In this document: positions 1 through 64,000 of the stretch, piece after piece
How positions within the stretch are numbered: position 1 is the stretch's first letter
Layout of the letters: every line of letters starts with the position of its first letter
Origin: Phycisphaerales bacterium
GTDB taxonomy: Bacteria > Planctomycetota > Phycisphaerae > Phycisphaerales > UBA1924
NCBI GenBank assembly: GCA_029260345.1
Contig: JAJDDK010000002.1
Span: forward strand, 124,001 to 188,000
Length of the DNA stretch: 64,000 nt
Direction of reading: 5' to 3'
The notes under the pieces: model-generated
The model's input: only the letters and a program-made list of their open reading frames with translations
The model's database searches: none
What the model was told of the DNA's origin: nothing
Program-made: the position numbers and the translations under genes

Positions 1-324
1 ATGCGGCTGTTGCTCCTCACACTCGCGGCGCTCGCCATTGTCGTGTCAATGAAGCTCGCTGGCGTCGTTCTTGCGACGGCGCTGCTTGTGCTGCCCGGCG
101 CGGCGGCGCTGCAACTCAGCCGCCGACTGGGTGTGGTCTTCGCGCTGGCGATCGCGCTGGGCGAGGTCGGCGTGCTGGGCGGATTGGTGGTCTCATTCGA
201 GACTGATCTGCCCGCCGGACCCTGCATCGTGGGGTGCCTGGCGGCGATTCTGGCCCTGGCGTGGGTCATTCCGACGCCCAAAGCAGGAACTTTGCCGGGA
301 ACCGCAGGAAAGTTCTTGTCGTAG
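1..324 (+). CDS. Metal ABC transporter permease, ABC-3 family (C-terminal part, cut by window edge)
   Basis: The frame is open from the first base, so the true start probably lies upstream and the ATG at 1 may be internal. The 107 visible residues are very hydrophobic, with three membrane helices separated by short loops, including the stretch AGVVLATALLVLPGAAALQL. That pattern (a G/A-rich helix, then LPGAAA, then a short basic loop) is typical of the end of ZnuB/MntB-type permeases that move Zn or Mn through the inner membrane with an ATPase and a binding protein. Those partners are outside the window. Family assignment is fairly safe; the metal cannot be told from this fragment. Confidence 0.75.
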   Translation: MRLLLLTLAALAIVVSMKLAGVVLATALLVLPGAAALQLSRRLGVVFALAIALGEVGVLGGLVVSFETDLPAGPCIVGCLAAILALAWVIPTPKAGTLPGTAGKFLS

Positions 325-539
325 AGAATGAAGAGACGATAATTCGTCTATCGCGGACGCGGGGTGCGGCTCGCTGAGCGCCCGGAGAACCCGGCGCAAC
401 GCCCGGACCCACCCGCGACGACCGTCCTGTTCAGGGCGGGCGATGAGCCTCGGGTGACGGCCCGAGGGGAAGGAGTCTGGCGGCGGGCAGTGCAGATCCG
501 CGACGGCCAGAGAGTCTTTCCGGTAAAGGAGGTGATCCA

Positions 540-578
540 GTGACGAATTGTGACTGTACGAAGGGGCTGCACGCTTAA
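540..578 (+). CDS. Possible 12-aa leader peptide with an extended Shine-Dalgarno
   Basis: The sequence AAAGGAGGTGATCC at 525-538 matches the complement of the 16S rRNA 3' end along its whole length. It lies two bases before a GTG (seven bases from its AAAGGAGG core) that opens a frame of 12 codons, MTNCDCTKGLHA, ending in TAA at 576. The last five codons overlap the 5' arm of a 10-bp stem (564-573), so a translating ribosome would disrupt that stem. The peptide has two cysteines in twelve residues. Its translation is inferred only from the exceptional ribosome binding site; no homology is visible. Confidence 0.35.
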   Translation: MTNCDCTKGLHA

Positions 579-647
579 CAGGCGTCGGCTCGACGGTGCT
601 GACGTCGTGCAGCCCGTTCCGTGCGGATCAACGCACGAACTAACGCG

Positions 648-678
648 CCCCGCGGTCGAATGATCGCGGGGTGTTTTT
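648..678 (+). terminator. Intrinsic terminator after the leader/small RNA
   Basis: A perfect 7-bp stem (ccccgcg/cgcgggg, 648-654 and 665-671) with a 10-base loop is followed by tg and five T residues (674-678). It ends transcripts from the left and lies about 130 bp before the next start codon. Confidence 0.7.
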
Positions 679-809
679 GTTTCCGTTGATTTTGGACACA
701 ACTATTTGAAGGAACCAATTTGATTCATCGGCGTATTGTGAGCGAGCAGGCATCACGTTCGTAATCGATGGGCCGAAGGGGCAATTTATAAAATCCGGGG
801 AGAGATTCA

Positions 810-3182
810 ATGGTGAATCATGTAAGCCGCCGAACAGCAAAGGTGTTCGCGCTAGGAATTGCGATCGCTGGCGGCGGTATTCCCCAAAGCATACGAGGCG
901 ACGAGTTGTCGCCGTTCTTCGGTCAACGGTTTGAAGCAGGGGGCGGAATTGCTTCGCTCGCTTTGGCCGATCTCAATAATGATGGGTTCATGGATGTCGC
1001 TGCTGCAGACGCAGCGAGGGGCGAAATCGTTGTGCTTCTAGGCGACGGTTGTGGCGCCTTTGGTGATCCCGTCGCGATAGAAGTGCAAGGACTGCCCGTA
1101 GACTTGGCAATAGGCGATTTTAACAAGGACGGTTATCAGGATATTGCCGCAGTGAGTGTTGTTCTTGATCGTGTATCAATCCTGCTCAATGATGGATTCG
1201 GGTTGTTCAGTGATCCAATCTCGTTCAGCGCAGGTGATGTCCCTGCGTTTATCATCACTGCTGACTTAGACCAAGACCTCAATCTCGATCTCGTTGTGTC
1301 AAATTCCATTTCCGATGATTTGACGTTCCATTGGGGGCTAGGAAATGGACTGTTCGTGCCGGGAGTACCGATCCACGTAGGCAATAATCCAAATTCGATC
1401 GCGGCGGCGGATTTCGACCAAGATGGTCTCTTGGACTTGGTGGTTGCCTTGCGCAGGGGTGGCGCTGTCGCCGTCATCAACAACTCGGGCGCCCGAAACT
1501 TTCGGACGCCGATTGAATATGAAGTTGGTGGTTTTCCAGACGACGTGTGTTTGGAAGACTTTGATTTGGACGGACGGACAGATATTGCAACGGCGAATCG
1601 AGCAGATCGGAGTGTCTCAATATTGTTTGGTTTGGACTCGGGGGCTTTTGCACGTGCGATCGAAATTGACGGATTTGAATATGAACCGCGCAGCGTCATT
1701 GCAAGTGATTTCGATCAGAACGGCGAGGTTGATCTCGCCGTAACTGAAGGGGCGGTAGGACGCGTTGCGTTTGTGTTGAATCCATTCTCGGTCAAGGGTG
1801 ATCCGGTTCGATTTGACGTGCCCGCAGGCATTGGCCCCGAATACGCGCAGATCGCCGATCTCGATTTGGATGGCTGGCCTGATTTGATTGCCACAAGCAA
1901 TAATCACATCTCTGTCTTTCTTGGGCCGGGAAGCGATCATTCGGGAAGGACCCGTGCTTTTGAGGTGGATATGCGCCCCGGTTCAATCGGAATCGGGAAT
2001 TTTGACCAAGACGATCTTGAAGATATCGTTTCTGTTCGAACCTCATCCTTGGTCTCAGAATCGGATTTTCAGATTCTCAAAAGTATGGGAGATGGAACTC
2101 TTCAAGTAGCGCAAACCATCAACCTTGATGTTTCGCTGGCTGGTGAATTAGTTGTGGCAGACTTTACCGGCGATGGTGTGTCTGATGTCATGATGTCAAG
2201 TTTTGACGGCGTCTCTCCCCTAGTTCTGGGGCCTTTTGGCGCTCTTCCTGCGATGATTGAATTACGCCTGATTCCAACGGGAATTGCGTCTCGAGATTTA
2301 GCGGTAGGCGATCTGAATGAGGATGGAAAGACCGATGTGGTATTGGCGAGGGCGAGTCAAGGTGGGATTGCCCTCCTCATCGGTCAAGGAGAAGGAAACT
2401 TTACGCCATCACTCTTGATTGAAGTTGCAAATCGCGAAGGCGTTATTGCAATATCTGATGTGACCGGCGACGGCCATGAGGATGTTTTGTTTGCAGAGCG
2501 TGGTCCATGTGGAGTTGGAGAACCGTGCGGTGACCCGAGAATTCACATTCTGAAAGGGGATGGAAAGAGCGGTCTTGACGCGGATGCAATCTTGCCGCTT
2601 CCTGCCGATCCGATTTCCATTATCGCGGCTGATGTGGATCGAGACGGCCTCAATGATATTCTGGTCACTTTGCGAGACGACTCGCTTCACGTGTTCTTCA
2701 ATAGCGATGAAGGGTTTCTCGATTCGCAGATGCTCGACGTGGACGGCGAAGTGCATCATTTTGAAGTCGCGGATTTGAACGAGGATGGTGAGAGCGATCT
2801 CATCGTCGCCCTCTATGATCGCGGATCCGTTGATTTATATTTCGGCGACGGAACAGGATGGTTTCGGAATCGCCAGTCTTATAATGCTGGACTTCGTCCA
2901 GTTTCATTCGGATTTGCGGATTTCAATCAGGACGGCTTTGACGATTTAGTCGTTGGCGCAGAAACCGACAGCAGAATTTGGATGTTGCCGAGACAATCGA
3001 ATTTTGATTCGTGTCTCAGTGACTTGGATCACAATGACGTTGTCAACGGGGCCGATCTCGCAAGTCTGCTGTCCTCCTGGGGCAAGAGCGGCGGTCGTGC
3101 TGATCTCAATGGTGACGGCGTCGTAAACGGCGCTGATCTGGCTGCGCTATTGAGTGCATGGGGGCCGTGTCAGGAAAACTAG
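810..3182 (+). CDS. Secreted FG-GAP/VCBS repeat protein with C-terminal dockerin-like domain
   Basis: The 790-aa protein starts with a basic, then hydrophobic signal peptide (residues 1-30 or so). About 14 FG-GAP/VCBS-type repeats follow, each built on D-x-(N/D)-x-D-G-x-x-D-(I/L/V) calcium-binding loops, e.g. DLNNDGFMDV, DFNKDGYQDI and DLNEDGKTDV, which together should form one or two beta-propellers. The last 55 residues hold two EF-hand-like repeats, DLDHNDVVNGADLASLL and DLNGDGVVNGADLAALL, each followed by SxWG. This C-terminal signature is common in secreted proteins of Phycisphaerae and resembles a type I dockerin. The start is supported by ggggagag 6 bases upstream. Its extracellular role, adhesion or calcium-dependent binding, is inferred from the domains only. 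Confidence 0.85.
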   Translation: MVNHVSRRTAKVFALGIAIAGGGIPQSIRGDELSPFFGQRFEAGGGIASLALADLNNDGFMDVAAADAARGEIVVLLGDGCGAFGDPVAIEVQGLPVDLAIGDFNKDGYQDIAAVSVVLDRVSILLNDGFGLFSDPISFSAGDVPAFIITADLDQDLNLDLVVSNSISDDLTFHWGLGNGLFVPGVPIHVGNNPNSIAAADFDQDGLLDLVVALRRGGAVAVINNSGARNFRTPIEYEVGGFPDDVCLEDFDLDGRTDIATANRADRSVSILFGLDSGAFARAIEIDGFEYEPRSVIASDFDQNGEVDLAVTEGAVGRVAFVLNPFSVKGDPVRFDVPAGIGPEYAQIADLDLDGWPDLIATSNNHISVFLGPGSDHSGRTRAFEVDMRPGSIGIGNFDQDDLEDIVSVRTSSLVSESDFQILKSMGDGTLQVAQTINLDVSLAGELVVADFTGDGVSDVMMSSFDGVSPLVLGPFGALPAMIELRLIPTGIASRDLAVGDLNEDGKTDVVLARASQGGIALLIGQGEGNFTPSLLIEVANREGVIAISDVTGDGHEDVLFAERGPCGVGEPCGDPRIHILKGDGKSGLDADAILPLPADPISIIAADVDRDGLNDILVTLRDDSLHVFFNSDEGFLDSQMLDVDGEVHHFEVADLNEDGESDLIVALYDRGSVDLYFGDGTGWFRNRQSYNAGLRPVSFGFADFNQDGFDDLVVGAETDSRIWMLPRQSNFDSCLSDLDHNDVVNGADLASLLSSWGKSGGRADLNGDGVVNGADLAALLSAWGPCQEN

Positions 3183-3319
3183 ACGCGGCGCAATGCTCGC
3201 ATCCGCTCTACCGCCGCTTCCAGCGTCTCCATCTTCTTGCAGAATGCGAAGCGCACCAGCGTTCTTCCCTCGTGCTTGTTCTCATAGAACGCCGTCGGCG
3301 GGATCGCGGCGAATCTATG
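3179..3319 (-). pseudogene. Orphan 3' fragment of an aminotransferase gene (partial duplicate)
   Basis: Read on the minus strand, this segment encodes AAIPPTAFYENKHEG, continues through an LVRFAFCKKM core and ends MRALRRV with a stop. The same C-terminal 45 residues, with few changes, end the intact aminotransferase at 5329-6486. Homology stops abruptly near 3319, and no start or catalytic part is present. The fragment's stop codon (3179-3181) overlaps the stop of the FG-GAP gene. It is either a partial duplication or the scar of a rearrangement. The intact copy differs at several codons, so the event is not recent. Confidence 0.8.
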
Positions 3320-3449
3320 AGGCCGGGCGTTGGGCTCGGGCGTTGGACCATGAACTCACATATTGCGAGATCATGTCAAAGTCGCGGACGGCCTGTTGAT
3401 TACATTCATGGGCTGATCAAAGCAGATTCGCCCGCTGCTCTCGAACACC

Positions 3450-4247
3450 TCAGTTCGCGATCTGCTTCGTGATCCAGTCTTGCACGGCGCCAATCGATGT
3501 CGCGCCGGTTTCATCACCGTAGTCGCCGAGCACGTCGTTCACGGCTTCAACCGCGCCCATGACGCCGACGATGGTCCAGCCTGCCGGCGTCTTCGCCAGG
3601 ATCGGGCCGCCGCTGTCGCCGGCGAATGCGGACGCTTCATGCAGCGTGCCGCCTTCGCCCCCGGGTGGCGTGAAATTGAAGATAAGTTCTTGTCGCGATT
3701 CGTCGACGCGGTCAATGCGATTGGTTCCCGCATACTTCACGCCGCGCGGCAAGCTCATGGCTGCACGCGGGGATATTCCGTTGTCAGGATCAGCCACGAA
3801 GGCGCCGATGCCGACCAGCGTCACTTCAGGCTGCTCCGGATTGAAAGCGCCCATTGGGATCGGCGCCACGCCCTCGACTTTTTCTGAAAGATGCAGTAGC
3901 GCAATGTCGCCCGCTGTGAACTTGCTGTCCTTTTTTCGATTCGCGATTTGCACTTCCAGCGGCGTCCAGCCCGGGTGCGTGACAACGTCATCAACAGTGA
4001 ATTCTCGTCCATCGTCAAGTTTGAAAATGATGGACGTCTGCTTCTGCAGTCGAAGGAAGTCCGCCACGTGGGCCGCTGTGACAACCCACTGCTCGGCGAT
4101 CAGCGTGCCCGTGCCCATGTTGCCGACACCGCCGACTGCGTGAAATGGCGCCGCCAGTTCGAGGTAGCGCTCCTCGGAGACGTCGGGTCGCCCCGCGATG
4201 GAAAGAGTTGCGGCCGCCATCAACACCGATGCGCTGAGTGAAATCAT
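3450..4247 (-). CDS. Secreted trypsin-like serine protease (S1 family)
   Basis: The 265-aa product begins with a hydrophobic signal peptide (MISLSASVLMAAATLSIAG). The chymotrypsin-fold triad is visible in order: His in VVTAAHVADF, Asp in GDIALLHLSE and Ser in GDSGGPIL near residue 215. I chose the ATG at 4247 because GGGAGG lies five bases upstream and the signal peptide follows directly; a longer frame to 4301 would add an unlikely N-terminus. The protein should act outside the cytoplasm. Specificity is not deducible. The gene is convergent with the FG-GAP gene across the aminotransferase fragment. Confidence 0.88.
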   Translation of the reverse strand: MISLSASVLMAAATLSIAGRPDVSEERYLELAAPFHAVGGVGNMGTGTLIAEQWVVTAAHVADFLRLQKQTSIIFKLDDGREFTVDDVVTHPGWTPLEVQIANRKKDSKFTAGDIALLHLSEKVEGVAPIPMGAFNPEQPEVTLVGIGAFVADPDNGISPRAAMSLPRGVKYAGTNRIDRVDESRQELIFNFTPPGGEGGTLHEASAFAGDSGGPILAKTPAGWTIVGVMGAVEAVNDVLGDYGDETGATSIGAVQDWITKQIAN

Positions 4248-4385
4248 GATCGCCTCCCATTGGCTGTCGTTTCCAACCATCTGAACCGGCCGGCCCTTCA
4301 CGAGCCGCCGCTGGTTGATGGGAGAGTCATGCGCGGCATTTCATTCGGGGCGAAGTGGCGGGGGAGGATTGTTCGAACGCACAAT

Positions 4386-4416
4386 CGTGGCCTTCCCGGC
4401 GGCCGGGAAGACCACG
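4386..4416. repeat. Intergenic inverted repeat, copy 1
   Basis: A near-perfect 14-bp stem (cgtggccttcccgg with ccgggaagaccacg) around a 3-base centre. A second copy lies at 5268-5298, and the first seven bases on the left (cacaatc) also match. The two copies flank the gene at 4489-5199. It could be a bidirectional terminator or a small interspersed palindrome family. Confidence 0.7.
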
Positions 4417-4488
4417 GCCATATAACACGAGCGATGCGTTAGCCTAAGGAGTGCTTGAATTTCCGAAGCTTCCATCGACACGTGAAAA

Positions 4489-5199
4489 ATGAGCGGTCCT
4501 CAGTTTGATGACATGTTGATCCGCGAGCAGATTGGAATTATCTGCATTCCGGAGGAAGGGCTTGGGAATCCGGGGCGGCCTGTGCCGAAATTCAGGCGAA
4601 TGAACGGTGAATCGTCACTCGTTGTTTGGGCGTACCTGACGCCGATGGAGTTTGTGACCCGATTCGCGATATTCACCGTATTCGCAGCGGTCTTGATCGC
4701 ATTGGTCTGCGTGTTTGTTGGAGGTCCCTCCAAGTTTGGTCTGGCGGCGTGGGGCGCGATTGGATTCACGGTGTTCCTGTTTACAGTGCTGAACGGACTC
4801 GGCGCGTTTTTGCTTCTTTCGCAATGGAAAAAGGGCGTTGGATTCGACCCGTCTGAACCGATCGCAATCCGATCGAACGGCGAGATCATTGTGGGCGGCA
4901 TGACCTTGGCGAGGGGAGAGATCCATTGCGTTGAGGTTGCTTACACGCGCGTGGCTCGTGACACGCATGAAGGGCGCCGAACCTATCGACTTGGGCAGTT
5001 GCGCCTCAAACTTGCCAGTCCCGAAATGGGTGATTGCCTTGTGATCGTCACGATTCGTGGTTGCCGTCGGCTCACTGTGCGCATTGCGAGGCAACTTGCT
5101 GATTGCATAGGCGTGCCCGTCGAGTGTGTCGAAAGCGACGACGTTTTGAAAGAGGAAACGCTTCTGCCCTACATGGATAAGGTGCGATTGATGACTTGA
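4489..5199 (+). CDS. Membrane protein of unknown function, two TM helices
   Basis: The 236-aa product is not recognised. It has an N-terminal cytoplasmic-looking stretch of about 50 residues, two strongly hydrophobic helices (around residues 57-79 and 84-107) and a soluble C-terminal half rich in beta-type segments (residues 120-236). The layout resembles small bacterial membrane proteins with a PH-like or sensor C-domain, but no motif supports a function. There is no clear ribosome binding site; the ATG at 4489 is the first in frame. The gene is flanked on both sides by the 31-bp inverted repeat, so it may be a separately transcribed unit. Confidence 0.6.
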   Translation: MSGPQFDDMLIREQIGIICIPEEGLGNPGRPVPKFRRMNGESSLVVWAYLTPMEFVTRFAIFTVFAAVLIALVCVFVGGPSKFGLAAWGAIGFTVFLFTVLNGLGAFLLLSQWKKGVGFDPSEPIAIRSNGEIIVGGMTLARGEIHCVEVAYTRVARDTHEGRRTYRLGQLRLKLASPEMGDCLVIVTIRGCRRLTVRIARQLADCIGVPVECVESDDVLKEETLLPYMDKVRLMT

Positions 5200-5267
5200 G
5201 GCATTGGTTTCGCCCGGAGGTGGCCGGACTCTGGAATATGAAGTGTCGGTGGGGGCGGGCCCACAAT

Positions 5268-5298
5268 CGTGGCCTTCCCGGAGGACCGGGAAGACCAC
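5268..5298. repeat. Intergenic inverted repeat, copy 2
   Basis: Second copy of the palindrome at 4386-4416: cgtggccttcccgg, a 3-base centre, then ccgggaagaccacg. It lies in the gap between the convergent membrane-protein and aminotransferase genes, where a bidirectional terminator would be expected. Confidence 0.7.
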
Positions 5299-5328
5299 GG
5301 CACCGTTGGGATTGGCGCACTTTGTGAA

Positions 5329-6486
5329 TCAGTACTTCGTTTTCAGTCTTCGCATCCGCTCCACCGCCGCCTCCAGCGTCTTCATCTTCTTGCAGAACGC
5401 GAAGCGCACCAGCTTCTTCCCCTCGTGCTTGTTCTCGTAGAAGGCCGTCGGCGGGATGGCGGCGACGCCGATGTGTTCGACGAGGTGTTTGCAGAAGCTG
5501 ACGTCGTCGTCGAAGCCGAAGGGTGTGTGGTCGGCGAGGACGAAGTACGTGCCTTCGGGTTTGCGGAGTTTGAAGCCGATGTCGGTGAGGGCGCCGCAGA
5601 GGTAGTCGCGCCGGGCGCGGTATTCGGTGAGGAAGTCGTCGTAGTAGCTCGCGGGCGATCGCAGCGCGGCCGCCGCGGCGTGCTGGCACGGTGTGTTCAC
5701 AGCAAAGGTGAGGTACTGGTGAGCCGCGCGCACGGCGCGGGAGAGCTCCTCCGGCGCAATCGCCCAGCCGATCTTCCAGCCCGTCAGGCTGAACGTCTTG
5801 CCGAGTGAGGAAAGCGTGACGGTGCGCTCCCACATGCCGGGCAGTGTCGCCATGCGGATGTGCTTGCCTTCGAACACGAGTTTCTCATAAACCTCGTCCG
5901 TGATGGCGATGACGTCGTGCTTGCGGCAGAGCTGCGCGATCAGGTCCAGTTCGTCGCGCGTGAAGACGTGGCCGGTGGGGTTGTGGGGGGTGTTGATGAG
6001 GATGGCTTTGGTTTTGCGCGTGAACACCGCGCGGAGTTCGGCTTCGTCGAAGGTGAAGTCAGGTGCGTGCAGCGTCACAAAGCGCGGCGTCGCGCCCGCC
6101 ATCGACACGCACGCGCGGTACGAGTCGTAATACGGCTCGAAGAGGATCACTTCCTCGCCGGGGTTGACGAGGCCGAGCAGCGTCGCGGCGATCGCTTCCG
6201 TGCAGCCCGCGGTGACAGTGACCTGTGCATCGGGGTCAATCACTTCGCCGGTTTCGCTGTTCCAGAACGCCGCGATGGATACGTTAAGGATGGGCAGTCC
6301 CTGCGTGCGCGCATACTGCCCGTGTCCGGCGCGGATCGCATCAATCGCGGCCTGCTTCACGTGCTCCGGCCCATCAAAGTCCGGAAAGCCTTGGCCGAGG
6401 TTGACCGCGCCATACTGGATCGCGAGGCGCGAGATCTCCGCGAAGACGGTGGTTCCGAAGGCGGCGAAGCGATCGGCGACGGGCAT
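5329..6486 (-). CDS. PLP-dependent aminotransferase, class I/II (methionine/kynurenine type)
   Basis: The 385-aa product is the usual length for fold-type I aminotransferases. N-terminal features NLGQGFPDFDGPE and QYARTQGLP are typical of the subgroup that includes YbdL-type methionine aminotransferase and kynurenine-oxoglutarate transaminases. The cofactor region is visible: NTPHNPTGHVF, ITDEVYEKLVFEGKH, and the Schiff-base lysine in SSLGKTFSLTGWK. It should move an amino group from an amino acid to a 2-oxo acid in the cytoplasm. The ATG at 6486 is chosen because AAGGAGG lies six bases upstream; an upstream extension to 6657 is not protein-like. A 45-residue copy of its C-terminus is found at 3179-3319. 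Confidence 0.9.
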   Translation of the reverse strand: MPVADRFAAFGTTVFAEISRLAIQYGAVNLGQGFPDFDGPEHVKQAAIDAIRAGHGQYARTQGLPILNVSIAAFWNSETGEVIDPDAQVTVTAGCTEAIAATLLGLVNPGEEVILFEPYYDSYRACVSMAGATPRFVTLHAPDFTFDEAELRAVFTRKTKAILINTPHNPTGHVFTRDELDLIAQLCRKHDVIAITDEVYEKLVFEGKHIRMATLPGMWERTVTLSSLGKTFSLTGWKIGWAIAPEELSRAVRAAHQYLTFAVNTPCQHAAAAALRSPASYYDDFLTEYRARRDYLCGALTDIGFKLRKPEGTYFVLADHTPFGFDDDVSFCKHLVEHIGVAAIPPTAFYENKHEGKKLVRFAFCKKMKTLEAAVERMRRLKTKY

Positions 6487-6565
6487 GGCGGGCCTCCTTG
6501 CCGCGACGGGAATCGAACTCGCGGCTCGGCACACACTACCGGTCTGAAGAGATGGATCGAGCGTC

Positions 6566-6593
6566 TTGCCAAGCCGATGATGACCCGTATAAT
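6566..6593 (+). promoter_or_regulatory. Sigma-70-type promoter for tRNA-Gly
   Basis: TTGCCA at 6566-6571 and TATAAT at 6588-6593 are separated by 16 bases. The predicted start near 6600 is about 58 bases before the tRNA. This promoter stayed with the tRNA after both element insertions. Confidence 0.75.
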
Positions 6594-6657
6594 CGCCTCC
6601 CCACGTCGGAACGGGGTTCTCCCGGGAGGGCGTGGGCCGCTGCAGGGGCGGCGACAA

Positions 6658-6729
6658 GCGGGTGTAGCTCAGTGGTAGAGCGTCACGTTGCCAACGTGAA
6701 TGTCGTCGGTTCGAATCCGATCACCCGCT
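6658..6729 (+). tRNA. tRNA-Gly (GCC anticodon)
   Basis: A full cloverleaf is readable: acceptor stem GCGGGTG/CACCCGC, D-arm GCTC..GAGC, anticodon stem TCACG/CGTGA with loop TTGCCAA (anticodon GCC), T-arm GTCGG-TTCGAAT-CCGAT and discriminator T. CCA is not encoded. The 3' half was supplied by the adjacent integrated element: the leftover host 3' half at 51219-51260 has a different T-stem (GGGCG/CGCCT). The present gene is therefore a chimera that still pairs throughout. Confidence 0.95.
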
Positions 6730-6737
6730 TTCGAAGA

Positions 6738-6776
6738 AGCCTCGCAAATGCCTGGAAACAAGGCGTGTGCGGGGCT
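6738..6776 (+). terminator. Hairpin terminator downstream of tRNA-Gly
   Basis: agcctcgca (6738-6746) pairs with tgcggggct (6768-6776) with one G-T pair, and an inner gcct/aggc stem lies at 6750-6753/6761-6764. It sits directly after the tRNA, in the place where the other two tRNA-fragment copies also carry a hairpin. Confidence 0.5.
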
Positions 6777-6821
6777 TGTTCATATTTGCTCTACATCCCG
6801 TTCAGATGAACTCTCGCCCTA

Positions 6822-6853
6822 TGTAGTGCAGGATAATCCAGATTTGTAGTGCA
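6822..6853 (+). repeat. Paired integrase arm-type boxes, element 1 left end
   Basis: Two copies of tgtagtgca at 6822-6830 and 6845-6853, start to start 23 bp. The same pair, with identical spacing, occurs at 15474-15505 and 51148-51179, each next to a tRNA-fragment copy. I infer arm-type binding sites of the tyrosine integrase or its directionality factor. Confidence 0.6.
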
Positions 6854-6932
6854 GCCCTTTCCGCTCGCTCTCGCCAAAGTGGTGGTTGAGTAGCGACGCA
6901 GGACGTGTTATCCACAAAGTGAGGGCCGGTCA

Positions 6933-6997
6933 CTTTCACATCGCTGAATCGGGTCCAGAAGGTGCCTGCCGGTTCCGCGGCGTCGAGCGTCGCTCTC
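6933..6997 (+). repeat. 65-bp block shared by both elements, copy 1
   Basis: Starts ctttcacatcgctgaatcgg and is about 90 percent identical to 16436-16500. Both copies lie in non-coding DNA on the left side of their element, upstream of the first cargo gene. The function is not evident; it may be a promoter or leader region shared by descent. Confidence 0.7.
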
Positions 6998-7164
6998 CTC
7001 GGCTATCGAGATTCGTTCGGCGACCCTGTTTCTCGGACTCGAACCACCAATGTCAGGTCCAAAGCCTGGCCGAGCCAGCCCGGCGTTGTTTCGCCCGGCC
7101 TGCTCCGTTCGCCGTTCCGGACAGGCGGCGCGAACGGGGTTCGTTCCCGAGACCTGGTCTGGCA

Positions 7165-7186
7165 CCATACAGTATGGTACCATACT
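7165..7186 (+). promoter_or_regulatory. Palindromic operator for the MarR-type regulator
   Basis: accatac-a-gtatggt at 7165-7179 is a perfect 15-bp palindrome, and a third half-site accatac follows at 7180-7186, so the last two half-sites also form a palindrome centred on ggtacc. It ends 22 bases before the regulator start codon, where an autoregulatory MarR operator is expected. Confidence 0.65.
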
Positions 7187-7208
7187 CTATGCCAGCGAGA
7201 GATTTGCC

Positions 7209-7748
7209 ATGCCCCATGAGCAGTTCCAGCGATCCCACATTCCCGATTACCGGCGATTGTGCGCGCTGACCAAGAAGGTCCCAGAACTGGACCCGGATGA
7301 GGTCATGATGGTCGTGCTCCTGCGGACGATCGCGGATGAGCTTGTAGCACAGCTCCAGGCAAGCCTGGACCAGTTCGGCATCTCCGAGGGACGGATGCGC
7401 GTGCTGGCGCAGCTGCTGGACCACGATGGGCCGGCGACGCACTCCGAACTGGCGAGCGCATCCGGCGTGACGAAGGGGACGATCACGGGGCTGATCGACG
7501 GGCTGGAGCGGGACGGGCTTGTGCGCCGGAGCGCCTGTCCCAGCGACCGACGTGTTTCGTACATCGAGCTTACGAACAAGGGAGAGCGGATGCTCAAGAC
7601 CATCCTGCCGGGGCATCTTCGTCGTTTGTCGGAGTTTGTCGGCGTTGTCAGCAAGACCGAGCAAACGATGCTGCTCAAGCTGCTCAAAAAGTTCCGCGCA
7701 GGATTGCTCAGCGTTATTGGTGAGGGCACGAACGAGGAGAAATCATGA
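7209..7748 (+). CDS. MarR-family transcriptional regulator
   Basis: The 179-aa product has the winged-helix core: SEGRMRVLAQLLDHDGPATHSELASASG, then the recognition helix TKGTITGLIDGLERDGLVRR and the wing CPSDRRVSYIELTNKG. It should bind as a dimer to the palindrome at 7165-7186 and repress its own operon until a ligand is present. I chose the ATG at 7209 because the upstream frame runs through the operator. Its last codons overlap the start of the outer-membrane gene at 7745, so the four genes form one operon with the efflux pump as the target. Confidence 0.85.
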   Translation: MPHEQFQRSHIPDYRRLCALTKKVPELDPDEVMMVVLLRTIADELVAQLQASLDQFGISEGRMRVLAQLLDHDGPATHSELASASGVTKGTITGLIDGLERDGLVRRSACPSDRRVSYIELTNKGERMLKTILPGHLRRLSEFVGVVSKTEQTMLLKLLKKFRAGLLSVIGEGTNEEKS

Positions 7749-9277
7749 CAGTTCGCATCGCTCCCTTGATCCAGCGAACTCCACTCTTCGCCATGGTCAC
7801 TCTTGCGGGGTGTGTTTCCATAAACGAGCCTCCCAAGGACCTCGCGGCGCGGCACCTCGGTGCGCCTGGGCGGTTCGCGGAGACGGCCGGCGGGATCGAT
7901 GCGACCTCGGACGAGGTCGTCGTGGGGTGGGTCGCGTCGCTTGACGACCCGGTGCTTACGGAGCTAATCCGTGAGGCATGGGAGCACAATCCGGATCTCT
8001 ATGTTGCCGCGGCCCGATTCGAGGAGGCGGCCGCGGTCCTGCGCATCGCGGGGTCGTATCTGTCGCCGACGCTGGACGCGGCGGGCGGCGCGTCGTACAC
8101 GAACTACGACGGATCGACAGACGACGAGATCTACTCGGCCGGACTCGGAGTCTCGTGGGAGATCGACCTGTGGGGGCGGTTGCGGTCGGATCGCGCGGCG
8201 GCTCGCCAGGTCGCCGAGGCCGTCGGGCTCGACTATGTCCAGGCCCGCCATTCCCTGGCCGCGATGGTTGCTGAGGCGTACTACGTGATCGTGACCGCGA
8301 AGCAGCAGTTGGAAATCGACCGGTTGTTGCTCGAAGCGGAGCAGTTCACCGAGGTGACGACACGCCAGCGCGTGGACGCGGGTCTGGGGACGAGCCTGGA
8401 CGGCGATATCGCGGTGTCCAGCGTGCGTCTCGCGGAGGCGGCGGTGCAGGAGGATTTTGCTGCGTTGCGCGAGGCGCGCCGGGCGATGGAACTGTTGCTC
8501 GGCCGGTACCCGGCGGCGGAGTTGGAGGGCGCGCCCGAGTCGCTGCCAGAAATCGAGGAAGGTCCGCTCGCGGTCGGTGTGCCGTCGGAGCTTCTTGAGC
8601 GCCGGCCCGACGTGCGCAGTGCTGAACTGCGAGTGGACGCGGCGTACTACGGCGTGGAGTCGGCTCGGGCAGCGCGGTTGCCCAGTCTGATGCTCACCGC
8701 AGACGCGACACAGATTTTTGAACCCTCTGAGTTCGTTTCGTCGGTCGCGGCGGGCATCACGGCGCCATTGTTCCAGGGTGGGCGTTTGCGAGCAAGGGAA
8801 GAGGCCGCGAACGCCGTTCAGCGGCAGGCGATCGGTGAGTTTGCTTCAGTGGCTCTTCGGGCTTTCGGCGAGGTCGAGAACGCGCTCTCCAACGAACGGT
8901 ATCTGCGGGCGAGGGAGGCAAGCTTGGCGTCCGCGAGCGAACGGTTGGTGCGTGCGAGCGATTCGGCGATTAGCCGGTACGACCAGGGATTGCTGACGAT
9001 TCTTGAGCTCCAGCAGGTGCGCCGTTCTGACTATTCAACACGGTCTCAGCTCCTCGGCGTTCGATTCGAGCAGATCCGCCAACGGCTGAATCTCCACCTC
9101 GCGCTCGGCGGTCCAGTGCTGACCGGGGAAGAAGACCGCCAGGCCGAAGCGGAGCAGGAGTCCCTGCTCAGTGAGCGGCCGGATGACCCCGATTATGCGT
9201 CCCTCAGCGGCGACCTTCGCGTCGGCAACAGAGACACAGAAACGGAAACGAGCCAGGAGAACACCAATGACAACTGA
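7745..9277 (+). CDS. Outer-membrane efflux lipoprotein, NodT/OprM family
   Basis: The 510-aa product has a signal peptide ending in the lipobox LAGC (cysteine near residue 22), followed by the two-fold repeated OEP domain (about residues 60-260 and 285-460) with long coiled-coil segments. PELLERRPDVRSAE-type signatures are seen as PSELLERRPDVRSAELRVDAAY. It is the trimeric channel of a tripartite RND pump. The start overlaps the MarR stop (ATGA), showing translational coupling. The C-terminus has an acidic tail of about 50 residues beyond the usual domain end. Confidence 0.88.
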   Translation: MTVRIAPLIQRTPLFAMVTLAGCVSINEPPKDLAARHLGAPGRFAETAGGIDATSDEVVVGWVASLDDPVLTELIREAWEHNPDLYVAAARFEEAAAVLRIAGSYLSPTLDAAGGASYTNYDGSTDDEIYSAGLGVSWEIDLWGRLRSDRAAARQVAEAVGLDYVQARHSLAAMVAEAYYVIVTAKQQLEIDRLLLEAEQFTEVTTRQRVDAGLGTSLDGDIAVSSVRLAEAAVQEDFAALREARRAMELLLGRYPAAELEGAPESLPEIEEGPLAVGVPSELLERRPDVRSAELRVDAAYYGVESARAARLPSLMLTADATQIFEPSEFVSSVAAGITAPLFQGGRLRAREEAANAVQRQAIGEFASVALRAFGEVENALSNERYLRAREASLASASERLVRASDSAISRYDQGLLTILELQQVRRSDYSTRSQLLGVRFEQIRQRLNLHLALGGPVLTGEEDRQAEAEQESLLSERPDDPDYASLSGDLRVGNRDTETETSQENTNDN

Positions 9278-10538
9278 ACCGACGCAACACGAGCGCCCGG
9301 ACAGTACCACCCCCGTGGCTGAACGCGAAATGCGAGCGTGGCATCACATCGTATGGAAGGGACTGATCGGGTTGGCGACCGTCATGGTCCTTTTTGCGGC
9401 CGCGTGGTACCTGACGCGCGAGGACCATGCCCCGGCGGCTCATCAGGCCGAGCTCGGTGGGCACGCGCTCCCGGTGAAGACACTCATAGTCACACCCCAG
9501 GATGTGCCCATGATGGCGCAGTACCTCGCGCAGACTGAGGCGTCCGAATCCGTCACGCTCCGAGCGCGCGTGAACGGGTTTCTCATCGAGCGCGGATTCG
9601 AAGACGGCGACCAGGTCGAGAAAGACCAGGTCTTGTTCCGTATCGATCCCGAGTCTTTCGAGGTGGCGTTACGACGAGCGGAGGCCGGACTCAGCGCGGC
9701 CCAAGCGCAGCTTGTCCGAGCCGAACAGCAGGTACGCCGTTTCGGTGATCTGGCGGAGCTCCAGCAGGCGGCGGCCAATGAGTTGGAGCAGGCTCAAGAA
9801 TCACAGCGGATCGCGTCGGCGTCCGTGGAGACACAGAAGGCGCTCATCGAACAGGCCAAGCTCGACCTCGGGTACGCGACCGTTCGCTCGCCGATCTCGG
9901 GTGTGATTGGCGCTCGTCTCCAAGACTTGGGTAGCTATGTGGGGCCCGCAGCCGAAGTGGACCTGGCGACCGTGCGCAATGTTGATCCGCTGTATGTCCG
10001 CTACAGCGTGAGCGAGCAGGACCTCCTTCGCTGGGAACGGATGAGGGCGGAGGGCCTCGTGAATGAGGTCGATGTTGAGGAATTGGGGGTTGAGATTGTC
10101 CTCCCGGACGGCCGCGTGCATCCCCATCCAGGGCACATCGACTATGTCGATGTTGAGGTCGACCCATCTACCGGCACGGCCGTCGTCAGGGCGACGGTTC
10201 CGAATCCAGACAACACACTTCGCCCAGGTCAGTTTGTACATGCACGCATCAGTGGGCTTTCGCGGCTGAACGCGGTTGTTGTGCCGCAGGCCGCGGTGCT
10301 TCATTCTCCCAGCGGTACTGTCGTGTACGTGGTCGATGTAGCGGGCACAGCTCAGATACGGCCTGTCGAACTCGGCGAATGGGCTGGGAGCGACTGGGTT
10401 GTCGAATCCGGGCTCCGTGCTGGTGACCAAGTCGTCATCGATCACCTGATGCAGGTACGCCCGGGGTCTCCGGTCGAAGCGAGTATCGAATCCGAGGGTA
10501 TCGAGTCCACACCGTCGGTCGAGTCGAGCGAAAGCTAA
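9267..10538 (+). CDS. RND efflux periplasmic adaptor (membrane fusion protein)
   Basis: The 423-aa product has one N-terminal membrane anchor (around residues 28-45), then the barrel-sandwich/lipoyl half-motifs (VTLRARVNGFLIERGFEDGDQVEKDQVLF, in part) split by an alpha hairpin (residues 125-190). A second lipoyl half with GYATVRSPISGVIGA and the beta-barrel and membrane-proximal domains follow. It links the inner-membrane RND pump to the outer-membrane channel. The ATG at 9267 has aggaga six bases upstream and overlaps the preceding gene by 11 bases. A longer frame to 9171 lies inside the previous gene and is rejected. Confidence 0.88.
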   Translation: MTTEPTQHERPDSTTPVAEREMRAWHHIVWKGLIGLATVMVLFAAAWYLTREDHAPAAHQAELGGHALPVKTLIVTPQDVPMMAQYLAQTEASESVTLRARVNGFLIERGFEDGDQVEKDQVLFRIDPESFEVALRRAEAGLSAAQAQLVRAEQQVRRFGDLAELQQAAANELEQAQESQRIASASVETQKALIEQAKLDLGYATVRSPISGVIGARLQDLGSYVGPAAEVDLATVRNVDPLYVRYSVSEQDLLRWERMRAEGLVNEVDVEELGVEIVLPDGRVHPHPGHIDYVDVEVDPSTGTAVVRATVPNPDNTLRPGQFVHARISGLSRLNAVVVPQAAVLHSPSGTVVYVVDVAGTAQIRPVELGEWAGSDWVVESGLRAGDQVVIDHLMQVRPGSPVEASIESEGIESTPSVESSES

Positions 10539-10551
10539 GGCAGGAGTTGTC

Positions 10552-13500
10552 ATGTTCTCACGCTTCTTCATCGAGCGACCGGTCTTCTCAAGCGTGCTGT
10601 CGCTGCTCATCCTGCTCGCGGGGGGAGTCGCGATCTTCGTGCTGCCGATTGACCGGTACCCGGAGATTACGCCTCCGACGATCCAGATCAGCGCCACCTA
10701 TCCCGGGGCAGATGCCGAAACGGTTGCGACCTCCGTTGCCGCACCGATCGAGCAGCAACTCTCCGGCATTGAGAATCTGATCTACTTCAGTTCGACGAGC
10801 GCCAACAACGGCTCGGTGTCCATTACCGCGACGTTCGAGATCGGAACGGATCAGGACATCGCCGCAGTCGATGTGCAGAACCGCCTGAGTGTCGTCGAGC
10901 CACAGCTCCCTGCCGAGGTGGTCCGCAACGGAATCACCGTCACGAAGAGCTCCGCGAACATCCTTGCGGTCACAACGCTCCAGGCGGGAGAAGGCACTGG
11001 ATATGATGACATCTACCTGAGCAACTACGCCACGATCAACCTGCTCGACCGCATCAAGCGCGTCGAGGGCGTAGGGAACGCAGAAGTCTTCGGTTCCAAG
11101 GACTATGCGATGCGGATCTGGCTCGACCCCGACAAGCTCGCGGTGAAGAATCTCACCGTCAGCGACGCGGTCGCCGCAATCCGTGAGCAGAACGCGAACT
11201 TCCCCGCCGGGACGATCGGCCAGCGGCCCAACGGAGGAGAGGTCGAACTGACCGTCCCCGTGCTGACACGCGGGCGGCTCAGCGAGGTTGAGGACTACGA
11301 GAACATCATCCTGGTGGCTCGGGAGGACGGCACAATCGTCCGGCTTATGGATGTAGCTCGCATCGAGCTGGGCAGCCGAAGCTACGAGCTCTTCGGGCGA
11401 GCCAACGGACGTTCGACGACGCTCTTGTTGGTCTACCTCCAGACAGGCGCCAACGCGCTGGAGACGATGGAGGGTGTTCGCGCCGAGTTCGAGGAGGCGT
11501 CAGAGAGCTTCCCGCAGGGTGTCGAATATTCGATCCCGTACGACACCACGGAGTTCATCAGCGCCTCGATGGAGGAGGTCGTCCACACGCTGCTGGAAGC
11601 GGTCCTTCTCGTGCTGCTTGTGGTCTTCATGTTCCTCCAGAGTTGGCGCGCAACGCTGATTCCATTGCTTGCTGTCCCGGTCGCGATCATCGGCACATTC
11701 GCGGGCATGCTCCTGCTGGGATTCAGCATCAACACGCTGACACTCTTCGGACTCGTGCTCGCGATCGGTATTGTCGTCGATGATGCCATCGTCGTGGTTG
11801 AGAACGTCGAACGCATTATGGAAGAGGACGGCCTATCCCCACGAGAAGCAACCATCGAAGCAATGCGCCAGGTCAGCGGCGCGCTGATTGCGATTGTCCT
11901 CGTGCTCTCCGCGGTGTTCGTCCCGGTCGCGTTTCTCGGCGGGATGACCGGGCAGCTCTACAAGCAGTTTGCGGTCACGATCGCTGTCTCCGTGGCGATC
12001 AGCGGGCTCGTGGCGCTCACGCTCTCGCCTGCGCTCTGTGCGATCTTGCTCAAGCCGCACACGGGCAAGAAGAAGTTCATCCTGTTCCGGTGGTTCAACT
12101 CGTTCTTCGACGGCATCACGAACGGCTATGTTCGCGGGGTTGCGGTCGCGTCACGATACTTGCTCTTCACATTCGCTGTGTTCGGTGTGCTGATCTTTGC
12201 TTTGTGGCGTGTGCAGGAGCGTGTGCCGGGCGGCTTCCTCCCGGACGAGGACCAGGGCTACATCATCTCCGCGGTCGTGATGCCCGACGGCGCGTCGCTT
12301 GAACGTACGGATGTGTTGGTGCGCCGGGCAGAGGAGTTCTACTTGAACCATCCGGCGGTCGAGAACGTGACCGTACTCGGCGGCCTCGACATCATCGCCG
12401 GGCGTGTCAACACGACCAGCGCTGCGACCATGTTCGTCACGCTCAAGCCCTTCGAGGAACGCAAGAATCAATCGCTGAGCGGGCAAGCGCTCGTTCGCGA
12501 TGTCATGATGAATCTTGCCGGTTCGGCAGAGGGGCTTGTTGTTGCCTTCAATCCGCCCTCAATTCAGGGACTCGGCATTACCGCGGGCTTCGAAATGCAG
12601 CTTCAGCAACGAGGCGGCGGAACAATCAACGAGCTCGCAGACTCGACCAACGCCCTGCTTGGGGCGGCTGGTCAAGACCCTGAACTCACGGGAATGCGCA
12701 GCGCGGTACGCGTCAGCGTGCCGCAGCTGTACGCGGAGCTGAACCGAGAGAAGACCAAGATGATGGGCGTTGAGATCGGCGAGGTATTCGAGAGCCTCCA
12801 GGCGTACTTCGGCGCGCTTTATGTCAACGACTTCTCGAAGTTCGGGCGGGTCTGGCGCGTGCAGGCGCAGGCCGAGCCCGGCTTCCGCGACGACCCAGGC
12901 GACATCGGCAGGGTCTATGTCCGAAACGACCAGGGCGGCATGGTCCCGCTTTCGGGAGTCGTCGACTCACATTTCCGTACCGGACCCAATGTGGTCACCC
13001 GTTTCAATGGGTTCCCTTCCGTTCAGATCAATGGTTCTCCGGCTCCTGGCGTCAGCAGCGGTGAAGCGATCGACAGAATCGCGACGCTTGCCAGCGAAAC
13101 CCTTCCGGTGGGGTACGGCTACGAGTGGAGCGGCGAGACCTATCAGGCTCTCAAGGCGGGCAACCAGGCCCCGATCGTGCTCGCATTCGGATTGGTCGTG
13201 GTGTTCCTTGTTCTAGCAGCACAGTACGAGCGGTGGTCCTTGCCGATTGTTGTGCTGCTCGCGGTGCCGATCGCTGTGCTCGGTGCATATGTCGCCGTCA
13301 TGATGCGCGGGCTCGTACAGGACATCTACTTCCAGATCGGCTTGCTGACCCTCGTCGGGCTCTCGGCGAAGAACGCGATCCTGATTGTCGAGTTCTGCGT
13401 GGATCAGGTGCGACAGGGCAAGCGTCCGATGGACGCCGCGCTCGAAGCCGCCCGCCTCCGTTTCCGCCCGATCGTGATGACATCGATGGCATTCATCCTG

Positions 13501-13737
13501 GGCGTCGTCCCGCTGGCGATCAGCACGGGCGCCGGGGCGGCGGCACGCCACAGCATCGGCACGGGTGTCATCGGCGGGATGCTGGCTTCTACATTCATCG
13601 GCGTGTTCTTTGTTCCAGCGTTCTTTGTGCTCATCCGTCGTGCTTCTGAGCTGCTGACCCGGAAGCCCCGATCGAGTAGTGTCATGCACAATGCTCTGCA
13701 CGCATCCTCCGAGCACGATCTTCTTCAGCAGAGCTGA
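10552..13737 (+). CDS. RND multidrug efflux permease, HAE-1 family (AcrB/MexB type)
   Basis: The 1061-aa product has the family's normal length and layout: an N-terminal helix with FFIERPVFSSVLSLLILLAG, two large periplasmic domains, and two sets of six helices. Landmarks are GIVVDDAIVVVENVERIMEE with the paired acidic residues of the proton relay in helix 4, and GLSAKNAILIVEFC in the second half. It exports hydrophobic compounds from periplasm or membrane, driven by the proton gradient, with the two upstream proteins. It is the last gene of the MarR operon; 13 bp separate it from the adaptor gene. Substrates cannot be predicted. Confidence 0.92.
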   Translation: MFSRFFIERPVFSSVLSLLILLAGGVAIFVLPIDRYPEITPPTIQISATYPGADAETVATSVAAPIEQQLSGIENLIYFSSTSANNGSVSITATFEIGTDQDIAAVDVQNRLSVVEPQLPAEVVRNGITVTKSSANILAVTTLQAGEGTGYDDIYLSNYATINLLDRIKRVEGVGNAEVFGSKDYAMRIWLDPDKLAVKNLTVSDAVAAIREQNANFPAGTIGQRPNGGEVELTVPVLTRGRLSEVEDYENIILVAREDGTIVRLMDVARIELGSRSYELFGRANGRSTTLLLVYLQTGANALETMEGVRAEFEEASESFPQGVEYSIPYDTTEFISASMEEVVHTLLEAVLLVLLVVFMFLQSWRATLIPLLAVPVAIIGTFAGMLLLGFSINTLTLFGLVLAIGIVVDDAIVVVENVERIMEEDGLSPREATIEAMRQVSGALIAIVLVLSAVFVPVAFLGGMTGQLYKQFAVTIAVSVAISGLVALTLSPALCAILLKPHTGKKKFILFRWFNSFFDGITNGYVRGVAVASRYLLFTFAVFGVLIFALWRVQERVPGGFLPDEDQGYIISAVVMPDGASLERTDVLVRRAEEFYLNHPAVENVTVLGGLDIIAGRVNTTSAATMFVTLKPFEERKNQSLSGQALVRDVMMNLAGSAEGLVVAFNPPSIQGLGITAGFEMQLQQRGGGTINELADSTNALLGAAGQDPELTGMRSAVRVSVPQLYAELNREKTKMMGVEIGEVFESLQAYFGALYVNDFSKFGRVWRVQAQAEPGFRDDPGDIGRVYVRNDQGGMVPLSGVVDSHFRTGPNVVTRFNGFPSVQINGSPAPGVSSGEAIDRIATLASETLPVGYGYEWSGETYQALKAGNQAPIVLAFGLVVVFLVLAAQYERWSLPIVVLLAVPIAVLGAYVAVMMRGLVQDIYFQIGLLTLVGLSAKNAILIVEFCVDQVRQGKRPMDAALEAARLRFRPIVMTSMAFILGVVPLAISTGAGAAARHSIGTGVIGGMLASTFIGVFFVPAFFVLIRRASELLTRKPRSSSVMHNALHASSEHDLLQQS

Positions 13738-13890
13738 GCATCCGCCAAGCCTGTCGAGACGCGAGCCAAACAAAGAGCCCGGTTGGATTTGCGAACCCAC
13801 TCGACATGTGTGAGCGGCTGCTGAGAATGCTGACAGAATGTCCGCTTCGCAACGCGTTACCCACCCACGCCACCTCGCCTGCTTGAAGAG
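13700..13890 (-). pseudogene. Decayed C-terminal remnant of the element replication-type gene
   Basis: On the minus strand one frame reads QARWRGWVTRCEAD and continues as a SAFSAAAHTCRVGS segment. The next frame then reads NPTGLFVWLASRQAWRMLSS and EEDRARRM. Together they match, in order, the end of the 379-aa protein at 29171-30310 (QARQRGWVGSCEAD, FAAAAHARRVAS, NQPGLFLWLVRERAW). A one-base shift breaks the frame, and the N-terminal two thirds are missing, cut close to the IS110-family insertion. It lies tail to tail with the RND permease, as the intact copy lies tail to tail with the helicase gene. Confidence 0.7.
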
Positions 13891-13967
13891 AGCTGCTGAC
13901 CTGAAGCTATGCAACGAGCCTTGATGCTGGGACGCTGTCTGGCGTCCCTACGCAAAGGAGGTTGCAG

Positions 13968-14993
13968 ATGCTGACGGTTGGATTGGATGTTCACCAGCGG
14001 ATGACAGTCGCGTGCGTGCTCGACGAGCACGGCAAGCCGCTCAGGACCGACACGGTCCGTGGCGGGTGGGAGAAGGTGGTCGAGTTCGTCCGTGATCTCA
14101 AGGGCCAGACACAGGTGTGCTTCGAGGCATCGGTTGGCTACGGCCCGCTCCACGACGGGCTGATCAAAGTCGCACAGCGGGTGGTTGTTGCGCACCCGGG
14201 GCAGGTGCGGCTGATCTTTCGGTCCAAGCAGAAGCACGATCGGGCGGACGCGAAGAAGCTGGCCACGCTGCTGTTTCTTGACCAGGTGCCACCGGTGCAT
14301 GTCCCGAGTGCCGACATCCGCGGCTGGCGATCACTCATTGAGCACCGGCGGCGGCTCATCGACCGGCGAACAAAGACAAAGAACGGGCTCCGTGCGGCGT
14401 TGCGGTCCGCGGGGCTCCGGCCGGTCAAGGCGGGGCATTGGCTGTGGACGCGGGCGGGTCTGTCGTGGCTGGCGTCGGTCGATCTGCCGAGCGACGCGGA
14501 GTGCTGCCGGCGCGACGTGCTGCTCGCCGAGCTCGATCACTTCGAGCGGCTGACCGATCTGGTGACCGATCGGCTCGACAAGCTGGCGAAGGGGCACCCG
14601 GGGATTGCATTGCTGATGACGATCCCGGGCGTCGGCCCGAGGACAGCCGAGGCGGTCGTGGCGTACATCGATGACCCGGGCCGCTTTGCTCGTGTGCGTT
14701 CGATCGGCAGCTACTTCGGTCTTGTCCCCAAGCAGGATCAGAGCGGTGGACGCAACCGGCTTGGTCGGATTACGAAGAACGGATCAGCGACAGTGCGTCG
14801 CTTGCTCGTCGAGGCGGCATGGAGTGCCTGCCGGTGGTGTAGCCAGGCCAAAGCCTTTGTCGAGCGTGTGACGGGAGGCGACCCAGGCCGGCGCAAGATC
14901 GCGACCGTCGCGTTGGCGCACAAGCTCGTGCGGATGATGCTGGCGATGCTGCGGACCGGGGAGGCATGCCGATGGTGTAAAGCATCGAGTTGA
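13968..14993 (+). CDS. IS110-family recombinase (DEDD transposase)
   Basis: The 341-aa product has the two IS110 domains. The N-terminal RuvC-like DEDD domain shows GLDVHQRMTVACVLDE, CFEASVGYG and HDRADAKKLA. The C-terminal Tnp20 domain shows MTIPGVGPRTAEAVVAYIDD and the serine-bearing KNGSATVRRLLVEAAW. IS110-family enzymes are guided by a bridge RNA encoded in the element's own non-coding end. The ATG at 13968 has AAAGGAGG six bases upstream; a TTG two codons earlier is rejected. A hairpin gggacgc/gcgtccc lies just upstream (13929-13948). The long flank at 14997-15330 is the likelier place for the guide RNA. Confidence 0.9.
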   Translation: MLTVGLDVHQRMTVACVLDEHGKPLRTDTVRGGWEKVVEFVRDLKGQTQVCFEASVGYGPLHDGLIKVAQRVVVAHPGQVRLIFRSKQKHDRADAKKLATLLFLDQVPPVHVPSADIRGWRSLIEHRRRLIDRRTKTKNGLRAALRSAGLRPVKAGHWLWTRAGLSWLASVDLPSDAECCRRDVLLAELDHFERLTDLVTDRLDKLAKGHPGIALLMTIPGVGPRTAEAVVAYIDDPGRFARVRSIGSYFGLVPKQDQSGGRNRLGRITKNGSATVRRLLVEAAWSACRWCSQAKAFVERVTGGDPGRRKIATVALAHKLVRMMLAMLRTGEACRWCKASS

Positions 14994-14996
14994 TGA

Positions 14997-15330
14997 CTTG
15001 AAGCGGGTGCGGGACACACACCCGGACCTCGGCTGAGGGGGCTGGCGTCCAGACGCCGTTGACCTGAGTGAGGCCGGACCGGATATCACCTCATGGCACG
15101 CCCGCAATGGGCGATGCCGGATAGATGCTTGGACAAACCCGCTCCAGTCCCGCAGGACCGCTTGACAACAGCTCGTTCATAGATGCCCCCAAAATCCTGG
15201 TCCAGACTGAATACGAAAGAGTCTGGGTCCGGGCCTCATCGGGGAAGGCATGCAGGACATGGCGGCCGGAAGGCGTTGAACTGGTTGTTGTCAGCACTGC
15301 CGCATAGAGACCGAGCAAGGTTGATGTAAC
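14997..15330 (+). other. Non-coding right flank of the IS110-family gene; possible bridge RNA region
   Basis: About 330 bases without a credible gene. Local pairing includes ggcgt/acgcc near 15044-15057 and ccagact/agtctgg near 15203-15228. Within the IS1111 group of IS110 elements the guide RNA lies downstream of the recombinase, which this flank would fit. I could not define the IS ends or the target loops, so the assignment is tentative. The right part may belong to element 1 rather than to the IS. Confidence 0.3.
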
Positions 15331-15381
15331 AGCGTCACGTTACCAACGTGAATGTCGTCGGTTCGAATCCGATCACCCGCT
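15331..15381 (+). repeat. Attachment-site copy (tRNA-Gly 3' half) between elements 1 and 2
   Basis: agcgtcacgtt then accaacgtgaatgtcg continues to the end of the tRNA-Gly sequence, with the same T-stem (GTCGG/CCGAT) as the intact tRNA but one change in the anticodon loop (TTACCAA for TTGCCAA). The 5' half of a tRNA is absent, so it is an att remnant, not a gene. It is the left end of element 2. Confidence 0.85.
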
Positions 15382-15385
15382 TTCG

Positions 15386-15439
15386 AAGAAGCCCCCTAAA
15401 GCCCTGTTCGCAAGGGACTTAGGGGGCTTCTTCGTTTTT
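15386..15439 (+). terminator. Strong hairpin terminator after the middle att copy
   Basis: A perfect 14-bp stem (aagaagccccctaa at 15386-15399 with its complement at 15419-15432) is followed by cgttttt. It belongs to element 2's left end and would have ended tRNA-Gly transcripts before element 1 inserted. Confidence 0.8.
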
Positions 15440-15505
15440 GCACTACTCCGCCTTCGGGCGACCCGTCGCCCGATGTAGTGCAGGATTGTCCCGAAAAGTA
15501 GTGCA
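15439..15505 (+). repeat. Integrase arm-type boxes, element 2 left end
   Basis: gtagtgca boxes at 15475-15482 and 15498-15505 (23 bp apart) plus one inverted copy tgcactac at 15439-15446. The direct pair reproduces the spacing at 6822-6853 and 51148-51179. Confidence 0.6.
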
Positions 15506-15602
15506 AACTCGGCCTGCCTCGCCGTGGCGTTTGGGTGGCGGAGCGTTCGAACTCGACGACGAGTCGGCCCGGCCCATTGGGCCGCCTGCTCGGAGCGTGG
15601 TC

Positions 15603-16295
15603 ATGTACACCCTGCATCTCGACCTGCACCTGAAGTTCGTTCCGCCGATGAGCGAGCACGGTCCGGGCATCGTCCTGACCCGTGCCGTCCAGCTCCCCTT
15701 CGTACCCGCGTCATCCCTCCGTATCGCCGGTGCTTCTCTGGATGAGCACGGCGGCCCGATGGGATTCGGCCTCGAAGAGTTGACCTGGGACGTCGACCGC
15801 GAGGTGTTCTCTGCGAGCACGCAGATCATCTGCCACGACGAGCCCCTCGCCCTGATCCCGGACGCTATTCGCTCGTGGCTCGACCTTGGTTGGGAGCTCG
15901 GGAGCTACGCCGACACCTACAAGCAGCCGGACGACGGCGACGACACCATCGAGTTGGAGGATGACGGCGAGTACGAACGGCTCGAAGTGCTGCACACGCT
16001 CCCGAAGACCCGTCGCGACCGTGCGTTCAACCAGTTCTTCAAGGCTCTGGTGCGTCTGATGGCGGAGTCGTTCAACAACAGCGACATCGCCTACGCGATG
16101 GACAAACTCGGGCGACTCGTTCCCGAAGAGAAGCCGGGTCCAGATGAGTCGTCGCTCCATCGGAAGTGGCGAGAAGCACAGGCCGAGTATCACGAGATGA
16201 GCCAGGATGAACAGTTCGCGTGGATGGACTCGCTTGCCAAGTACCCCTCCATCGAGCGAGCCATCAAGGTGCGGAACGCAGGGCGTCAAAGCTAG
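15603..16295 (+). CDS. Element-encoded protein of unknown function
   Basis: The 230-aa product is not recognised. It begins MYTLHLDLHLKFVPPMS and looks like a soluble mixed alpha/beta protein: an N-terminal half of about 120 residues with regular beta-type segments, an acidic loop (DDGDDTIELEDDGEYE) and a helical, charged C-terminal half. I chose the ATG at 15603 because the upstream frame runs through the arm-type boxes and terminator of the element end. It is the first gene of element 2. No helix-turn-helix or catalytic motif is visible, so an accessory role in element maintenance would be only a guess. Confidence 0.6.
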   Translation: MYTLHLDLHLKFVPPMSEHGPGIVLTRAVQLPFVPASSLRIAGASLDEHGGPMGFGLEELTWDVDREVFSASTQIICHDEPLALIPDAIRSWLDLGWELGSYADTYKQPDDGDDTIELEDDGEYERLEVLHTLPKTRRDRAFNQFFKALVRLMAESFNNSDIAYAMDKLGRLVPEEKPGPDESSLHRKWREAQAEYHEMSQDEQFAWMDSLAKYPSIERAIKVRNAGRQS

Positions 16296-16435
16296 CGGCC
16301 GGAGTCCTTTCGCCTGCTCTGCACAAACAGCGTTTGAGTAGCTTTGGCAAACGTGGTACTCATCGTCTTGACGGCACCCGCAGCCCGCCAGACTTGAGTG
16401 TTCCTGTTGCACGCACCGGGTCGCCGTCCATTGTC

Positions 16436-16500
16436 CTTTCACATCGCTGAATCGGGTCCAGAAGTCGCCCGCCGGTTCCGCTGCGTTGAGCGTCGCTCGT
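16436..16500 (+). repeat. 65-bp block shared by both elements, copy 2
   Basis: About 90 percent identical by eye to 6933-6997, starting ctttcacatcgctgaatcgg. Here it lies 70-140 bases upstream of the DUF932 gene. Confidence 0.7.
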
Positions 16501-16572
16501 CGCAGGGAAGCCGGTGGTGCACGCACGGTTTCACTCAAGGTTCAGCAACACCCACACGCGAAAGGACACACC

Positions 16573-17613
16573 ATGGGACAGATTCTCAAACGGGCTCACG
16601 ACGAGCTCTTCCGTCGAACGGAGGACGAGTCGTTCGCCACCATGCAGGAACTCTGGCAGCACTGCTACGACAGCCGCCAGAACACCGAGGTGCTCTGGCA
16701 CCGCCCGCAGGACATGGCCGCCGTGCCATTCGAACGTCGGCTCGAACTCGCCGTCACCCCCGCCGACACGCGGCGGCTCAACAGTTGGTCATTCGGCCAG
16801 CTCTGCCAGCTCTCCGGCGTCAGTCGTGACACCGTCAACCGGCTCAGCCCGGAGACGGCGTCGAGGGTCTTCGAGGAGACTTTGCCGCGGAGCGACAAGC
16901 CGCTCCAGGTCTACGCCGAAGGCCAGCAGGTCCGGTCGATCCACGGAGCCAGCTACACGCGGCTCCACAACGTCGACCTGCTCACGATGCTGCGGGAGTT
17001 TGCGACGGACTTCACGCCGCCGCAGGAGTCAGGGGCACCCGACACCAAGGGAGCCAACGGGCTCTACTGCGGGGAGCAGGACATGTTCTGCTTCCTCATC
17101 GACCCGACCGGATGGACGGAGATCAACGGCGAAGCGTTCGCTCCGGGCTTCTTCGTCTGGAACAGCGAGGTCGGCAAGCGATCCGTCGGTGTGCAGACGT
17201 TCTGGTTCCAGGCGGTCTGCCGGAATCACATCGTCTGGGACGCGATCGAGGTCGTCGAGTTCAGCCGCAAGCACACGGCGAACGTCCACGACTCGCTCGG
17301 GCAGATTCGCACGATCGTCGAGCGTCTCGTCGAGAAGCGGGACGAACGGCGGGACGGCTTCGCCGCCGTCATCAAGAAGGCCATGACCGAACGGCTCGGC
17401 GACGACGCCGACGAGGTCATGAAGGTGCTCACCCGCCACGGTGTCACCCGACAGCTCGGCAAGGAGGCTCTTCAGCTCGCTCGCGAGCAGGGAGCGTTCA
17501 CGATCTTCGCGTTGGTCGATGCCCTCACCCGCATCGCGGGTCGGCTTCGCCACGCGGGTGACCGCTCGGAGGTTGACCAGAAGGCATCGTCGCTGCTCGC
17601 ACTCGCGAAGTAG
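16573..17613 (+). CDS. DUF932 (phage/plasmid-like) protein
   Basis: The 346-aa product has the pattern of the DUF932 family, which is found on plasmids, phages and integrative elements: the central GEQDMFCFLID, FVWNSEVGKRSVGVQTFWFQAVCRN (in part) and IVWDAIEVVEFSRKHT motifs, then a helical C-terminal third. The biochemical role of the family is unknown; placement beside mobile-element genes is the rule. The ATG at 16573 follows gaaagga at a normal distance. The gene stands alone, with 330 bases before the defence operon. Confidence 0.75.
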   Translation: MGQILKRAHDELFRRTEDESFATMQELWQHCYDSRQNTEVLWHRPQDMAAVPFERRLELAVTPADTRRLNSWSFGQLCQLSGVSRDTVNRLSPETASRVFEETLPRSDKPLQVYAEGQQVRSIHGASYTRLHNVDLLTMLREFATDFTPPQESGAPDTKGANGLYCGEQDMFCFLIDPTGWTEINGEAFAPGFFVWNSEVGKRSVGVQTFWFQAVCRNHIVWDAIEVVEFSRKHTANVHDSLGQIRTIVERLVEKRDERRDGFAAVIKKAMTERLGDDADEVMKVLTRHGVTRQLGKEALQLAREQGAFTIFALVDALTRIAGRLRHAGDRSEVDQKASSLLALAK

Positions 17614-17943
17614 GGGCGATCATCTGGTCGGAAGGACTCGTGCACCACCGGACCTTCCCTCCACCACCACGCCACCTCTATCAGCCCATTCACCCGATTG
17701 TGGCACCGCTCAAGCCTCGGGGAGCCCGTCCGCAGGCCCCGGCCAGCGGCTGCCCTATCGCCCGTCGCCCTCTCGCTACGCTCGGATAGGCGAGCGACGG
17801 CCGACAGGGTCCCGAGCCGCAGGCCTTCAGAATCCTGTTTGATATGGCTACGGCAGTCCCGGCACCATCCGAGAGAGTTGAGTAGAATCCAGCAGTAACG
17901 GGTATTGACGTAATCGCCGCGATCACTACGGAGCGTAGCACTG
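17614..17943. other. Intergenic region before the defence operon, no gene seen
   Basis: About 330 bases with no credible reading frame. A short inverted repeat (tcgcc/ggcga around 17761-17792) is visible. The operon promoter must lie here, but I cannot point to a convincing -35/-10 pair; ttgacg near 17905 is the only candidate -35 and lacks a good partner. Confidence 0.4.
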
Positions 17944-18135
17944 ATGTCCTCCGAGCCAGAGCAGGTCATGACGATCGACGAGCTCTCGGCCTACCTCAAG
18001 GTCGCGAAGTCGACACTCTACAAGCTCGCCCAAGAGGGCAAAGTGCCCGGGCAGAAGGTCGGAAAGCACTGGCGGTTCAGCAGGCCCGCGATAGATGAAT
18101 GGCTGAGATCTCAGCCAAAGGAGTCGACAGGATGA
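17944..18135 (+). CDS. Small helix-turn-helix protein, excisionase/MerR-like (HTH_17 type)
   Basis: The 63-aa product is a single winged-helix unit: MTIDELSAYLKVAKSTLYKLAQEGKVP then KVGKHWRFSRPAIDEWL. This is the common small DNA-binding fold annotated as excisionase or helix_turn_helix_17. Its stop overlaps the ATG of the DUF499 gene (ATGA at 18132), so it is translated with the defence operon and most likely regulates it. A role as the element's recombination directionality factor is possible, but it lies far from the integrase. Confidence 0.8.
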   Translation: MSSEPEQVMTIDELSAYLKVAKSTLYKLAQEGKVPGQKVGKHWRFSRPAIDEWLRSQPKESTG

Positions 18136-21100
18136 CCGGCATTTTGACGAGCTGTAAACCGCGGCCCGACCTGATCGCCGGGAGCTTCAACCCGGAGGTC
18201 TTCACAGCCTCCCTGCGCCAGGTCATGGGCCACTATCGCGGCGACGTGAAGGTCAAGACGACGTACACCGACGCGGAGTCGTTCTTCGGCGAAGCCACTT
18301 CACCGACGCACGGAATGAAGCGTGTGGTCGAGCACGTGATGAGGCGGCTCGGTGGCGACAACATGGTGCCGTTCCTCAGCCGTCTTGAGACCGGTTTCGG
18401 CGGCGGCAAGACGCACACGCTTATAGCGTGTGCTCACCTTGCTCATCGCGGCACCGAGCTCGCAGCCGTCGCTGAGAGCATTGGGATCGTGAGCGCCGAA
18501 CACCTTCCCAAGCCCGGGTCAACCCGAGTGGTCGGTATCGCTGGCGACGAGCTGAGCGTTGTTCGGAGCGAGGGGGACAAGGTTCACGCCTACACGCTCT
18601 GGGCGGAGCTCGCGAAACAGGTTGGCGGACCCGAACTCCTCGATCAGGTCAAAGCCGAAGCAACGACGCCCGCCGCTCCGGGCGAGTCGTTCTTCGAGAC
18701 CGTTCTTGGCGGGCGCAAAGTGCTCATCATGATCGATGAGCTCGCCCAATACGCCGCTCGCGCTGAAGCCGCCCACCGAGGTATGGGCGAGCAGATCGCT
18801 GCCTTCTTCATGGCTCTCTTCAACTACGCGAGGAACCACCAAGGCATCGCCATCGTCGTCACTCTGGCGAGCAGCACCGATGCGTTCGCAGGTCAGACCA
18901 AGACGCTTGCCAAGCTTCTGCAAGCAGTCTCTGGCAACGAGATCAGCCAAGACGAAGCTCGCGAGATCGGCGAGCAGGCTGTCGACAGCATCCAGAGCGT
19001 CATCGCCCGCGATGCAAAGGTTGAAACGCCCGTTAGCAGCGAAGAGCTGTCGTCGGTTCTTGCCAAGCGGCTGTTTGTGGAGATCGACTCACACGCAGCG
19101 GAGCAAGCCGCGAGCGAGTACGGCAGCTTCTACGAGAAGCACAAAGACCAACTCCCCGCTCGATGCACCCGCGTCGGGTCCGATGGCGGCTTCGGTGGAC
19201 TGATCAAGAAGTACTATCCCTTCCATCCGACACTCGTCGACTTCCTGAACAAGAAGCTCGCGACGGCCGAGGACTTTCAAGGCACCCGTGGCGTGCTGCG
19301 TGTGCTCGCGTTCGCCGTGAAGTCGATTTGGGAGCGGGGCCTCGACGCCACCACGATCCACACCTGCCATCTCGATACGACCAACCCGGACCTCATCGGC
19401 GAGATCCTCAGCAAGACCGAGTCTGGCGACCTGATGAACGTGCTGACCGCGGATGTCGGCGCCGTCCGAGGCCACGGCGACACGCTCATCACAAAGAGCA
19501 ACGCGGAGAACGCTGACGCGGAGAACCCACACCCCAGCGGCATCCCGATGCAGGTCTTCACGTGGCGAACGGTCTTCCTGCACAGCCTGGTCGGCCGACA
19601 ACAGGGAATCGGGTCGAGCCTCTTCGGGCTCGTGCAGGAGGAAGCACGGCTTGAGGTTGCTCAACCCGGCCTTCCGCCAAGCCAGGTCGACACCGCTCTG
19701 AGCGAGCTCGCCAAGCGAGCGTTCTACCTGCGGCACCAGGACGGCAAGTACTTCGCGTCGCTCGAACCCTCCGTCAACAAAGCTCTCTCGCAGATCCGCG
19801 AAGGCATTTCCGACCAGGAGATCAAGTCCGCGCTCGATGCGGCTGCTCGCAAGGTCGTCACAGCGCCTGTTCCCACGTTCTCTGTTCACTACGAGGTGTC
19901 TTCACCCGAGCACCTGCCCGACCGCCAGGGTAAGCCGATGCTCGGCATCGTCAGCCTCTTCGGTGAAGAGATCCATCCCGACGAGTTCGTGCTCAACGAG
20001 CGAGCGGGCTCTCCACGAGAGCAGCAGAATCTCGTGTTCTTGCTCGCACCCAACACGGTCCGGGCGACGCTGAAATCCGGCGGCAGTCCCGGCGGGTTGT
20101 ACGGCGACGACCAACTCCGCAGAAACCTCAAGGAGCTTGAGGCCATCGCACGCGACGTTGTCGCCATGCGGCGTCTTCAGAAGAACCCGCAGAACTACAG
20201 CATCAGCGCAAAGCACCTGGCCGACGACAGCGAGGATGGCTTCCCCGCTCGTCACGCCGAGCGGGAGCAGGCGTTGCTCACCCGAGTCACGCAGGCCTAC
20301 TCCGCGCTCTGGTATCCATCGGCAACCGGTCAGGTTGTTCGCAAAGAGATCCAGTCCGCCGGCGGCGAGGGCGGCACCTCCGTCATCAACCAGGTGCGCG
20401 AGACACTCATCGAGGACCAGGAGCTCATCACCGAGGACGCCATCAGCGGCAACCTGCTCAGCCAGTTCAAGCCGCTCTTCTTCGGCAACGAGGCGACGTG
20501 CAGCATCGCCAAGATCCGCAAGAACTTCCTCGACCGGAGAGACTGGCCAATCCTCAGCGAAGCGCACCTGCTCAATCGCATGATCCGCGAGGGCGTGCAA
20601 CGCGGCCTGTGGTGCGTCTACAAGCTCGGCAATCCGGACGACCCGAGGCCCGAGGAGTTCTACAGCCGCGAGAGCGAGTCCGCCGGAGTTCCGATCAACG
20701 TCAACCTCGACGACGAGGGATACGGACTCGTCACGCCAGAGGGAGCGACGCAGCGGGGCTGGAACGCCAACACACAGGTCCCCTACGAGACCGTTCGCGG
20801 CTGGGTGAAGACATCCATCGACCAGCTCGACGAACCCGCGTCCATCACCGACCTGACCGACCGGGTCTCGCAGACGCACGGCGAGGTCAGCTCCAATGAC
20901 GTGTCCAAGGCGGTGCTCGACCTGACACGGGGAGCCCAGGCCGCTGCGAAGCCCAAGGGCGAGAAGAAGGCCAAGCACGGCGACAACGCCATGCTCTATA
21001 CGCCCGATGACGCCGACCAGGTGCTGCCCGTCGCGAAGGCCGTTGAGAAGGGCTGGATCACGGCTCCCAAGAAGTTCGTCAAGATCGATGGCTTCGACGG

Positions 21101-21386
21101 ACGCGACAAGGTGTTCCCGATGCTCAAGCGGCTCAGCAGCCTGTACACCCGTGGTGCCACGAGCAGGATCGACCAACTCCGCATCGACCGGCTCCCGCTG
21201 AAATCCGGTGGCCAGGTCACCGTCACCTTCGCGGCGTTGGAGCCCGCTCAGATCAAGCAGATGGGCGCGATGTTCGACGCACTCGCCACGCTCGGCGAGC
21301 CGAACGATGACACACAGATCGAGCTTGCCGTCCTTTCGCCCAAGGACGATTGCCTCCTGGTCAAAGAGCTGGGCGGTGTCTCATGA
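18132..21386 (+). CDS. Defence-type P-loop ATPase, DUF499 family
   Basis: The 1084-aa product carries a P-loop near residue 88 (ETGFGGGKTHTL) and a Walker B near residue 198 (VLIMIDELAQY), with a fast-diverging, largely helical remainder. DUF499 ATPases occur next to DUF1156 methylases and large helicases in anti-phage loci; a role as the energy-using sensor or remodeller of the complex is inferred. It overlaps both neighbours by four bases (ATGA), so the operon is tightly coupled. The C-terminal 300 residues include a charged linker (PKGEKKAKHGD) and likely winged-helix segments. Confidence 0.82.
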   Translation: MTGILTSCKPRPDLIAGSFNPEVFTASLRQVMGHYRGDVKVKTTYTDAESFFGEATSPTHGMKRVVEHVMRRLGGDNMVPFLSRLETGFGGGKTHTLIACAHLAHRGTELAAVAESIGIVSAEHLPKPGSTRVVGIAGDELSVVRSEGDKVHAYTLWAELAKQVGGPELLDQVKAEATTPAAPGESFFETVLGGRKVLIMIDELAQYAARAEAAHRGMGEQIAAFFMALFNYARNHQGIAIVVTLASSTDAFAGQTKTLAKLLQAVSGNEISQDEAREIGEQAVDSIQSVIARDAKVETPVSSEELSSVLAKRLFVEIDSHAAEQAASEYGSFYEKHKDQLPARCTRVGSDGGFGGLIKKYYPFHPTLVDFLNKKLATAEDFQGTRGVLRVLAFAVKSIWERGLDATTIHTCHLDTTNPDLIGEILSKTESGDLMNVLTADVGAVRGHGDTLITKSNAENADAENPHPSGIPMQVFTWRTVFLHSLVGRQQGIGSSLFGLVQEEARLEVAQPGLPPSQVDTALSELAKRAFYLRHQDGKYFASLEPSVNKALSQIREGISDQEIKSALDAAARKVVTAPVPTFSVHYEVSSPEHLPDRQGKPMLGIVSLFGEEIHPDEFVLNERAGSPREQQNLVFLLAPNTVRATLKSGGSPGGLYGDDQLRRNLKELEAIARDVVAMRRLQKNPQNYSISAKHLADDSEDGFPARHAEREQALLTRVTQAYSALWYPSATGQVVRKEIQSAGGEGGTSVINQVRETLIEDQELITEDAISGNLLSQFKPLFFGNEATCSIAKIRKNFLDRRDWPILSEAHLLNRMIREGVQRGLWCVYKLGNPDDPRPEEFYSRESESAGVPINVNLDDEGYGLVTPEGATQRGWNANTQVPYETVRGWVKTSIDQLDEPASITDLTDRVSQTHGEVSSNDVSKAVLDLTRGAQAAAKPKGEKKAKHGDNAMLYTPDDADQVLPVAKAVEKGWITAPKKFVKIDGFDGRDKVFPMLKRLSSLYTRGATSRIDQLRIDRLPLKSGGQVTVTFAALEPAQIKQMGAMFDALATLGEPNDDTQIELAVLSPKDDCLLVKELGGVS

Positions 21387-22009
21387 CCACAATCACGGCA
21401 CCACCCATGACCAAGCGAACCAACTCCACCAAGCCCAAAATCGACCTCAACGACTACTACAAACGGAAGGTCGAACCGCATCTGCCGCGGATGCCGTGGG
21501 TCCTCCGGGTGACGGACCACAAGAAGCGTCCCTCCCCCGTCTTCGTGATCAAGTACCGCAAGCCGCTCGATGAAGACAGCAAGGAGACGCGGCTCGTTGA
21601 ACGCGGCGTGCTCTACGGCGACCAACTCCGTCGTTGCCTGCCCGGTATCCAGCAGGTGCTCGCCCGCGTGCGAGACGAGGACGACAAGCACCTCGACCTG
21701 CACCAGTTCGTCCAGGGCAAGACCATCGCGTTTCGCGGCAACCTGCCGCTCGACGAGGGCTCTGGCTCCAAGCTCGCCTTGCTGTTCCGTCTTCAAGAGC
21801 GCGTGAAGGACCTCGACCGCGTCGAGCTGATGGCTCGCCGGATCGACAACTTCACGGACGAGGAAGCGAGCTACTGGCTCAGTCGCATCCTGCACTTCAG
21901 CAGAGCCACGAATCGTTGGGCCATCGCCGGAATGCGGATCATGCTCGGCGGCCTGCCGGGCGACCCCGCCATCGGCGAGATGCTCAAGGACTTTGATACC
22001 CGAGATTGA
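21383..22009 (+). CDS. Small partner protein of the DUF499/DUF1156 defence operon
   Basis: The 208-aa product begins with a lysine/asparagine-rich stretch and has a compact alpha/beta body (PWVLRVTDHKKRPSPVFVIKY, in part) and a helical end. I cannot name its family with confidence; short conserved proteins of this size regularly sit between the ATPase and the methylase in such operons. The ATG at 21383 overlaps the ATPase stop (ATGA). Its stop at 22007-22009 is 24 bases before the methylase start. The function is unknown; an adaptor in the complex is an inference from position. Confidence 0.6.
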   Translation: MTTITAPPMTKRTNSTKPKIDLNDYYKRKVEPHLPRMPWVLRVTDHKKRPSPVFVIKYRKPLDEDSKETRLVERGVLYGDQLRRCLPGIQQVLARVRDEDDKHLDLHQFVQGKTIAFRGNLPLDEGSGSKLALLFRLQERVKDLDRVELMARRIDNFTDEEASYWLSRILHFSRATNRWAIAGMRIMLGGLPGDPAIGEMLKDFDTRD

Positions 22010-22032
22010 CCCACCCGCCACGAGAGGTCGCC

Positions 22033-25000
22033 ATGACGACGACGATGACCGACAACCTGCGACTGATCGAGGCGGGATTCCCATGCCACCAAGTCGGAGC
22101 CGAGACAAAACGTGAGCGAGATACGGGAAAAGCTCCTCCGACCCATCGACTTCATGTCTGGTGGGCACGTCGGCCTCTCACACCCTCGCGTGCAGCGATC
22201 CTCGGCGCAACACTGCCGGCTGGTGCAGATATTGACGAGTTCCTCCGCGCACTCGGTATCGCAAAGCCCGTTGCCCACATTCCGGGAGGAGGCCATTGGG
22301 TCCTAGCGAATGAGACGCTGCTCAAACGCGTCAAGTGGGACGAATATGGCAATGCTGGAACACTAGAAGTCGATGCCACTGTGAAACGGCACTTCCAGAA
22401 GGAAGTCGAGCAGCGAGCTGGTCTCCAGAGCGCTCTTGTGGCCATTTCAAGTGCGATACCATCGGTTGCAGATGCACCAGTAGTTCGCTTCTGGCAGGAG
22501 GAAGGTGCCCCATTTCGCGTGGGTGAATTGGACGAGGGGACGCATCTACAAGTTGAAGTAGTCACAGCACAGCCTGATGAGTTCAAGGAGCTGCTGAATC
22601 TGGCAGGGCAGTCCGGAGTACGGGTGCCCAACCTATACGGATATGACCGGGCCCATACATCATCGCCTCCTATTACGGATAAGCCAATCACGGTCCTTGA
22701 TCCAACGGCAGGTGGAGGCTCAATTCCATTCGAGGCGCTTCGGCTCGGACACAACGTTATCGCCAATGAGCTGAATCCAGTTGGCACAGTGATCCAGTAC
22801 GCCACCCTTGACTTCCCTCGGCGCTTTGGACATGTGCTACGCCAACACATCCAACGGTACGGCGAAGCAATGCTGGCTTCTGCAAGTGATGAGCTTGACC
22901 ATCTCTTTGCCAGAAGCGGTCCACTTCCGTCGGATGAACTAGAGGCGCTGCAGCTGCATCTTGGTTCTCGGCACTCTTCGTTGGAGGATCAGTTCGCATG
23001 CGAAGATGTCACAACGTATCTGTACTGTCGCCAGGTCTCGTGCCCACACTGCGGAGGACAGGTTCCACTATTGAACAGCTTCTGGCTGTCCAAGGAGGAC
23101 GGCGACAAGTGGGCGGTCCAGTTGAAGATCCGAAACAAAACCCAAGTCGACATCGCGCCATACCGCATCAAGGCTTCGCTCACCAAGCAGCAAGCTGCTG
23201 ATCTTGATGCCGGCACCGTGAACAAGGGGCGCGGCACATGCCCACACTGTCATCAAGTTGTAGATGGCGACGAGATAAAGGCACAAAGCCGCGGGGATTC
23301 CGCACATGGCTCAATGTCGGACCGCATCTATTGCGTTGTGTCAGCACGCTTTGAGCCCAAACTGAAGCGGGACGGGGATGTTGACCGGTACGCATCTGGT
23401 GAGCGCAAGGGTGAGATCAAGACCAAGAAGCTCCGATTCTTCAGGTCGCCCGTAGCACGGGACCTAGATGCCGTTCGCCAAGCGGAACAGACACTCCAGA
23501 GCCGTTGGGACGATTTTGAGCGTCACGACTTGATTCCAACCGAGCTAATTCCGGCAGGTCACAAGACTGGCGACGAGGGAGGAGCGGGATCAGGAACGGA
23601 CAAGCCGCTCAAGCTGGGTACCGAGAAGTGGTATCAGATGTTCACGCCCCGGCAGTTGCTCGGTCACCTGACATTGATGGACGCTCTTCGAAAGCTTAAG
23701 CCGCAAATCATCGCGCAGCTGGGCGACGACCAAGGCCGAGCGGTTATCACTTATCTCCAATTCGCGATTGACAAGGGTATTGACTACAACAGTCGCCAGA
23801 CGCGTTGGATCTACCAGCGAGGCCAGGTTTCCGGCACCTTTGGCCGGCACGACTTCTCATTCAAGTGGACATTCGGGGAGATGGTTTTCTCAGGGCCGAA
23901 CTCGGGGGCGTCCTGGGGGCTGAATCAGATCGTCGATGCTTACAGCGGCATCGCTGAGCTGCTTCGACAGGCACCCAAAGATACGCAGCTCTCGATCATC
24001 AATGGTTCGGGCGCTCGAATGGGGCAGGTCGCAGACGGCTCCGTCGACCTAGTTGTCAATGACCCGCCTTATTACAACAATGTCATGTACTCAGAACTAG
24101 CCGACTATTTCTATGTCTGGCAGAAGCGGTCGTTGTCAGACTTGTATCCGGGCCTCCTCGACGCCTACCTGACCGACAAGCAGAGTGAGGCAGTTGCCAA
24201 CCCTCATCGCGATGGGTCCGCTGATGCAGCGAAACTTCAATATGAACAGTTGATGCGCGAGATGTACACGGAGTGCCATCGTGTCACCAAGCCCGATGGC
24301 CGTATGGTGCTCATGTTCACGCATAAGTCGCAATCGGGGTGGGAGACGTTGACGCAGGCCCTAATTGATAGCGGCTGGGCAATTTCGGCTACTTATCCCG
24401 TTGATTCGGAGTTCGGCAAAAGCATGCACATCATGGAGAACGCTTCTGCTGAGTCCTCCATTTTCATCGTGTGCCGCAAGAGAGAGTCTGTTGGTAGTGA
24501 GCCCGGGCTATGGAAGGCATTCGGCGGTCAGGGAGTCCAGCAGCGAATCGTTGATGAAGTGCAGGTTGGACTCGGCGAATTCGAGGCTCTCGACCTTCGG
24601 CCTGTAGACACGATGGTTGCGAGCTATGGCCGAGCCCTCCGCGTGCTCTCCGAGAAGTGGCCGGTGCTCGATGGCGACGAGCCGGTAAGCCCGATTCGGG
24701 CGCTGAACGAGGCGAGCCGCGTCGTCGCCCAGCACCACATCCAGAAGCTCACACAAGGACGGTTGAAGGTCGAGGACCTGACGCCCGAGGCCGCGATGGC
24801 GGTGACGCTCTACGGCATCTGCGGGCTGCAGCCTCTCCGGTACGACGAGGTGCTCAACATCGCCCGCTCGCTCGGCATCGCGATCGAGTCCCGCACCGCG
24901 GGATACGACGCCACCGAGAAGAGCATCGGCTACGCGACCGAGGCCGCGGGCCGCCGGGCGAGCCGCAACGACGACATCGTCGGCTACCACGCCCCGATGG

Positions 25001-25269
25001 TTCGCAGAGGCTCCAACCTCCGGCTGGCGTTGCCCGATGAGCGGAACGCCCGACGCATCGCTTCGCCGCAGCACGAGTGGGATGTGCTTCAGGGCATGAT
25101 TTTGAAGTACCGCGAGGGTGATGTCCCGGTCGCCCGTGCCTACCTCACCGAGCACGCAGACGGCGAGCAGACGAAGATCCTCGACCTGCTCGGCGTGTGG
25201 ACGAACGAGATGGACGACGAGGACCTCCGCAAGGAGGGCGAGACCATGCTCTTTGGTCTGGGAGCGTGA
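22033..25269 (+). CDS. DUF1156 DNA adenine methyltransferase with zinc ribbons
   Basis: The 1078-aa product opens with the DUF1156 motif LIEAGFPCHQVGAETKRE and HRLHVWWARRPL, followed by SAM-binding motif I LDPTAGGGSIPFEAL near residue 222. Two zinc-ribbon pairs CPHCGG and CPHCHQ lie near residues 336 and 402, and the catalytic NDPPYYNNVMYSE near residue 675. The NDPPYY form indicates amino-group methylation, most likely N6-adenine, probably to mark self DNA for the neighbouring helicase-nuclease. The ATG at 22033 has gagagg upstream. Base composition changes inside the gene: about 22.1-24.6 kb is visibly poorer in GC than the flanking DNA and the last 220 codons, suggesting a recombined recognition segment. 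Confidence 0.88.
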   Translation: MTTTMTDNLRLIEAGFPCHQVGAETKRERDTGKAPPTHRLHVWWARRPLTPSRAAILGATLPAGADIDEFLRALGIAKPVAHIPGGGHWVLANETLLKRVKWDEYGNAGTLEVDATVKRHFQKEVEQRAGLQSALVAISSAIPSVADAPVVRFWQEEGAPFRVGELDEGTHLQVEVVTAQPDEFKELLNLAGQSGVRVPNLYGYDRAHTSSPPITDKPITVLDPTAGGGSIPFEALRLGHNVIANELNPVGTVIQYATLDFPRRFGHVLRQHIQRYGEAMLASASDELDHLFARSGPLPSDELEALQLHLGSRHSSLEDQFACEDVTTYLYCRQVSCPHCGGQVPLLNSFWLSKEDGDKWAVQLKIRNKTQVDIAPYRIKASLTKQQAADLDAGTVNKGRGTCPHCHQVVDGDEIKAQSRGDSAHGSMSDRIYCVVSARFEPKLKRDGDVDRYASGERKGEIKTKKLRFFRSPVARDLDAVRQAEQTLQSRWDDFERHDLIPTELIPAGHKTGDEGGAGSGTDKPLKLGTEKWYQMFTPRQLLGHLTLMDALRKLKPQIIAQLGDDQGRAVITYLQFAIDKGIDYNSRQTRWIYQRGQVSGTFGRHDFSFKWTFGEMVFSGPNSGASWGLNQIVDAYSGIAELLRQAPKDTQLSIINGSGARMGQVADGSVDLVVNDPPYYNNVMYSELADYFYVWQKRSLSDLYPGLLDAYLTDKQSEAVANPHRDGSADAAKLQYEQLMREMYTECHRVTKPDGRMVLMFTHKSQSGWETLTQALIDSGWAISATYPVDSEFGKSMHIMENASAESSIFIVCRKRESVGSEPGLWKAFGGQGVQQRIVDEVQVGLGEFEALDLRPVDTMVASYGRALRVLSEKWPVLDGDEPVSPIRALNEASRVVAQHHIQKLTQGRLKVEDLTPEAAMAVTLYGICGLQPLRYDEVLNIARSLGIAIESRTAGYDATEKSIGYATEAAGRRASRNDDIVGYHAPMVRRGSNLRLALPDERNARRIASPQHEWDVLQGMILKYREGDVPVARAYLTEHADGEQTKILDLLGVWTNEMDDEDLRKEGETMLFGLGA

Positions 25270-25275
25270 TGACCG

Positions 25276-28200
25276 ATGAGCGATTCCCTTCCCGAACCCG
25301 ACCTCAAGCAACAGGAGTGGCGCCGCCGGTACGCGACGTCGAGCCTTGATGAGTCCGGCGAGGGACGAGACCTGCTTCGTTCGTTCTACGTTCCGGCTCT
25401 GCTCCGAAGCGTCCGCTACGACCGCGTCGCGGGATACTTCCGCTCTTCGGCACTCGCGGCGGCCTCGCGAGGATTCTCGGCGCTGCTGGAACGGGGCGGA
25501 AGCGTTCGGCTGATCGCAGGGTGCGACCTCGCCCCCCACGATGTCCAGGCCGTCCTCGACGGCAACACGCACCGGCTCGAAGACCACCTGTCCGACGAAC
25601 TCGACAAGCTCGACGAGACGCCGGAGCGTGTCCGACGGGGCGTCGAGTTGCTCGCCTACATGGTGGCCAAGGGCAAGCTCGACATCCAGGTCGCCTTCCG
25701 ACGGCACGCGGAGACGGGCGAACCGATCACACTCGACAACTCTGCCGACGGATACGTCCACGAGAAATGGGGCATCCTGACAGACGGCTTCGACCAGAAG
25801 CTGACGTTCTCCGGCTCCATGAACGAGTCGGCGGCGGCACTGGTCCGCAACGCCGAGAACATCAACATCCTGATGAGTTGGAGCGGGCAGTCTGACCTGG
25901 AAGAGATCGCCCGCATGGAGCGTGACTTCGCGGCGCTCTGGGAAGACCGGCACCCGAACTTCGTCGTCCGGCCGATTCCCAATGCCATCCGCGAGAAGCT
26001 CTTGCAGATCAGCGAGCGAGTCATCGTGCCGAAGGAGCTCGACGGCGAGGAAGCGTTCGACGAGCCAGCCGTTGCTCCATCTCCAGAAGAGTGGCTTCGC
26101 TTCGCGGTCATCAAGCACGCCCCGAAGATGGTCGGTGGTGAGACGGTCGGCATCTACACCGCTCCCGTGACGCCATGGCCGCACCAGGAGATCGTCGCCC
26201 GTCGCTTGGTCGACACCTATCCGTATGGCTACATGCTGTGTGATGAGGTCGGGCTGGGTAAGACGATTGAGAACGGCCTTGCGTTCCGCGCCCTCTGGCT
26301 CTCCGGGCGTGCCCGGCGGATTCTGATCTGTCCACCTGCAAGTCTCGTGACCCAGTGGCAGCGTGAGATGGCGGACAAGTTTCTGATGCCGTTTGGCATC
26401 GGACGGTCGAATAGCCGCGGCGCGAAGATCAGCTACCTCCTGCCCACCGAAAGCGAGGAAGAACGGCCGAACCTGTTCGACCGTGACCTGCTGACCGTCT
26501 CAACCGGATTGCTCCAACGCGAAGAACGGCTCCGCCAGCTCAAAGCCGCCGACCAGTTCGACATCGCCCTGGTAGATGAGGCTCATTTCGCGAGGCGTCA
26601 GAACTCCCGCAACGGTCTCGACGAAGAGCCTTCGTTCGGCAAGCTGTATCGCGCTCTCGACAACGGATTGCGTCACCAGTCGCGAGCACTCTGGCTTGCG
26701 ACCGCCACCCCGATGCAGCTCAGTGCCGTTGAGGCCTATGACCTCGCCGACCTGGTCGGACGGCTCGGCTGCTTCGCATCCGAGCAGAGTCTTGTGGGCG
26801 TGTACTACACCATCCTCGGCAATCTCGCGCGCGGTCACTCTCCGAGTGGGGACGAACAGAAGACCCTGCACATCATCGTTCGGCGAACGCAGTACGAAGA
26901 CCCGGCTCTCTGGGAACGGGTCGACGAGTGGCTGCTCCAGAAAGACCCGCAGCTCCAGGTCGTCTTCACGCAATGGATGGAGACCGAGGTCTGGCCGGCT
27001 CGTCGGGACGACGAACGCCTGCTCATGCGTGTGCTGTTTGCGATTTCACCGCTTCACCGCGTGATGCTCCGGCACACTCGCGGGCTCTTGGAGCAGTATC
27101 GCAAGCACAACCTGCTCACCGCCAATCTTGCCAAGCGACGTGTCCGGCCGATTCCCCCTGAGCTGAAGTTTCGGCCAGACGAATCGGACGCATACGCGGC
27201 ACTGGCGGCGTACTGCGGCGAACTCCAGGCACAGATCGGCCAGAACATCAGCGGACCGATGCGGAGCAGCCTCGGCTTCTATCTCTCGCTCCTTCAGCAG
27301 CGCTTCGCCTCGTCGGCGGTCGCGATCTGCAAGACACTCGAACGCCGACGCGAACGAGTATCGGAGACCATCGCGATTCTGGACCGGACGGGGCTGGACT
27401 CGACGAGTGACCTCGAAGAACTCCGCTCAGACACAAGCCGGGACGAATGGGAAACGGAAGAACGAGAGCTCGAAGAACTCATCAAAGCCACGCTTCGTGG
27501 CCGCACGCGAGCGGACCTCGTCTGGGAAGAGAAGCGATTGGATGAGCTTCTTCCGGTGTACCAGACACTCGCCGCCCGACGCCCTACCAAGACAGACGTG
27601 CTGCTCCGTGTGATGGCGGACCGGCAGCGACCAAGTGACCACGACCGGTACAGACAGACAGTCGTATTCACTCGGTACAGCGACACCCTCGACCACCTCG
27701 TCGAGACTTTCAAGGCGTCTGCTCCTGACATGCGACTCGGCACGTTCTCGGGAAGTGGCGGTGCCTATTGGGATGCGGACAATCGCCAGTGGAGGCATTT
27801 GGAGAAGAACCGCGACCAGATCAAGCACCTGTTCCTTCAGGGCGAGATCGACCTGCTGCTCTGCACTGACGCCGCGGCTGAAGGACTCAACCTCCAGACC
27901 GCCGACCTGCTCGTGAACTACGACCTGCCGTGGAACCCGATGAAGGTCGAGCAGCGGATCGGCCGCATCGACCGTATCGGGCAACGCTTCAACCAGATCG
28001 AAGTCCTCAACCTCGCAACGGTTGGCTCTGTTGAAGAAACCATCTATGGGCGACTCTGGGAGCGACTCAGTAGTGCCGCCGGAGTTGTTGGCTCACAGCA
28101 GTTCTCGATTCTCCCAATCGGAGAAGAGGACTTCGCCGCCTTGGCACGCGGGGACATCACGCACGAAGAGCTCGAACAGCAAGCCATGCGTCAGCTCGAA

Positions 28201-29226
28201 GAGCACAACCGGCAGATCCGCCAGCTCGAGATTCCACCGGAGGACCTCTACCACATCTTCAACAAGGAGCTCAGGTCGTACGCGGACGAGGGCCGTGTCG
28301 TCACACTTGAGGACATCCAGCACGCACTCATGGACTCGCAATACCTGCAAGCCACTGGCAGTCAGGTCCACGAGACCAACGGCCAACGCTGGGTTGAGAT
28401 CAAAAGCGCCGCGTCGTGGGGCGGGCTGTACACACGCTTCGCGATGACTGCGAAGCAAGATCTCTATGAACTCGGCCTCAAGGACTCCAAACTCCCACTC
28501 CGCTTCGCGAGCTACGGTGAACCCGGGTTCGATGAGCTGGTCGACGAGCTCACGGGAATTCAGCACCGTCCACAGGGAGTCCACGTGCTCCGAGCGGAAC
28601 GGTCGGTGGGTGACCAGACCTGGGAGAAGGTCGCCATCGTCGCGATGTTGAAGACCCCAGACGGCAAAGCCACCGCCACTCGCATCGACGGGTATCAGCA
28701 GGTGAGAGACGCAGAGCTCGACACGGAAGCAATCGTGCCGAAAGAGGCGATCGACCTTCACCAGCAGTGGCTCGAAGACCGCTTGGACGAGGAGGTACGT
28801 GCGTTCACTGAGCGTCGGCAGATGCTCGAACGGCACTCAGAGATCGGTAACGCGAACAAAGCCTTCATGTACCTCCTGGCGATCGGCATGCTCCGCTCAG
28901 CGAAACGACGGCCGAACGTGAACGACCCGGAGAGAGTCAACCAAGTCGTCAACGAAGCACGAGAGATGGCCGAGGAAGATCGCCTCATCATCTTTGACAT
29001 GGAACTGGACAAGATGACCGACCGCCAGAAGCGGGAGCTTGTCGTGCACCTGGGAGCCGAGCTCCACGCTGGTCAGTGGCGGTCTACGCCGCACTTTCGC
29101 CGGGCGGCCATGCACATCGTCCATCGAGAAGTGGCGGTACTCAAACGCAATCAGCGGCAGGACGCCACCACTACGAGACTGATTGCTCAGCTCGGCCGGA
29201 AGGCCGAGTCGCTCCTCGACGGATGA
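25276..29226 (+). CDS. SNF2-type helicase with N-terminal phospholipase D-like nuclease domain
   Basis: The 1316-aa product joins two activities. Near residues 160-190 the sequence HEKWGIL..TFSGSMNES is a PLD-type HxK...GSxN signature. The helicase core follows: motif I DEVGLGKTIENG near 322, DEAH box VDEAHFARR near 432, motif III LATATPMQL and motif VI EQRIGRIDRIGQ near 892. A helical tail of about 350 residues ends the protein. It is the likely effector and translocase of the operon, pairing DNA cleavage with unwinding. The gene starts 7 bases after the methylase stop. Its 3' end overlaps the convergent replication-type gene by 56 bases. Confidence 0.88.
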   Translation: MSDSLPEPDLKQQEWRRRYATSSLDESGEGRDLLRSFYVPALLRSVRYDRVAGYFRSSALAAASRGFSALLERGGSVRLIAGCDLAPHDVQAVLDGNTHRLEDHLSDELDKLDETPERVRRGVELLAYMVAKGKLDIQVAFRRHAETGEPITLDNSADGYVHEKWGILTDGFDQKLTFSGSMNESAAALVRNAENINILMSWSGQSDLEEIARMERDFAALWEDRHPNFVVRPIPNAIREKLLQISERVIVPKELDGEEAFDEPAVAPSPEEWLRFAVIKHAPKMVGGETVGIYTAPVTPWPHQEIVARRLVDTYPYGYMLCDEVGLGKTIENGLAFRALWLSGRARRILICPPASLVTQWQREMADKFLMPFGIGRSNSRGAKISYLLPTESEEERPNLFDRDLLTVSTGLLQREERLRQLKAADQFDIALVDEAHFARRQNSRNGLDEEPSFGKLYRALDNGLRHQSRALWLATATPMQLSAVEAYDLADLVGRLGCFASEQSLVGVYYTILGNLARGHSPSGDEQKTLHIIVRRTQYEDPALWERVDEWLLQKDPQLQVVFTQWMETEVWPARRDDERLLMRVLFAISPLHRVMLRHTRGLLEQYRKHNLLTANLAKRRVRPIPPELKFRPDESDAYAALAAYCGELQAQIGQNISGPMRSSLGFYLSLLQQRFASSAVAICKTLERRRERVSETIAILDRTGLDSTSDLEELRSDTSRDEWETEERELEELIKATLRGRTRADLVWEEKRLDELLPVYQTLAARRPTKTDVLLRVMADRQRPSDHDRYRQTVVFTRYSDTLDHLVETFKASAPDMRLGTFSGSGGAYWDADNRQWRHLEKNRDQIKHLFLQGEIDLLLCTDAAAEGLNLQTADLLVNYDLPWNPMKVEQRIGRIDRIGQRFNQIEVLNLATVGSVEETIYGRLWERLSSAAGVVGSQQFSILPIGEEDFAALARGDITHEELEQQAMRQLEEHNRQIRQLEIPPEDLYHIFNKELRSYADEGRVVTLEDIQHALMDSQYLQATGSQVHETNGQRWVEIKSAASWGGLYTRFAMTAKQDLYELGLKDSKLPLRFASYGEPGFDELVDELTGIQHRPQGVHVLRAERSVGDQTWEKVAIVAMLKTPDGKATATRIDGYQQVRDAELDTEAIVPKEAIDLHQQWLEDRLDEEVRAFTERRQMLERHSEIGNANKAFMYLLAIGMLRSAKRRPNVNDPERVNQVVNEAREMAEEDRLIIFDMELDKMTDRQKRELVVHLGAELHAGQWRSTPHFRRAAMHIVHREVAVLKRNQRQDATTTRLIAQLGRKAESLLDG

Positions 29227-30310
29227 TCATCTCCGAGCCGAAGTCGTGCATACGCCTGAGCATCCGCCTTCCCACGTCGTCGTCGTATCCAGACAACACG
29301 TGCCACGCCCGTTCTCGTACCAACCAGAGAAACAGACCAGGCTGGTTGTGACTGGCAACCCGCCTAGCGTGAGCAGCGGCCGCGAAGACGCCAAGTGAGT
29401 CAGCCTCACAGCTCCCAACCCATCCTCGTTGTCTTGCCTGCGCGAGCAAGGATGCCAATCGCGACGGGTCCTTGAGGTCCGCCTCCATGATGTCCTTCAG
29501 GTTCGGGGCCTTCGCTCGCGTGCGAGAACCAGCCGAGTCCGACGCCGGGGCGGGTTTCTGGTGATCAACTCTCCTTGAGGAGAGTTTCTTGTGTTCTCTT
29601 GGGGGTGCGGATTTGGTTGTGGATTGTGCGGTTCGCGGTGCGGATTCGCTCATCCAGCTGAGGCAGACTACGAGCGGTCTACCCAACCGATTGAGCCGGA
29701 GTTGGTCTGCTCGCAGCACCCGCAGAACGCCAATCTGCACAAGCCGCGATCGGGCATCCTTGACGGCACGCACCGCGACGTCGAAGACCTCGGATACCCA
29801 AGACGCTTTGCACCAGCCCCCGGACCGACAAACGCCGTTCTTGTAGTAGAGACACCGGACAAGGTGCCCGAGCACCGTTGCGATGTACGCTCGCCCGCGA
29901 GACTTGCTGAGATGGCGAATGACCGTTCGCGGCACAGGAACGGGTCGTCCGGGAGTATCGGTGACCTCGAACGGCATCGTGATGAGTTCGTGCTCACGGA
30001 ACCGCAGGAGTCCGAGTTTCTCCAGGGCACGGAGCGAGCGTCGGATGTGCTGCCCGCCCACCCCGCCAACCAGCCCGTGCAGTTCATCGAGTGCAAAACG
30101 CGGTTTGCGGCCCCGCTTGAGCGTGCACCGGCGGGCTTGAAGCTCGTGGCACGCAAGCCAGACGCGAAGGTCACGGAGGGCGATGTCGCCCGACCGCAGA
30201 TGCCCCCACACCGCGTGGATGCTGTTCTCGTGGACGAAGCAGAACCCACCATGGGGCTTCGTTGCCTCGATATACCAATCACGCCCTCGTGCGTACTCCA
30301 TCGTCTCCAT
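29171..30310 (-). CDS. Winged-helix, replication-type protein of the element
   Basis: The 379-aa product has an N-terminal half with winged-helix character (SGDIALRDLRVWLACHELQ in part; GQHIRRSLRALEKLGLLRF), a second HTH-like unit (WVSEVFDVAVRAVKDARSRL, in part), a Pro/Ser/Lys-rich linker (residues 230-290) and a conserved C-terminal helix pair. It is placed next to ParA and divergent from it, as plasmid replication initiators often are. The role is inferred from fold and place; no known Rep motif is seen. GGAGGGAG lies just before the ATG at 30310. A broken copy of its C-terminus in element 1 (13700-13890) shows that it is a core gene of this element family. Confidence 0.55.
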   Translation of the reverse strand: METMEYARGRDWYIEATKPHGGFCFVHENSIHAVWGHLRSGDIALRDLRVWLACHELQARRCTLKRGRKPRFALDELHGLVGGVGGQHIRRSLRALEKLGLLRFREHELITMPFEVTDTPGRPVPVPRTVIRHLSKSRGRAYIATVLGHLVRCLYYKNGVCRSGGWCKASWVSEVFDVAVRAVKDARSRLVQIGVLRVLRADQLRLNRLGRPLVVCLSWMSESAPRTAQSTTKSAPPREHKKLSSRRVDHQKPAPASDSAGSRTRAKAPNLKDIMEADLKDPSRLASLLAQARQRGWVGSCEADSLGVFAAAAHARRVASHNQPGLFLWLVRERAWHVLSGYDDDVGRRMLRRMHDFGSEMIIRRGATRPSGRAEQSVS

Positions 30311-30693
30311 GTCTCCCTCCAGTGTTGCGGAGACCGAGATGCCGGGGGGCACCACCAACCGTTGACGACCGTGCACGAAATGTCGTAGCGTCTGAACAAC
30401 GACCCGGTGTTGCGTCCGCGTCGACCTCCGATCTCTGTGGCCGCCACTCGTTTGGCGGTCACTTTCTCTTGAACATCACCATCGCTCGTTTTGATGCCGC
30501 CAGGCAAGCCCCCTGTGCGTCGTCGAGGCGTTATGGCCTGAAGGCCATTGCGCCGAACGAGCCGAGCCGCCAACCTCTTGACGTCCTCCTGCTCGATGTG
30601 CGATTGTCGAGATGACTAGGCAGCATTCGGGCCTTCGGTCCCGATGCTGTTGTGGCTCGCAGAGCCTCACCAACCAACAACACGGAGAACACA
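30311..30693. other. Divergent regulatory region between the replication-type gene and parA
   Basis: About 380 bases without a credible gene. It holds a 10-bp stem (gtggccgcca/tggcggtcac, 30437-30446 and 30453-30462, one G-T pair) followed by a T-rich stretch, and a second hairpin (near 30626-30650) capped by ttcg. Origin or centromere sites are expected here in plasmid-like elements, but I see no clear iteron array. Confidence 0.45.
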
Positions 30694-31584
30694 ATGAACG
30701 GACTCGAAACCACCTGGGGTGGTCATGTCATAGCTGTCGGGAATCAGAAGGGCGGCGTCGGGAAGACGACAACCGCAGTGCATGTCGCGAGCGGACTTGC
30801 CAACCGCGGACACCGCACGGTTCTCTGGGACCTCGACCCATCAGCAGGAGCGACCAAACACCTCGGGCTCGCCCCCGATGCCTACCCGGGAACACTGGAG
30901 CTGCTTCTTGGGGACATCAAGGCCGAAGAAGCCTGCATCAGCTCTGCCGAATGCGACGCCTCATTCACGGAGAACCTCAGCGTCATTCCCTCGAAGCGAC
31001 GCCTCGAAACCATCGACTCAGAGCTCGGTGCACGGTGCCGCTTCTTCAACCCGCTCGATGTTCTCGCTGAGCCAACCGCCCGGCTCCGAGAGTCTTTCGA
31101 CATCATCGTGCTCGACACGCCCCCGAGCACGGTGCTCTCGCCGTCGCTCTCCGCGTATGCGTCCTCGGACTGGTTCCTGCTCGCTGCGATGCCCGACCCG
31201 CTTGCTGTCACCGGGCTCGCCGATGCCGCTCGTGACATCGACGCCGTCCGCAGCACCGCCAACCGTGAGCTCCGACTCCTCGGGGTCGTGCTGAACGCGG
31301 TCGACAACCGCACTCGGCTCTGTCGTGAACTCACGGCGTACATCGACGAATGCTTCGCTTCGCCAACCGGTCAAACGCACAGGCTCGCACCGGCCATCGG
31401 TCGGTCCACTGTGGTGCCAACCGCCCAGAAGATGGGCCGGACCGTGCTCGACGCGTTCCCTCGCCATCCCGTGGCGGAGCAGTTCGCCGCACTCGCAGAG
31501 TCAATCGAGGACCGACTCATCCTCGCTCAGCGTGCTCTCGATGACGACCTCGTCTCCGTCGCTTCTTCCGGTATTGCCCGATGA
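30694..31584 (+). CDS. parA: ParA-family partition ATPase
   Basis: The 296-aa product has the deviant Walker A GNQKGGVGKTTTAVH near residue 14, a Walker A' region WDLDPSAGATKHLGL, and the switch VLDTPPSTVLSP near residue 135. ParA proteins segregate low-copy plasmids and stabilise integrative elements during their circular stage. cacggagaacaca precedes the ATG at 30694. The next gene overlaps the stop by four bases and should be the partner. Symbol given for the family, not for a proven orthologue. Confidence 0.88.
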   Translation: MNGLETTWGGHVIAVGNQKGGVGKTTTAVHVASGLANRGHRTVLWDLDPSAGATKHLGLAPDAYPGTLELLLGDIKAEEACISSAECDASFTENLSVIPSKRRLETIDSELGARCRFFNPLDVLAEPTARLRESFDIIVLDTPPSTVLSPSLSAYASSDWFLLAAMPDPLAVTGLADAARDIDAVRSTANRELRLLGVVLNAVDNRTRLCRELTAYIDECFASPTGQTHRLAPAIGRSTVVPTAQKMGRTVLDAFPRHPVAEQFAALAESIEDRLILAQRALDDDLVSVASSGIAR

Positions 31585-32006
31585 CTCGGTCAGACCGCTC
31601 GCTCCCATTCTCGCCGCTCAGTGAGCTCTCCCCCTCATCACTGACACGGTCTCGGACCTCGCAAGCTCACACCGGCTCCCTCCGACACTCGGAGAGAACA
31701 CATCATCCGACCGTTCGCCTCACAACCCTCCGCACGCGGATGCACCCCGACGACAAGCGTCGCATCGAATCGCTCTGTGTCGCTCTCAGCGAGAGCCTGC
31801 GTGCGACCGTGCGACCGAGCAACTTGCTGAGGTCGTTGCTGCTCGTTACCCGCGAGGCGGAAGCGTGCCTGCATTCCGAAGCCCGTCGTGTGCACGGCCT
31901 GGAGCGACCATCCAACAACGACAGAGAGGGAATGAAAGAGTTCGAGCAGACACTGGCCGACGTGCTCCTCGCGGCCATTGCGGCGAGGTCGCCACGGCGA
32001 CCATGA
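31581..32006 (+). CDS. Small protein coupled to parA, possible partition partner
   Basis: The 141-aa product overlaps the parA stop (ATGA at 31581). The first 45 residues are Ser/Thr/Arg-rich and look disordered; residues 46-110 (VRLTTLRTRMHPDDKRR.. and SLRATVRPSNLLRSLLLV) could form a beta strand and two helices like a ribbon-helix-helix DNA-binding unit. Small partners with a flexible basic N-terminus and an RHH domain (ParG-like) are common with ParA of this size. No specific family is recognised, so the function is inferred from position. Confidence 0.6.
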   Translation: MTRSDRSLPFSPLSELSPSSLTRSRTSQAHTGSLRHSERTHHPTVRLTTLRTRMHPDDKRRIESLCVALSESLRATVRPSNLLRSLLLVTREAEACLHSEARRVHGLERPSNNDREGMKEFEQTLADVLLAAIAARSPRRP

Positions 32007-32373
32007 CCGTGTGCAGCGACGGGGGGCCGAGTGGACAGCACGCTCCGCCCGCATCGGCCACGCCAGGTGTTCCGCGACACACCGCGAAGGGTTGAAGACT
32101 GCCTGGAACACCTGTCATGTCCGCTGCTTTCCGGCGGACCGCACCGGCTCCTTCTTCAGCATTGTCTCGCTCCAAGGACGCTCCGCGTCCGTCGCGAGCA
32201 GAGTCTGCGAGCGGTCAAGCTCCAAGCACGCTGCGCGTGCGTCGCTTGGCAGGATTGTCTCGTGCTTTCCGACGGCGTGTGCAGCGGGTTTCCACGATTT
32301 GTGAGAACCCCGCCGCCCCCGCCGTCAGGAAAATCACTGTGGCTGAGGGCGGTGCAAACAAGGAGGACAGGAG
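32007..32373. other. Non-coding region with paired nested hairpins, downstream of the parA pair
   Basis: About 370 bases between the partition genes and the next small gene, with no credible gene. It contains the two-copy nested hairpin described at 32166-32248. Confidence 0.5.
32166..32248. repeat. Two copies of a 33-bp nested hairpin with compensating base changes
   Basis: Copy 1 (32166-32198) is ctcgc / tccaa / ggacgc / tcc / gcgtcc / gtc / gcgag. Copy 2 (32216-32248) is caagc / tccaa / gcacgc / tgc / gcgtgc / gtc / gcttg. Outer (5 bp) and inner (6 bp) stems are perfect in both, yet their sequences differ at paired positions, while the unpaired tccaa and gtc are identical. That is the mark of selection on structure. 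Close to parA, it may be a centromere or an RNA element. Confidence 0.65.
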
Positions 32374-32442
32374 ATGAGACGCACGACACAGAGATACGCG
32401 GGAGAGGTGCGAGGACACCGAATCCAGGACGGTGCCCGATGA
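32374..32442 (+). CDS. Possible 22-aa small protein or leader, coupled to the next gene
   Basis: An ATG at 32374 with aggaggacaggag directly upstream opens 22 codons (MRRTTQRYAGEVRGHRIQDG then AR). Its TGA (32440-32442) overlaps the ATG of the following gene, the same ATGA coupling used by most genes in this element. It may serve only to carry ribosomes to the next start. Confidence 0.4.
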   Translation: MRRTTQRYAGEVRGHRIQDGAR

Positions 32443-32729
32443 GGCAACGACCCGAGGAACGGACACCGCAACGCGTGTCCGATTCAAACCCACTCGACAC
32501 TGGCATGCTCCCACGATGGTTGAGCGTGAACCAGATACGCCAGATGCAGCGGTGTCGACGGGAGACCGTCAAGGCTGCGATGGACCGCGGCGAGCTGCCA
32601 TTCGAACAACGCGGAAACATCCGGTACGCCCGGCTGTCGGATGTCATCCGCTGGGAGGAACGGCGGCTTGCGTCCGAAGTCGAACCCGTTCGAGGGATTG
32701 TTCACCCAAACCTTGAGGAGTTCGCATGA
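32439..32729 (+). CDS. Small DNA-binding protein, excisionase-like winged helix
   Basis: The 96-aa product has a short polar N-terminus, then PRWLSVNQIRQMQRCRRETVKAA, the step MDRGELPFEQRGNIRYARLSDVIRWEE and an acidic tail. That is the MerR-like helix_turn_helix_17 fold also seen at 17944-18135. A much longer frame starting near 32031 would run through the hairpin region and is rejected. The stop overlaps the ArdC start (ATGA at 32726), so it probably controls the ArdC/mobilization gene block. It could alternatively be the element's excisionase. Confidence 0.7.
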   Translation: MRQRPEERTPQRVSDSNPLDTGMLPRWLSVNQIRQMQRCRRETVKAAMDRGELPFEQRGNIRYARLSDVIRWEERRLASEVEPVRGIVHPNLEEFA

Positions 32730-33688
32730 GCAGCACCGCACCGCGGGCTGCTCAGGCCCGCACTTCATCCGACATCGCACCACGGCCCCTTTCGACCGGG
32801 TCCGCACGGCCCGCCAGCTCTGACGAGCGGGCCGCGTCGGCCCCGGACACGAAAGGAGCCAAGCGAATGAACAAGGCGAGAGAAGCACGGAAGACCATCG
32901 ACCAAGCCCTAGAGCGGCTCAGCGATGAGCTGAACAATGGCAAGAGCGACACCATGCAAGCGTTCCTCGCGATGCTCGCGAAGTTCCACCGGTACAGCTT
33001 CGGCAACATCATGCTCATTCACTCTCAGCGACCCGACTCGACGCGGGTCGCGGGCTACCGAGCGTGGCAGAAGCTTGGGCGACAGGTCCGCAAGGGTGAG
33101 AAGGGCATCACCATCATCGCCCCGATGATGGTCAAGAGGGACAGCGAGCCCGGAATGGACTCCGAGAAAGTGCTCCGGTTCAGCGCAGCGAGCGTGTTCG
33201 ACCTCTCTCAGACCGATGGTGATGAACTTCCAGCTCCTACGGCTATCAATGGCACGCCGGGCAACCACGCCCGACGTCTGCGGCGATTCGTCAGGTCCTT
33301 GGGCATCGAGCTTCGCGTCGAAAGGACGCTCGGTGGCCCACTTGGTATTAGCACCGGAGGCTCCATTCTCCTGAAGCGGGGCTTGAGCGATGCTCAGTAC
33401 TTCGCGGTCCTGGTGCACGAGCTTGCCCACGAGATGTTGCACCACGGCGAGAACGCTCAGCGGGGCGACAAAGCCACGCGGGAGCTTGAGGCGGAAGCAA
33501 CCGCACACGCCGTGTGCACCGCCATCGGCCTTGACTCCGCGACCGCATCGAGCGACTACATCCACAGCTACGGCGGCGATGCCGAACTGCTCGCGACCGT
33601 ACTGGAGCGTGTGCAAAAGACCGCCGCCTGCATCCTCGATGCGGTGCTCATCCCGGTGGACGAGCATGCCGAGGCCGACGCCGCGTGA
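32726..33688 (+). CDS. ardC: ArdC-family antirestriction protein
   Basis: The 320-aa product has a disordered N-terminus (residues 1-45), an ArdC N-terminal ssDNA-binding domain (DTMQAFLAMLAKFHRYSFGN, MLIHSQRPDSTRVAGYRAWQ in part, GRQVRKGEKGITIIAP) and a C-terminal zinc metallopeptidase-like domain with VLVHELAHEMLHH near residue 232 and a later Glu (ELEAEATAHAV). ArdC proteins protect incoming single-stranded DNA during conjugation and can counter restriction. The upstream HTH gene is coupled to it. The internal ATG at residue 48 also has a ggag-like sequence, so a shorter product is possible. Confidence 0.85.
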   Translation: MSSTAPRAAQARTSSDIAPRPLSTGSARPASSDERAASAPDTKGAKRMNKAREARKTIDQALERLSDELNNGKSDTMQAFLAMLAKFHRYSFGNIMLIHSQRPDSTRVAGYRAWQKLGRQVRKGEKGITIIAPMMVKRDSEPGMDSEKVLRFSAASVFDLSQTDGDELPAPTAINGTPGNHARRLRRFVRSLGIELRVERTLGGPLGISTGGSILLKRGLSDAQYFAVLVHELAHEMLHHGENAQRGDKATRELEAEATAHAVCTAIGLDSATASSDYIHSYGGDAELLATVLERVQKTAACILDAVLIPVDEHAEADAA

Positions 33689-33822
33689 AACAGGTTTCGG
33701 GTGTCCGTGGCCGGTCCCGCCGGTTGCGGACTTCCGGCTCTCTCGTGTGAGCACGAGCGAGCGAATCAACGAATACACGACGCACATCGGCGGGACCGGT
33801 GGGCGTCACTACGGAGATTGAC

Positions 33823-34206
33823 ATGCAACACGCAACAACCAGGCCCACATTGGGCCCCCTTGTGATGCCCGACTCGGAAGAGCAGTGCAAACTGATGTAT
33901 GGACCCGACGAGCTGATCTCGCTCGGCGATTTCGGCCGGTCCGCCGGGTACGGCGTGCCGGTGCTGATGACGGCCGAAGCGGGGCGACACATCATCGGTC
34001 CGAACGATGCGGCATCACCGCAAGAGCTGGCGGAGCGACTCGCCGAGTCGCTCGAAAGGGTGCATGCGGCATCATCTACACGCCTGGCAATCGACGCCTT
34101 CACCATCGAGACCGATGGTGAAGAGGCCGTCACATTGCTGGTTCGTCAGCACCTCGTCGCATCCAAACCGTACACGCTGATCACGCTGTGGAGTGAGGCA
34201 GCATAA
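33823..34206 (+). CDS. Small element protein of unknown function
   Basis: The 127-aa product starts at an ATG with acggag seven bases upstream. It is acidic, soluble and mixed alpha/beta (SLGDFGRSAGYGVPVLMTAE, AAEAGRH-type turn, SLERVHAASSTRLAIDAFTI). No family is recognised. It lies between the two ArdC-family genes and ends just before a strong terminator, so it probably shares the ArdC transcript. Confidence 0.55.
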   Translation: MQHATTRPTLGPLVMPDSEEQCKLMYGPDELISLGDFGRSAGYGVPVLMTAEAGRHIIGPNDAASPQELAERLAESLERVHAASSTRLAIDAFTIETDGEEAVTLLVRQHLVASKPYTLITLWSEAA

Positions 34207-34213
34207 ATCCGAA

Positions 34214-34270
34214 GGCCGCCCGGACTGTTCGGGCGGCCGCTTGAACAACCCCTCACCCGGAAGGGTGAGG
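34214..34270 (+). terminator. Double hairpin, probable terminator
   Basis: ggccgcccg/cgggcggcc (34214-34222 and 34230-34238, perfect 9 bp) followed by a second perfect 8-bp stem cctcaccc/gggtgagg (34251-34270). There is no strong T-run, so termination strength is uncertain. Confidence 0.55.
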
Positions 34271-34291
34271 CTTCTATCAGGAGAGAATCCA

Positions 34292-34504
34292 ATGAACTGC
34301 ATTTCAAAGCCGCACGATGCACAACAAGCAACGAGTGAACGACCATCGGAGGATGGTCGGGCCGACAACGAGATGATAGACCAGCGGCCCTCGGGCACTG
34401 GGTCCGAGCAAGGGGCGGACCGACCTCGCGCTGCGGAGGCAGCGAGGTCGAGGCTGCGAAGACGGTCGAGCGACCCAATCATCTCGATCATCCGCGTGCC
34501 CTGA
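34292..34504 (+). CDS. Small hydrophilic protein of unknown function
   Basis: The 70-aa product has an ATG preceded by caggagag at a good distance. It is highly polar, rich in Glu, Arg, Ser and Asp, probably disordered, with a short hydrophobic end (PIISIIRVP). It lies between two strong hairpins (34214-34270 and 34512-34534), so it may have its own transcript. No homology is recognised. Confidence 0.4.
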   Translation: MNCISKPHDAQQATSERPSEDGRADNEMIDQRPSGTGSEQGADRPRAAEAARSRLRRRSSDPIISIIRVP

Positions 34505-34511
34505 AAAATTC

Positions 34512-34534
34512 GCGGCGGGCCTGCGGCCCGCCGC
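34512..34534 (+). terminator. Perfect 10-bp hairpin after the small gene
   Basis: gcggcgggcc-tgc-ggcccgccgc, starting eight bases after the stop codon at 34504. There is no T-run, so it may act as a transcript-stabilising or weak termination structure. Confidence 0.5.
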
Positions 34535-34555
34535 TCCACCTGGACATATCTCACC

Positions 34556-35377
34556 ATGCGATTCGAGCGAGCCATCCGATATGTAGAGCAAGAGCTCCGC
34601 ATCCTCCGCGAGGAACTCGTCGCCGGGACGTCGACTCGCTGGCTCATCGTGATGGATGCGATGTCCCGGCACTTCGCCCGCAGCATCGAGAATATCATGC
34701 TCATCGAGATGCAGCGACCCCGCTCGACACGGACAAAGACCGCCGCCGAGTGGGCGCAGCTCAATCGACGGCTACCTGACTACGCCTCTCCCATCCACAT
34801 TATCCAGGCGGGCGACGACTACCCCGGGCGGCTCGCCTTTGGCGACCACTGGCTTAGCGACGACCGCTTCGAGTTCCCGATGGAGCAGGTCTTCGACGTC
34901 TACCAGACGGTCGGCGGTTCGCCAGAGCCGCACAAAAACCTCCTGGACCGCATCCTCGCCACTTCTGACAGAGCGATCCGCTTCGCGGAGAAGGAAAACA
35001 TCAAGGTCATCTTCGACCGTCTCGATGGTGTTTGCGGGCACAGCCTTGGCGGTCTCGTCGTGGTCGACACGCGCATCAGCGACACGGACCGATGCCGGTG
35101 CCTTCTTGAGCTTCTGGGTCGAGAACTCCTTGAAAAACAGCATAGAACGGCACCTGGCAGTAACGACGCTCAGTACCTCCGGGCAATGGAGGCCGACTGC
35201 GTCGCCTGGATAGTTCACCGTCGGACTGAGCTCGGAGACGGCGAGCCGCCCGCACCGATCGACGTCGCCGACTGCTCGCTTGCGACGCTCGTCGACACTT
35301 TGCACCGTGTACAGCAGGTTGCCAGCTTTATCCTGAAAGGGCTCCACCGCGAGTTCTGCGAGGACATTCCCGTGTAG
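34556..35377 (+). CDS. ArdC-like paralogue without metallopeptidase motif
   Basis: The 273-aa product repeats the layout of the ArdC gene at 32726. The N-terminal signature SRHFARSIENIMLIEMQRPRS (in part) aligns with FHRYSFGNIMLIHSQRPDS, and VFDVYQT with VFDLSQT. At the position of HELAHEMLHH, however, it reads LLELLGRELLEKQH, so the zinc-binding HExxH is gone. Helices at the end (LVDTLHRVQQVASFIL) match ARVQKTAACIL-type residues of the first copy. It is likely an ancient duplicate kept for ssDNA binding, without peptidase function. The ATG at 34556 follows a short leader. Confidence 0.65.
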   Translation: MRFERAIRYVEQELRILREELVAGTSTRWLIVMDAMSRHFARSIENIMLIEMQRPRSTRTKTAAEWAQLNRRLPDYASPIHIIQAGDDYPGRLAFGDHWLSDDRFEFPMEQVFDVYQTVGGSPEPHKNLLDRILATSDRAIRFAEKENIKVIFDRLDGVCGHSLGGLVVVDTRISDTDRCRCLLELLGRELLEKQHRTAPGSNDAQYLRAMEADCVAWIVHRRTELGDGEPPAPIDVADCSLATLVDTLHRVQQVASFILKGLHREFCEDIPV

Positions 35378-35416
35378 GCGTTTCCCTGCTCGGCTGGAGC
35401 GATCGAGGTCCCGTCG

Positions 35417-38245
35417 ATGCTCCGGATGATGCAGCAATACAGTGCAGCGAGCGTTCGACGCTATTTTTCCGAGGCCCTCAATCACGACGACTACTACCGT
35501 CACGGCACCGAGACCAAAGGCCTTTGGCGGGGCGTCGGGGCCGAACTGCTCGGTCTGACCGGCAGGGTCGAGCGTGACGAGTTCAGCCATCTCTCCGAGA
35601 ACAGACACCCCTTCGCAGAGACCTCACTGACGCCGCGGACCAAGGTCGGCCGCCGCGTTGGGTACGACTTCAACTTCAACGCTCCGAAATCCGTCTCGGT
35701 TGTCTACGCCGTCACTCGCGACGAGGACATCCTCTGGGCCTTCCGCAAGTCGGTCTGGGACACGATGCGGGAGATAGAGACCGAGATGATGACCCGTGTG
35801 CGTCGGGACGGGGCGAACCACGACCGTGTAACCGGCACCATGCTCTGGGCCGAGTACCTGCACCTGACGACGCGACCAATCGACGGCGTCCCGGACCCGC
35901 ACGTGCACATGCACTGCTTCGCGATGAACTGCACGTACGACCAAGAGGAGCAGCGGTGGAAGGCCGGGCAGTTCGGCGGCATCAACGCCCAGATGCCGAC
36001 ATTCCAGGCAGCCTATCACTCACGTCTCGCGTCGAATCTGGTCGAGAAGGGCTACCCCGTTCAGCGGACGAAGCACGCCTTCGAGATCGTGGGTGTACCC
36101 GAGTCCGCGATGCAGACGTGCTCGCGCCGCAGTGAGCACATCGAGTCGCTCGCGGCCGACCTTGGCTATGAGGACAAGAACAAGGCCCGCCTCGGAGCAC
36201 GGACCCGAGAGCGTAAGCAGGACATCCATTCTATTGATGACCTGCACTCGACTTGGTCGGAGCGGCTGACCCCTGACGAGGTCTCCACCGTCCACTCCCT
36301 CAAGGGTGCAGAACCTCGCGAGCACACCGCGGAGATCGTGGAGCAACAGGACGTGCTCGACGCTCTGCGCAATGAGGAATGGGACCGGAAAGCCGAGCAG
36401 CAAAACGGGAAAGCCGAAGACCGAGCCGCCACCGAGGAGCCTCATCGTCGGTGGGGGCCGCACCTGCTCGTTTCACTTTCCGCCAACAACGCGGTCAAGG
36501 CGGCCGCCAACACCCTCTTTGAGCGTGACGCCGTCGTGACAGAGTCTCGGCTCCGCGAGGTGGCGATGAAGTACAGCTACGGCAAGGCGACGCCGCAGCA
36601 GGTGTACGATTCGATCAAGAAGCGTCCCGAGCTGATTGAGCGAACGTTCGAGGGACGCACGTACTACACCACCACTGAGGCCATCAAGGAGGAGCGGTTC
36701 CTTGTCGACTTCGCCCGGAATGGCCGGGGGGCACGCCGCTCACTCGGCCTATTCACGCTGAGCATGGCGGGTTTCCGGCTTGACCGGCGTGAACGCGAAG
36801 TGCTCGGCGAACTGCTCAGTTCCAAGGACCGCGTGACGCTCTTCAAGCAGACCGGCCCGACACGGCGTCCGGAACTCTCCCGGGCCGCCATGACCGCCGT
36901 ACAGGAAGCTGGGCACAAGCTGCTGGTTGTCGCACCGACCAGCGTCTCGGCCCGACAGGCCGAACAGGACTACAAGCTCGAAAAAGTGTTAACGGCCCAG
37001 CAGGTCATCCACGATGAGCACCTGCACGAGAAGCTCAAGGGCCCGATGCCGAGCAGGCTTATCTGGGTCGAAGATGCCGGACGCCTCGGTACTCGCTCCA
37101 TCGCGGGCCTCGCACGCGTTGCCAAGTCGACGGGGTGCCGGCTGCTGCTCTCCGGCGACAACGCCCGGAGCCGCACGCACGAGCGCGGCGACCCTTTCCG
37201 CCTGCTTCGCGACGAGGCCGGCATGTCAACGGTCGAGCACATCGTGATGAAGGACAAGCAGAGCAGGCTGGAACAGGTCGTGCACTCGCTGCAGTGGTCC
37301 GCCCCATGGACTGTGCCCAACGAACTCAAGGAGCTCGGCGCATTCCAGCTCTCTCAGGAGGAATCGCTCATCGAGGACGCCGCCCGCTTCTACACGGAGG
37401 AGCACTCACATGGCCGCAAGGTCGTGCTCGTCACCCCGGGTTACTCAACGCTCGGCCAGCTAACCGGCGCTGTGCGTGAGAATCTCCGCGATGCCGGGGT
37501 GCTGACAGGACGCGAACGCTCGGTCGTGCAGCTGCTCAGTCTCGGGTGGGACGACCGCGAGAAGTCCAAGAAGGACAACTATCACCGTGGCATGGTGATC
37601 GACTTTCACATGCCGAGCCGCGGATTCCGGTCGGGCGACCGTGCTCGTGTGCTCGGCGTTGACTCGTTCGGTGGGGTCTGGGTCCTCGGCCGCTTCAAGA
37701 CACCGGAACGGCTCAACCTCCGGCACGCTAACCGCTTCACCGTCTCGAAGGTGCACCGCGGACGGCTCGCCGTCGGGGACCGAATCCGGCTCAATCGCTA
37801 CACCAAGTCCGCGCTCGGCCGTCCCCTTCGGGCGGGCAGCGTGGTGACGGTGAAGGCATTCAACCCGCGGGGCGACATCGTCGTCGATGGCATGCGGATT
37901 CTGCCCAGGAACTTTGGTCACTTTGAGTACGACTATGCGACCACCGCACACCGGCTCCACGGCCGGCGCGCCGACTCGGTTGGCTTCGTCGCGCGTGCGG
38001 GTGACTACGCGGGCGCGGAGGCGAAAGACGTCGCCGCCGCCGGCGAGGCCAGCCGGAAGTCTTTCCGAGTCTTCGTTGACGACGAGGAGGGCTTCACGAA
38101 CCTCATGGAGCACGAACGACCCACGCACTCCGCCATCGACGTCGAGGACCACATCGACGAGCTCGACCTCCAGCAAGAGGACTACGAGATGATGTTCCGG
38201 CGTGCCCAACCGGACATCGACCAGGGAATCCGTCATGGGCGATAG
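35417..38245 (+). CDS. MobF-family conjugative relaxase (TrwC/TraI type), helicase part degenerate
   Basis: The 942-aa product starts with the TrwC relaxase domain: tyrosines in QYSAASVRRYF and DDYYRHG, then GAELLGLTG, FNAPKSVSVVYA and the metal-binding triad PDPHVHMHCF near residue 160. It should nick one strand at oriT and pilot it. The C-terminal half resembles the MobF helicase, but the Walker A site reads VTLFKQTGPTRRPE near residue 472 instead of GxAGTGKT, and Walker B reads WVEDAGR, so ATP hydrolysis is doubtful. The next gene overlaps its end by 11 bases. Confidence 0.85.
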   Translation: MLRMMQQYSAASVRRYFSEALNHDDYYRHGTETKGLWRGVGAELLGLTGRVERDEFSHLSENRHPFAETSLTPRTKVGRRVGYDFNFNAPKSVSVVYAVTRDEDILWAFRKSVWDTMREIETEMMTRVRRDGANHDRVTGTMLWAEYLHLTTRPIDGVPDPHVHMHCFAMNCTYDQEEQRWKAGQFGGINAQMPTFQAAYHSRLASNLVEKGYPVQRTKHAFEIVGVPESAMQTCSRRSEHIESLAADLGYEDKNKARLGARTRERKQDIHSIDDLHSTWSERLTPDEVSTVHSLKGAEPREHTAEIVEQQDVLDALRNEEWDRKAEQQNGKAEDRAATEEPHRRWGPHLLVSLSANNAVKAAANTLFERDAVVTESRLREVAMKYSYGKATPQQVYDSIKKRPELIERTFEGRTYYTTTEAIKEERFLVDFARNGRGARRSLGLFTLSMAGFRLDRREREVLGELLSSKDRVTLFKQTGPTRRPELSRAAMTAVQEAGHKLLVVAPTSVSARQAEQDYKLEKVLTAQQVIHDEHLHEKLKGPMPSRLIWVEDAGRLGTRSIAGLARVAKSTGCRLLLSGDNARSRTHERGDPFRLLRDEAGMSTVEHIVMKDKQSRLEQVVHSLQWSAPWTVPNELKELGAFQLSQEESLIEDAARFYTEEHSHGRKVVLVTPGYSTLGQLTGAVRENLRDAGVLTGRERSVVQLLSLGWDDREKSKKDNYHRGMVIDFHMPSRGFRSGDRARVLGVDSFGGVWVLGRFKTPERLNLRHANRFTVSKVHRGRLAVGDRIRLNRYTKSALGRPLRAGSVVTVKAFNPRGDIVVDGMRILPRNFGHFEYDYATTAHRLHGRRADSVGFVARAGDYAGAEAKDVAAAGEASRKSFRVFVDDEEGFTNLMEHERPTHSAIDVEDHIDELDLQQEDYEMMFRRAQPDIDQGIRHGR

Positions 38246-38627
38246 CCTCCTCGACCAGCTCCGACGGTCCATCCTCGGAGATGAGCTGGCCGCCGTTGTC
38301 GATGGCAAGGCTCCGTCGATGCTCGACCTCCGGCCCCGCCGTGGGCCGTGGAAATCCCTCCCCTACCAGTCGCTCCGAGAGGTGACCTACGACCCGAACA
38401 AGCGTCCACCGCTCCTCATCGAGTTCTCGTCCTATCTCATCGAAGTTGAAGGCAGCGCGCTGGAGGGGGTCTACCTCGCCATTGTCGGCCAGCGCGCGGT
38501 CGTGCTCTCAGAGGTCCAAGCGATGTACCGGGACCTGGAGGACGATGTGGACATCCCCGCTCAAATCGACCGTCTGACCATAAAGGCGAAGCGGGAACGC
38601 AAGGCAGGACGATCGGGCTCCTCCTGA
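38235..38627 (+). CDS. Small protein of unknown function, coupled to the relaxase
   Basis: The 130-aa product overlaps the relaxase stop by 11 bases. It has a helical N-terminus (SLLDQLRRSILGDELAAVV), a beta-rich middle (RPPLLIEFSSYLIEVEGSAL) and a basic tail (TIKAKRERKAGRSGSS). Size, overlap and basic tail suit an accessory factor of the relaxosome, but that is inference; no family is recognised. Confidence 0.55.
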   Translation: MGDSLLDQLRRSILGDELAAVVDGKAPSMLDLRPRRGPWKSLPYQSLREVTYDPNKRPPLLIEFSSYLIEVEGSALEGVYLAIVGQRAVVLSEVQAMYRDLEDDVDIPAQIDRLTIKAKRERKAGRSGSS

Positions 38628-38758
38628 TTTAGAACACCGTTTAATCGCCGTGGGCGCTGCTCGGTGGTGGGGTGGAAAGAGAGCAGACGTCTCCCCTAAG
38701 CACCGCTTAGGGCTCTGGGCGGCATTCTGAGGCCGAATCTCGAATAGGATAGTCTGCG

Positions 38759-40291
38759 ATGGACCCCTCCAAACCCCATCCGAACGGGAGTGTGAACGGC
38801 CGCGGCAAGCGGACGGAGAGCTTTCCGCTGAGCACGCCGCTCGTACGGCTGACGAGCCGCGACACCCTCACCCTCAGGGACGTCTTTGAGGGCGTCCACA
38901 TCTTTGGCGGGCTTGGCTCGGGCAAGACCTCCGGCAGCGGGCAAACCATCGCCCACGCCTTTCTCCGGTCGGGCTTTGGCGGGCTGGTGCTGACCGCCAA
39001 GCCGGGAGAGACTGAAACCTGGAAGCGGTACGCGAAGGCGACCGGCCGGGAGCTCATCTTATTCGGGCCGGACCACCCCCACCGGTTCAACTTCATCGAC
39101 TACGAGCTCCGACGCCCCGGCCGCGGAGGAGGCATTGCGAGCAATCTAGTCTCCCTGTTCGAGGAGGTCCTCGAAGTCCACACGCCGGGCAAGGTCCTCG
39201 GTGGCGACCCGTACTGGCGAGAGGCCCGCGCCCAGCTCCTCCGCAACTCGATCGAGCTGGTTCGGCTCGGAGCTGACAAGCTGACCTTCGACGACGTAGT
39301 TGATGTCATCCGTTCGGCTCCCCGGCGACCGGAGGACCGGACCGATACCAAGTGGAAGAGCGAGTCGCGATGCTACCGCTTGCTCCGGTCCGCCCTGGAC
39401 CGGGTGGAAGTGTCGGGCAACGAGCGGGACCAGCGTGACCTAAAAGTCGTCACGGACTACTTCTTCGAGGAGTTCGCCCCACTCGACCCCGAGCCGCGGT
39501 CCAGCGTCGTCAGCATGGTCGGAGCGCTCACTGACATGCTCGTGCGTGGCGATGTGCGGGAGCTGTTCCTGACCAAGAGCACGCTCGTCCCGGACATCAC
39601 CGAGAACGGGGCGGTCATCGTCTTGGACATGCCGGTGCAGGAGTACCGCGAGGCGGGTCGCTTCGTGCAGGTACTCTTCAAGACTGTCTTCCAGCGGATG
39701 GTCGAGCGACGACAGAACCGGACGGATACCGCCCGGCCGCTCTTCCTGTGGGCCGATGAGTCGCAACTCTTCTCAACGCACAGCGACACCACGTTTCAGA
39801 CGACCGCGCGCGAGTCCCGCATCGCCACGGTGTACCTCACCCAGAATCTCCCGAACTACTACGACGCGTTCGGCTCCGACTCTGGGGGCCGCGACCGTAC
39901 CAAGAAACTGCTCGGTGCCTTCGGGATCAAGATCTTCCACGCAAATGGCGACCTGGAGACGAACAAGTACGCGGAACAGCTGTTCGGACAAGAGCTCACG
40001 TGGCGGGAATCGGAGTCGGCCGGGTCGTCCGAGAGCGCCGGGTCGTCTTACAGCAGTTCCTCCAAGTCGTCGTCCTCCAGCCGGAATCAGGCCATCGACT
40101 TCACTGTTCGCGCGAAACGGTTCACGCAGATGCTCCGCGGCGGTCCGCACCGAGGATGGACCGAGGCGTACGCATTCCGGGCGGGCGAACCGTGGAAGAC
40201 CACCAACGACAACCTCCTCTACGTGAAGTTCCCGCAGACGGTGCAGCGGTATCCCCGTGATGGAGGTCGGTCCGGCGGAGGGCACCGATGA
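38759..40291 (+). CDS. Type IV coupling protein (VirD4/TraD-like ATPase)
   Basis: The 510-aa product has a Walker A near residue 50 (HIFGGLGSGKTSGSG), the VirD4-type follow-up GLVLTAKPGETETWKRYA, and a Walker B LFLWADESQLFST near residue 325, then TARESRIATVYLTQNLPNYY. It should hand the relaxase-DNA complex to a secretion channel. Unlike most coupling proteins it has no N-terminal membrane helices; the next gene, joined by an ATGA overlap, encodes a membrane protein that may anchor it. A serine-rich run of about 30 residues sits near position 420-445. Confidence 0.82.
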   Translation: MDPSKPHPNGSVNGRGKRTESFPLSTPLVRLTSRDTLTLRDVFEGVHIFGGLGSGKTSGSGQTIAHAFLRSGFGGLVLTAKPGETETWKRYAKATGRELILFGPDHPHRFNFIDYELRRPGRGGGIASNLVSLFEEVLEVHTPGKVLGGDPYWREARAQLLRNSIELVRLGADKLTFDDVVDVIRSAPRRPEDRTDTKWKSESRCYRLLRSALDRVEVSGNERDQRDLKVVTDYFFEEFAPLDPEPRSSVVSMVGALTDMLVRGDVRELFLTKSTLVPDITENGAVIVLDMPVQEYREAGRFVQVLFKTVFQRMVERRQNRTDTARPLFLWADESQLFSTHSDTTFQTTARESRIATVYLTQNLPNYYDAFGSDSGGRDRTKKLLGAFGIKIFHANGDLETNKYAEQLFGQELTWRESESAGSSESAGSSYSSSSKSSSSSRNQAIDFTVRAKRFTQMLRGGPHRGWTEAYAFRAGEPWKTTNDNLLYVKFPQTVQRYPRDGGRSGGGHR

Positions 40292-41739
40292 TCTCCTTCA
40301 GCAGACCGTTCTTCACGCCAGTTGCCATTTTGCTTCGCCAGGGATCGGGCGGGTTCGTGGTTGGGTTCGTTCCGCTCTTGTTCACGTTGCTCTGGTTCAT
40401 AGGCCTGACGGTGCTCCTGCTCTTCCTTCGCGGCTTTGCCGAGGGAACATGGGTCGGCGCCCGACTCGACCTGGCGATCGCGCCGCCGATGGCGGTGCTC
40501 ACGCTGACCATCGCAGCCGTCTGGGTGGTTCGCTCGGTCGGCCTCTGGAGCCCGCAGGGACCGCTCCGCGACCACAACTGCTTTCCCGGTTTCACCGGTC
40601 GTGCGGGCCGGTTCTGGTCTCGCATCAGCTTGACTGACCGTGAGTGGACGGTGCTGGACACCTATGAGCCGCTGCTCTTGTCCGCGGCCGGGACGGCGTT
40701 GCTGATGTTTCCGTGGTCGCGTGTGGCAGGCGCCATCCTGATCGTCATGGCGATCGCGTGTGCCTATCAGTCCATCTGGGACCGCCTCTCGAACCCCAAC
40801 CAAGAGGAGCCGGTCGAGGACTACATCGCTGGGGTTCTCGGGCTGGACCTGGACGAGGAGGAAGTCGAACGCCACGAAACACGGCGCGTTCCTGAGTCGC
40901 CATACGCCGACCTGTCCGACGAACTCGTCGGCCTATTGGACGAGGACACCAGGGCGGCAACCGAGCGTGACCGGGCTGCCGCCCAAACCTCGGCTCCAGC
41001 CCGAGCCGCAACACCGAAGCAATCCAAGGCACGACGCTCCATCGAACTCAAGCCTCGTGGTGCCGCATTCCATCGGCCCGGCTCGACACTTGCGCTGCTT
41101 TTCTACGCGGCTCTGGGCCTCGGTCTTTTCCTTGTTGTGATGGACCCGTCGGACTTCTACGAGCAGTCACCGGACCGTTGCCAGGCCGGGATTCTGAGCG
41201 TCCAGACCGGAGCCGCCCGCATCGGGCTCGCGAGCCCCGCGGGCCGCGAGACCCCCGGCGGGCTGGCGACGACCGTGCTGGACCGCGTCGCACCGGATGA
41301 CCTCGGCAAGCTCCGGCGCGACGCGATCCGACGCGAAAAAGGCCGGATTCAGGCTCCACTCAACAACACCTATCAGGCTGTGCAGGACCTTCGAGAACTG
41401 GTTAAGGGCACGCTCGGATTCGAACTCAATGTTGAATCGACGACGCCGCAGTTCGATGAGTTGGTGCTTGAGCACGACTCTGTCGCCGAGGCTTGGGTTG
41501 CCCTGATCAACGGAGCGGAGAACTACTCGGCCAAGGTGACTGACGCCCGCGAGCGACTCGACGCCATCCACAAGCCCGGCGGCGTTGATGTTGAGTCGTT
41601 TGACGCGTTGTTCGCAGAGATTGAGCCGTTGGCCGACGAGGTCCGCGGGCTTGAGCCGCACGTGGAACACATCGCAGCCATGCTCGAAGCCAAGAAGTTT
41701 GAAGACGCACTCAACCAAGACCCGGATGAAGGACCATGA
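40288..41739 (+). CDS. Membrane protein coupled to the coupling-protein gene
   Basis: The 483-aa product has two N-terminal helices (about residues 25-50 and 62-86), two more near 128-155, a charged cytoplasmic-looking stretch (residues 165-265), another helix (LALLFYAALGLGLFLVVM) and a helical C-terminal domain of about 180 residues. The start overlaps the coupling-protein stop (ATGA at 40288). I do not recognise the family. A membrane anchor or assembly partner for the soluble coupling protein is the simplest reading. Confidence 0.6.
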   Translation: MISFSRPFFTPVAILLRQGSGGFVVGFVPLLFTLLWFIGLTVLLLFLRGFAEGTWVGARLDLAIAPPMAVLTLTIAAVWVVRSVGLWSPQGPLRDHNCFPGFTGRAGRFWSRISLTDREWTVLDTYEPLLLSAAGTALLMFPWSRVAGAILIVMAIACAYQSIWDRLSNPNQEEPVEDYIAGVLGLDLDEEEVERHETRRVPESPYADLSDELVGLLDEDTRAATERDRAAAQTSAPARAATPKQSKARRSIELKPRGAAFHRPGSTLALLFYAALGLGLFLVVMDPSDFYEQSPDRCQAGILSVQTGAARIGLASPAGRETPGGLATTVLDRVAPDDLGKLRRDAIRREKGRIQAPLNNTYQAVQDLRELVKGTLGFELNVESTTPQFDELVLEHDSVAEAWVALINGAENYSAKVTDARERLDAIHKPGGVDVESFDALFAEIEPLADEVRGLEPHVEHIAAMLEAKKFEDALNQDPDEGP

Positions 41740-41823
41740 ACGTAGGAAGCTCGCAGACGCATACGCGTCTTCGGCTCGACTGAACAGAGAATCACCAGCA
41801 CGCAGGACCAGAGGACCTCACCA

Positions 41824-43203
41824 ATGCGAACGACCACACACCGATTCACACTATTTCTCGCCACGGCCCTCTTCGGATGTGTGAGCGTCACGTCGGCCCA
41901 GGTCACCACAGACGACATTCGAGCACAGGCCCGCGAGCGTGTCTCGGGGTCGCTCGCCGAGCAAGAACAGCAGGCGTACGCCAGGTCGCTGCTCGTGCGG
42001 TTCGAGACGCGGGTCCGGCAGACCGAATCGCTCATCAAGGAAGTCGAGCGTCGCGATGCCGCGTACCGCGACCGGATGGACGCCCTGTTCACCAGCGACG
42101 ACGGCAAGCGACTCGGCCAGAAGAACGACCCGTCGATTCGCACACAGTTCCTGAGCTACCAGGAGCAGCCGCTCATCGACCCGAGCGAGCTCGCGGCGAA
42201 GAGGGCCCTTGTCGAGAAGATGCTCGGTTTCTTGGAGGAGGCCAAGTCGGCCCCCGGCGGTTATGTCCCGCAACCAGAGCGTGTGGATGAAGCGGACGAC
42301 GCGTACCTTTGGGCTCGTGCACGTGCGATGAAGCTCAGCGAGGTAGAAGCGTGGCTGAATGGGCAGCTCGCCACACTCGACCGAACCACGGATGTCACTA
42401 CGGTACCGACGCTCAAGTCCCGAATTGACGCGTACCGAGCGGAGCTCCGGCAGGCATGGATTGACGCTCAAACGCGAGGACGCGAAGCCGCCCGCGAGGC
42501 AGCCCAGCCGGTCATGGAGGAGAACGCCCGCATCGCTGAGCTCGAACGAGCATTGCAGGAGGCAGAGCTGAAACTCGCTCTCGCACGGCAGGAAGCGGAG
42601 CAGCAACGCATCGACTTTGAGATGCGAATGGAGCAGCAACAGATTGAGCTTCGTGAACGCCTCGCCGCATCGCAGCGGGAGATGGATGACCGACTCGCCG
42701 AAATTGAGCGTCAAAACCAACTCGCAGAGGCTGAGCGGATGCGGCGAGATGCGGAAGCCGGAGCCGTGGCGAGAGGCATCCGCGATGACGCCCGCAAGGT
42801 GGAGTTGATCGCCAAGTGCAACTCGCCGGAGGTTCAGGCGAATCTTGCTCCGTTCCTTACCAAGGGCACGTGGCAGCCCGGCGACTTCGAGCGGAACATT
42901 CGCTTCGACAGGACGCCGATGTCGTGGAGCAAGATCCAGGCGGACGGGGCTCTGACCGACAACCGGGACGGGCTGCAACGGCTGCTCGAAATCGCGAACG
43001 CCAAGGGGTGCTTCCCGCGGGGCGGGCAATCCCGTGGCTACTACGTCAACCGTAAGCACCTCGATGCGCACCGGCCGAAGTGGGGCTACCCGCAAACCTG
43101 GAAGAACCTGTCCGAGGACCAGATCCAGGAAGTCCGGCGTATCCAGGCCCTCTTAATTGAACTTGGCCCAACGCTCGTTGAGGAAGGGATGCTCGATCCG
43201 TGA
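41824..43203 (+). CDS. Secreted coiled-coil protein of unknown function
   Basis: The 459-aa product starts with a signal peptide ending near SVTSAQ (about residue 26). The middle (residues 215-320) is a long charged coiled coil rich in Glu, Arg, Gln and Ala, and the C-terminal 120 residues are compact with two cysteines and several aromatics (CFPRGGQSRGYYVNRKHLD). It follows the mobilization genes and may act at the envelope during transfer, but no homology supports that. The start has accagagg upstream at a suitable distance. Confidence 0.6.
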   Translation: MRTTTHRFTLFLATALFGCVSVTSAQVTTDDIRAQARERVSGSLAEQEQQAYARSLLVRFETRVRQTESLIKEVERRDAAYRDRMDALFTSDDGKRLGQKNDPSIRTQFLSYQEQPLIDPSELAAKRALVEKMLGFLEEAKSAPGGYVPQPERVDEADDAYLWARARAMKLSEVEAWLNGQLATLDRTTDVTTVPTLKSRIDAYRAELRQAWIDAQTRGREAAREAAQPVMEENARIAELERALQEAELKLALARQEAEQQRIDFEMRMEQQQIELRERLAASQREMDDRLAEIERQNQLAEAERMRRDAEAGAVARGIRDDARKVELIAKCNSPEVQANLAPFLTKGTWQPGDFERNIRFDRTPMSWSKIQADGALTDNRDGLQRLLEIANAKGCFPRGGQSRGYYVNRKHLDAHRPKWGYPQTWKNLSEDQIQEVRRIQALLIELGPTLVEEGMLDP

Positions 43204-43388
43204 CTTGAATGACCGCGGCCTATTCCGGGCGTGATCGAACGCCCAGCTCCGCGAGGCACAGAACGCCCGCCGTCAGTGACGCGGCGGGGTCTGGCCGGAG
43301 TGTTGGAGAGGAGACCGGGAGGTCGTCCTCGTGTGACCATGCCGCAAACGGACCGTCCGAATGCGGAAACCACTTGGAGAGATGCTGC

Positions 43389-43661
43389 TCAATCGGCTGA
43401 GCGGGCCTTACGCTCTTCGTCCAAGATGAACGAGTGAGCCTCGTCGAGCACCTTCCCCGCCGCGAGCAGATCGTCGCGACCGAGAGAGTGCGTCTCCTGC
43501 CATTCTTCCTCCGCGTCCTTGTAGACACGGACGAGCGTCGTGTTGAACATGTGCCCGTTGCGGGTCTCGTTCTTCCAGACCACGGCTTTGACGCCGTTGA
43601 TCCTGAACTCCGCTTCGGGGTGAGACTTCTCTGACGATTCCATACGCTTTTTCCTTGGCAT
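43389..43661 (-). CDS. Conserved small plasmid/element protein
   Basis: The 90-aa product reads FRINGVKAVVWKNETRNGHMFNTTLVRVYKD and so on through EEEWQETHSLGRDDLLAAGKVLDEAH (both quoted in part). This short single-domain pattern, with a WKNE and a W-x-(E/D)-(T/S)-x-S-L/F-G-R-D-D signature, is common on plasmids and integrative elements and is usually annotated as hypothetical. I chose the ATG at 43661 over a longer start at 43763 because gggaa lies upstream and the extra residues are not conserved-looking. The longer form would overlap the next gene. Confidence 0.65.
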   Translation of the reverse strand: MPRKKRMESSEKSHPEAEFRINGVKAVVWKNETRNGHMFNTTLVRVYKDAEEEWQETHSLGRDDLLAAGKVLDEAHSFILDEERKARSAD

Positions 43662-43717
43662 TTCGGCGTTCCCTTCTGGGCTAAACCCTTCACTGGACGC
43701 CTCCCGGTTCACGCCTG

Positions 43718-44410
43718 TTATGCACGCCGGGTCTTCGGATGTGACACAACGGGTTGCGGCCACGTGGGCGACCCATCCGGCCTGGGCTCAAATGGCCGAA
43801 CTACCTTGCGATTTGTCTCGATGACGTCCTTGTGGAGTGGGCGGAGCCCTGCGGTCTGCCTGGTGCGGTTCACCGCCCGGAACACCGCGAAGAGCTGACG
43901 AACAACCGGGGCATACGGCTCGAAGCGGAGGCGTCGAAACTCCTCGGCCATCTCCTTTACGGTGGCCCGCTTCGCCAGGTCGCACATGTAGCTCTTCAGC
44001 CACCGGTACTCGTTCTGATGGATGCGGACCGACGCGTGGTAGGTGCCGTTCACGCTCCGGCGATACCCGATGCTGTATCCGGCGAACGCGATCGGTTCGC
44101 GACGGACATCGCGGATCACAGACGCCTCCCGCTTGAAGAAGAGATGCTCGCCCGCGTTGGCGACAAGCACCCAGAACGACGCGTACCGCAGGTAGTGAAC
44201 GTTCCCACCGCCCGAGGCTTTTCGTCGGGCTCGCTGCCACCGCGACTTGGCGACGTCGTACTGAGCGATGAGCTTCGCATCGATGTCCTCGGGCAGGCGA
44301 CCGGGTGGCACATGACCAGCGACGTAGAAGAAGTAGCCGTGCCGGATGTACTGCACAGTCAGTTGCTGAACGAATCCCGCCACGCTCGTGGCGACGTATT
44401 GGTAGCTCAT
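43718..44410 (-). CDS. Element protein of unknown function next to the structured non-coding tract
   Basis: The 230-aa product has a good ribosome binding site (gaggaggga, seven bases before the ATG at 44410). It is basic and rich in aromatic residues, with an N-terminal half of predicted beta segments (HGYFFYVAGHVPPGRLPE, YLRYASFWVLVANAGEHLFF) and a helical C-terminal half with many Arg and Lys. It is probably a nucleic-acid-binding protein by composition. It is the first gene downstream of the 1.3-kb hairpin-rich tract, on the same strand and separated from it by a terminator-like hairpin. Confidence 0.6.
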   Translation of the reverse strand: MSYQYVATSVAGFVQQLTVQYIRHGYFFYVAGHVPPGRLPEDIDAKLIAQYDVAKSRWQRARRKASGGGNVHYLRYASFWVLVANAGEHLFFKREASVIRDVRREPIAFAGYSIGYRRSVNGTYHASVRIHQNEYRWLKSYMCDLAKRATVKEMAEEFRRLRFEPYAPVVRQLFAVFRAVNRTRQTAGLRPLHKDVIETNRKVVRPFEPRPDGSPTWPQPVVSHPKTRRA

Positions 44411-44443
44411 TGGTCTTCCCTCCTCGAAGAAGATGTAGTCGTC

Positions 44444-44490
44444 AAAAGAGCGTTGTTTGTGGTCCCTTCAGCCCAACAGGCACAACGCTC
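44444..44490 (-). terminator. Hairpin plus T-run at the end of the structured tract
   Basis: A perfect 9-bp stem (gagcgttgt at 44448-44456 with acaacgctc at 44482-44490) with a 25-base loop is followed on the minus strand by TTTT. It separates the non-coding tract from the 230-aa gene. Confidence 0.6.
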
Positions 44491-45772
44491 AAAGCCCTCG
44501 CAAAACCTTCCGGGAATCAAGCGGCCGCCCGAGACCCGTACAACCTTCCGCCGCATACCAGCACCGAGCGAAACAACTCGCCGTGCTGCGGCTGAATAAC
44601 CCCAAGAGTGTGAGCAGGGTGCTGCACCAGCTCCCTACTCCAGGTTCCATGTATTGGTGTTGCCCAATCATGGTCGTTGCGGTGCACCAGACACTGTGTC
44701 CAAGCACCACATCTTCGGAACACCGACCGGCAGAAGCGGGAGGGTTGCCGTTCCCGGCACATTCCTCCCGCTCGCCGACCGCATGGATACCCGTTCATCA
44801 CACACAACTGTGCGATGAACCGGCACCCGTACACAGATTCAACGCGTCGCCGCTTTCGTCGTCGCTGATCGCATCCGCTCCGGGTACCACCCCGGTGCGT
44901 TTCGATGCCCCAGTGAACGGGCCGCCACTGCCTTGCAGCGGACACCGCTCCGGGAGGCTCTCGCCGCCCAGACTTTCTACTCGCGGCACACTCCCAGTCT
45001 CAGGCGTTTGAAACACCAAGCAGACCTTGCCTGGCACCGGCTCATCACGCCGGAAGCCCGAGACCTTCCCCTGTTAGCCATGCTCGTCACCGAGACGGTC
45101 ACGTCGCTCGGCCCTCTGTCGTCCGACTCGGGATCCCTCCCGCGTCGGCGTTTGCACACGAGCTGATGCTCGTGTGATTTCAGCCAGCAGAACCCAGAAG
45201 CTCCGGCTTACCCATCGACAGACGACTTCGTTACGCGGTTCGGCACCGTCTCCGTCTCGATTGACCGCCAAGCCCTCGCGGGCCTCTCATGGTTGAGCTC
45301 TTCACCGCCGGTCGTTTCGACCGGTCGCCGGGTGTGGTCATCACCCGGTCGCCCGCATCGCTGCGGACGAGCTCCCCACGGCGGCACGGGTTGAACGGGG
45401 TACGAGACCCCGAACCCCCCGCGACGGATTACGCGGCGTTGTGGCCCGATGGCCCGAACGCCGCCTCACCGATTCGAACATGACGGCTCGCAGGAATACC
45501 CGCGAGTTTGTCCAGGTCGCCCCGGCTCCCGAGGCGACTCGCTCATCGGATAGAAGCTGCGGATTGTTCTCGTGGTTGAACCGTCGAGGCTTTACTCGCA
45601 GCAGCCTCCGTCGAACCGGACAAGCGTGTCTCCACGCATCCGGCTCTACGCGTCTCCGGCATCCACAAATCTGTGGACAGGGTGATGAGCCCTGCTTCCC
45701 TTCGCTCGGCTGGTGAGGCCGTGCTCTCGGGCTGTCGGAGTCTGTGTGCGGGTGCCGAGGCGGTCGGTGACC
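44444..45772 (-). ncRNA. Candidate giant structured RNA, about 1.3 kb
   Basis: No credible gene lies between 44411 and 45878. The tract is instead a chain of perfect stem-loops, for example 45155-45163/45168-45176 (9 bp), 44736-44743/44764-44771 (8 bp), 45308-45324 and 45328-45348 (7 bp each), 45351-45368, 45516-45538, 45662-45677 and 44793-44820. Read on the minus strand, four loops are GNRA tetraloops: GCGA at 45276-45279 and 45358-45361, GAGA at 45629-45632 and GGAA at 44751-44754. A promoter-like pair precedes the tract (45779-45806) and a hairpin plus T-run ends it (44444-44490). Size and style fit the class of large ornate RNAs such as GOLLD or ROOL, but I cannot assign a family. An origin of transfer or replication is the alternative. 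Confidence 0.55.
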
Positions 45773-45778
45773 GGCTCG

Positions 45779-45806
45779 CTTATAGACAGACACTCTCTAA
45801 CGCCAA
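45779..45806 (-). promoter_or_regulatory. Promoter-like sequence for the structured RNA
   Basis: On the minus strand, TTGGCG (45806-45801) and TATAAG (45784-45779) are 16 bases apart, predicting a start near 45772, right before the first hairpin. It lies 73-100 bases past the stop of the ABC ATPase gene. Confidence 0.5.
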
Positions 45807-45878
45807 GGCGATAGAACGATGTTTGTCTCCGCAGAACCTGAGACTAGCGCGACTCTATTAGGTATGCAAGCTCACACC

Positions 45879-47927
45879 TCAGGCATGAATCAGCACGCTG
45901 GGAGAGAACGGCGGTACCCGCTCTTGTGTACTGACTGTGACTCCTGCTGAAGACGAGTAAACCATCGTCGCCATGCCCCCCTCATCGCCTGCGCGACTTC
46001 GCAGCCTTCGAGCCAAGAGTTTTGCTAGAGGCTCGTCTTCCACCGCGCAGATTACCTGACGCCCAGTCCTTCTGACTGCTGCCAATACCTCAATCAGATG
46101 GAGAGCCCGATAGTCGTCGATATGCTGCACCGGATCGTCGAGGATCAGCGCATTCACCTTGGGCCATTCGGCAGACACGTGAAGAGACAGGAGGAACGCA
46201 AGACCCGCAGCTCGACGCTGGCCGCTACTGAATACAAAGTTCGGATTGAGTCCATCGCCAATCTCGAAGCTAAGCATCCGACGCACGTCACCACGAAGGC
46301 GATATCGCATCTCGCGCCAATCACAGTGAGGCCGCAGTCGTTGGTACAAATCAAGCAGCAGAGGTTCTAGCTCCGCAAGTCTCTCATCAATCAGCTCGCC
46401 CTTCATTCGCCGGATTGTGTCGTACGCTGCCTTTGCCTTGGCGCGACTCTCCGTTGCACGCTGCAACTGCTTCTCAGCTTGAGCCAGATCCTTCTTGACA
46501 CCATTCAGTTCGCGCTGGAGCTCCACTACCCGCCCACGCATGACCGAAGCCCCGACAACCGCGAGGCTCCGTTCAAGCTTTGCCGCGACCTCGCGCAGCT
46601 GAGTGACTTGTTGTCGTACGCGTTCGCGACCCGCCTGACGATCATCGCCCACATCTACGCCGTGACTATTGCAGATCGTCTGTGCCTCTTGAAACCACTC
46701 TTGAGTCTGCCGCGCCGCGGCCTCTTGCTTCCTTGCATGATCCTCCGCCACTCGCAGTCCATCTTGACACTCCGCGATCTGCGTTTGCAGAGCTGCTCGC
46801 TCCGCGACAAGCCGCGTCAAGTCAGAATTCCGCTGACGGAGTTCGTCTGCGAGCAGCTTGAGACGCGTTTGAAACTCCTCCGACTCAAGCTCTGACCGAC
46901 ACAGTGGACATGCCCCGTCGCGCAGGCCGAGATGTGCACCGTGCTCGTGCAGCATGTTCAGAGATACGGTCTCAGGACTATCCACCCCTGTGGCGGAAAT
47001 CTGAGCATCGCACTTTCGCCGCTTGACTTCGAGTTCGGCCAGTGACTGTTTGAGAGATGCAACTTGAACAGCTGGGGCTGCGTCGGGCTCACTCGACGTG
47101 CCGACACTTCGACCCGCATGCAATTCTTGCGAGCGTTCTAGGAGATCAGCCGCCTGAGACAGCTGTGATACTGCGAGCCTGATTTCCGAAAGGCGGGTCT
47201 CCGCAACACTAACACGAGCCGCATCATTGTCTTCTGTTGTTGGTGCCAGCACCGACAGCTGCGACCTCGCACTTTCGAGCGCCTCGCTCTCGGGTGTGTC
47301 AGACCTGAGTTCGCTTAGTCTCGCCGTCAGATCGCCTACACGCTGCCGCGCATTCCGGTATGAAGCATCCGCCTTCTCTTCGACAGACTTTGTGCGAGCG
47401 ACGAGCTCCTTTGCTCTTGACTCGAATCGCGTCAACGCGTCCGTGCCTAGAACGGCGCGCACAAGATCAAACCGATCGGTTTCCTTGAGGTCAACACTGA
47501 GCTTTGTGATCGCCTCATCGCGAAGCATCATGACTTGTGCCAATCGCACAAGCGGGCTATCCAACTCGCCCGGGCCATTACACACTCGATCGACGACCTC
47601 GGCCTCGGAGGCGCCGACTAGTCCGTTTGGTGTTCGCCGAATGACGAAGCTCTCCCCTTGGTCATCAACGAGCTCAAGCGATACATACTGCTCCTTTGGC
47701 CTTCCGTGTCCGCGCCACCAGACGTAATCGCCAAGCCCTTCACCCTTCTCCTTGTGCTCGCCAGAACCACGCACAGAACCTGTAAGCGCGAATTCAACTG
47801 CATCGCAGACCGTACTCTTGCCAGATCCATTGCGACCCGACAGCACAAGAAAGCCACGTGGCACGCGCAGCTTCACCTTCTCGCGAGCACCGCGAAAGCC
47901 CTCAAACTCAACGACTGCCAGTCTCAC
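45879..47927 (-). CDS. SbcC/Rad50-like ABC ATPase of a SIR2 three-component system
   Basis: The 682-aa product has the SMC-like layout: Walker A SGRNGSGKSTVCDAV near residue 30, two long coiled coils with a zinc-hook CPLC near residue 350, ABC signature FSSGQRRAAGLAFLL near 592 and Walker B LILDDPVQHIDDYR near 622. At 682 residues it is shorter than SbcC. It is the third gene of a tightly overlapping operon after SIR2 and a small middle protein. In ABC three-component conflict systems the ATPase is thought to sense foreign DNA and release the effector; that role is inferred here. Confidence 0.85.
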   Translation of the reverse strand: MRLAVVEFEGFRGAREKVKLRVPRGFLVLSGRNGSGKSTVCDAVEFALTGSVRGSGEHKEKGEGLGDYVWWRGHGRPKEQYVSLELVDDQGESFVIRRTPNGLVGASEAEVVDRVCNGPGELDSPLVRLAQVMMLRDEAITKLSVDLKETDRFDLVRAVLGTDALTRFESRAKELVARTKSVEEKADASYRNARQRVGDLTARLSELRSDTPESEALESARSQLSVLAPTTEDNDAARVSVAETRLSEIRLAVSQLSQAADLLERSQELHAGRSVGTSSEPDAAPAVQVASLKQSLAELEVKRRKCDAQISATGVDSPETVSLNMLHEHGAHLGLRDGACPLCRSELESEEFQTRLKLLADELRQRNSDLTRLVAERAALQTQIAECQDGLRVAEDHARKQEAAARQTQEWFQEAQTICNSHGVDVGDDRQAGRERVRQQVTQLREVAAKLERSLAVVGASVMRGRVVELQRELNGVKKDLAQAEKQLQRATESRAKAKAAYDTIRRMKGELIDERLAELEPLLLDLYQRLRPHCDWREMRYRLRGDVRRMLSFEIGDGLNPNFVFSSGQRRAAGLAFLLSLHVSAEWPKVNALILDDPVQHIDDYRALHLIEVLAAVRRTGRQVICAVEDEPLAKLLARRLRSRAGDEGGMATMVYSSSAGVTVSTQERVPPFSPSVLIHA

Positions 47928-48454
47928 GAGCTCTCCATCAACTGTGAAGCGACCGTCCCAAGGTCCAGATCAAGAAGTAGGCCGTGGATAGGACTGCCTT
48001 CAGGCCCAAGGCGCTTTCGGAGATCTTGGAGGAGGTTGTCGGTGGAACTCAGATGAAGGTGTCGGAGCGGAAGCAACGGGGCTAGCACAGCTTCGGCGTC
48101 TTCTGGCGTAGTCACGCCGACACCAACAATCTTCCGTGTGCCTCGAAAGTCCTCCTCAATCGCGTTCAGCTTCGACCTGTCCACACCGTCCGCGCTATCT
48201 CTGGTCAGGAACACTGAATAGCAATTCCATGCTTTAGTGGGGGCGTCTGAGAATAGAGATCCATTCTCTCGAAGAAACATGTCCTGAAGCTGTTCCCATG
48301 ACTGCTGGAGTTCCGCCACTGTTTGAAGCACGTACACAACACCGAGGACACTCTCGTCCTCGAAGTACGCAGCAGGAGTCTCGCTTCGCGGAACGAAAAC
48401 GCGATAGTCCGCTGCAGCAAGCACGGACTCAACATCTTGGAGGAGTTGATTCAT
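47924..48454 (-). CDS. Middle component of the SIR2-ABC three-component system
   Basis: The 176-aa product resembles the middle component 1 type of ABC three-component systems, with a central TKAWNCYSVFLTRD segment, then IEEDFRGTRKIVGVG and the PLLPLRHL end. It overlaps both neighbours by four bases (SIR2 stop upstream, ATPase start downstream), so stoichiometric expression is expected. It should bridge ATPase and effector. The assignment rests on motif memory and gene order, not on a search. Confidence 0.65.
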   Translation of the reverse strand: MNQLLQDVESVLAAADYRVFVPRSETPAAYFEDESVLGVVYVLQTVAELQQSWEQLQDMFLRENGSLFSDAPTKAWNCYSVFLTRDSADGVDRSKLNAIEEDFRGTRKIVGVGVTTPEDAEAVLAPLLPLRHLHLSSTDNLLQDLRKRLGPEGSPIHGLLLDLDLGTVASQLMESS

Positions 48455-49794
48455 GCAGGATCCCTCAGCTCAGCCACGAGTTGTTCATGCGTCTCCCAGT
48501 GCGGAGTGGTACCTGGGCGAACAATGGTCGGTGCCGCATCACCTCGTACTACGTCGACCGCGGCATAGTCAGCACTGGCACCCACACAAACCATCCGATC
48601 CACTGGTATTGGGGACGGTGGCTCCTCTGCGTAGCGTTTCCTCGCCGCGCTGAGGACTTCTCCACTACCCGACAGCAATCGCACTGTCTTGCCGCAATAC
48701 TCGTAGTGAGTTCCGTTGAAGCTCGCGCCTTTGGCCTGGAGACGAGCGTGAATGGCGACGAGGAGCTGACGCGATGTCTCCGGATCGATCTGGCGGACTG
48801 GGGCGTGACTCAATGTCCCAGTCAGGACACGCCGCAGCCCGTATAACGTAGCGTTGTCGCTGTGCTCACCGACCTCGCCAAGTGCCACTCCGAAAACTGC
48901 TTCGTGAGTTTCTGCGGCATCGCGGACAAGCTTTCCTATGGACACTTTGCCAAGAGCTGTGGCGAAGGCATCTAGGAAATCTGCACCTGACTGTCGAACA
49001 TGCTGGAAGTTGATGTCTTGTTCGTGGGCCCACTTCCACAGCCCCGGAGCTTTTCGTTCAAGCGCGTCGGCGTCAGATGGGTCAACCACAACCAAGCTGC
49101 GAGGCGTAGTGGCTGTGAGCGACTCCGCCAGTACTTCACTCAAGTACACCCAATCCGACCAAAACCCCACGACTAGCAAATCACGATCTTGCACGTTTGT
49201 GGAGAGCCACGCTCGGAATCGGTCCGTTCGTAGTTTGAGGTCGGCGTGCTCCAGCTGGTCCTTGCACCAGATGGTTCGCAGCCGGTCACTTCCTCCATAG
49301 CAGCAGCCATGTACCTTCAAATACGGTGAGTGGTCATAATGGGCGGCCAGATCCGCCGGCTCCCTCATCGCACGGAAATCAGGCTCGCCAATCGCGGTCG
49401 CGGCGAGCTCGACAAACAAGTCGTAGTTAGTGGTGACGCATCCCTCAAGGGCTCGACAAGCCAGCAGATCTGCAATCGCGAGGTGTCCGGTATTGAACTC
49501 CCGGAGTGGGCCGTGAAAGTACGACCATGGGATCAACTTTTCGATGAACTCGCGGAACCTGGTGTTGCTCCAGAACCACTCGGCGATCGTTTCGATATCG
49601 GCATCGGTGTCTAGCGGCATCGCCTCGCCTACGAGCTTCAGGTAACTGCCTCGGCAGGCTTCGGCGACATCCCAGGCTGATGGAGTTCGAGTTGGAGGCG
49701 CCATGGACAAACCGGCGCCGGCAAGAACCATGAGCTTGCCTCCTGCGACCGATTCCAAGAGCAGTCTCTTTAGAGCGTCATCCACTTCGAGCAC
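48451..49794 (-). CDS. SIR2-domain effector
   Basis: The 447-aa product has the sirtuin-type NAD-binding signature LMVLAGAGLSMAPP near residue 22, CVTTNYDLFVELAA near 118 and YLKVHGC near 158, with GFWSDW around residue 205. SIR2 domains in defence operons usually deplete NAD+ once triggered by a phage. The C-terminal 190 residues are unassigned and may receive the signal from the middle component. It is the first gene of the operon, 50 bases after the integrase stop and on the same strand. The start has no strong ribosome binding site. Confidence 0.85.
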   Translation of the reverse strand: MLEVDDALKRLLLESVAGGKLMVLAGAGLSMAPPTRTPSAWDVAEACRGSYLKLVGEAMPLDTDADIETIAEWFWSNTRFREFIEKLIPWSYFHGPLREFNTGHLAIADLLACRALEGCVTTNYDLFVELAATAIGEPDFRAMREPADLAAHYDHSPYLKVHGCCYGGSDRLRTIWCKDQLEHADLKLRTDRFRAWLSTNVQDRDLLVVGFWSDWVYLSEVLAESLTATTPRSLVVVDPSDADALERKAPGLWKWAHEQDINFQHVRQSGADFLDAFATALGKVSIGKLVRDAAETHEAVFGVALGEVGEHSDNATLYGLRRVLTGTLSHAPVRQIDPETSRQLLVAIHARLQAKGASFNGTHYEYCGKTVRLLSGSGEVLSAARKRYAEEPPSPIPVDRMVCVGASADYAAVDVVRGDAAPTIVRPGTTPHWETHEQLVAELRDPA

Positions 49795-49844
49795 CTTCTT
49801 GTGTCAATCGTACTCCTTCGGGTACTGATGTGCCTCGGACCTCG

Positions 49845-51086
49845 CTAGGCCTTGCGCAGTCTTGCCCTGACCCACTCGACCAGCTTCCGGTGCTCCGGAG
49901 CAACCGGTTTCATGTAGCGGTCAGCCATCTGCGAGCTCGCCGAGTGGCCGAGCCACTGCTTCATGGCGACGATCGAGCAGCCCTTTCGGGAGCCGTACTC
50001 CGTTGCACCCAAGTGACGAAGACCGTAGAAGCCGCCCAGCGTGTCCTTGGTCTCACCGATGCTCTCGCGAAGTCGTTGCCACCACTGCTGCACGCCATCG
50101 GACCGAGTGTGCACGACCGGCTTGCCGTTCTTGGTCACGAACATCAGGTCGCCGGTGGGCCGTGGCGTTTCGGCGAGGTACTCCTCGATTGCTCGCCACA
50201 CACCCGGCGGCGTGTCGCCGTAGCGGTCGACTCCGGTCTTGCTCCGACGGATGTCGTATCCCTTCTTGTCGATCTGTCCGACTCGAAGGTCGGCAATGTC
50301 GGTCTGGCCGAGGCCGAGTCCGATACCCAGCCAGATCATCGCTTTGCCTCGCGTGTCTGCCGCGGCGACCATTGCCTTGAGTTGTTTCAGTGTGGGGAAC
50401 TGCCGCTGTTCCGCTGCCCGCCCCGGCGTCCGGTCCAACGAATCCCAGTTCCACCCGAGCACCTGCTGCCCATACTCCGGGCGTCCGGAGCGATCGATGA
50501 GACGTTTGACCGCCTGAATACGACCATTCACCGACGCAGACGCGAACCCCTTCGCGACAAGCTCTCGGTTGAACTCCTCGACGTCCGCCATTTCGAGATC
50601 GGAAACGCGAAGTCGGGCCGCCGCCCCCTTGCCGTGCCGCTCGCTGATGAATGCCAGGAAGTCCTTGATCTCTTTCCTTCGGTTCATCAGCGCACGCGGT
50701 GCGATTGTGCCTGCGGCTCGCTTCTCGCCCGGCTTCCGCACCCGGCCTTCGTCGTACTTGAACAAGCCGGAGGCGACATGGACAAGCGACCCAGGCTCCG
50801 CCTTCACCTCGGTACGGACGGCCTCTCGTTCGGCTCGCTTCTCTCTGGCCTTGGTCTTCGCGGCGTGACCTGGCCGCACGGCGGCCGCCGCCTCGTGGTC
50901 GTCCTGGAGCCATGCGGAGAGCCAGGCCTCGTACGACCTGTTTGCTTCTCCCTTGGGCACCATCCCGAAGCGGTGCTTTTTGGGTGTGCCGGTGTCCGGA
51001 TCACGATAGCTGACGTGCCACCCGATGCCACGGTTCTCCGTGTAGCGGAGCTTCGGGATACGTCGCTTTCGGTTGGTTTCGGACAC
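49845..51086 (-). CDS. int: Tyrosine recombinase (integrase) of element 2
   Basis: The 413-aa product has an N-terminal DNA-binding part, a core-binding domain (residues 120-200) and a catalytic domain with GLRHLGATEYG near residue 353, QWLGHSASSQMADRYMKP holding His and the tyrosine nucleophile near 389. The first catalytic arginine, normally in GLRxxE, is absent: the place reads GLGLGQTDIADL. This variant is frequent in planctomycete integrases as I recall them. The gene lies directly inside the right att copy, with paired boxes 62-93 bases upstream of its start. It should catalyse integration into tRNA-Gly. Confidence 0.85.
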   Translation of the reverse strand: MSETNRKRRIPKLRYTENRGIGWHVSYRDPDTGTPKKHRFGMVPKGEANRSYEAWLSAWLQDDHEAAAAVRPGHAAKTKAREKRAEREAVRTEVKAEPGSLVHVASGLFKYDEGRVRKPGEKRAAGTIAPRALMNRRKEIKDFLAFISERHGKGAAARLRVSDLEMADVEEFNRELVAKGFASASVNGRIQAVKRLIDRSGRPEYGQQVLGWNWDSLDRTPGRAAEQRQFPTLKQLKAMVAAADTRGKAMIWLGIGLGLGQTDIADLRVGQIDKKGYDIRRSKTGVDRYGDTPPGVWRAIEEYLAETPRPTGDLMFVTKNGKPVVHTRSDGVQQWWQRLRESIGETKDTLGGFYGLRHLGATEYGSRKGCSIVAMKQWLGHSASSQMADRYMKPVAPEHRKLVEWVRARLRKA

Positions 51087-51147
51087 GACGACGACCCTCT
51101 ACACTGGCCTCGCGAGGGGCTCCCACGCTGGTTGCCCGTCAGATCTT

Positions 51148-51179
51148 TGTAGTGCAGTTTCTGTGGCCAGTGTAGTGCA
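51148..51179 (+). repeat. Paired integrase arm-type boxes, element 2 right end
   Basis: tgtagtgca at 51148-51156 and 51171-51179, 23 bp apart, between the integrase start and the right att copy. Same boxes and spacing as at 6822-6853 and 15475-15505. Confidence 0.65.
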
Positions 51180-51218
51180 AAAGGCCGCCGGAGGCGTCGT
51201 CAGTGGCTTTTTCAGGCC

Positions 51219-51260
51219 TTGCCAACGTGAATGTCGGGCGTTCGAATCGCCTCACCCGCT
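51219..51260 (+). repeat. Right attachment-site copy (original host tRNA-Gly 3' half)
   Basis: ttgccaacgtgaatgtcg (51219-51236) matches the anticodon region of the intact tRNA, then the T-arm differs (GGGCG-TTCGAAT-CGCCT) and the acceptor strand CACCCGC-T returns. It is the displaced original 3' half of the host tRNA. The preceding bases are not tRNA, so it is not a gene. Confidence 0.88.
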
Positions 51261-51266
51261 TTCGAA

Positions 51267-51316
51267 AAAGCCGCGTCAGTGCCTCAAGCAGGGGCGCTCA
51301 CGCGGCTTTCTCTTTT
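51267..51316 (+). terminator. Original tRNA-Gly terminator, right of the element
   Basis: aaagccgcgt (51267-51276) pairs perfectly with acgcggcttt (51300-51309), followed by ctcttttt. It presumably ended the tRNA transcript before the elements inserted. Confidence 0.8.
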
Positions 51317-51474
51317 TCCGAGGGCTTCGATATTGGGATGGGCGGTTCCTGGTGGGGCTGCTTTCATGGAACGGGCGCGGCAAATCCCCGATCATGATTC
51401 CAAAAAATCACCGGCGAGAATTTTTTCGTACTTGGGATGCGCCCTTCGTTCCGCGGCCCGCCGGCGGTTTGGCG

Positions 51475-52089
51475 CTATTTCACCTGAAAAACGAATTGCC
51501 GGCCATCGATCCACTTCAGGGAAACGTTTTCGTTCCAACCAAATTCATCGACGGCTTTCTTGACGCCGCCTTTCCACCAGCCGCCGGTCTCGTAGTCATC
51601 ACCGGTGATGAATCCGCCTGATTTCACTTTGCGAAGTGAGATCTCAAGGTCTCTTTTCGCGAAGTCGTAGAGGTGGTTGCCGTCGATGTACACAAAATCC
51701 AACTCACCATCCCGGAATTCGTTGAGCGCGGATTCAGAGTCCTGCCGCATGACGACGACCTGCCCGGATTGGATCTTTGAAGAGAATCTCGACTGGACGG
51801 ATCGGTATCGTTCCTCGAGTTCCTGCTCCTTCTCGGAGGCGCCGCCGTACCACGCATCTTTGTAATCATCGCTGTCTTCGTATTTCCACGGGTCGATCAA
51901 ATAGAGTTTCTTCGGTCGTGCGATGCTGAGTATGGATTCGCTGAAATCGCCCAGGTGGACGCCGATCTCCGCTCCCACCGTTCCCTTCGGCAGCGTTTCG
52001 AGAAGCCTCCATCGCGAGCTTGACGACATGCCAAAGGCTTTCGCCAGCGTTCGGACGACGGGTGTTCTTTTAAAGGCTTTGGTGGGCAT
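51475..52089 (-). CDS. Class I SAM-dependent methyltransferase (Methyltransf_24 type)
   Basis: The 204-aa product has the Rossmann motif VGAEIGVHLGDFSESIL near residue 33, LYLIDPW at motif II and LDFVYIDGNHLYDFAKRD with GGFITGDDYE after it, the pattern of Methyltransf_24 proteins. These often modify small molecules or sugars. I chose the ATG at 52089, before which the frame is not protein-like, although the ribosome binding site is weak; the alternative start is 52200. It is the first host gene right of the element. Confidence 0.78.
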   Translation of the reverse strand: MPTKAFKRTPVVRTLAKAFGMSSSSRWRLLETLPKGTVGAEIGVHLGDFSESILSIARPKKLYLIDPWKYEDSDDYKDAWYGGASEKEQELEERYRSVQSRFSSKIQSGQVVVMRQDSESALNEFRDGELDFVYIDGNHLYDFAKRDLEISLRKVKSGGFITGDDYETGGWWKGGVKKAVDEFGWNENVSLKWIDGRQFVFQVK

Positions 52090-52231
52090 GGTCGTTTCTT
52101 TTTTGAATGTGGGAACGGCAATCAGTTCGTGCGCCGACCGTCTGCGGACATCGAAAATCGACCGGCGGCCCCATTCTCCGTGGCGGGCGGCGCCAGTCAA
52201 CCGTGTGCGGAAGCGGTAGGGTGACCGCGCA

Positions 52232-53011
52232 ATGACTAGCAGTGATGTGGGTTCTCACTCAGCGCGACGATTCTGGCGGCAGGTTCATGTTCGGAAGCTG
52301 ATTCCGTACGTGATCATTGGCGTGCTGGTGGTCCTCGCCGTGGCATTCCTGGGCCGCGAGATTTCGGATCACATCGATGCGATTGAAGCGTGGCTGGCAA
52401 AGATTCATCCGTGGGGCGCGGTGGTGTATCTCGGGCTGTTTGTGGTGCTGACGTCACTGCTCGTGCCGAGTTCAGCGATGGCGATCATTGCCGGGGCCCT
52501 GTTCGGATTGGGATGGGGGACAGTGGCGGTCGTGGTTGGTGCGCTCGTGGCGTCACCGGTGCAGTATGCGCTTTCGCGGTGGCTGCTGCGGGGATTGATT
52601 GAGCGGAAGCTCGCCGCGCGGCCGGAAATGCAGGCGATCATGCAGGCCCTGAAGTCGAAGCAGTTGCGGCTTCAGGTCATGCTTCGGTTGTCGCCACTCA
52701 GCGCGGCGATCGGGAGTTATTTGCTTGGCGCTGCGGGCGTGCGGTTTGGAACTTTTGTCCTGGCGACGTTTGGGCTTGTCCCGGGATTGTTTCTTGAGAT
52801 CTATTTCGGGCATGCGGGCAAGCACCTCGCGAAGCTCGCCGGTGGAGAAGCGACCGGCATTCAGATGCATGATGTGGTCGTGATCGCGGGGCTGACGCTC
52901 GGTCTTGCAGCCATGGTTTTTGTGTCCATCAAGGCGCGGCAGGCAGTGCAATCGGCGGTGAAGGCTTCGGCGAAATCCGAAGTGAGTTCGCCGCCGAATC
53001 CTGATTCATGA
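52232..53011 (+). CDS. VTT-domain (TVP38/TMEM64, DedA-like) membrane protein
   Basis: The 259-aa product has five or six membrane segments and the VTT core: VVLTSLLVPSSAMAIIAGALFG, then GTVAVVVGALVASPVQYALSRWLLR (in part) and a re-entrant second half VMLRLSPLSAAIGSYLLGAAG. Family members act in lipid or anion movement at membranes; the exact substrate is not known. The last 20 residues are cytoplasmic and polar. The gene is divergent from the methyltransferase. Confidence 0.85.
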   Translation: MTSSDVGSHSARRFWRQVHVRKLIPYVIIGVLVVLAVAFLGREISDHIDAIEAWLAKIHPWGAVVYLGLFVVLTSLLVPSSAMAIIAGALFGLGWGTVAVVVGALVASPVQYALSRWLLRGLIERKLAARPEMQAIMQALKSKQLRLQVMLRLSPLSAAIGSYLLGAAGVRFGTFVLATFGLVPGLFLEIYFGHAGKHLAKLAGGEATGIQMHDVVVIAGLTLGLAAMVFVSIKARQAVQSAVKASAKSEVSSPPNPDS

Positions 53012-53020
53012 GCAGGGAAA

Positions 53021-53893
53021 CTATCGTGCAGGACTTGCTTTCGCAGCGTTGATGAAATCGATCCAGCAATCTCGATCAATGAAGCTGTAATGGTTGGCGC
53101 CGCTCCAGAGATGGGTCGTAGCCGAAGGAAGCTGCCCCGCAAGGTATTGCGGCATGCGCTGTGAAATGATTCCGTCCGAGTCGCCGTAGAAGATCCTGAC
53201 CGGCTGCCGAACATCGCGCGGCTGAAAACCCCATCCCCACAACGCCATGGTCATTTCGTACACGCCTTCTTCCTTTTGAAGGAACGCAAGGCGAACATTT
53301 TCTTCGAAAAGAGATTTCTGTGCTGGGTTCCGGAGAATGGTCTTCGCTTCGTTTGGCAGTTCCTTGCCGATGGTCTTGACGTACGCGGCGATGTCTTTGT
53401 TGACTGTGCGCGCCGCTGACTTGAGCGCCCATCGGACGAGAAACGGAAAGCGACGAATTTTCACAATGTCTTTCAGATCTTTCATGACGAGCATCGGCGT
53501 GACGCCTTGGTCATCAAAAGGGGCGACCGGCGACGCGAGAACCACGTGTGTCACTCGTTGCGGCATGTGAAAAGCAACGGAAAGCGCATGAGGGCCGCCG
53601 CCCGAATGTCCGGCGGAGCAGAAGGTCGCAAGGCCAAGATGGTCGGCGAGCTGCTCCATGTCGCGCCCCCAATCGACCATGTGGCGGCCCTTCATCGGCG
53701 AAGAGCCACCGACGCCCGGCTGATCCGCGGCAATCCAGTGGATCCCGAATGATGCCGTCAGCGCGTCATCCGGATGACGGATCACGTGTGAATCTGAGAA
53801 TCCGTGACTGAACATCACGGGAGCGCCATTAGGGTCTCCGAAGACGTTGAAACTCAATTCGCGACCATCGTCCAGCGTCAACTTTTGGGCCAT
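53021..53893 (-). CDS. Alpha/beta hydrolase
   Basis: The 290-aa product has the alpha/beta-hydrolase fold: oxyanion region MFSHGFSDSH, nucleophile elbow AGHSGGGPHALS near residue 96, an acid in FYGDSDGIIS near 235 and the catalytic His in SGANHYSFI near 270. It is cytoplasmic, with no signal peptide. The substrate is unknown. It lies tail to tail with the VTT gene and divergent from the kinase gene. Confidence 0.85.
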   Translation of the reverse strand: MAQKLTLDDGRELSFNVFGDPNGAPVMFSHGFSDSHVIRHPDDALTASFGIHWIAADQPGVGGSSPMKGRHMVDWGRDMEQLADHLGLATFCSAGHSGGGPHALSVAFHMPQRVTHVVLASPVAPFDDQGVTPMLVMKDLKDIVKIRRFPFLVRWALKSAARTVNKDIAAYVKTIGKELPNEAKTILRNPAQKSLFEENVRLAFLQKEEGVYEMTMALWGWGFQPRDVRQPVRIFYGDSDGIISQRMPQYLAGQLPSATTHLWSGANHYSFIDRDCWIDFINAAKASPAR

Positions 53894-53994
53894 CCGATCC
53901 TCCGCTCATCCAGCGTCGCCAACGTGCCGCTCATTGGAATTGGAATTCAATGGGGTGTTCGACGTAGGATAGTGGGTGTCTACCTGAGGGGCTT

Positions 53995-56343
53995 ATGGCA
54001 GACGATCATCGAAACGACTTCGGCACCGAATCGCCGACGGCTGAGCAAGCATCGAATGCAACCTCCGATCCATTGATCGGGTTCGTCATCAACGGCGTGT
54101 ATGAGATCCGCGACCGAATTGACGCCGGCGGCATGGGCGTCGTCTATCTCGCGTGGGATTTGGGGCTGCACAAGTTCGTCGCGGTGAAGACACTGCGCGA
54201 GCGGCTCCTCGCCGGTGAAGATGGTGCTGACTCAATGGAGGAAGCCGCGCGGCAGGCGCGGATTGATCATCCGGCTTTTGTCGCCGTGATGCACGCCTCC
54301 ACGTTTGAGCATCCTGACGGCGAGCGCTGCGCATTCTTTGTGATGGAGTATGTGAAGGGCGCTCATCCGCTGTTGAATCATGCGCGTGCAAAATCGCTGT
54401 CAGTTGAAGAACGAGTCGCGCTGTTCATCGATGCGTGCGAAGCCGTGCGACACTTGCATGAGCGTGAAGACCTCATTCACTTTGATCTCAAGAACGCCAA
54501 TGTGCTGGTGGATGATCGCGGGCGCGTCCGCGTGATTGACCTCGGCGTGGCACGTGCCCACAAGGATCACGACGCCGAAACGCCAGGCGGCACGATCACG
54601 TGCATGAGTCCGGAGCATATTCGCGGCCGTGTGGCGGACCTTGACCATCGATGCGACATCTGGTCGCTTGGCGTCTTGCTGTACATGCTGCTGTCCGATG
54701 GGCAGGCGCCGTTTGTGTCGCGCGATCGCGGCGACGGCGCTGACCGCATGGAGTCACTGAAGCGGTCAATTTGCGAGGACGATCCGCCGCGTTTGCATGT
54801 GGATGCAGCCCTATGGCGCGTGGTTGAACGGGCGCTCGCAAAGTCGCCGTCGGACCGGTACGAGTCGGTCGGCGCGATGATTAATGACTTGTACGCCGCC
54901 ACGGGGTTGACGCGGGCACATGTCGAAACAGCGCCCATGTTGAAGTCGGACGAGAGCGTCCTGCGGCGGCGCCTGCTAAAAGGCGCAGTCGCGGCCCTGA
55001 TCGCAGCCGCATCCGTCTTGATTGCAATTCCGCTGACGCCGCTTCTGGCGACGGAATGGACGAATATTCAACCGGCGTTCGGGCGGTGGCTGCTGCAGCC
55101 GGCAAGCGTGGGGCCTTCGGAGCCACTGTCTCAAACGGCGATCATTGCGTTTGCGGATTCGACGGATGCGGAGTCGGTAGCCGGTGCCGCCGGGGTGGAT
55201 GGTGTTTCGAATCGCGAGGTGGTTTCCCACCGGCGCTTGCACGGCGCGCTGTGCGAACGACTCATCGCGGCGGACGTGAGCGCTGTTGTCTTTGACATCG
55301 TGTTTCGATCGCAGACCGAGCACGATGAGGATTTTGCAGCGGGCATCAAGGCGCTTCAGGACGCAGGCGTCGGTGTGGTCGTCGCGGCGCCGCAGTGGAC
55401 GGTGGATGCCGAATCGCAGCGACCGGTGATGAGTGAACGGTTGTGGGAGGAGGGCGTGGGCTGGGGTTGCTACGCATTGCAGGAGATCGGCGGGCAATTG
55501 GCGGTGCCTCTCGTGGTGAAGCGCGGCGAGGTAGTGATGCCGTCGCTGCCGCTGGCAGGGTTTGCAGCGGGTCGCGCCGATGGCGCTTCATTCAGCGTCA
55601 GTCTTGACGAAGGCGATGGCAGTGTCGGCGTGAGGTACTGGCGCCTGGATTCGGTTCGACCTGACGTGCGCCGCGCGGGGCCTCCGCCGGATCTGCTGGA
55701 GCTCACGTCGGTGGAGAAGTTCGATCCGACGACGCCGCGCATTGGGCCGTCGATGGGATACCGCTCAGATGACGTCATCGGCATGTACTTCGCGGCGACC
55801 TTGAACCGTGAAGCGATGGATGCGGTGACTTACCCGTATGAGAGTGTGTTTGAGGCGAGCGACACCGAACTGCGGCAACGGTTTTCGAATCGCGTGGTGA
55901 TTGTGGGGAATTCATCGCAGGCCGGGCGAGATTTGCACGCGGTGGGTGATGAGATTTGGCCAGGTGTCTATTTGCAGGCGGCGGCGACGGAATCGCTGCT
56001 GCGCCGGCATCGCGCGCGGGCGCCGCGTGAAAGCGTGACCTATGGAATTGCCGGAGTCAGCGCCTTCTTTGGCGCATTGGCCGGATTTCGAATGAATAAT
56101 TCGAGGCGCGACCGTCATCGTTCGATTTGGCGGAGCGGAATTGGCTGGGTCATCGTTCTAGTGATTGCATTGGCGGTGCTGATGGTCACGAGCGTCCTGA
56201 CGTTTCGTGCCCTCGCCTTGTTCTGGAGTCCGTTTTTTCCTGTCACTGCATTGGCCGTCGCTGCGGCATGCGCCATTGTTGCGGCCAGGCTGCCATGGCC
56301 AGTCGCGTCCAACTCACAGGTCACATCAGGAGATTCACGATGA
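53995..56343 (+). CDS. Ser/Thr protein kinase with CHASE2-like extracellular sensor
   Basis: The 782-aa product has an N-terminal PknB-type kinase: glycine loop DAGGMGVVYLAWD, VAVKTLRE, then HFDLKNANVLV near residue 161 in place of the usual HRDLKPxN, and VIDLGVARAH for DFG. A membrane helix follows near residues 325-348, then a CHASE2-type periplasmic domain (residues 375-660, with VVFDIVFRSQTEHDEDFAAG and VVIVGNSSQAGRD, in part) and three C-terminal helices. The inverted order, kinase inside first and sensor after it, is common in planctomycetes. The Arg-to-Phe change in HRD makes it a non-RD kinase. The next gene is coupled. Confidence 0.85.
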   Translation: MADDHRNDFGTESPTAEQASNATSDPLIGFVINGVYEIRDRIDAGGMGVVYLAWDLGLHKFVAVKTLRERLLAGEDGADSMEEAARQARIDHPAFVAVMHASTFEHPDGERCAFFVMEYVKGAHPLLNHARAKSLSVEERVALFIDACEAVRHLHEREDLIHFDLKNANVLVDDRGRVRVIDLGVARAHKDHDAETPGGTITCMSPEHIRGRVADLDHRCDIWSLGVLLYMLLSDGQAPFVSRDRGDGADRMESLKRSICEDDPPRLHVDAALWRVVERALAKSPSDRYESVGAMINDLYAATGLTRAHVETAPMLKSDESVLRRRLLKGAVAALIAAASVLIAIPLTPLLATEWTNIQPAFGRWLLQPASVGPSEPLSQTAIIAFADSTDAESVAGAAGVDGVSNREVVSHRRLHGALCERLIAADVSAVVFDIVFRSQTEHDEDFAAGIKALQDAGVGVVVAAPQWTVDAESQRPVMSERLWEEGVGWGCYALQEIGGQLAVPLVVKRGEVVMPSLPLAGFAAGRADGASFSVSLDEGDGSVGVRYWRLDSVRPDVRRAGPPPDLLELTSVEKFDPTTPRIGPSMGYRSDDVIGMYFAATLNREAMDAVTYPYESVFEASDTELRQRFSNRVVIVGNSSQAGRDLHAVGDEIWPGVYLQAAATESLLRRHRARAPRESVTYGIAGVSAFFGALAGFRMNNSRRDRHRSIWRSGIGWVIVLVIALAVLMVTSVLTFRALALFWSPFFPVTALAVAAACAIVAARLPWPVASNSQVTSGDSR

Positions 56344-57185
56344 TGAAATGGAGCTTGTTGACAATATCTTTGGCCGCGGTCGTTCAAACCAATGCGATGG
56401 CGCCCGAAGCACATCAGAAGTCGGTCGCAACGCCGCATCCGTCGGACGTCGGTGTTGAATTCACGACTGATCCGAATGGGACGATTCGCTTCGACGAGAT
56501 TCTTTTTCAGCCGAACGCGGACGAGGATGATTTCGACGATACGACCTTCTATACGGTCTTGGCGCTCCAGCCGGATAAGAGCTTTATCAGCGGTTCACGC
56601 AGTGAACATACTCAAGTTGATTATCTCGGGGAGGCCGGTGGACGTCCGGAATTCAGCGCCGCGATTGAACTTGAGCATGGATGGGTGTACGCGCGACGAG
56701 TTGATGTGTCGATTCCGACACCAGACGAAGAATTCCAGCAGCAGACTGTGCCGGTGGAAGAACTGGTGGGGCCGCACTGGCCGATCGTGATCATCAAGGA
56801 CATTGGCGCCGGGGCCGAAGGGACGGATTTCATGGTGGTTCGCCGTGAAGATCCGGATTCGGACAACGACGTCGTCTACGTCTTATTCATGGATGGACAT
56901 GCAACGTCCAGAGTCTGGGTAATCGAGATGAGTGATCCGTTTGATCCTGAGAATCCTGACCAGCTGAAGAGCATGTACGGACGCAACATGAATGACTACT
57001 ACATTCGCGTGATCTTTGATCGAACGGCGACGAACCCAACGTATGCGATCGAAAAGCGACACCTCCTCATTCCATCGAGGATGGATGACTGGGATATGGA
57101 AGCAAAGCGCATTCGGGACGAGGTTCTTGAACGCCGCCAGTTCAACCGTGACAAGTTCTGGAATCCGGGAGTTGAAGCGTATTGA
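56340..57185 (+). CDS. Exported protein of unknown function, coupled to the kinase gene
   Basis: The 281-aa product starts with a signal peptide (MMKWSLLTISLAAVVQTNAM) and is an acidic soluble domain rich in beta segments. The ATG at 56340 overlaps the kinase stop (ATGA), with caggag upstream. No family is recognised. The coupling and export suggest a periplasmic partner for the CHASE2 sensor, which is inference. The C-terminus is helical and charged (MDDWDMEAKRIRDEVLERRQ). Confidence 0.6.
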   Translation: MMKWSLLTISLAAVVQTNAMAPEAHQKSVATPHPSDVGVEFTTDPNGTIRFDEILFQPNADEDDFDDTTFYTVLALQPDKSFISGSRSEHTQVDYLGEAGGRPEFSAAIELEHGWVYARRVDVSIPTPDEEFQQQTVPVEELVGPHWPIVIIKDIGAGAEGTDFMVVRREDPDSDNDVVYVLFMDGHATSRVWVIEMSDPFDPENPDQLKSMYGRNMNDYYIRVIFDRTATNPTYAIEKRHLLIPSRMDDWDMEAKRIRDEVLERRQFNRDKFWNPGVEAY

Positions 57186-57334
57186 CCGCTCCGGCCTGAT
57201 CCGCCGCCGGCCAATGCAACCGAAGAAGCTGGACACGGGGGGTGTTTTGCCACCCGCCAACTTCGGTATCATTCCGCGCGCGTCCGTGAGCTTCGTCCGT
57301 CAGGCCCCTTGTCAGTGGGAGTCAGTAGCCATCC

Positions 57335-58726
57335 ATGAACCTCCTCACCCTCGGCATCGCCCTCTTCGTGCTGCTGCAATTGTGGATTGGGTGGTGGGCC
57401 TCGAGGCGAATCTCGACGGAGAAGGACTACATCGTCGCCGGGCGCAAGCTGGGACCGTGGCTGTGCGGCTTCTCGATCTTCGCAACGTGGTTCGGCGCCG
57501 AGTCCGTCATGGGGTCGTCGGCGGCGATCGCGGAGCAAGGGCTCTCGGGCGGGCGTGCAGACCCAATGGGGTACGCGGTCTGTCTCCTGCTGCTTGGGCT
57601 TCTGGTCGCGAAGAAGCTGCGTCAGTCCGGGGCCGTCACGCTCGCTGACTTTTTCCGCATGCGCTACGGCAAGTACGCCGAGCGCGTCGCGACCATCGTC
57701 CTTATTCCACCGTCGGTGCTGTGGGGCGCTGCCCAGATCCGGGCGTTTGCGCAGGTGCTTTCGGCACAGTCGGATGGACTTTCGATCAATACCGCGATTC
57801 TGCTCGCGGCCTGCTTGGTCATTGCGTACACCTACCTCGGCGGTTTGATGGGCGATGTGATCACCGACGTCTTGCAGGGCGGAATTATCTTAATCGGCCT
57901 GATTATTTTGCTCTTTGCGGTGATCATGGAACTGGGCGGTCCTGCCGCGGCGTTCGGGCGGCTCGAGATGAAACAGTTCGCTCTGGTCACTGAAGGGGAG
58001 TCGCTCCTGTCGCGCCTCGACATGTGGCTGGTGCCGGTGATCGGCGCCTTGATCGTGCAGGAAACCGCATCGCGCATTCTGGCGACGAGGTCGGATCGAG
58101 TCGCGGTGCAGGGAACGCTGCTCGGCAGCGCGACGTACCTCCTTTTCGGGTTGTTGCCGGTGACGATTGGGCTGCTCGGAGCGCACCTCGGGCTCGAGCT
58201 GACCCACACCGAAGAGTTCATTCCCGTCGCGGCTCACACGCTCCTCAATGGTGTGGTCTATGTCGTCTTCATCGGCGCCCTGGTGTCGATCATCCTTTCA
58301 ACGTCGGACTCCACGTTGCTGGCCATTGGCGCACTGACGGCGCACAACCTCGTGTTTTCATGGAAGCGCGACATGTCGGATAAGGCGCGGTTGCGCACGA
58401 CGCGCGCCGTGGTCGTGGTCGCCGGCTTTGCGTGCGCGTTTATCGCGATGGGTTCGGATCGAATCTATGACCTGGTGCTCATGGCGGATGGGTTCGGCAC
58501 GGCGGGCATCGCCACGGTGTGCTTGTTCGGGTTGTGGACGAAGCTGGGCGGCGGCGTCGCAGCGATCGCCACGCTCGTACTCGGTTTGGGCTCGTCGCTG
58601 ATCGGTCGCTTTGTTCTCGAAATTGAAGCTCCGTTCCTCACGTCGCTGGCGATCGCCGTCGCGACGTTTGTGACGGTGTCGCTGATTGAACGCGCCATCC
58701 AGCAGAAGGTTGAGCCTTCCGTGTGA
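57335..58726 (+). CDS. Sodium:solute symporter family (SSS) transporter
   Basis: The 463-aa product has about 12-13 membrane helices. Landmarks are DYIVAGRKLGPWLCGFSIFATWFGAE, AIVLTYLGGLMGD-type VIAYTYLGGLMGDVITD and LVSIILSTSDSTLLAIGALTAHNLV (all in part), the last being the SSS ion-site helix with its STSDS signature. It should take up a small organic solute with Na+. The substrate is not deducible. A ribosome binding site is not obvious, but the ATG matches the first helix well. Confidence 0.88.
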   Translation: MNLLTLGIALFVLLQLWIGWWASRRISTEKDYIVAGRKLGPWLCGFSIFATWFGAESVMGSSAAIAEQGLSGGRADPMGYAVCLLLLGLLVAKKLRQSGAVTLADFFRMRYGKYAERVATIVLIPPSVLWGAAQIRAFAQVLSAQSDGLSINTAILLAACLVIAYTYLGGLMGDVITDVLQGGIILIGLIILLFAVIMELGGPAAAFGRLEMKQFALVTEGESLLSRLDMWLVPVIGALIVQETASRILATRSDRVAVQGTLLGSATYLLFGLLPVTIGLLGAHLGLELTHTEEFIPVAAHTLLNGVVYVVFIGALVSIILSTSDSTLLAIGALTAHNLVFSWKRDMSDKARLRTTRAVVVVAGFACAFIAMGSDRIYDLVLMADGFGTAGIATVCLFGLWTKLGGGVAAIATLVLGLGSSLIGRFVLEIEAPFLTSLAIAVATFVTVSLIERAIQQKVEPSV

Positions 58727-58793
58727 TACAATTGGGAATTGCAAAAGCGCTGCGCCGGCGACCGCGTCGGAGTCGACGTGGCGAATTCGGCCC

Positions 58794-60542
58794 ATGACAG
58801 GGCTTCGGGTAGGCCAGCACGTGGCGCGACAGCCTGTATTTCTTCCAAAAATCGTAACCTGTTTGCGCGGGTATTCGCGTGCGCACTTTCTCGGCGATCT
58901 TTCCGCCGGTCTCACGGTGGGTGTCGTCGCCTTGCCGCTCGCGTTGGCCTTTGGGATTGCATCGATTCCCGAGGACGTCGCTTCGGAGGTCGGTATTTCT
59001 CCGCCTGCCATTGGTTTGATCACCGGAGTGATCGCTGGGCTGCTGATCTCACTGCTCGGCGGGTCGCGCGTGTCCATCGGCGGACCGACGGGCGCCTTCG
59101 TTGGAATCGTCTATGTCATTGCCGCAACGCATGGCTATGACGGACTGCTCTTGGCAACGCTCATGGCGGGCGTTTTCCTCATTCTCATGGGACTCGCGCA
59201 GCTTGGCGGCCTGATCAAATACATCCCGTATCCGGTGACCACTGGCTTTACCAGCGGAATCGCGGTCGTCATTGCTTTTGGCCAATTCCGTGATCTTCTT
59301 GGTCTCGACACCGGACCGTTGCCGCCGCATTTTGTAGAGCGCGTGCGCCTTTATGCGGCGTCTATCCATTCAATAGATGCGGCGACGGCGGCAATCGGCA
59401 TCGGCACCATTGTGGGCATACTGGTTCTGCGTCGATTCGTATCTCGGCGCTTTCCCGCACCGATCGTGGTGATTCTCGTTGCGACGGTGATCGTCCACGG
59501 ACTTGGATTGAGTGTGGAAACGGTGGGCGGTCGTTTCGGTGCACTGCCTTCTGGTTTCCCTGCGATGCATGTTCCGGCAATCGATTGGAGCCGATTGCCT
59601 GAGCTGGTTTGGCCGGCAATGACGATCGCGCTTCTGGCCAGCATCGAATCGCTCCTGTGCGCTGTGGTGGCGGACGGCATGCTCGGAACACGCCATCGTT
59701 CGAACACAGAGCTCATCGCTCAAGGGATCGCAAACATCGCATCCCCGCTTTTTGGAGGCATTCCCGCGACCGGTGCGATTGCGCGCACGGCGACAAATGT
59801 GCAAGCGGGTGGTCGCACTCCCATTGCCGGAATCATTCACGCATTGATTCTTCTCATTGTCATGCTGGCGCTGGGGCGATACGCATCGATGATTCCATTG
59901 GCCTCGCTGGCAGGCATTTTGATCGTTGTTGCTTGGAACATGGCGGAGTTTCACAGCTTCCGCTGGCTCCTCACCGCGCCACGAAGCGACGCCGTTGTCT
60001 TGCTGGCGACCTTTGGATTAACGGTCCTCGTTGATCTGACGGTCGCCGTTCAGGTCGGGATGGTGCTTGCCGCATTGCTGTTTATCAAACGCATGGCGGA
60101 AGTGACCAGCGTCTCGGCCATTCGCACGGACCTCATTGATGATGCTTCGGACACAGAATTGCCTGCAAGCGGAAAGGACGAAAAGGCGCCGCCGTCAGGC
60201 GTGGAGGTCTACAAGATCGATGGACCATTCTTCTTCGGCGCGGCATTCAAGCTCCGTGAAGCGCTTGACACCATTTCACGACCACCAAAAATTCTCATTT
60301 TGGATTTGTCGCATGTGGATGTTCTTGACGCGACCGGATTGCATGCTCTCGAGGAAATCAGGCTAAAGGCCAAGACCGAGGGCTCCCGGATCATCCTTGT
60401 TGGAGTGCATGCCCATCCGCTGGTCGCCATGACTCGAGCGGGCATTTTGGAACGATTTGGATCAGATGCATTCGTCGATTCAATCGAACATGCGATTGAG
60501 CAGAGCCGCGTGAGTCTCTCGGGCATCCCCGGCACGACTTAG
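58794..60542 (+). CDS. SulP-family anion transporter with STAS domain
   Basis: The 582-aa product has a SulP membrane domain of about 14 segments (LSAGLTVGVVALPLALAFG, GGSRVSIGGPTGAFVGIVYV, PATGAIARTATNVQAGGRTP) and a C-terminal STAS domain (residues 460-580) with ILILDLSHVDVLDATGLHALEE. SulP proteins carry sulfate, bicarbonate or related anions. I chose the ATG at 58794; earlier starts overlap the previous gene. Its stop overlaps the stop of the convergent DUF481 gene by four bases. Confidence 0.9.
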   Translation: MTGLRVGQHVARQPVFLPKIVTCLRGYSRAHFLGDLSAGLTVGVVALPLALAFGIASIPEDVASEVGISPPAIGLITGVIAGLLISLLGGSRVSIGGPTGAFVGIVYVIAATHGYDGLLLATLMAGVFLILMGLAQLGGLIKYIPYPVTTGFTSGIAVVIAFGQFRDLLGLDTGPLPPHFVERVRLYAASIHSIDAATAAIGIGTIVGILVLRRFVSRRFPAPIVVILVATVIVHGLGLSVETVGGRFGALPSGFPAMHVPAIDWSRLPELVWPAMTIALLASIESLLCAVVADGMLGTRHRSNTELIAQGIANIASPLFGGIPATGAIARTATNVQAGGRTPIAGIIHALILLIVMLALGRYASMIPLASLAGILIVVAWNMAEFHSFRWLLTAPRSDAVVLLATFGLTVLVDLTVAVQVGMVLAALLFIKRMAEVTSVSAIRTDLIDDASDTELPASGKDEKAPPSGVEVYKIDGPFFFGAAFKLREALDTISRPPKILILDLSHVDVLDATGLHALEEIRLKAKTEGSRIILVGVHAHPLVAMTRAGILERFGSDAFVDSIEHAIEQSRVSLSGIPGTT

Positions 60543-61519
60543 AAATCAAATCCCACGGCAAGCGTCAAACGCAAGTCGTTGTTGCTGTCGCCCGGATCGA
60601 CTATCGATTGGAATTCGTGCAGGGCGCCGAAGGAAAGGCTGATGATGTCGGTCATTCGGTACCGGGCGTCGAACGTTGAACGGAATCGGTAATCGGCGAA
60701 ATCGGTGATCACGGGGTAGTACTCCGTTTGATAGGCGAGACTGATCTTCGCGGTCGGATTCCACCGCACGGCCGTTGCAAACACTGCTTCCGGCAATAGA
60801 TCATCGTTGGTTGATTCAAATTCTTTGCGAACGCCGAGGCCGCCTCGCACGTTCCACTTCAGCGCGTCCCGATCGATTATTTGATAGCCCGGACCGGCGT
60901 GAGCGGCGATGCGCTGCTCCCATGACTCAAATTCATCGAAGTCGAAGCGGCCCGATGCGAATGCATACCACGGTGATTTCGGATTGAGCCAGTCGTACTG
61001 GAAACCAGCGGTGAATTTGTTGTCTGTTGTTGAGCCATCGCTGATCTTGAGGTAGTAGCTTGAGTCAACTCTGAGGCGATAGCGCTCGGTCTCGTCGGTG
61101 TAATTCAGCCGGAACGTGAACTCTTGATCATCCGAGTCGCCGGTCGCGGTGGAGACGCCCAGATCGAGCCGCAGGTCCCAAGTTTTCTCTTTCGCGGCGC
61201 CTTTGGTGGGGTCCTCAGACTCTTTTGACTCAGATTTTGCATCATCCTTCGTCTCAGAGGATGCATTCTGCTCGTCGGGCGGCGCCGACGTATTGTCAAG
61301 CGCTTCAGGAACGCCGCCATCAATGGAGACGATTTGCGCGCCGTCGATCGTGAGTTCGCCGAGGTGCGTAGTTCGGAGCACGACGTCGCCATCGTCGATG
61401 CGCACGATCTCGCCGTAAAGGATCGTGCCATCGACCAGGCGAACTTCGGATGCGTTCGCATCAGTGATGCGCCCACAAAGCACCGCAAGAGCGACGGCGA
61501 GGAATCGAAAAAGTCTCAT
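60539..61519 (-). CDS. DUF481-family outer-membrane-type protein
   Basis: The 326-aa product has a signal peptide (MRLFRFLAVALAVLCGRITDANA), a small beta domain reading EVRLVDGTILYGEIVRIDDG, an acidic disordered linker (residues 70-110) and a DUF481 domain with alternating amphipathic strands and a terminal aromatic (GFDF). DUF481 proteins are taken to be beta-barrels in the outer membrane; the role is unknown. The ATG at 61519 fits the signal peptide; ATGs at 61564 and 61588 are possible. Confidence 0.8.
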   Translation of the reverse strand: MRLFRFLAVALAVLCGRITDANASEVRLVDGTILYGEIVRIDDGDVVLRTTHLGELTIDGAQIVSIDGGVPEALDNTSAPPDEQNASSETKDDAKSESKESEDPTKGAAKEKTWDLRLDLGVSTATGDSDDQEFTFRLNYTDETERYRLRVDSSYYLKISDGSTTDNKFTAGFQYDWLNPKSPWYAFASGRFDFDEFESWEQRIAAHAGPGYQIIDRDALKWNVRGGLGVRKEFESTNDDLLPEAVFATAVRWNPTAKISLAYQTEYYPVITDFADYRFRSTFDARYRMTDIISLSFGALHEFQSIVDPGDSNNDLRLTLAVGFDF

Positions 61520-61698
61520 CCAAAGTTGAAAAGACACCCCGCCGCGTGCGTGTTTGCTTCGCATGCCTGCCGCTCCGATCCAATTCATTCAGTGGAAGTC
61601 CCGATTTGAGGGGCGACGAGTATAACGATTCGCAGGGTCGCCAAAGGCGCGACATGCCGCATTCGTCAACGAGGCGTTCTCTCCATACGCTGTCGGGC

Positions 61699-62319
61699 AT
61701 GATGGAACGTATTGAAAGTCTGACGCTCAATCGTGCGCTCGATGCGGTTGCTTCTCGCACGCCAACACCCGGTGGCGGCGCCGTCGCATCGGTGGTCGGG
61801 GCGCTCGGCGCGGCTCTGGCGCAGATGGTCGTGAATTACTCCGTCGGTAAGAAAAAATTTGCCGAACATGAGCCGGCGCTGCAGAGCAGTTTGGAGCAAC
61901 TCGAACGCGCCCGAACTGCGATGCTCGAGCTCGCCGCGGAGGACGCCGCGGCGTACGCCGTTGTCAATGAGCTCATGAAACTCCCCGAAGCGGACGAGCG
62001 CCGCCGGCAGGAGTACGCCGGCGCTATTGAGATGGCCACGCAGGCGCCGCTCGCGACGTGCGCCGGGGCCGTCGCTCTTCTGCGGCATTTCGAAACCCTC
62101 GCGCCAATGACCAATCAATTCCTCAAGAGCGATCTGGCGATCGCCGCCATCCTTGCAGAGGCGTGCGCCGCGGCGTCGGCACAGAATGTGCGGATCAATC
62201 TGCCGTCCTTGCGCGACGCCGCAGGTCCGGAGCGTGCGTCGGATGTCGAAAATCAGCTTGAGCAATTACTGGCCGATGCAGGCTCGTTACGAAATCGAGT
62301 CTTGGAAATGACCGGCTGA
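61699..62319 (+). CDS. Cyclodeaminase/cyclohydrolase family protein (FTCD_C fold)
   Basis: The 206-aa product has the FTCD_C signature: [26 protein letters not shown] near the N-terminus, VGKKKF, a long helical body with [18 protein letters not shown] (in part), and [25 protein letters not shown]. Relatives are formiminotetrahydrofolate cyclodeaminase and methenyl-THF cyclohydrolase FchA, which act in one-carbon metabolism. The PGGGA glycine-rich turn supports a folate-binding fold. The ATG at 61699 begins the conserved part; a start at 61654 is possible. Confidence 0.85.
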
Positions 62320-62366
62320 CGCGCGGAGACGTTCATCAAGATCGGCGACAGAATTCGTCGATAAAG

Positions 62367-62627
62367 ATGGCGATGCCCGATCCGCAGGATCAAGTCAATC
62401 TGAGCTACTCATCGAACCAGCCCAATGGCGACGGCGACCGGAATATGGCCGCACGTGAACGACGGCCATGGATCAGTGTGTGGTTTGAGTGCTGCGGGGT
62501 GTATGCGCGTATCTATAGAAACAGGGCGGCCACGGCCTATGAAGGGGCATGTCCGAAGTGCCGCGCTGCCGTGCAGGCACGCATCGGCCCCGGCGGCACA
62601 TCGCAGCGATTCTTCCGCGCCTCGTGA
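62367..62627 (+). CDS. Small conserved planctomycete-type protein with zinc-ribbon-like cysteines
   Basis: The 86-aa product has two cysteine groups, [14 protein letters not shown] and [11 protein letters not shown], and ends [13 protein letters not shown]. Short proteins with this R-P-W-x-S-V-x-F-x-C-C...C-P-x-C...GTSxRFF pattern are familiar in planctomycetes and have no known function; a zinc-binding role is plausible. The first 30 residues are polar and may not all be translated; a start at the later internal ATG would trim them. Confidence 0.65.
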
Positions 62628-62714
62628 CGACCGCTCGGGATACACTGCCCGCACGGTCGCGGCGGCGTGCGGCGACCTGTCCCAGTGACCGGATGGAACG
62701 GAGTCGCCCGCGTC

Positions 62715-63236
62715 ATGAGTGGTCTGAGCAGCGCACCCTATGAACTTGGCCGCTCCACTGGCGTTTGCTCGGCGACGGGCGAGGCGCTCGCCCCAGGAGT
62801 CATCGCCGTCGCGGTGCTGATTGAAAACAGCGAAACCGGACGGCTTGAACGTCTCGATTATTCCGCCGCGGCGTGGGATGAGGGCAAGCATCCGGCCAAT
62901 ATTTTCTGTTTTTGGCGGCGACGCATCCCCGCGCCGAACGACAAACCAAAACCATTCATTGATGATGACGAGCTGCTGGCGCTGTTCGATCAGCTTGCCG
63001 AAGCCGATCAGGATCGCCAACTCGCATTCCGGTTCATTCTTTCGTTGATTTTGATTCGCAAGCGATTGCTGCGACATGTCGGGTCCAAGGCGATGGATGG
63101 CCGGGCGGTCTCGCTTCTGAAGCGCAAGGGTTCGCCGGACGATCCGCCTGTTGAAGTGGTCGATCCTGGCATGGACGAGAGCGCGATCGAAGCTGCGATG
63201 GAGCAGCTTGGGCAAGTGCTGCGAGGTGATGAGTGA
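62715..63236 (+). CDS. Conserved planctomycete-type protein of unknown function
   Basis: The 173-aa product begins with a CSATGEALAPG zinc-like turn and has a conserved FCFWRRRIP segment followed by a helical half (residues 75-173). It resembles uncharacterised proteins found widely in planctomycetes next to a lipoprotein gene, as here. The stop overlaps the GTG of the lipoprotein (63233), so the two are co-translated and may work together at the envelope. The ATG at 62715 is chosen as the start of the conserved part. Confidence 0.65.
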   Translation: MSGLSSAPYELGRSTGVCSATGEALAPGVIAVAVLIENSETGRLERLDYSAAAWDEGKHPANIFCFWRRRIPAPNDKPKPFIDDDELLALFDQLAEADQDRQLAFRFILSLILIRKRLLRHVGSKAMDGRAVSLLKRKGSPDDPPVEVVDPGMDESAIEAAMEQLGQVLRGDE

Positions 63237-64000
63237 GGCGGTTGGGGCGAACGATGACAACCACATGCTTGTGCGCTCTAGCGGGGTTGTCGATCATCCT
63301 CGCATCGGTCGGCTGCGCGCCGCGGCAGCGGGGGGTTGTAAAGCGTGAGGCGCCGCCGCCTTCATTCGAGGATGTGGTCCAGGTGTACAACGAGCGAGCA
63401 GAGCGGCTGGATCGCGTCTGGGGCCGGGCCGTTGTTGAACTGAAATACCGCGATGAAAAAGACCGCCGCCAGCGCGAACAGGGCGAAGGGCATCTTCAGA
63501 TCCGCCAGCCGCACGAGTTTGCACTTTCCGTCGGAAAGCTTGGCGAAACGTATGCATGGCTGGGCTGCGATGAAGAGCGATTCTGGTTCTTCGATCGCTT
63601 TGATGAGCCGCGCGTGACGGTTGGGCGGCATGACAATGTCGGGCGCGTCTGCGCTGAGCCGTTGTCGTTGCCCGCTGATCCGGCGCAGATGATTGATTTG
63701 ATGGGCATCACACCAATTCCGCTCGATTCCGACGGGCGCACGGCCTGGAGTGAGGATGGACGCTGGCTCGTAGTGTCCTATGTTCGCGCCGGCGCCATCG
63801 AACGCATCTATCTGGACAGCGAGACGATGCTTCCGAATCGGATTGAGTTTCTGGCCCCGGATGGCACGGTCGACCTCGTGTCAGTCCTCGAGAACAACAG
63901 TCCGGTGGAACAGGGCGACGAGGGCGGTTTCTATCCGCGGATGGCGTCGCGCATCGACATCATGCACGTGTCCAGTGAGGCGCAGGTGATCATTCATCTG
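63233..64000 (+). CDS. Lipoprotein of unknown function (runs off the right edge)
   Basis: A frame open to the last base begins at GTG 63233, overlapping the previous stop, or at ATG 63254. It encodes a lipoprotein signal (RRLGRT.., then LSIILASVGC with the lipobox cysteine near residue 28) and at least 228 more residues with beta-rich character (LQIRQPHEFALSVGKLGETY, FWFFDRFDEPRVTVG). That resembles the LolA/LolB-like fold of outer-membrane lipoprotein carriers, but without a search this is only a suggestion. Coupling to the 173-aa gene suggests a shared envelope role. Confidence 0.75.
   Translation, partial: MRRLGRTMTTTCLCALAGLSIILASVGCAPRQRGVVKREAPPPSFEDVVQVYNERAERLDRVWGRAVVELKYRDEKDRRQREQGEGHLQIRQPHEFALSVGKLGETYAWLGCDEERFWFFDRFDEPRVTVGRHDNVGRVCAEPLSLPADPAQMIDLMGITPIPLDSDGRTAWSEDGRWLVVSYVRAGAIERIYLDSETMLPNRIEFLAPDGTVDLVSVLENNSPVEQGDEGGFYPRMASRIDIMHVSSEAQVIIHL

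Follow-up and report, generated by a model that had tools for sequence, protein, structure and literature searches.

A predicted circularly permuted group II ribozyme on a planctomycete mobile element and its AcpG-type neighbor with a putative shortened maturase fold

Ordinary group II introns carry domains 5 and 6 (D5 and D6) at their 3′ end, and canonical members encode a maturase in domain 4, after D3. In introns of the LtrA type, the maturase binds with high affinity to a hairpin of domain 4. A rare class with a permuted domain order, the circularly permuted (CP) group II ribozymes, originally T-large RNA, was described by Roth et al. (2021; PMC8637638). According to the portions of that report used here, linkers in the class are usually shorter than 100 nt, a loop-loop pairing between P2 and D2 is unique to it, and a protein without known relatives, AcpG, lies near CP RNAs. 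The same portions state that some genomes with CP RNAs have no acpG gene and that intron-encoded protein genes were never observed within or near these RNAs. In print, the names TTHC007 and "CP group II ribozyme" were found in Roth et al. only, in a survey that left subscription papers and bioRxiv largely outside its range.

The window analyzed here is a 64,000-nt stretch of a Phycisphaerales genome. The tract from about 45.73 to 44.45 kb on its minus strand is a conserved structured RNA, which we assign from its sequence to the CP group II ribozymes. The surrounding mobile element encodes a MobF relaxase of the TrwC/TraI type (35417–38245, plus strand; Pfam and NCBIfam), a VirD4-type coupling protein (38759–40291, plus strand; Pfam, with an NCBIfam match below cut-off), a ParA-type ATPase, an ArdC-like antirestriction protein and an IS110-type transposase. 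Genes for DUF499, a DUF1156 DNA methylase and a helicase-PLD protein (18099–29226, plus strand) resemble a defense island, and a tRNA-Gly gene (6657–6730, plus strand) might mark an integration (att) site. Directly upstream of the RNA is an operon of SIR2-like, ABC-3C middle component (below the Pfam cut-off) and SMC-like ATPase genes (45879–49794, minus strand) that probably serves defense. The assembly, which is 96% complete, gave no match to TIGR04416, a group II RT family, and thus no canonical maturase was seen in it.

When all Rfam families were compared with the tract, RF00029 (group II intron D5/D6) was the only one at its gathering score, matching 45648–45545 on the minus strand with 49.8 bits (E 3.9e-8; cut-off 40 bits). 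The first-pass annotation had proposed that a mobile element carries here, on its minus strand, a large non-coding RNA with a folded structure, and the RF00029 match and the homologues bear this out. Its assignment to GOLLD, ROOL and similar RNAs or to a new class had to be given up, with RF00029 alone at gathering score and no match of the tract to the Rfam models of GOLLD, ROOL or HEARO, even when E was relaxed to 5. We agree that the interval of 44.44 to 45.77 kb is dense in hairpins and holds no supported gene, having read both strands and listed the open frames. The folding of the minus strand that had been called for was run over 991 nt and gave z −7.8, with 0 of 20 shuffles as good. The plus strand gave z −7.5, so energy alone cannot pick the strand; the minus strand is correct on the evidence of the Rfam match and the homologues. 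The GNRA loops held up in part, GAGA being the D5 tetraloop and one GCGA capping a covarying D1 hairpin.

The RF00029 match, together with the order D5-D6-linker-D1 to D4, points to the CP group II class as it is defined in the available portions of PMC8637638. In the canonical order, D1 to D6 run between flanking exons, whereas here D5 and D6 (RF00029 match, 45648–45545) stand 5′ of the D1 core (45393–45254). A canonical intron with its domain 4 frame upstream of D5 was considered and rejected; the gene found there (45879–47927) encodes an SMC/RecN-like ATPase. All parts of the RNA are on the minus strand. At the 5′ end, a stem-loop read from the sequence (45698–45731) is probably P2 of the CP class, and its loop, CUCACCA (45717–45711), is of the kind that is complementary to the D2 loop in 13 homologues. 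The RF00029 match then gives D5, the catalytic hairpin (45613–45646), in which the AGC triad, the bulge and the GAGA tetraloop are all found in the alignment. D6 (45545–45612) ends in UAUCCGAU and is covered by the Rfam match and kept in homologues, with its pairing assigned by inspection. Its predicted branch point, the bulged A 7 nt from the 3′ splice site, is at 45551; the alignments place this A before an AY 3′ splice site, as UUCUAUCCGAU, in the window and in homologues, here too with pairing by inspection.

The putative splice sites are reversed. Between them lies a linker (45523–45544), the predicted 22-nt exon circle, bounded by CCGAU on its 5′ side and GGGCGAC on its 3′ side, and the 5′ splice site at 45522 reads GGGCGACC in the window. 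Linkers of 22 nt with a matching splice-site pattern also occur in L038 and L039. A strict pattern found a plausible reversed pair in 19 of 42 homologous loci, with linkers of 12–51 nt in 17 and of 103 and 107 nt in two; the match in L067 (172 nt) looks false, and 22 loci had none. A by-eye search for EBS1-IBS1 did not find a consistent pairing. Domains 1–3 extend from the 5′ splice site over 44848–45522 in the alignment of several homologues, with approximate domain boundaries, and include the D1 core segment (45254–45393) and the D2 loop, GGGGUGGUACCC (44893–44882). The covariance model built on the D1 core, R1, gives the window 140.8 bits, a score obtained on one of its own training sequences.

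The same genome holds a second CP RNA with its own AcpG in the same layout (G000:C8:188538-190348; L002, L015), and the second AcpG is 42% identical to the window protein, P0001. The protein search reached further copies in relatives, 8 plasmid records and 42 loci in named assemblies, the last carrying mainly Planctomycetota and Verrucomicrobia labels, besides a few from Acidobacteria and other groups. Five plasmid loci were examined, the three further records being other Leptolyngbya boryana strains. In the planctomycete K2D, Leptolyngbya, Calothrix and Planococcus plasmids, an unannotated stretch of 1.3–1.7 kb lies 5′ of the gene, and the RNA was found in it in all four (nhmmer or R1); the corresponding stretch of the Gluconobacter locus is just some 450 nt long and has no R1 match. 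The Planococcus plasmid, pA26H1 (L022), has 5525 bp, four annotated genes, a CP RNA (R1 E 8e-10) and an AcpG-like protein, and offers a small natural model. In the Calothrix plasmid locus (L021), two R1 matches have equal scores (354–491 and 2495–2632), and only one is directly before acpG. L018 appears to be a decayed copy in which the CP RNA (about 3225–4590) is joined by a deletion to the remains of acpG. On the T. thermophilus plasmid pTT8, similar splice-site landmarks with a 35-nt linker were recognized by eye, and R1 failed to match this Thermus RNA. The pTT8 locus is one of the two CP loci of T. thermophilus HB8 treated in the portions of PMC8637638 used here.

The first-pass annotation had also looked to related elements for base-pair covariation, and they provide it. 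A 140-nt D1 segment was aligned across 37 loci from several phyla, and RNAalifold returned 34 pairs, of which 26 have at least one compensatory change. Paired cells made up 94.3% against a shuffled mean of 69.6%, 288 cells were changed on both sides against a shuffled mean of 90, and on none of five measures did any of 500 shuffles come up to the real alignment, statistics that ignore the relatedness of the sequences. When the structures were slid by 1–3 columns, 30–41% of cells paired, a control that is generous on its own for a structure derived from the tested sequences. Compensatory base changes of this kind indicate selection on the RNA fold. The 37 sequences share a AGCUCAAC-like anchor; L022 and the near-duplicates L039 and L041 were left out, and loci with no such anchor are outside the set, including L011, L020, L021, L071, L074, L076, L079 and several short ones. 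R1 later matched L020, L021, L022, L074, L076 and L079, and had no match in 10 of 18 sources (L011, L023, L046, L050, L051, L058, L071, L080, L081 and L082).

The candidate P2-D2 pseudoknot forms 3–6 bp in each of 13 sequences, with compensatory variants, and 4 bp in the window. The letters of P2 and D2 change together, as in GCUA/UAGC (L017), UUACCA/UGGUAA (L037), UACCA/UGGUA (L021) and GCCA/UGGC (L016); CACCA/UGGUG recurs in 5 of the 13, and L019 and L020 form merely 3 bp. Matched loops pair over a mean of 4.5 bp and mismatched loops over 4.1 bp, with 46 of 10000 permutations as good, for loops that were chosen by eye with the hypothesis known. We take the pairing test as modest evidence for the CP class.

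At its 3′ end the tract carries a hairpin (44448–44490, minus strand), GAGCGUUGU and ACAACGCUC enclosing a 25-nt loop (GCC...AA), which ends 37 nt 5′ of the acpG start and is probably domain 4. The first-pass annotation had listed it as a 9-bp hairpin followed by TTTT. The hairpin exists, with its 25-nt loop, and the terminator scan omits it, reporting a single site (1.1 expected) at 45033, away from the hairpin; a conserved hairpin resembling domain 4, ahead of acpG, is the better reading. The letters of the promoter-like pair TTGGCG-16-TATAAG are present, and a sigma-70 scan returned 0 sites (0.2 expected). Within 100 nt before the gene start, the best hairpin has a loop beginning with GCC in 18 of 43 loci; control windows from the same loci show this in 3 of 170 cases, and the 18 loci are not independent because they are related. 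The stem letters of these hairpins differ, and a short U-rich UUUGA stretch follows in several. Given the role of the domain 4 hairpin in LtrA-type introns, the hairpin at 44490–44448 is a natural candidate for binding by AcpG.

The first-pass annotation had drawn attention to the basic, possibly RNA-binding protein of 230 aa next to the tract, and its importance is upheld. The gene (43718–44410, minus strand) lies after D3 on the same strand, where a canonical domain 4 gene would be. No Pfam or NCBIfam family, including the curated RT and maturase families, matched P0001. A set of 29 members (the window protein and 28 of the 42 locus proteins, 14 being left out as partial, frameshifted, poorly bounded or duplicate) gave only stray single-member matches in Pfam and PHROGs (best E 0.023 and 0.034), with no RT family among the Pfam ones. 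BLAST of P0001 against P0002 of pTT8, which we infer from size and position to be TTHC007, gave no match. A profile-profile comparison of the P0001 family with the presumed TTHC007 family reached 79.3% probability (E 1.5e-5), collinear over positions 22–183, which despite the null BLAST result suggests that P0001 is probably a distant AcpG.

The RNA and the gene travel together. In 36 of the 42 loci of the protein family an RNA match lies upstream on the same strand, found with an RNA seed profile of 7 loci that include the window and L014 (L014 is apparently the same contig as L043, and L040, L041 and L043 are apparently contigs from G016 and G021). In four of the six loci without RNA the available upstream sequence is no longer than 825 nt, whereas L050 and L051 have no match in 5 kb upstream. 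The AcpG homologues of these two loci lie at 5001–5603 with 52% identity, and their RNA may have been lost or moved. In 392 genomes of the phylum, the protein was found in 8 (profile, E ≤ 1e-5) and the RNA in 9 (model, E ≤ 1e-6), and all 8 are among the 9, with both models built from loci that include members of this genome set. The RNA set was gathered via the protein, so RNAs of other types that lack it may have escaped. In the ninth genome the RNA stops 109 nt short of the contig end, which leaves acpG out of view. The acpG matches were without stops at 7 of 8 places in the search of relatives and at 9 of 9 in the 392 genomes. Scans of viral contigs with three query sequences found no AcpG.

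We modeled the window protein with AlphaFold (AF2) at a pLDDT of 89.4. Among the 998 PDB chains ranked highest by Foldseek, VIA-align, for which best Z values of 7–8 are common, placed 8h2h_D first (Z 9.7, 194 residues aligned, 4.1 Å), followed by 8t2r_D (Z 9.5, 180 residues, 3.5 Å) and 6me0_C (Z 9.4, 180 residues, 3.7 Å), all three of them group II intron RTs. The best 15 were group II, group II-like (G2L4), DGR and DRT9 reverse transcriptases, and the best 50 comprised RTs, viral RNA polymerases, AbiA and spliceosome chains; a Prp8 chain, 4i43_B, reached Z 7.8 at 5.7 Å. Foldseek itself was marginal, with matches to retron Eco8 first (E 9e-4, TM 0.25), followed by 8t2r_D (E 2.6e-3, probability 1.00, TM 0.47) and then flavivirus polymerases, and viral structure models gave mostly weak RdRp matches. 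A second model, of the L072 protein from an Acidobacteria assembly, had a pLDDT of 93.4 and again matched 8h2h_D best (Z 10.2, 182 of 200 residues, 3.7 Å); five of its best six Foldseek matches were group II RT chains and the other was a retron RT (E 2e-3 to 3e-2). The L072 alignment excludes the window protein and its nearest relatives, and its 22 sequences, all among the 28 locus proteins, also stand in the first alignment, so the two models are not independent. In both predicted models the palm and the thumb/X fold is found.

Profile alignments point weakly in the same direction. Against 69 group II RTs, hhalign gave AcpG a score of 31.8 (E 0.0011, probability 20.8%); a broader AcpG set gave E 0.0035 (9.4%) and the C-terminal half alone E 1.3e-4 (54%). 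Two further comparisons with the same 69 RTs gave no support, the N-terminal part by itself reaching E 0.04 and a global alignment a probability of 0.1%, and comparisons with the first small RT sets were not significant (E 0.17, 0.18 and 0.039). From 79 viral-contig RT loci, 64 were taken into the RT set and 63 kept. The highest control scores were 26.5 in 200 column shuffles and 28.6 in 200 block shuffles, with 16.0 for the reversed profile, and 0 of 400 shuffles reached 31.8. A greedy-extension alignment over residues 5–186 sets YLRY on the VRYADD motif and FAGYSIG on the FLGYSF motif of RTs, and the last helices on the thumb. This register is the one suggested by the fold, with low confidence in the N-terminal part. 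No member has an Asp at positions 78–79, aligned to the YADD aspartates (0 of 29), and 5 have one at 77; Y73, R75 and Y112 are invariant in 29 of 29. Position 33, the motif A site by hand alignment, is variable. On the fold match, the weak profile support and the missing Asp, we call AcpG a predicted dead, shortened maturase and not a member of the RT family.

We propose, with a probability of about 85%, that the locus comprises a CP group II ribozyme on the minus strand and, downstream of it, an AcpG-type protein that is a predicted shortened maturase-like cofactor without reverse transcription. Transcription of the minus strand would yield the ribozyme. By the chemistry that Roth et al. give for the class in the portions used here (PMC8637638), the bulged A of D6 (45551) would attack the downstream 5′ splice site before GGGCGAC (45522), and the freed 3′ end would attack the upstream 3′ splice site after 45545, with a circular RNA of 22 nt and a branched, T-shaped RNA as products. 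AcpG would have kept part of the RT palm and the thumb/X helices and lost the N-terminal fingers, motif 4 and the catalytic aspartates. It would bind the CP RNA, perhaps at the domain-4-like hairpin, and aid its folding at cellular magnesium in the manner of a maturase, without reverse transcription. We infer splicing in cells as well as the binding and the role of AcpG. A further step, which we consider fairly likely, is that AcpG is a domesticated dead maturase that stayed at the domain 4 position through the permutation of the intron. In that case CP loci would be ribonucleoproteins of two parts, having lost retrotransposition and kept RNA catalysis and a dead-RT cofactor, and their origin would be tandem intron copies keeping D5-D6-exons-D1-D2-D3-ORF.

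The CP group II RNA could also be real and its neighbor unrelated to maturases, a maintenance protein of the plasmid or element whose palm-like alpha/beta fold arose by chance or reflects very old ancestry. The weak sequence score against RTs, the lack of a Pfam match, the presence of the protein without RNA at L050 and L051 and its place on plasmids and mobile elements would all fit. We nevertheless judge this reading unlikely, given the near full-length collinear match of two models to group II maturases, the profile alignment in the same register that 0 of 400 shuffles equaled, and the tight linkage and fixed orientation of the gene with a group II-type RNA. A scrambled, decaying and functionless remnant of a group II intron is very improbable: compensatory changes run through an alignment of 37 sequences that spans several phyla, the splice sites and the branch point are conserved, and acpG is free of stops at the 7 of 8 and 9 of 9 places noted above, set against a genome with 0 TIGR04416 matches, a truncated relative (L018) and stops in the protein loci L064 and L067, which decay would explain.

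Two readings from the first-pass annotation have next to no probability left. Length, structure and location on a mobile element would suit a giant ornate RNA like GOLLD, ROOL or HEARO, or a new class of such RNAs, yet the tract matched none of these Rfam families, with the gathering threshold or a relaxed one, but did match RF00029, and the domain order is that of a CP RNA. Equally hard to credit is an origin of transfer or replication of the element, suggested by the MobF relaxase and coupling protein genes some 4–9 kb away, since the covariation is typical of a folded RNA, the unit of RNA and acpG also occurs on plasmids without a typed relaxase, and group II core motifs are present.

A link between AcpG and maturases would give the partner protein of the CP RNAs a first likely role. 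Should AcpG be a maturase reduced in size, the CP RNAs would have retained their protein, often in its original position, but not its RT activity, and the function of AcpG would become testable as a lower Mg2+ need of CP splicing. The locus would also serve as a compact bacterial model for the way in which a group II intron, together with a dead RT, turned into a non-mobile splicing machine. Such a step is assumed for the spliceosome and Prp8, and the CP RNA with AcpG would be its bacterial parallel. What is new here is that two AlphaFold models of the AcpG family align with group II maturases over most of their length.

Compared with group II maturases and RTs (8h2h_D, 6me0_C and 6ar3_A), AcpG is alike in its predicted palm and thumb/X, in the RY and F-GY motifs in register and in its position after D3. 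It differs in its length of 230 aa against about 430–600 in group II maturases and in lacking the fingers, motif 4, an Asp at the YADD positions and any match to the family models. The RT-like domain of Prp8 is a catalytically dead relative of group II RTs that serves a group II-like RNA core. Unlike AcpG, Prp8 is a very large eukaryotic protein that belongs to a trans-acting machine, and the likeness is one of kind and not proof of special kinship. P0001 resembles the AcpG of Thermus thermophilus, TTHC007, in lying beside a CP RNA, in size and in a collinear profile match, and differs in showing no BLAST similarity to it. The Thermus acpG gene is divergent from its RNA and not at the domain 4 position, whereas the window gene is downstream on the same strand; in the family described here the gene follows the RNA in the same orientation at the 36 RNA-bearing loci, often after a GCC-loop hairpin. 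The hosts here carry Planctomycetota, Verrucomicrobiota, Acidobacteria and Cyanobacteriota labels, among others, against Deinococcus-Thermus, Firmicutes and Proteobacteria in the portions of PMC8637638 used here, and the predicted circle is 22 nt against 32, 35, 50 and 86 nt there. As far as those portions go, the window RNA is like the CP group II ribozymes in the order D5-D6-linker-D1-D2-D3-D4, in the reversed splice sites, with 5′ GGGCGA resembling GUGYG and 3′ AY, in the short linker, in the bulged A of D6, in the P2-D2 loop pairing, in the occurrence on plasmids and in the AcpG neighbor (PMC8637638).
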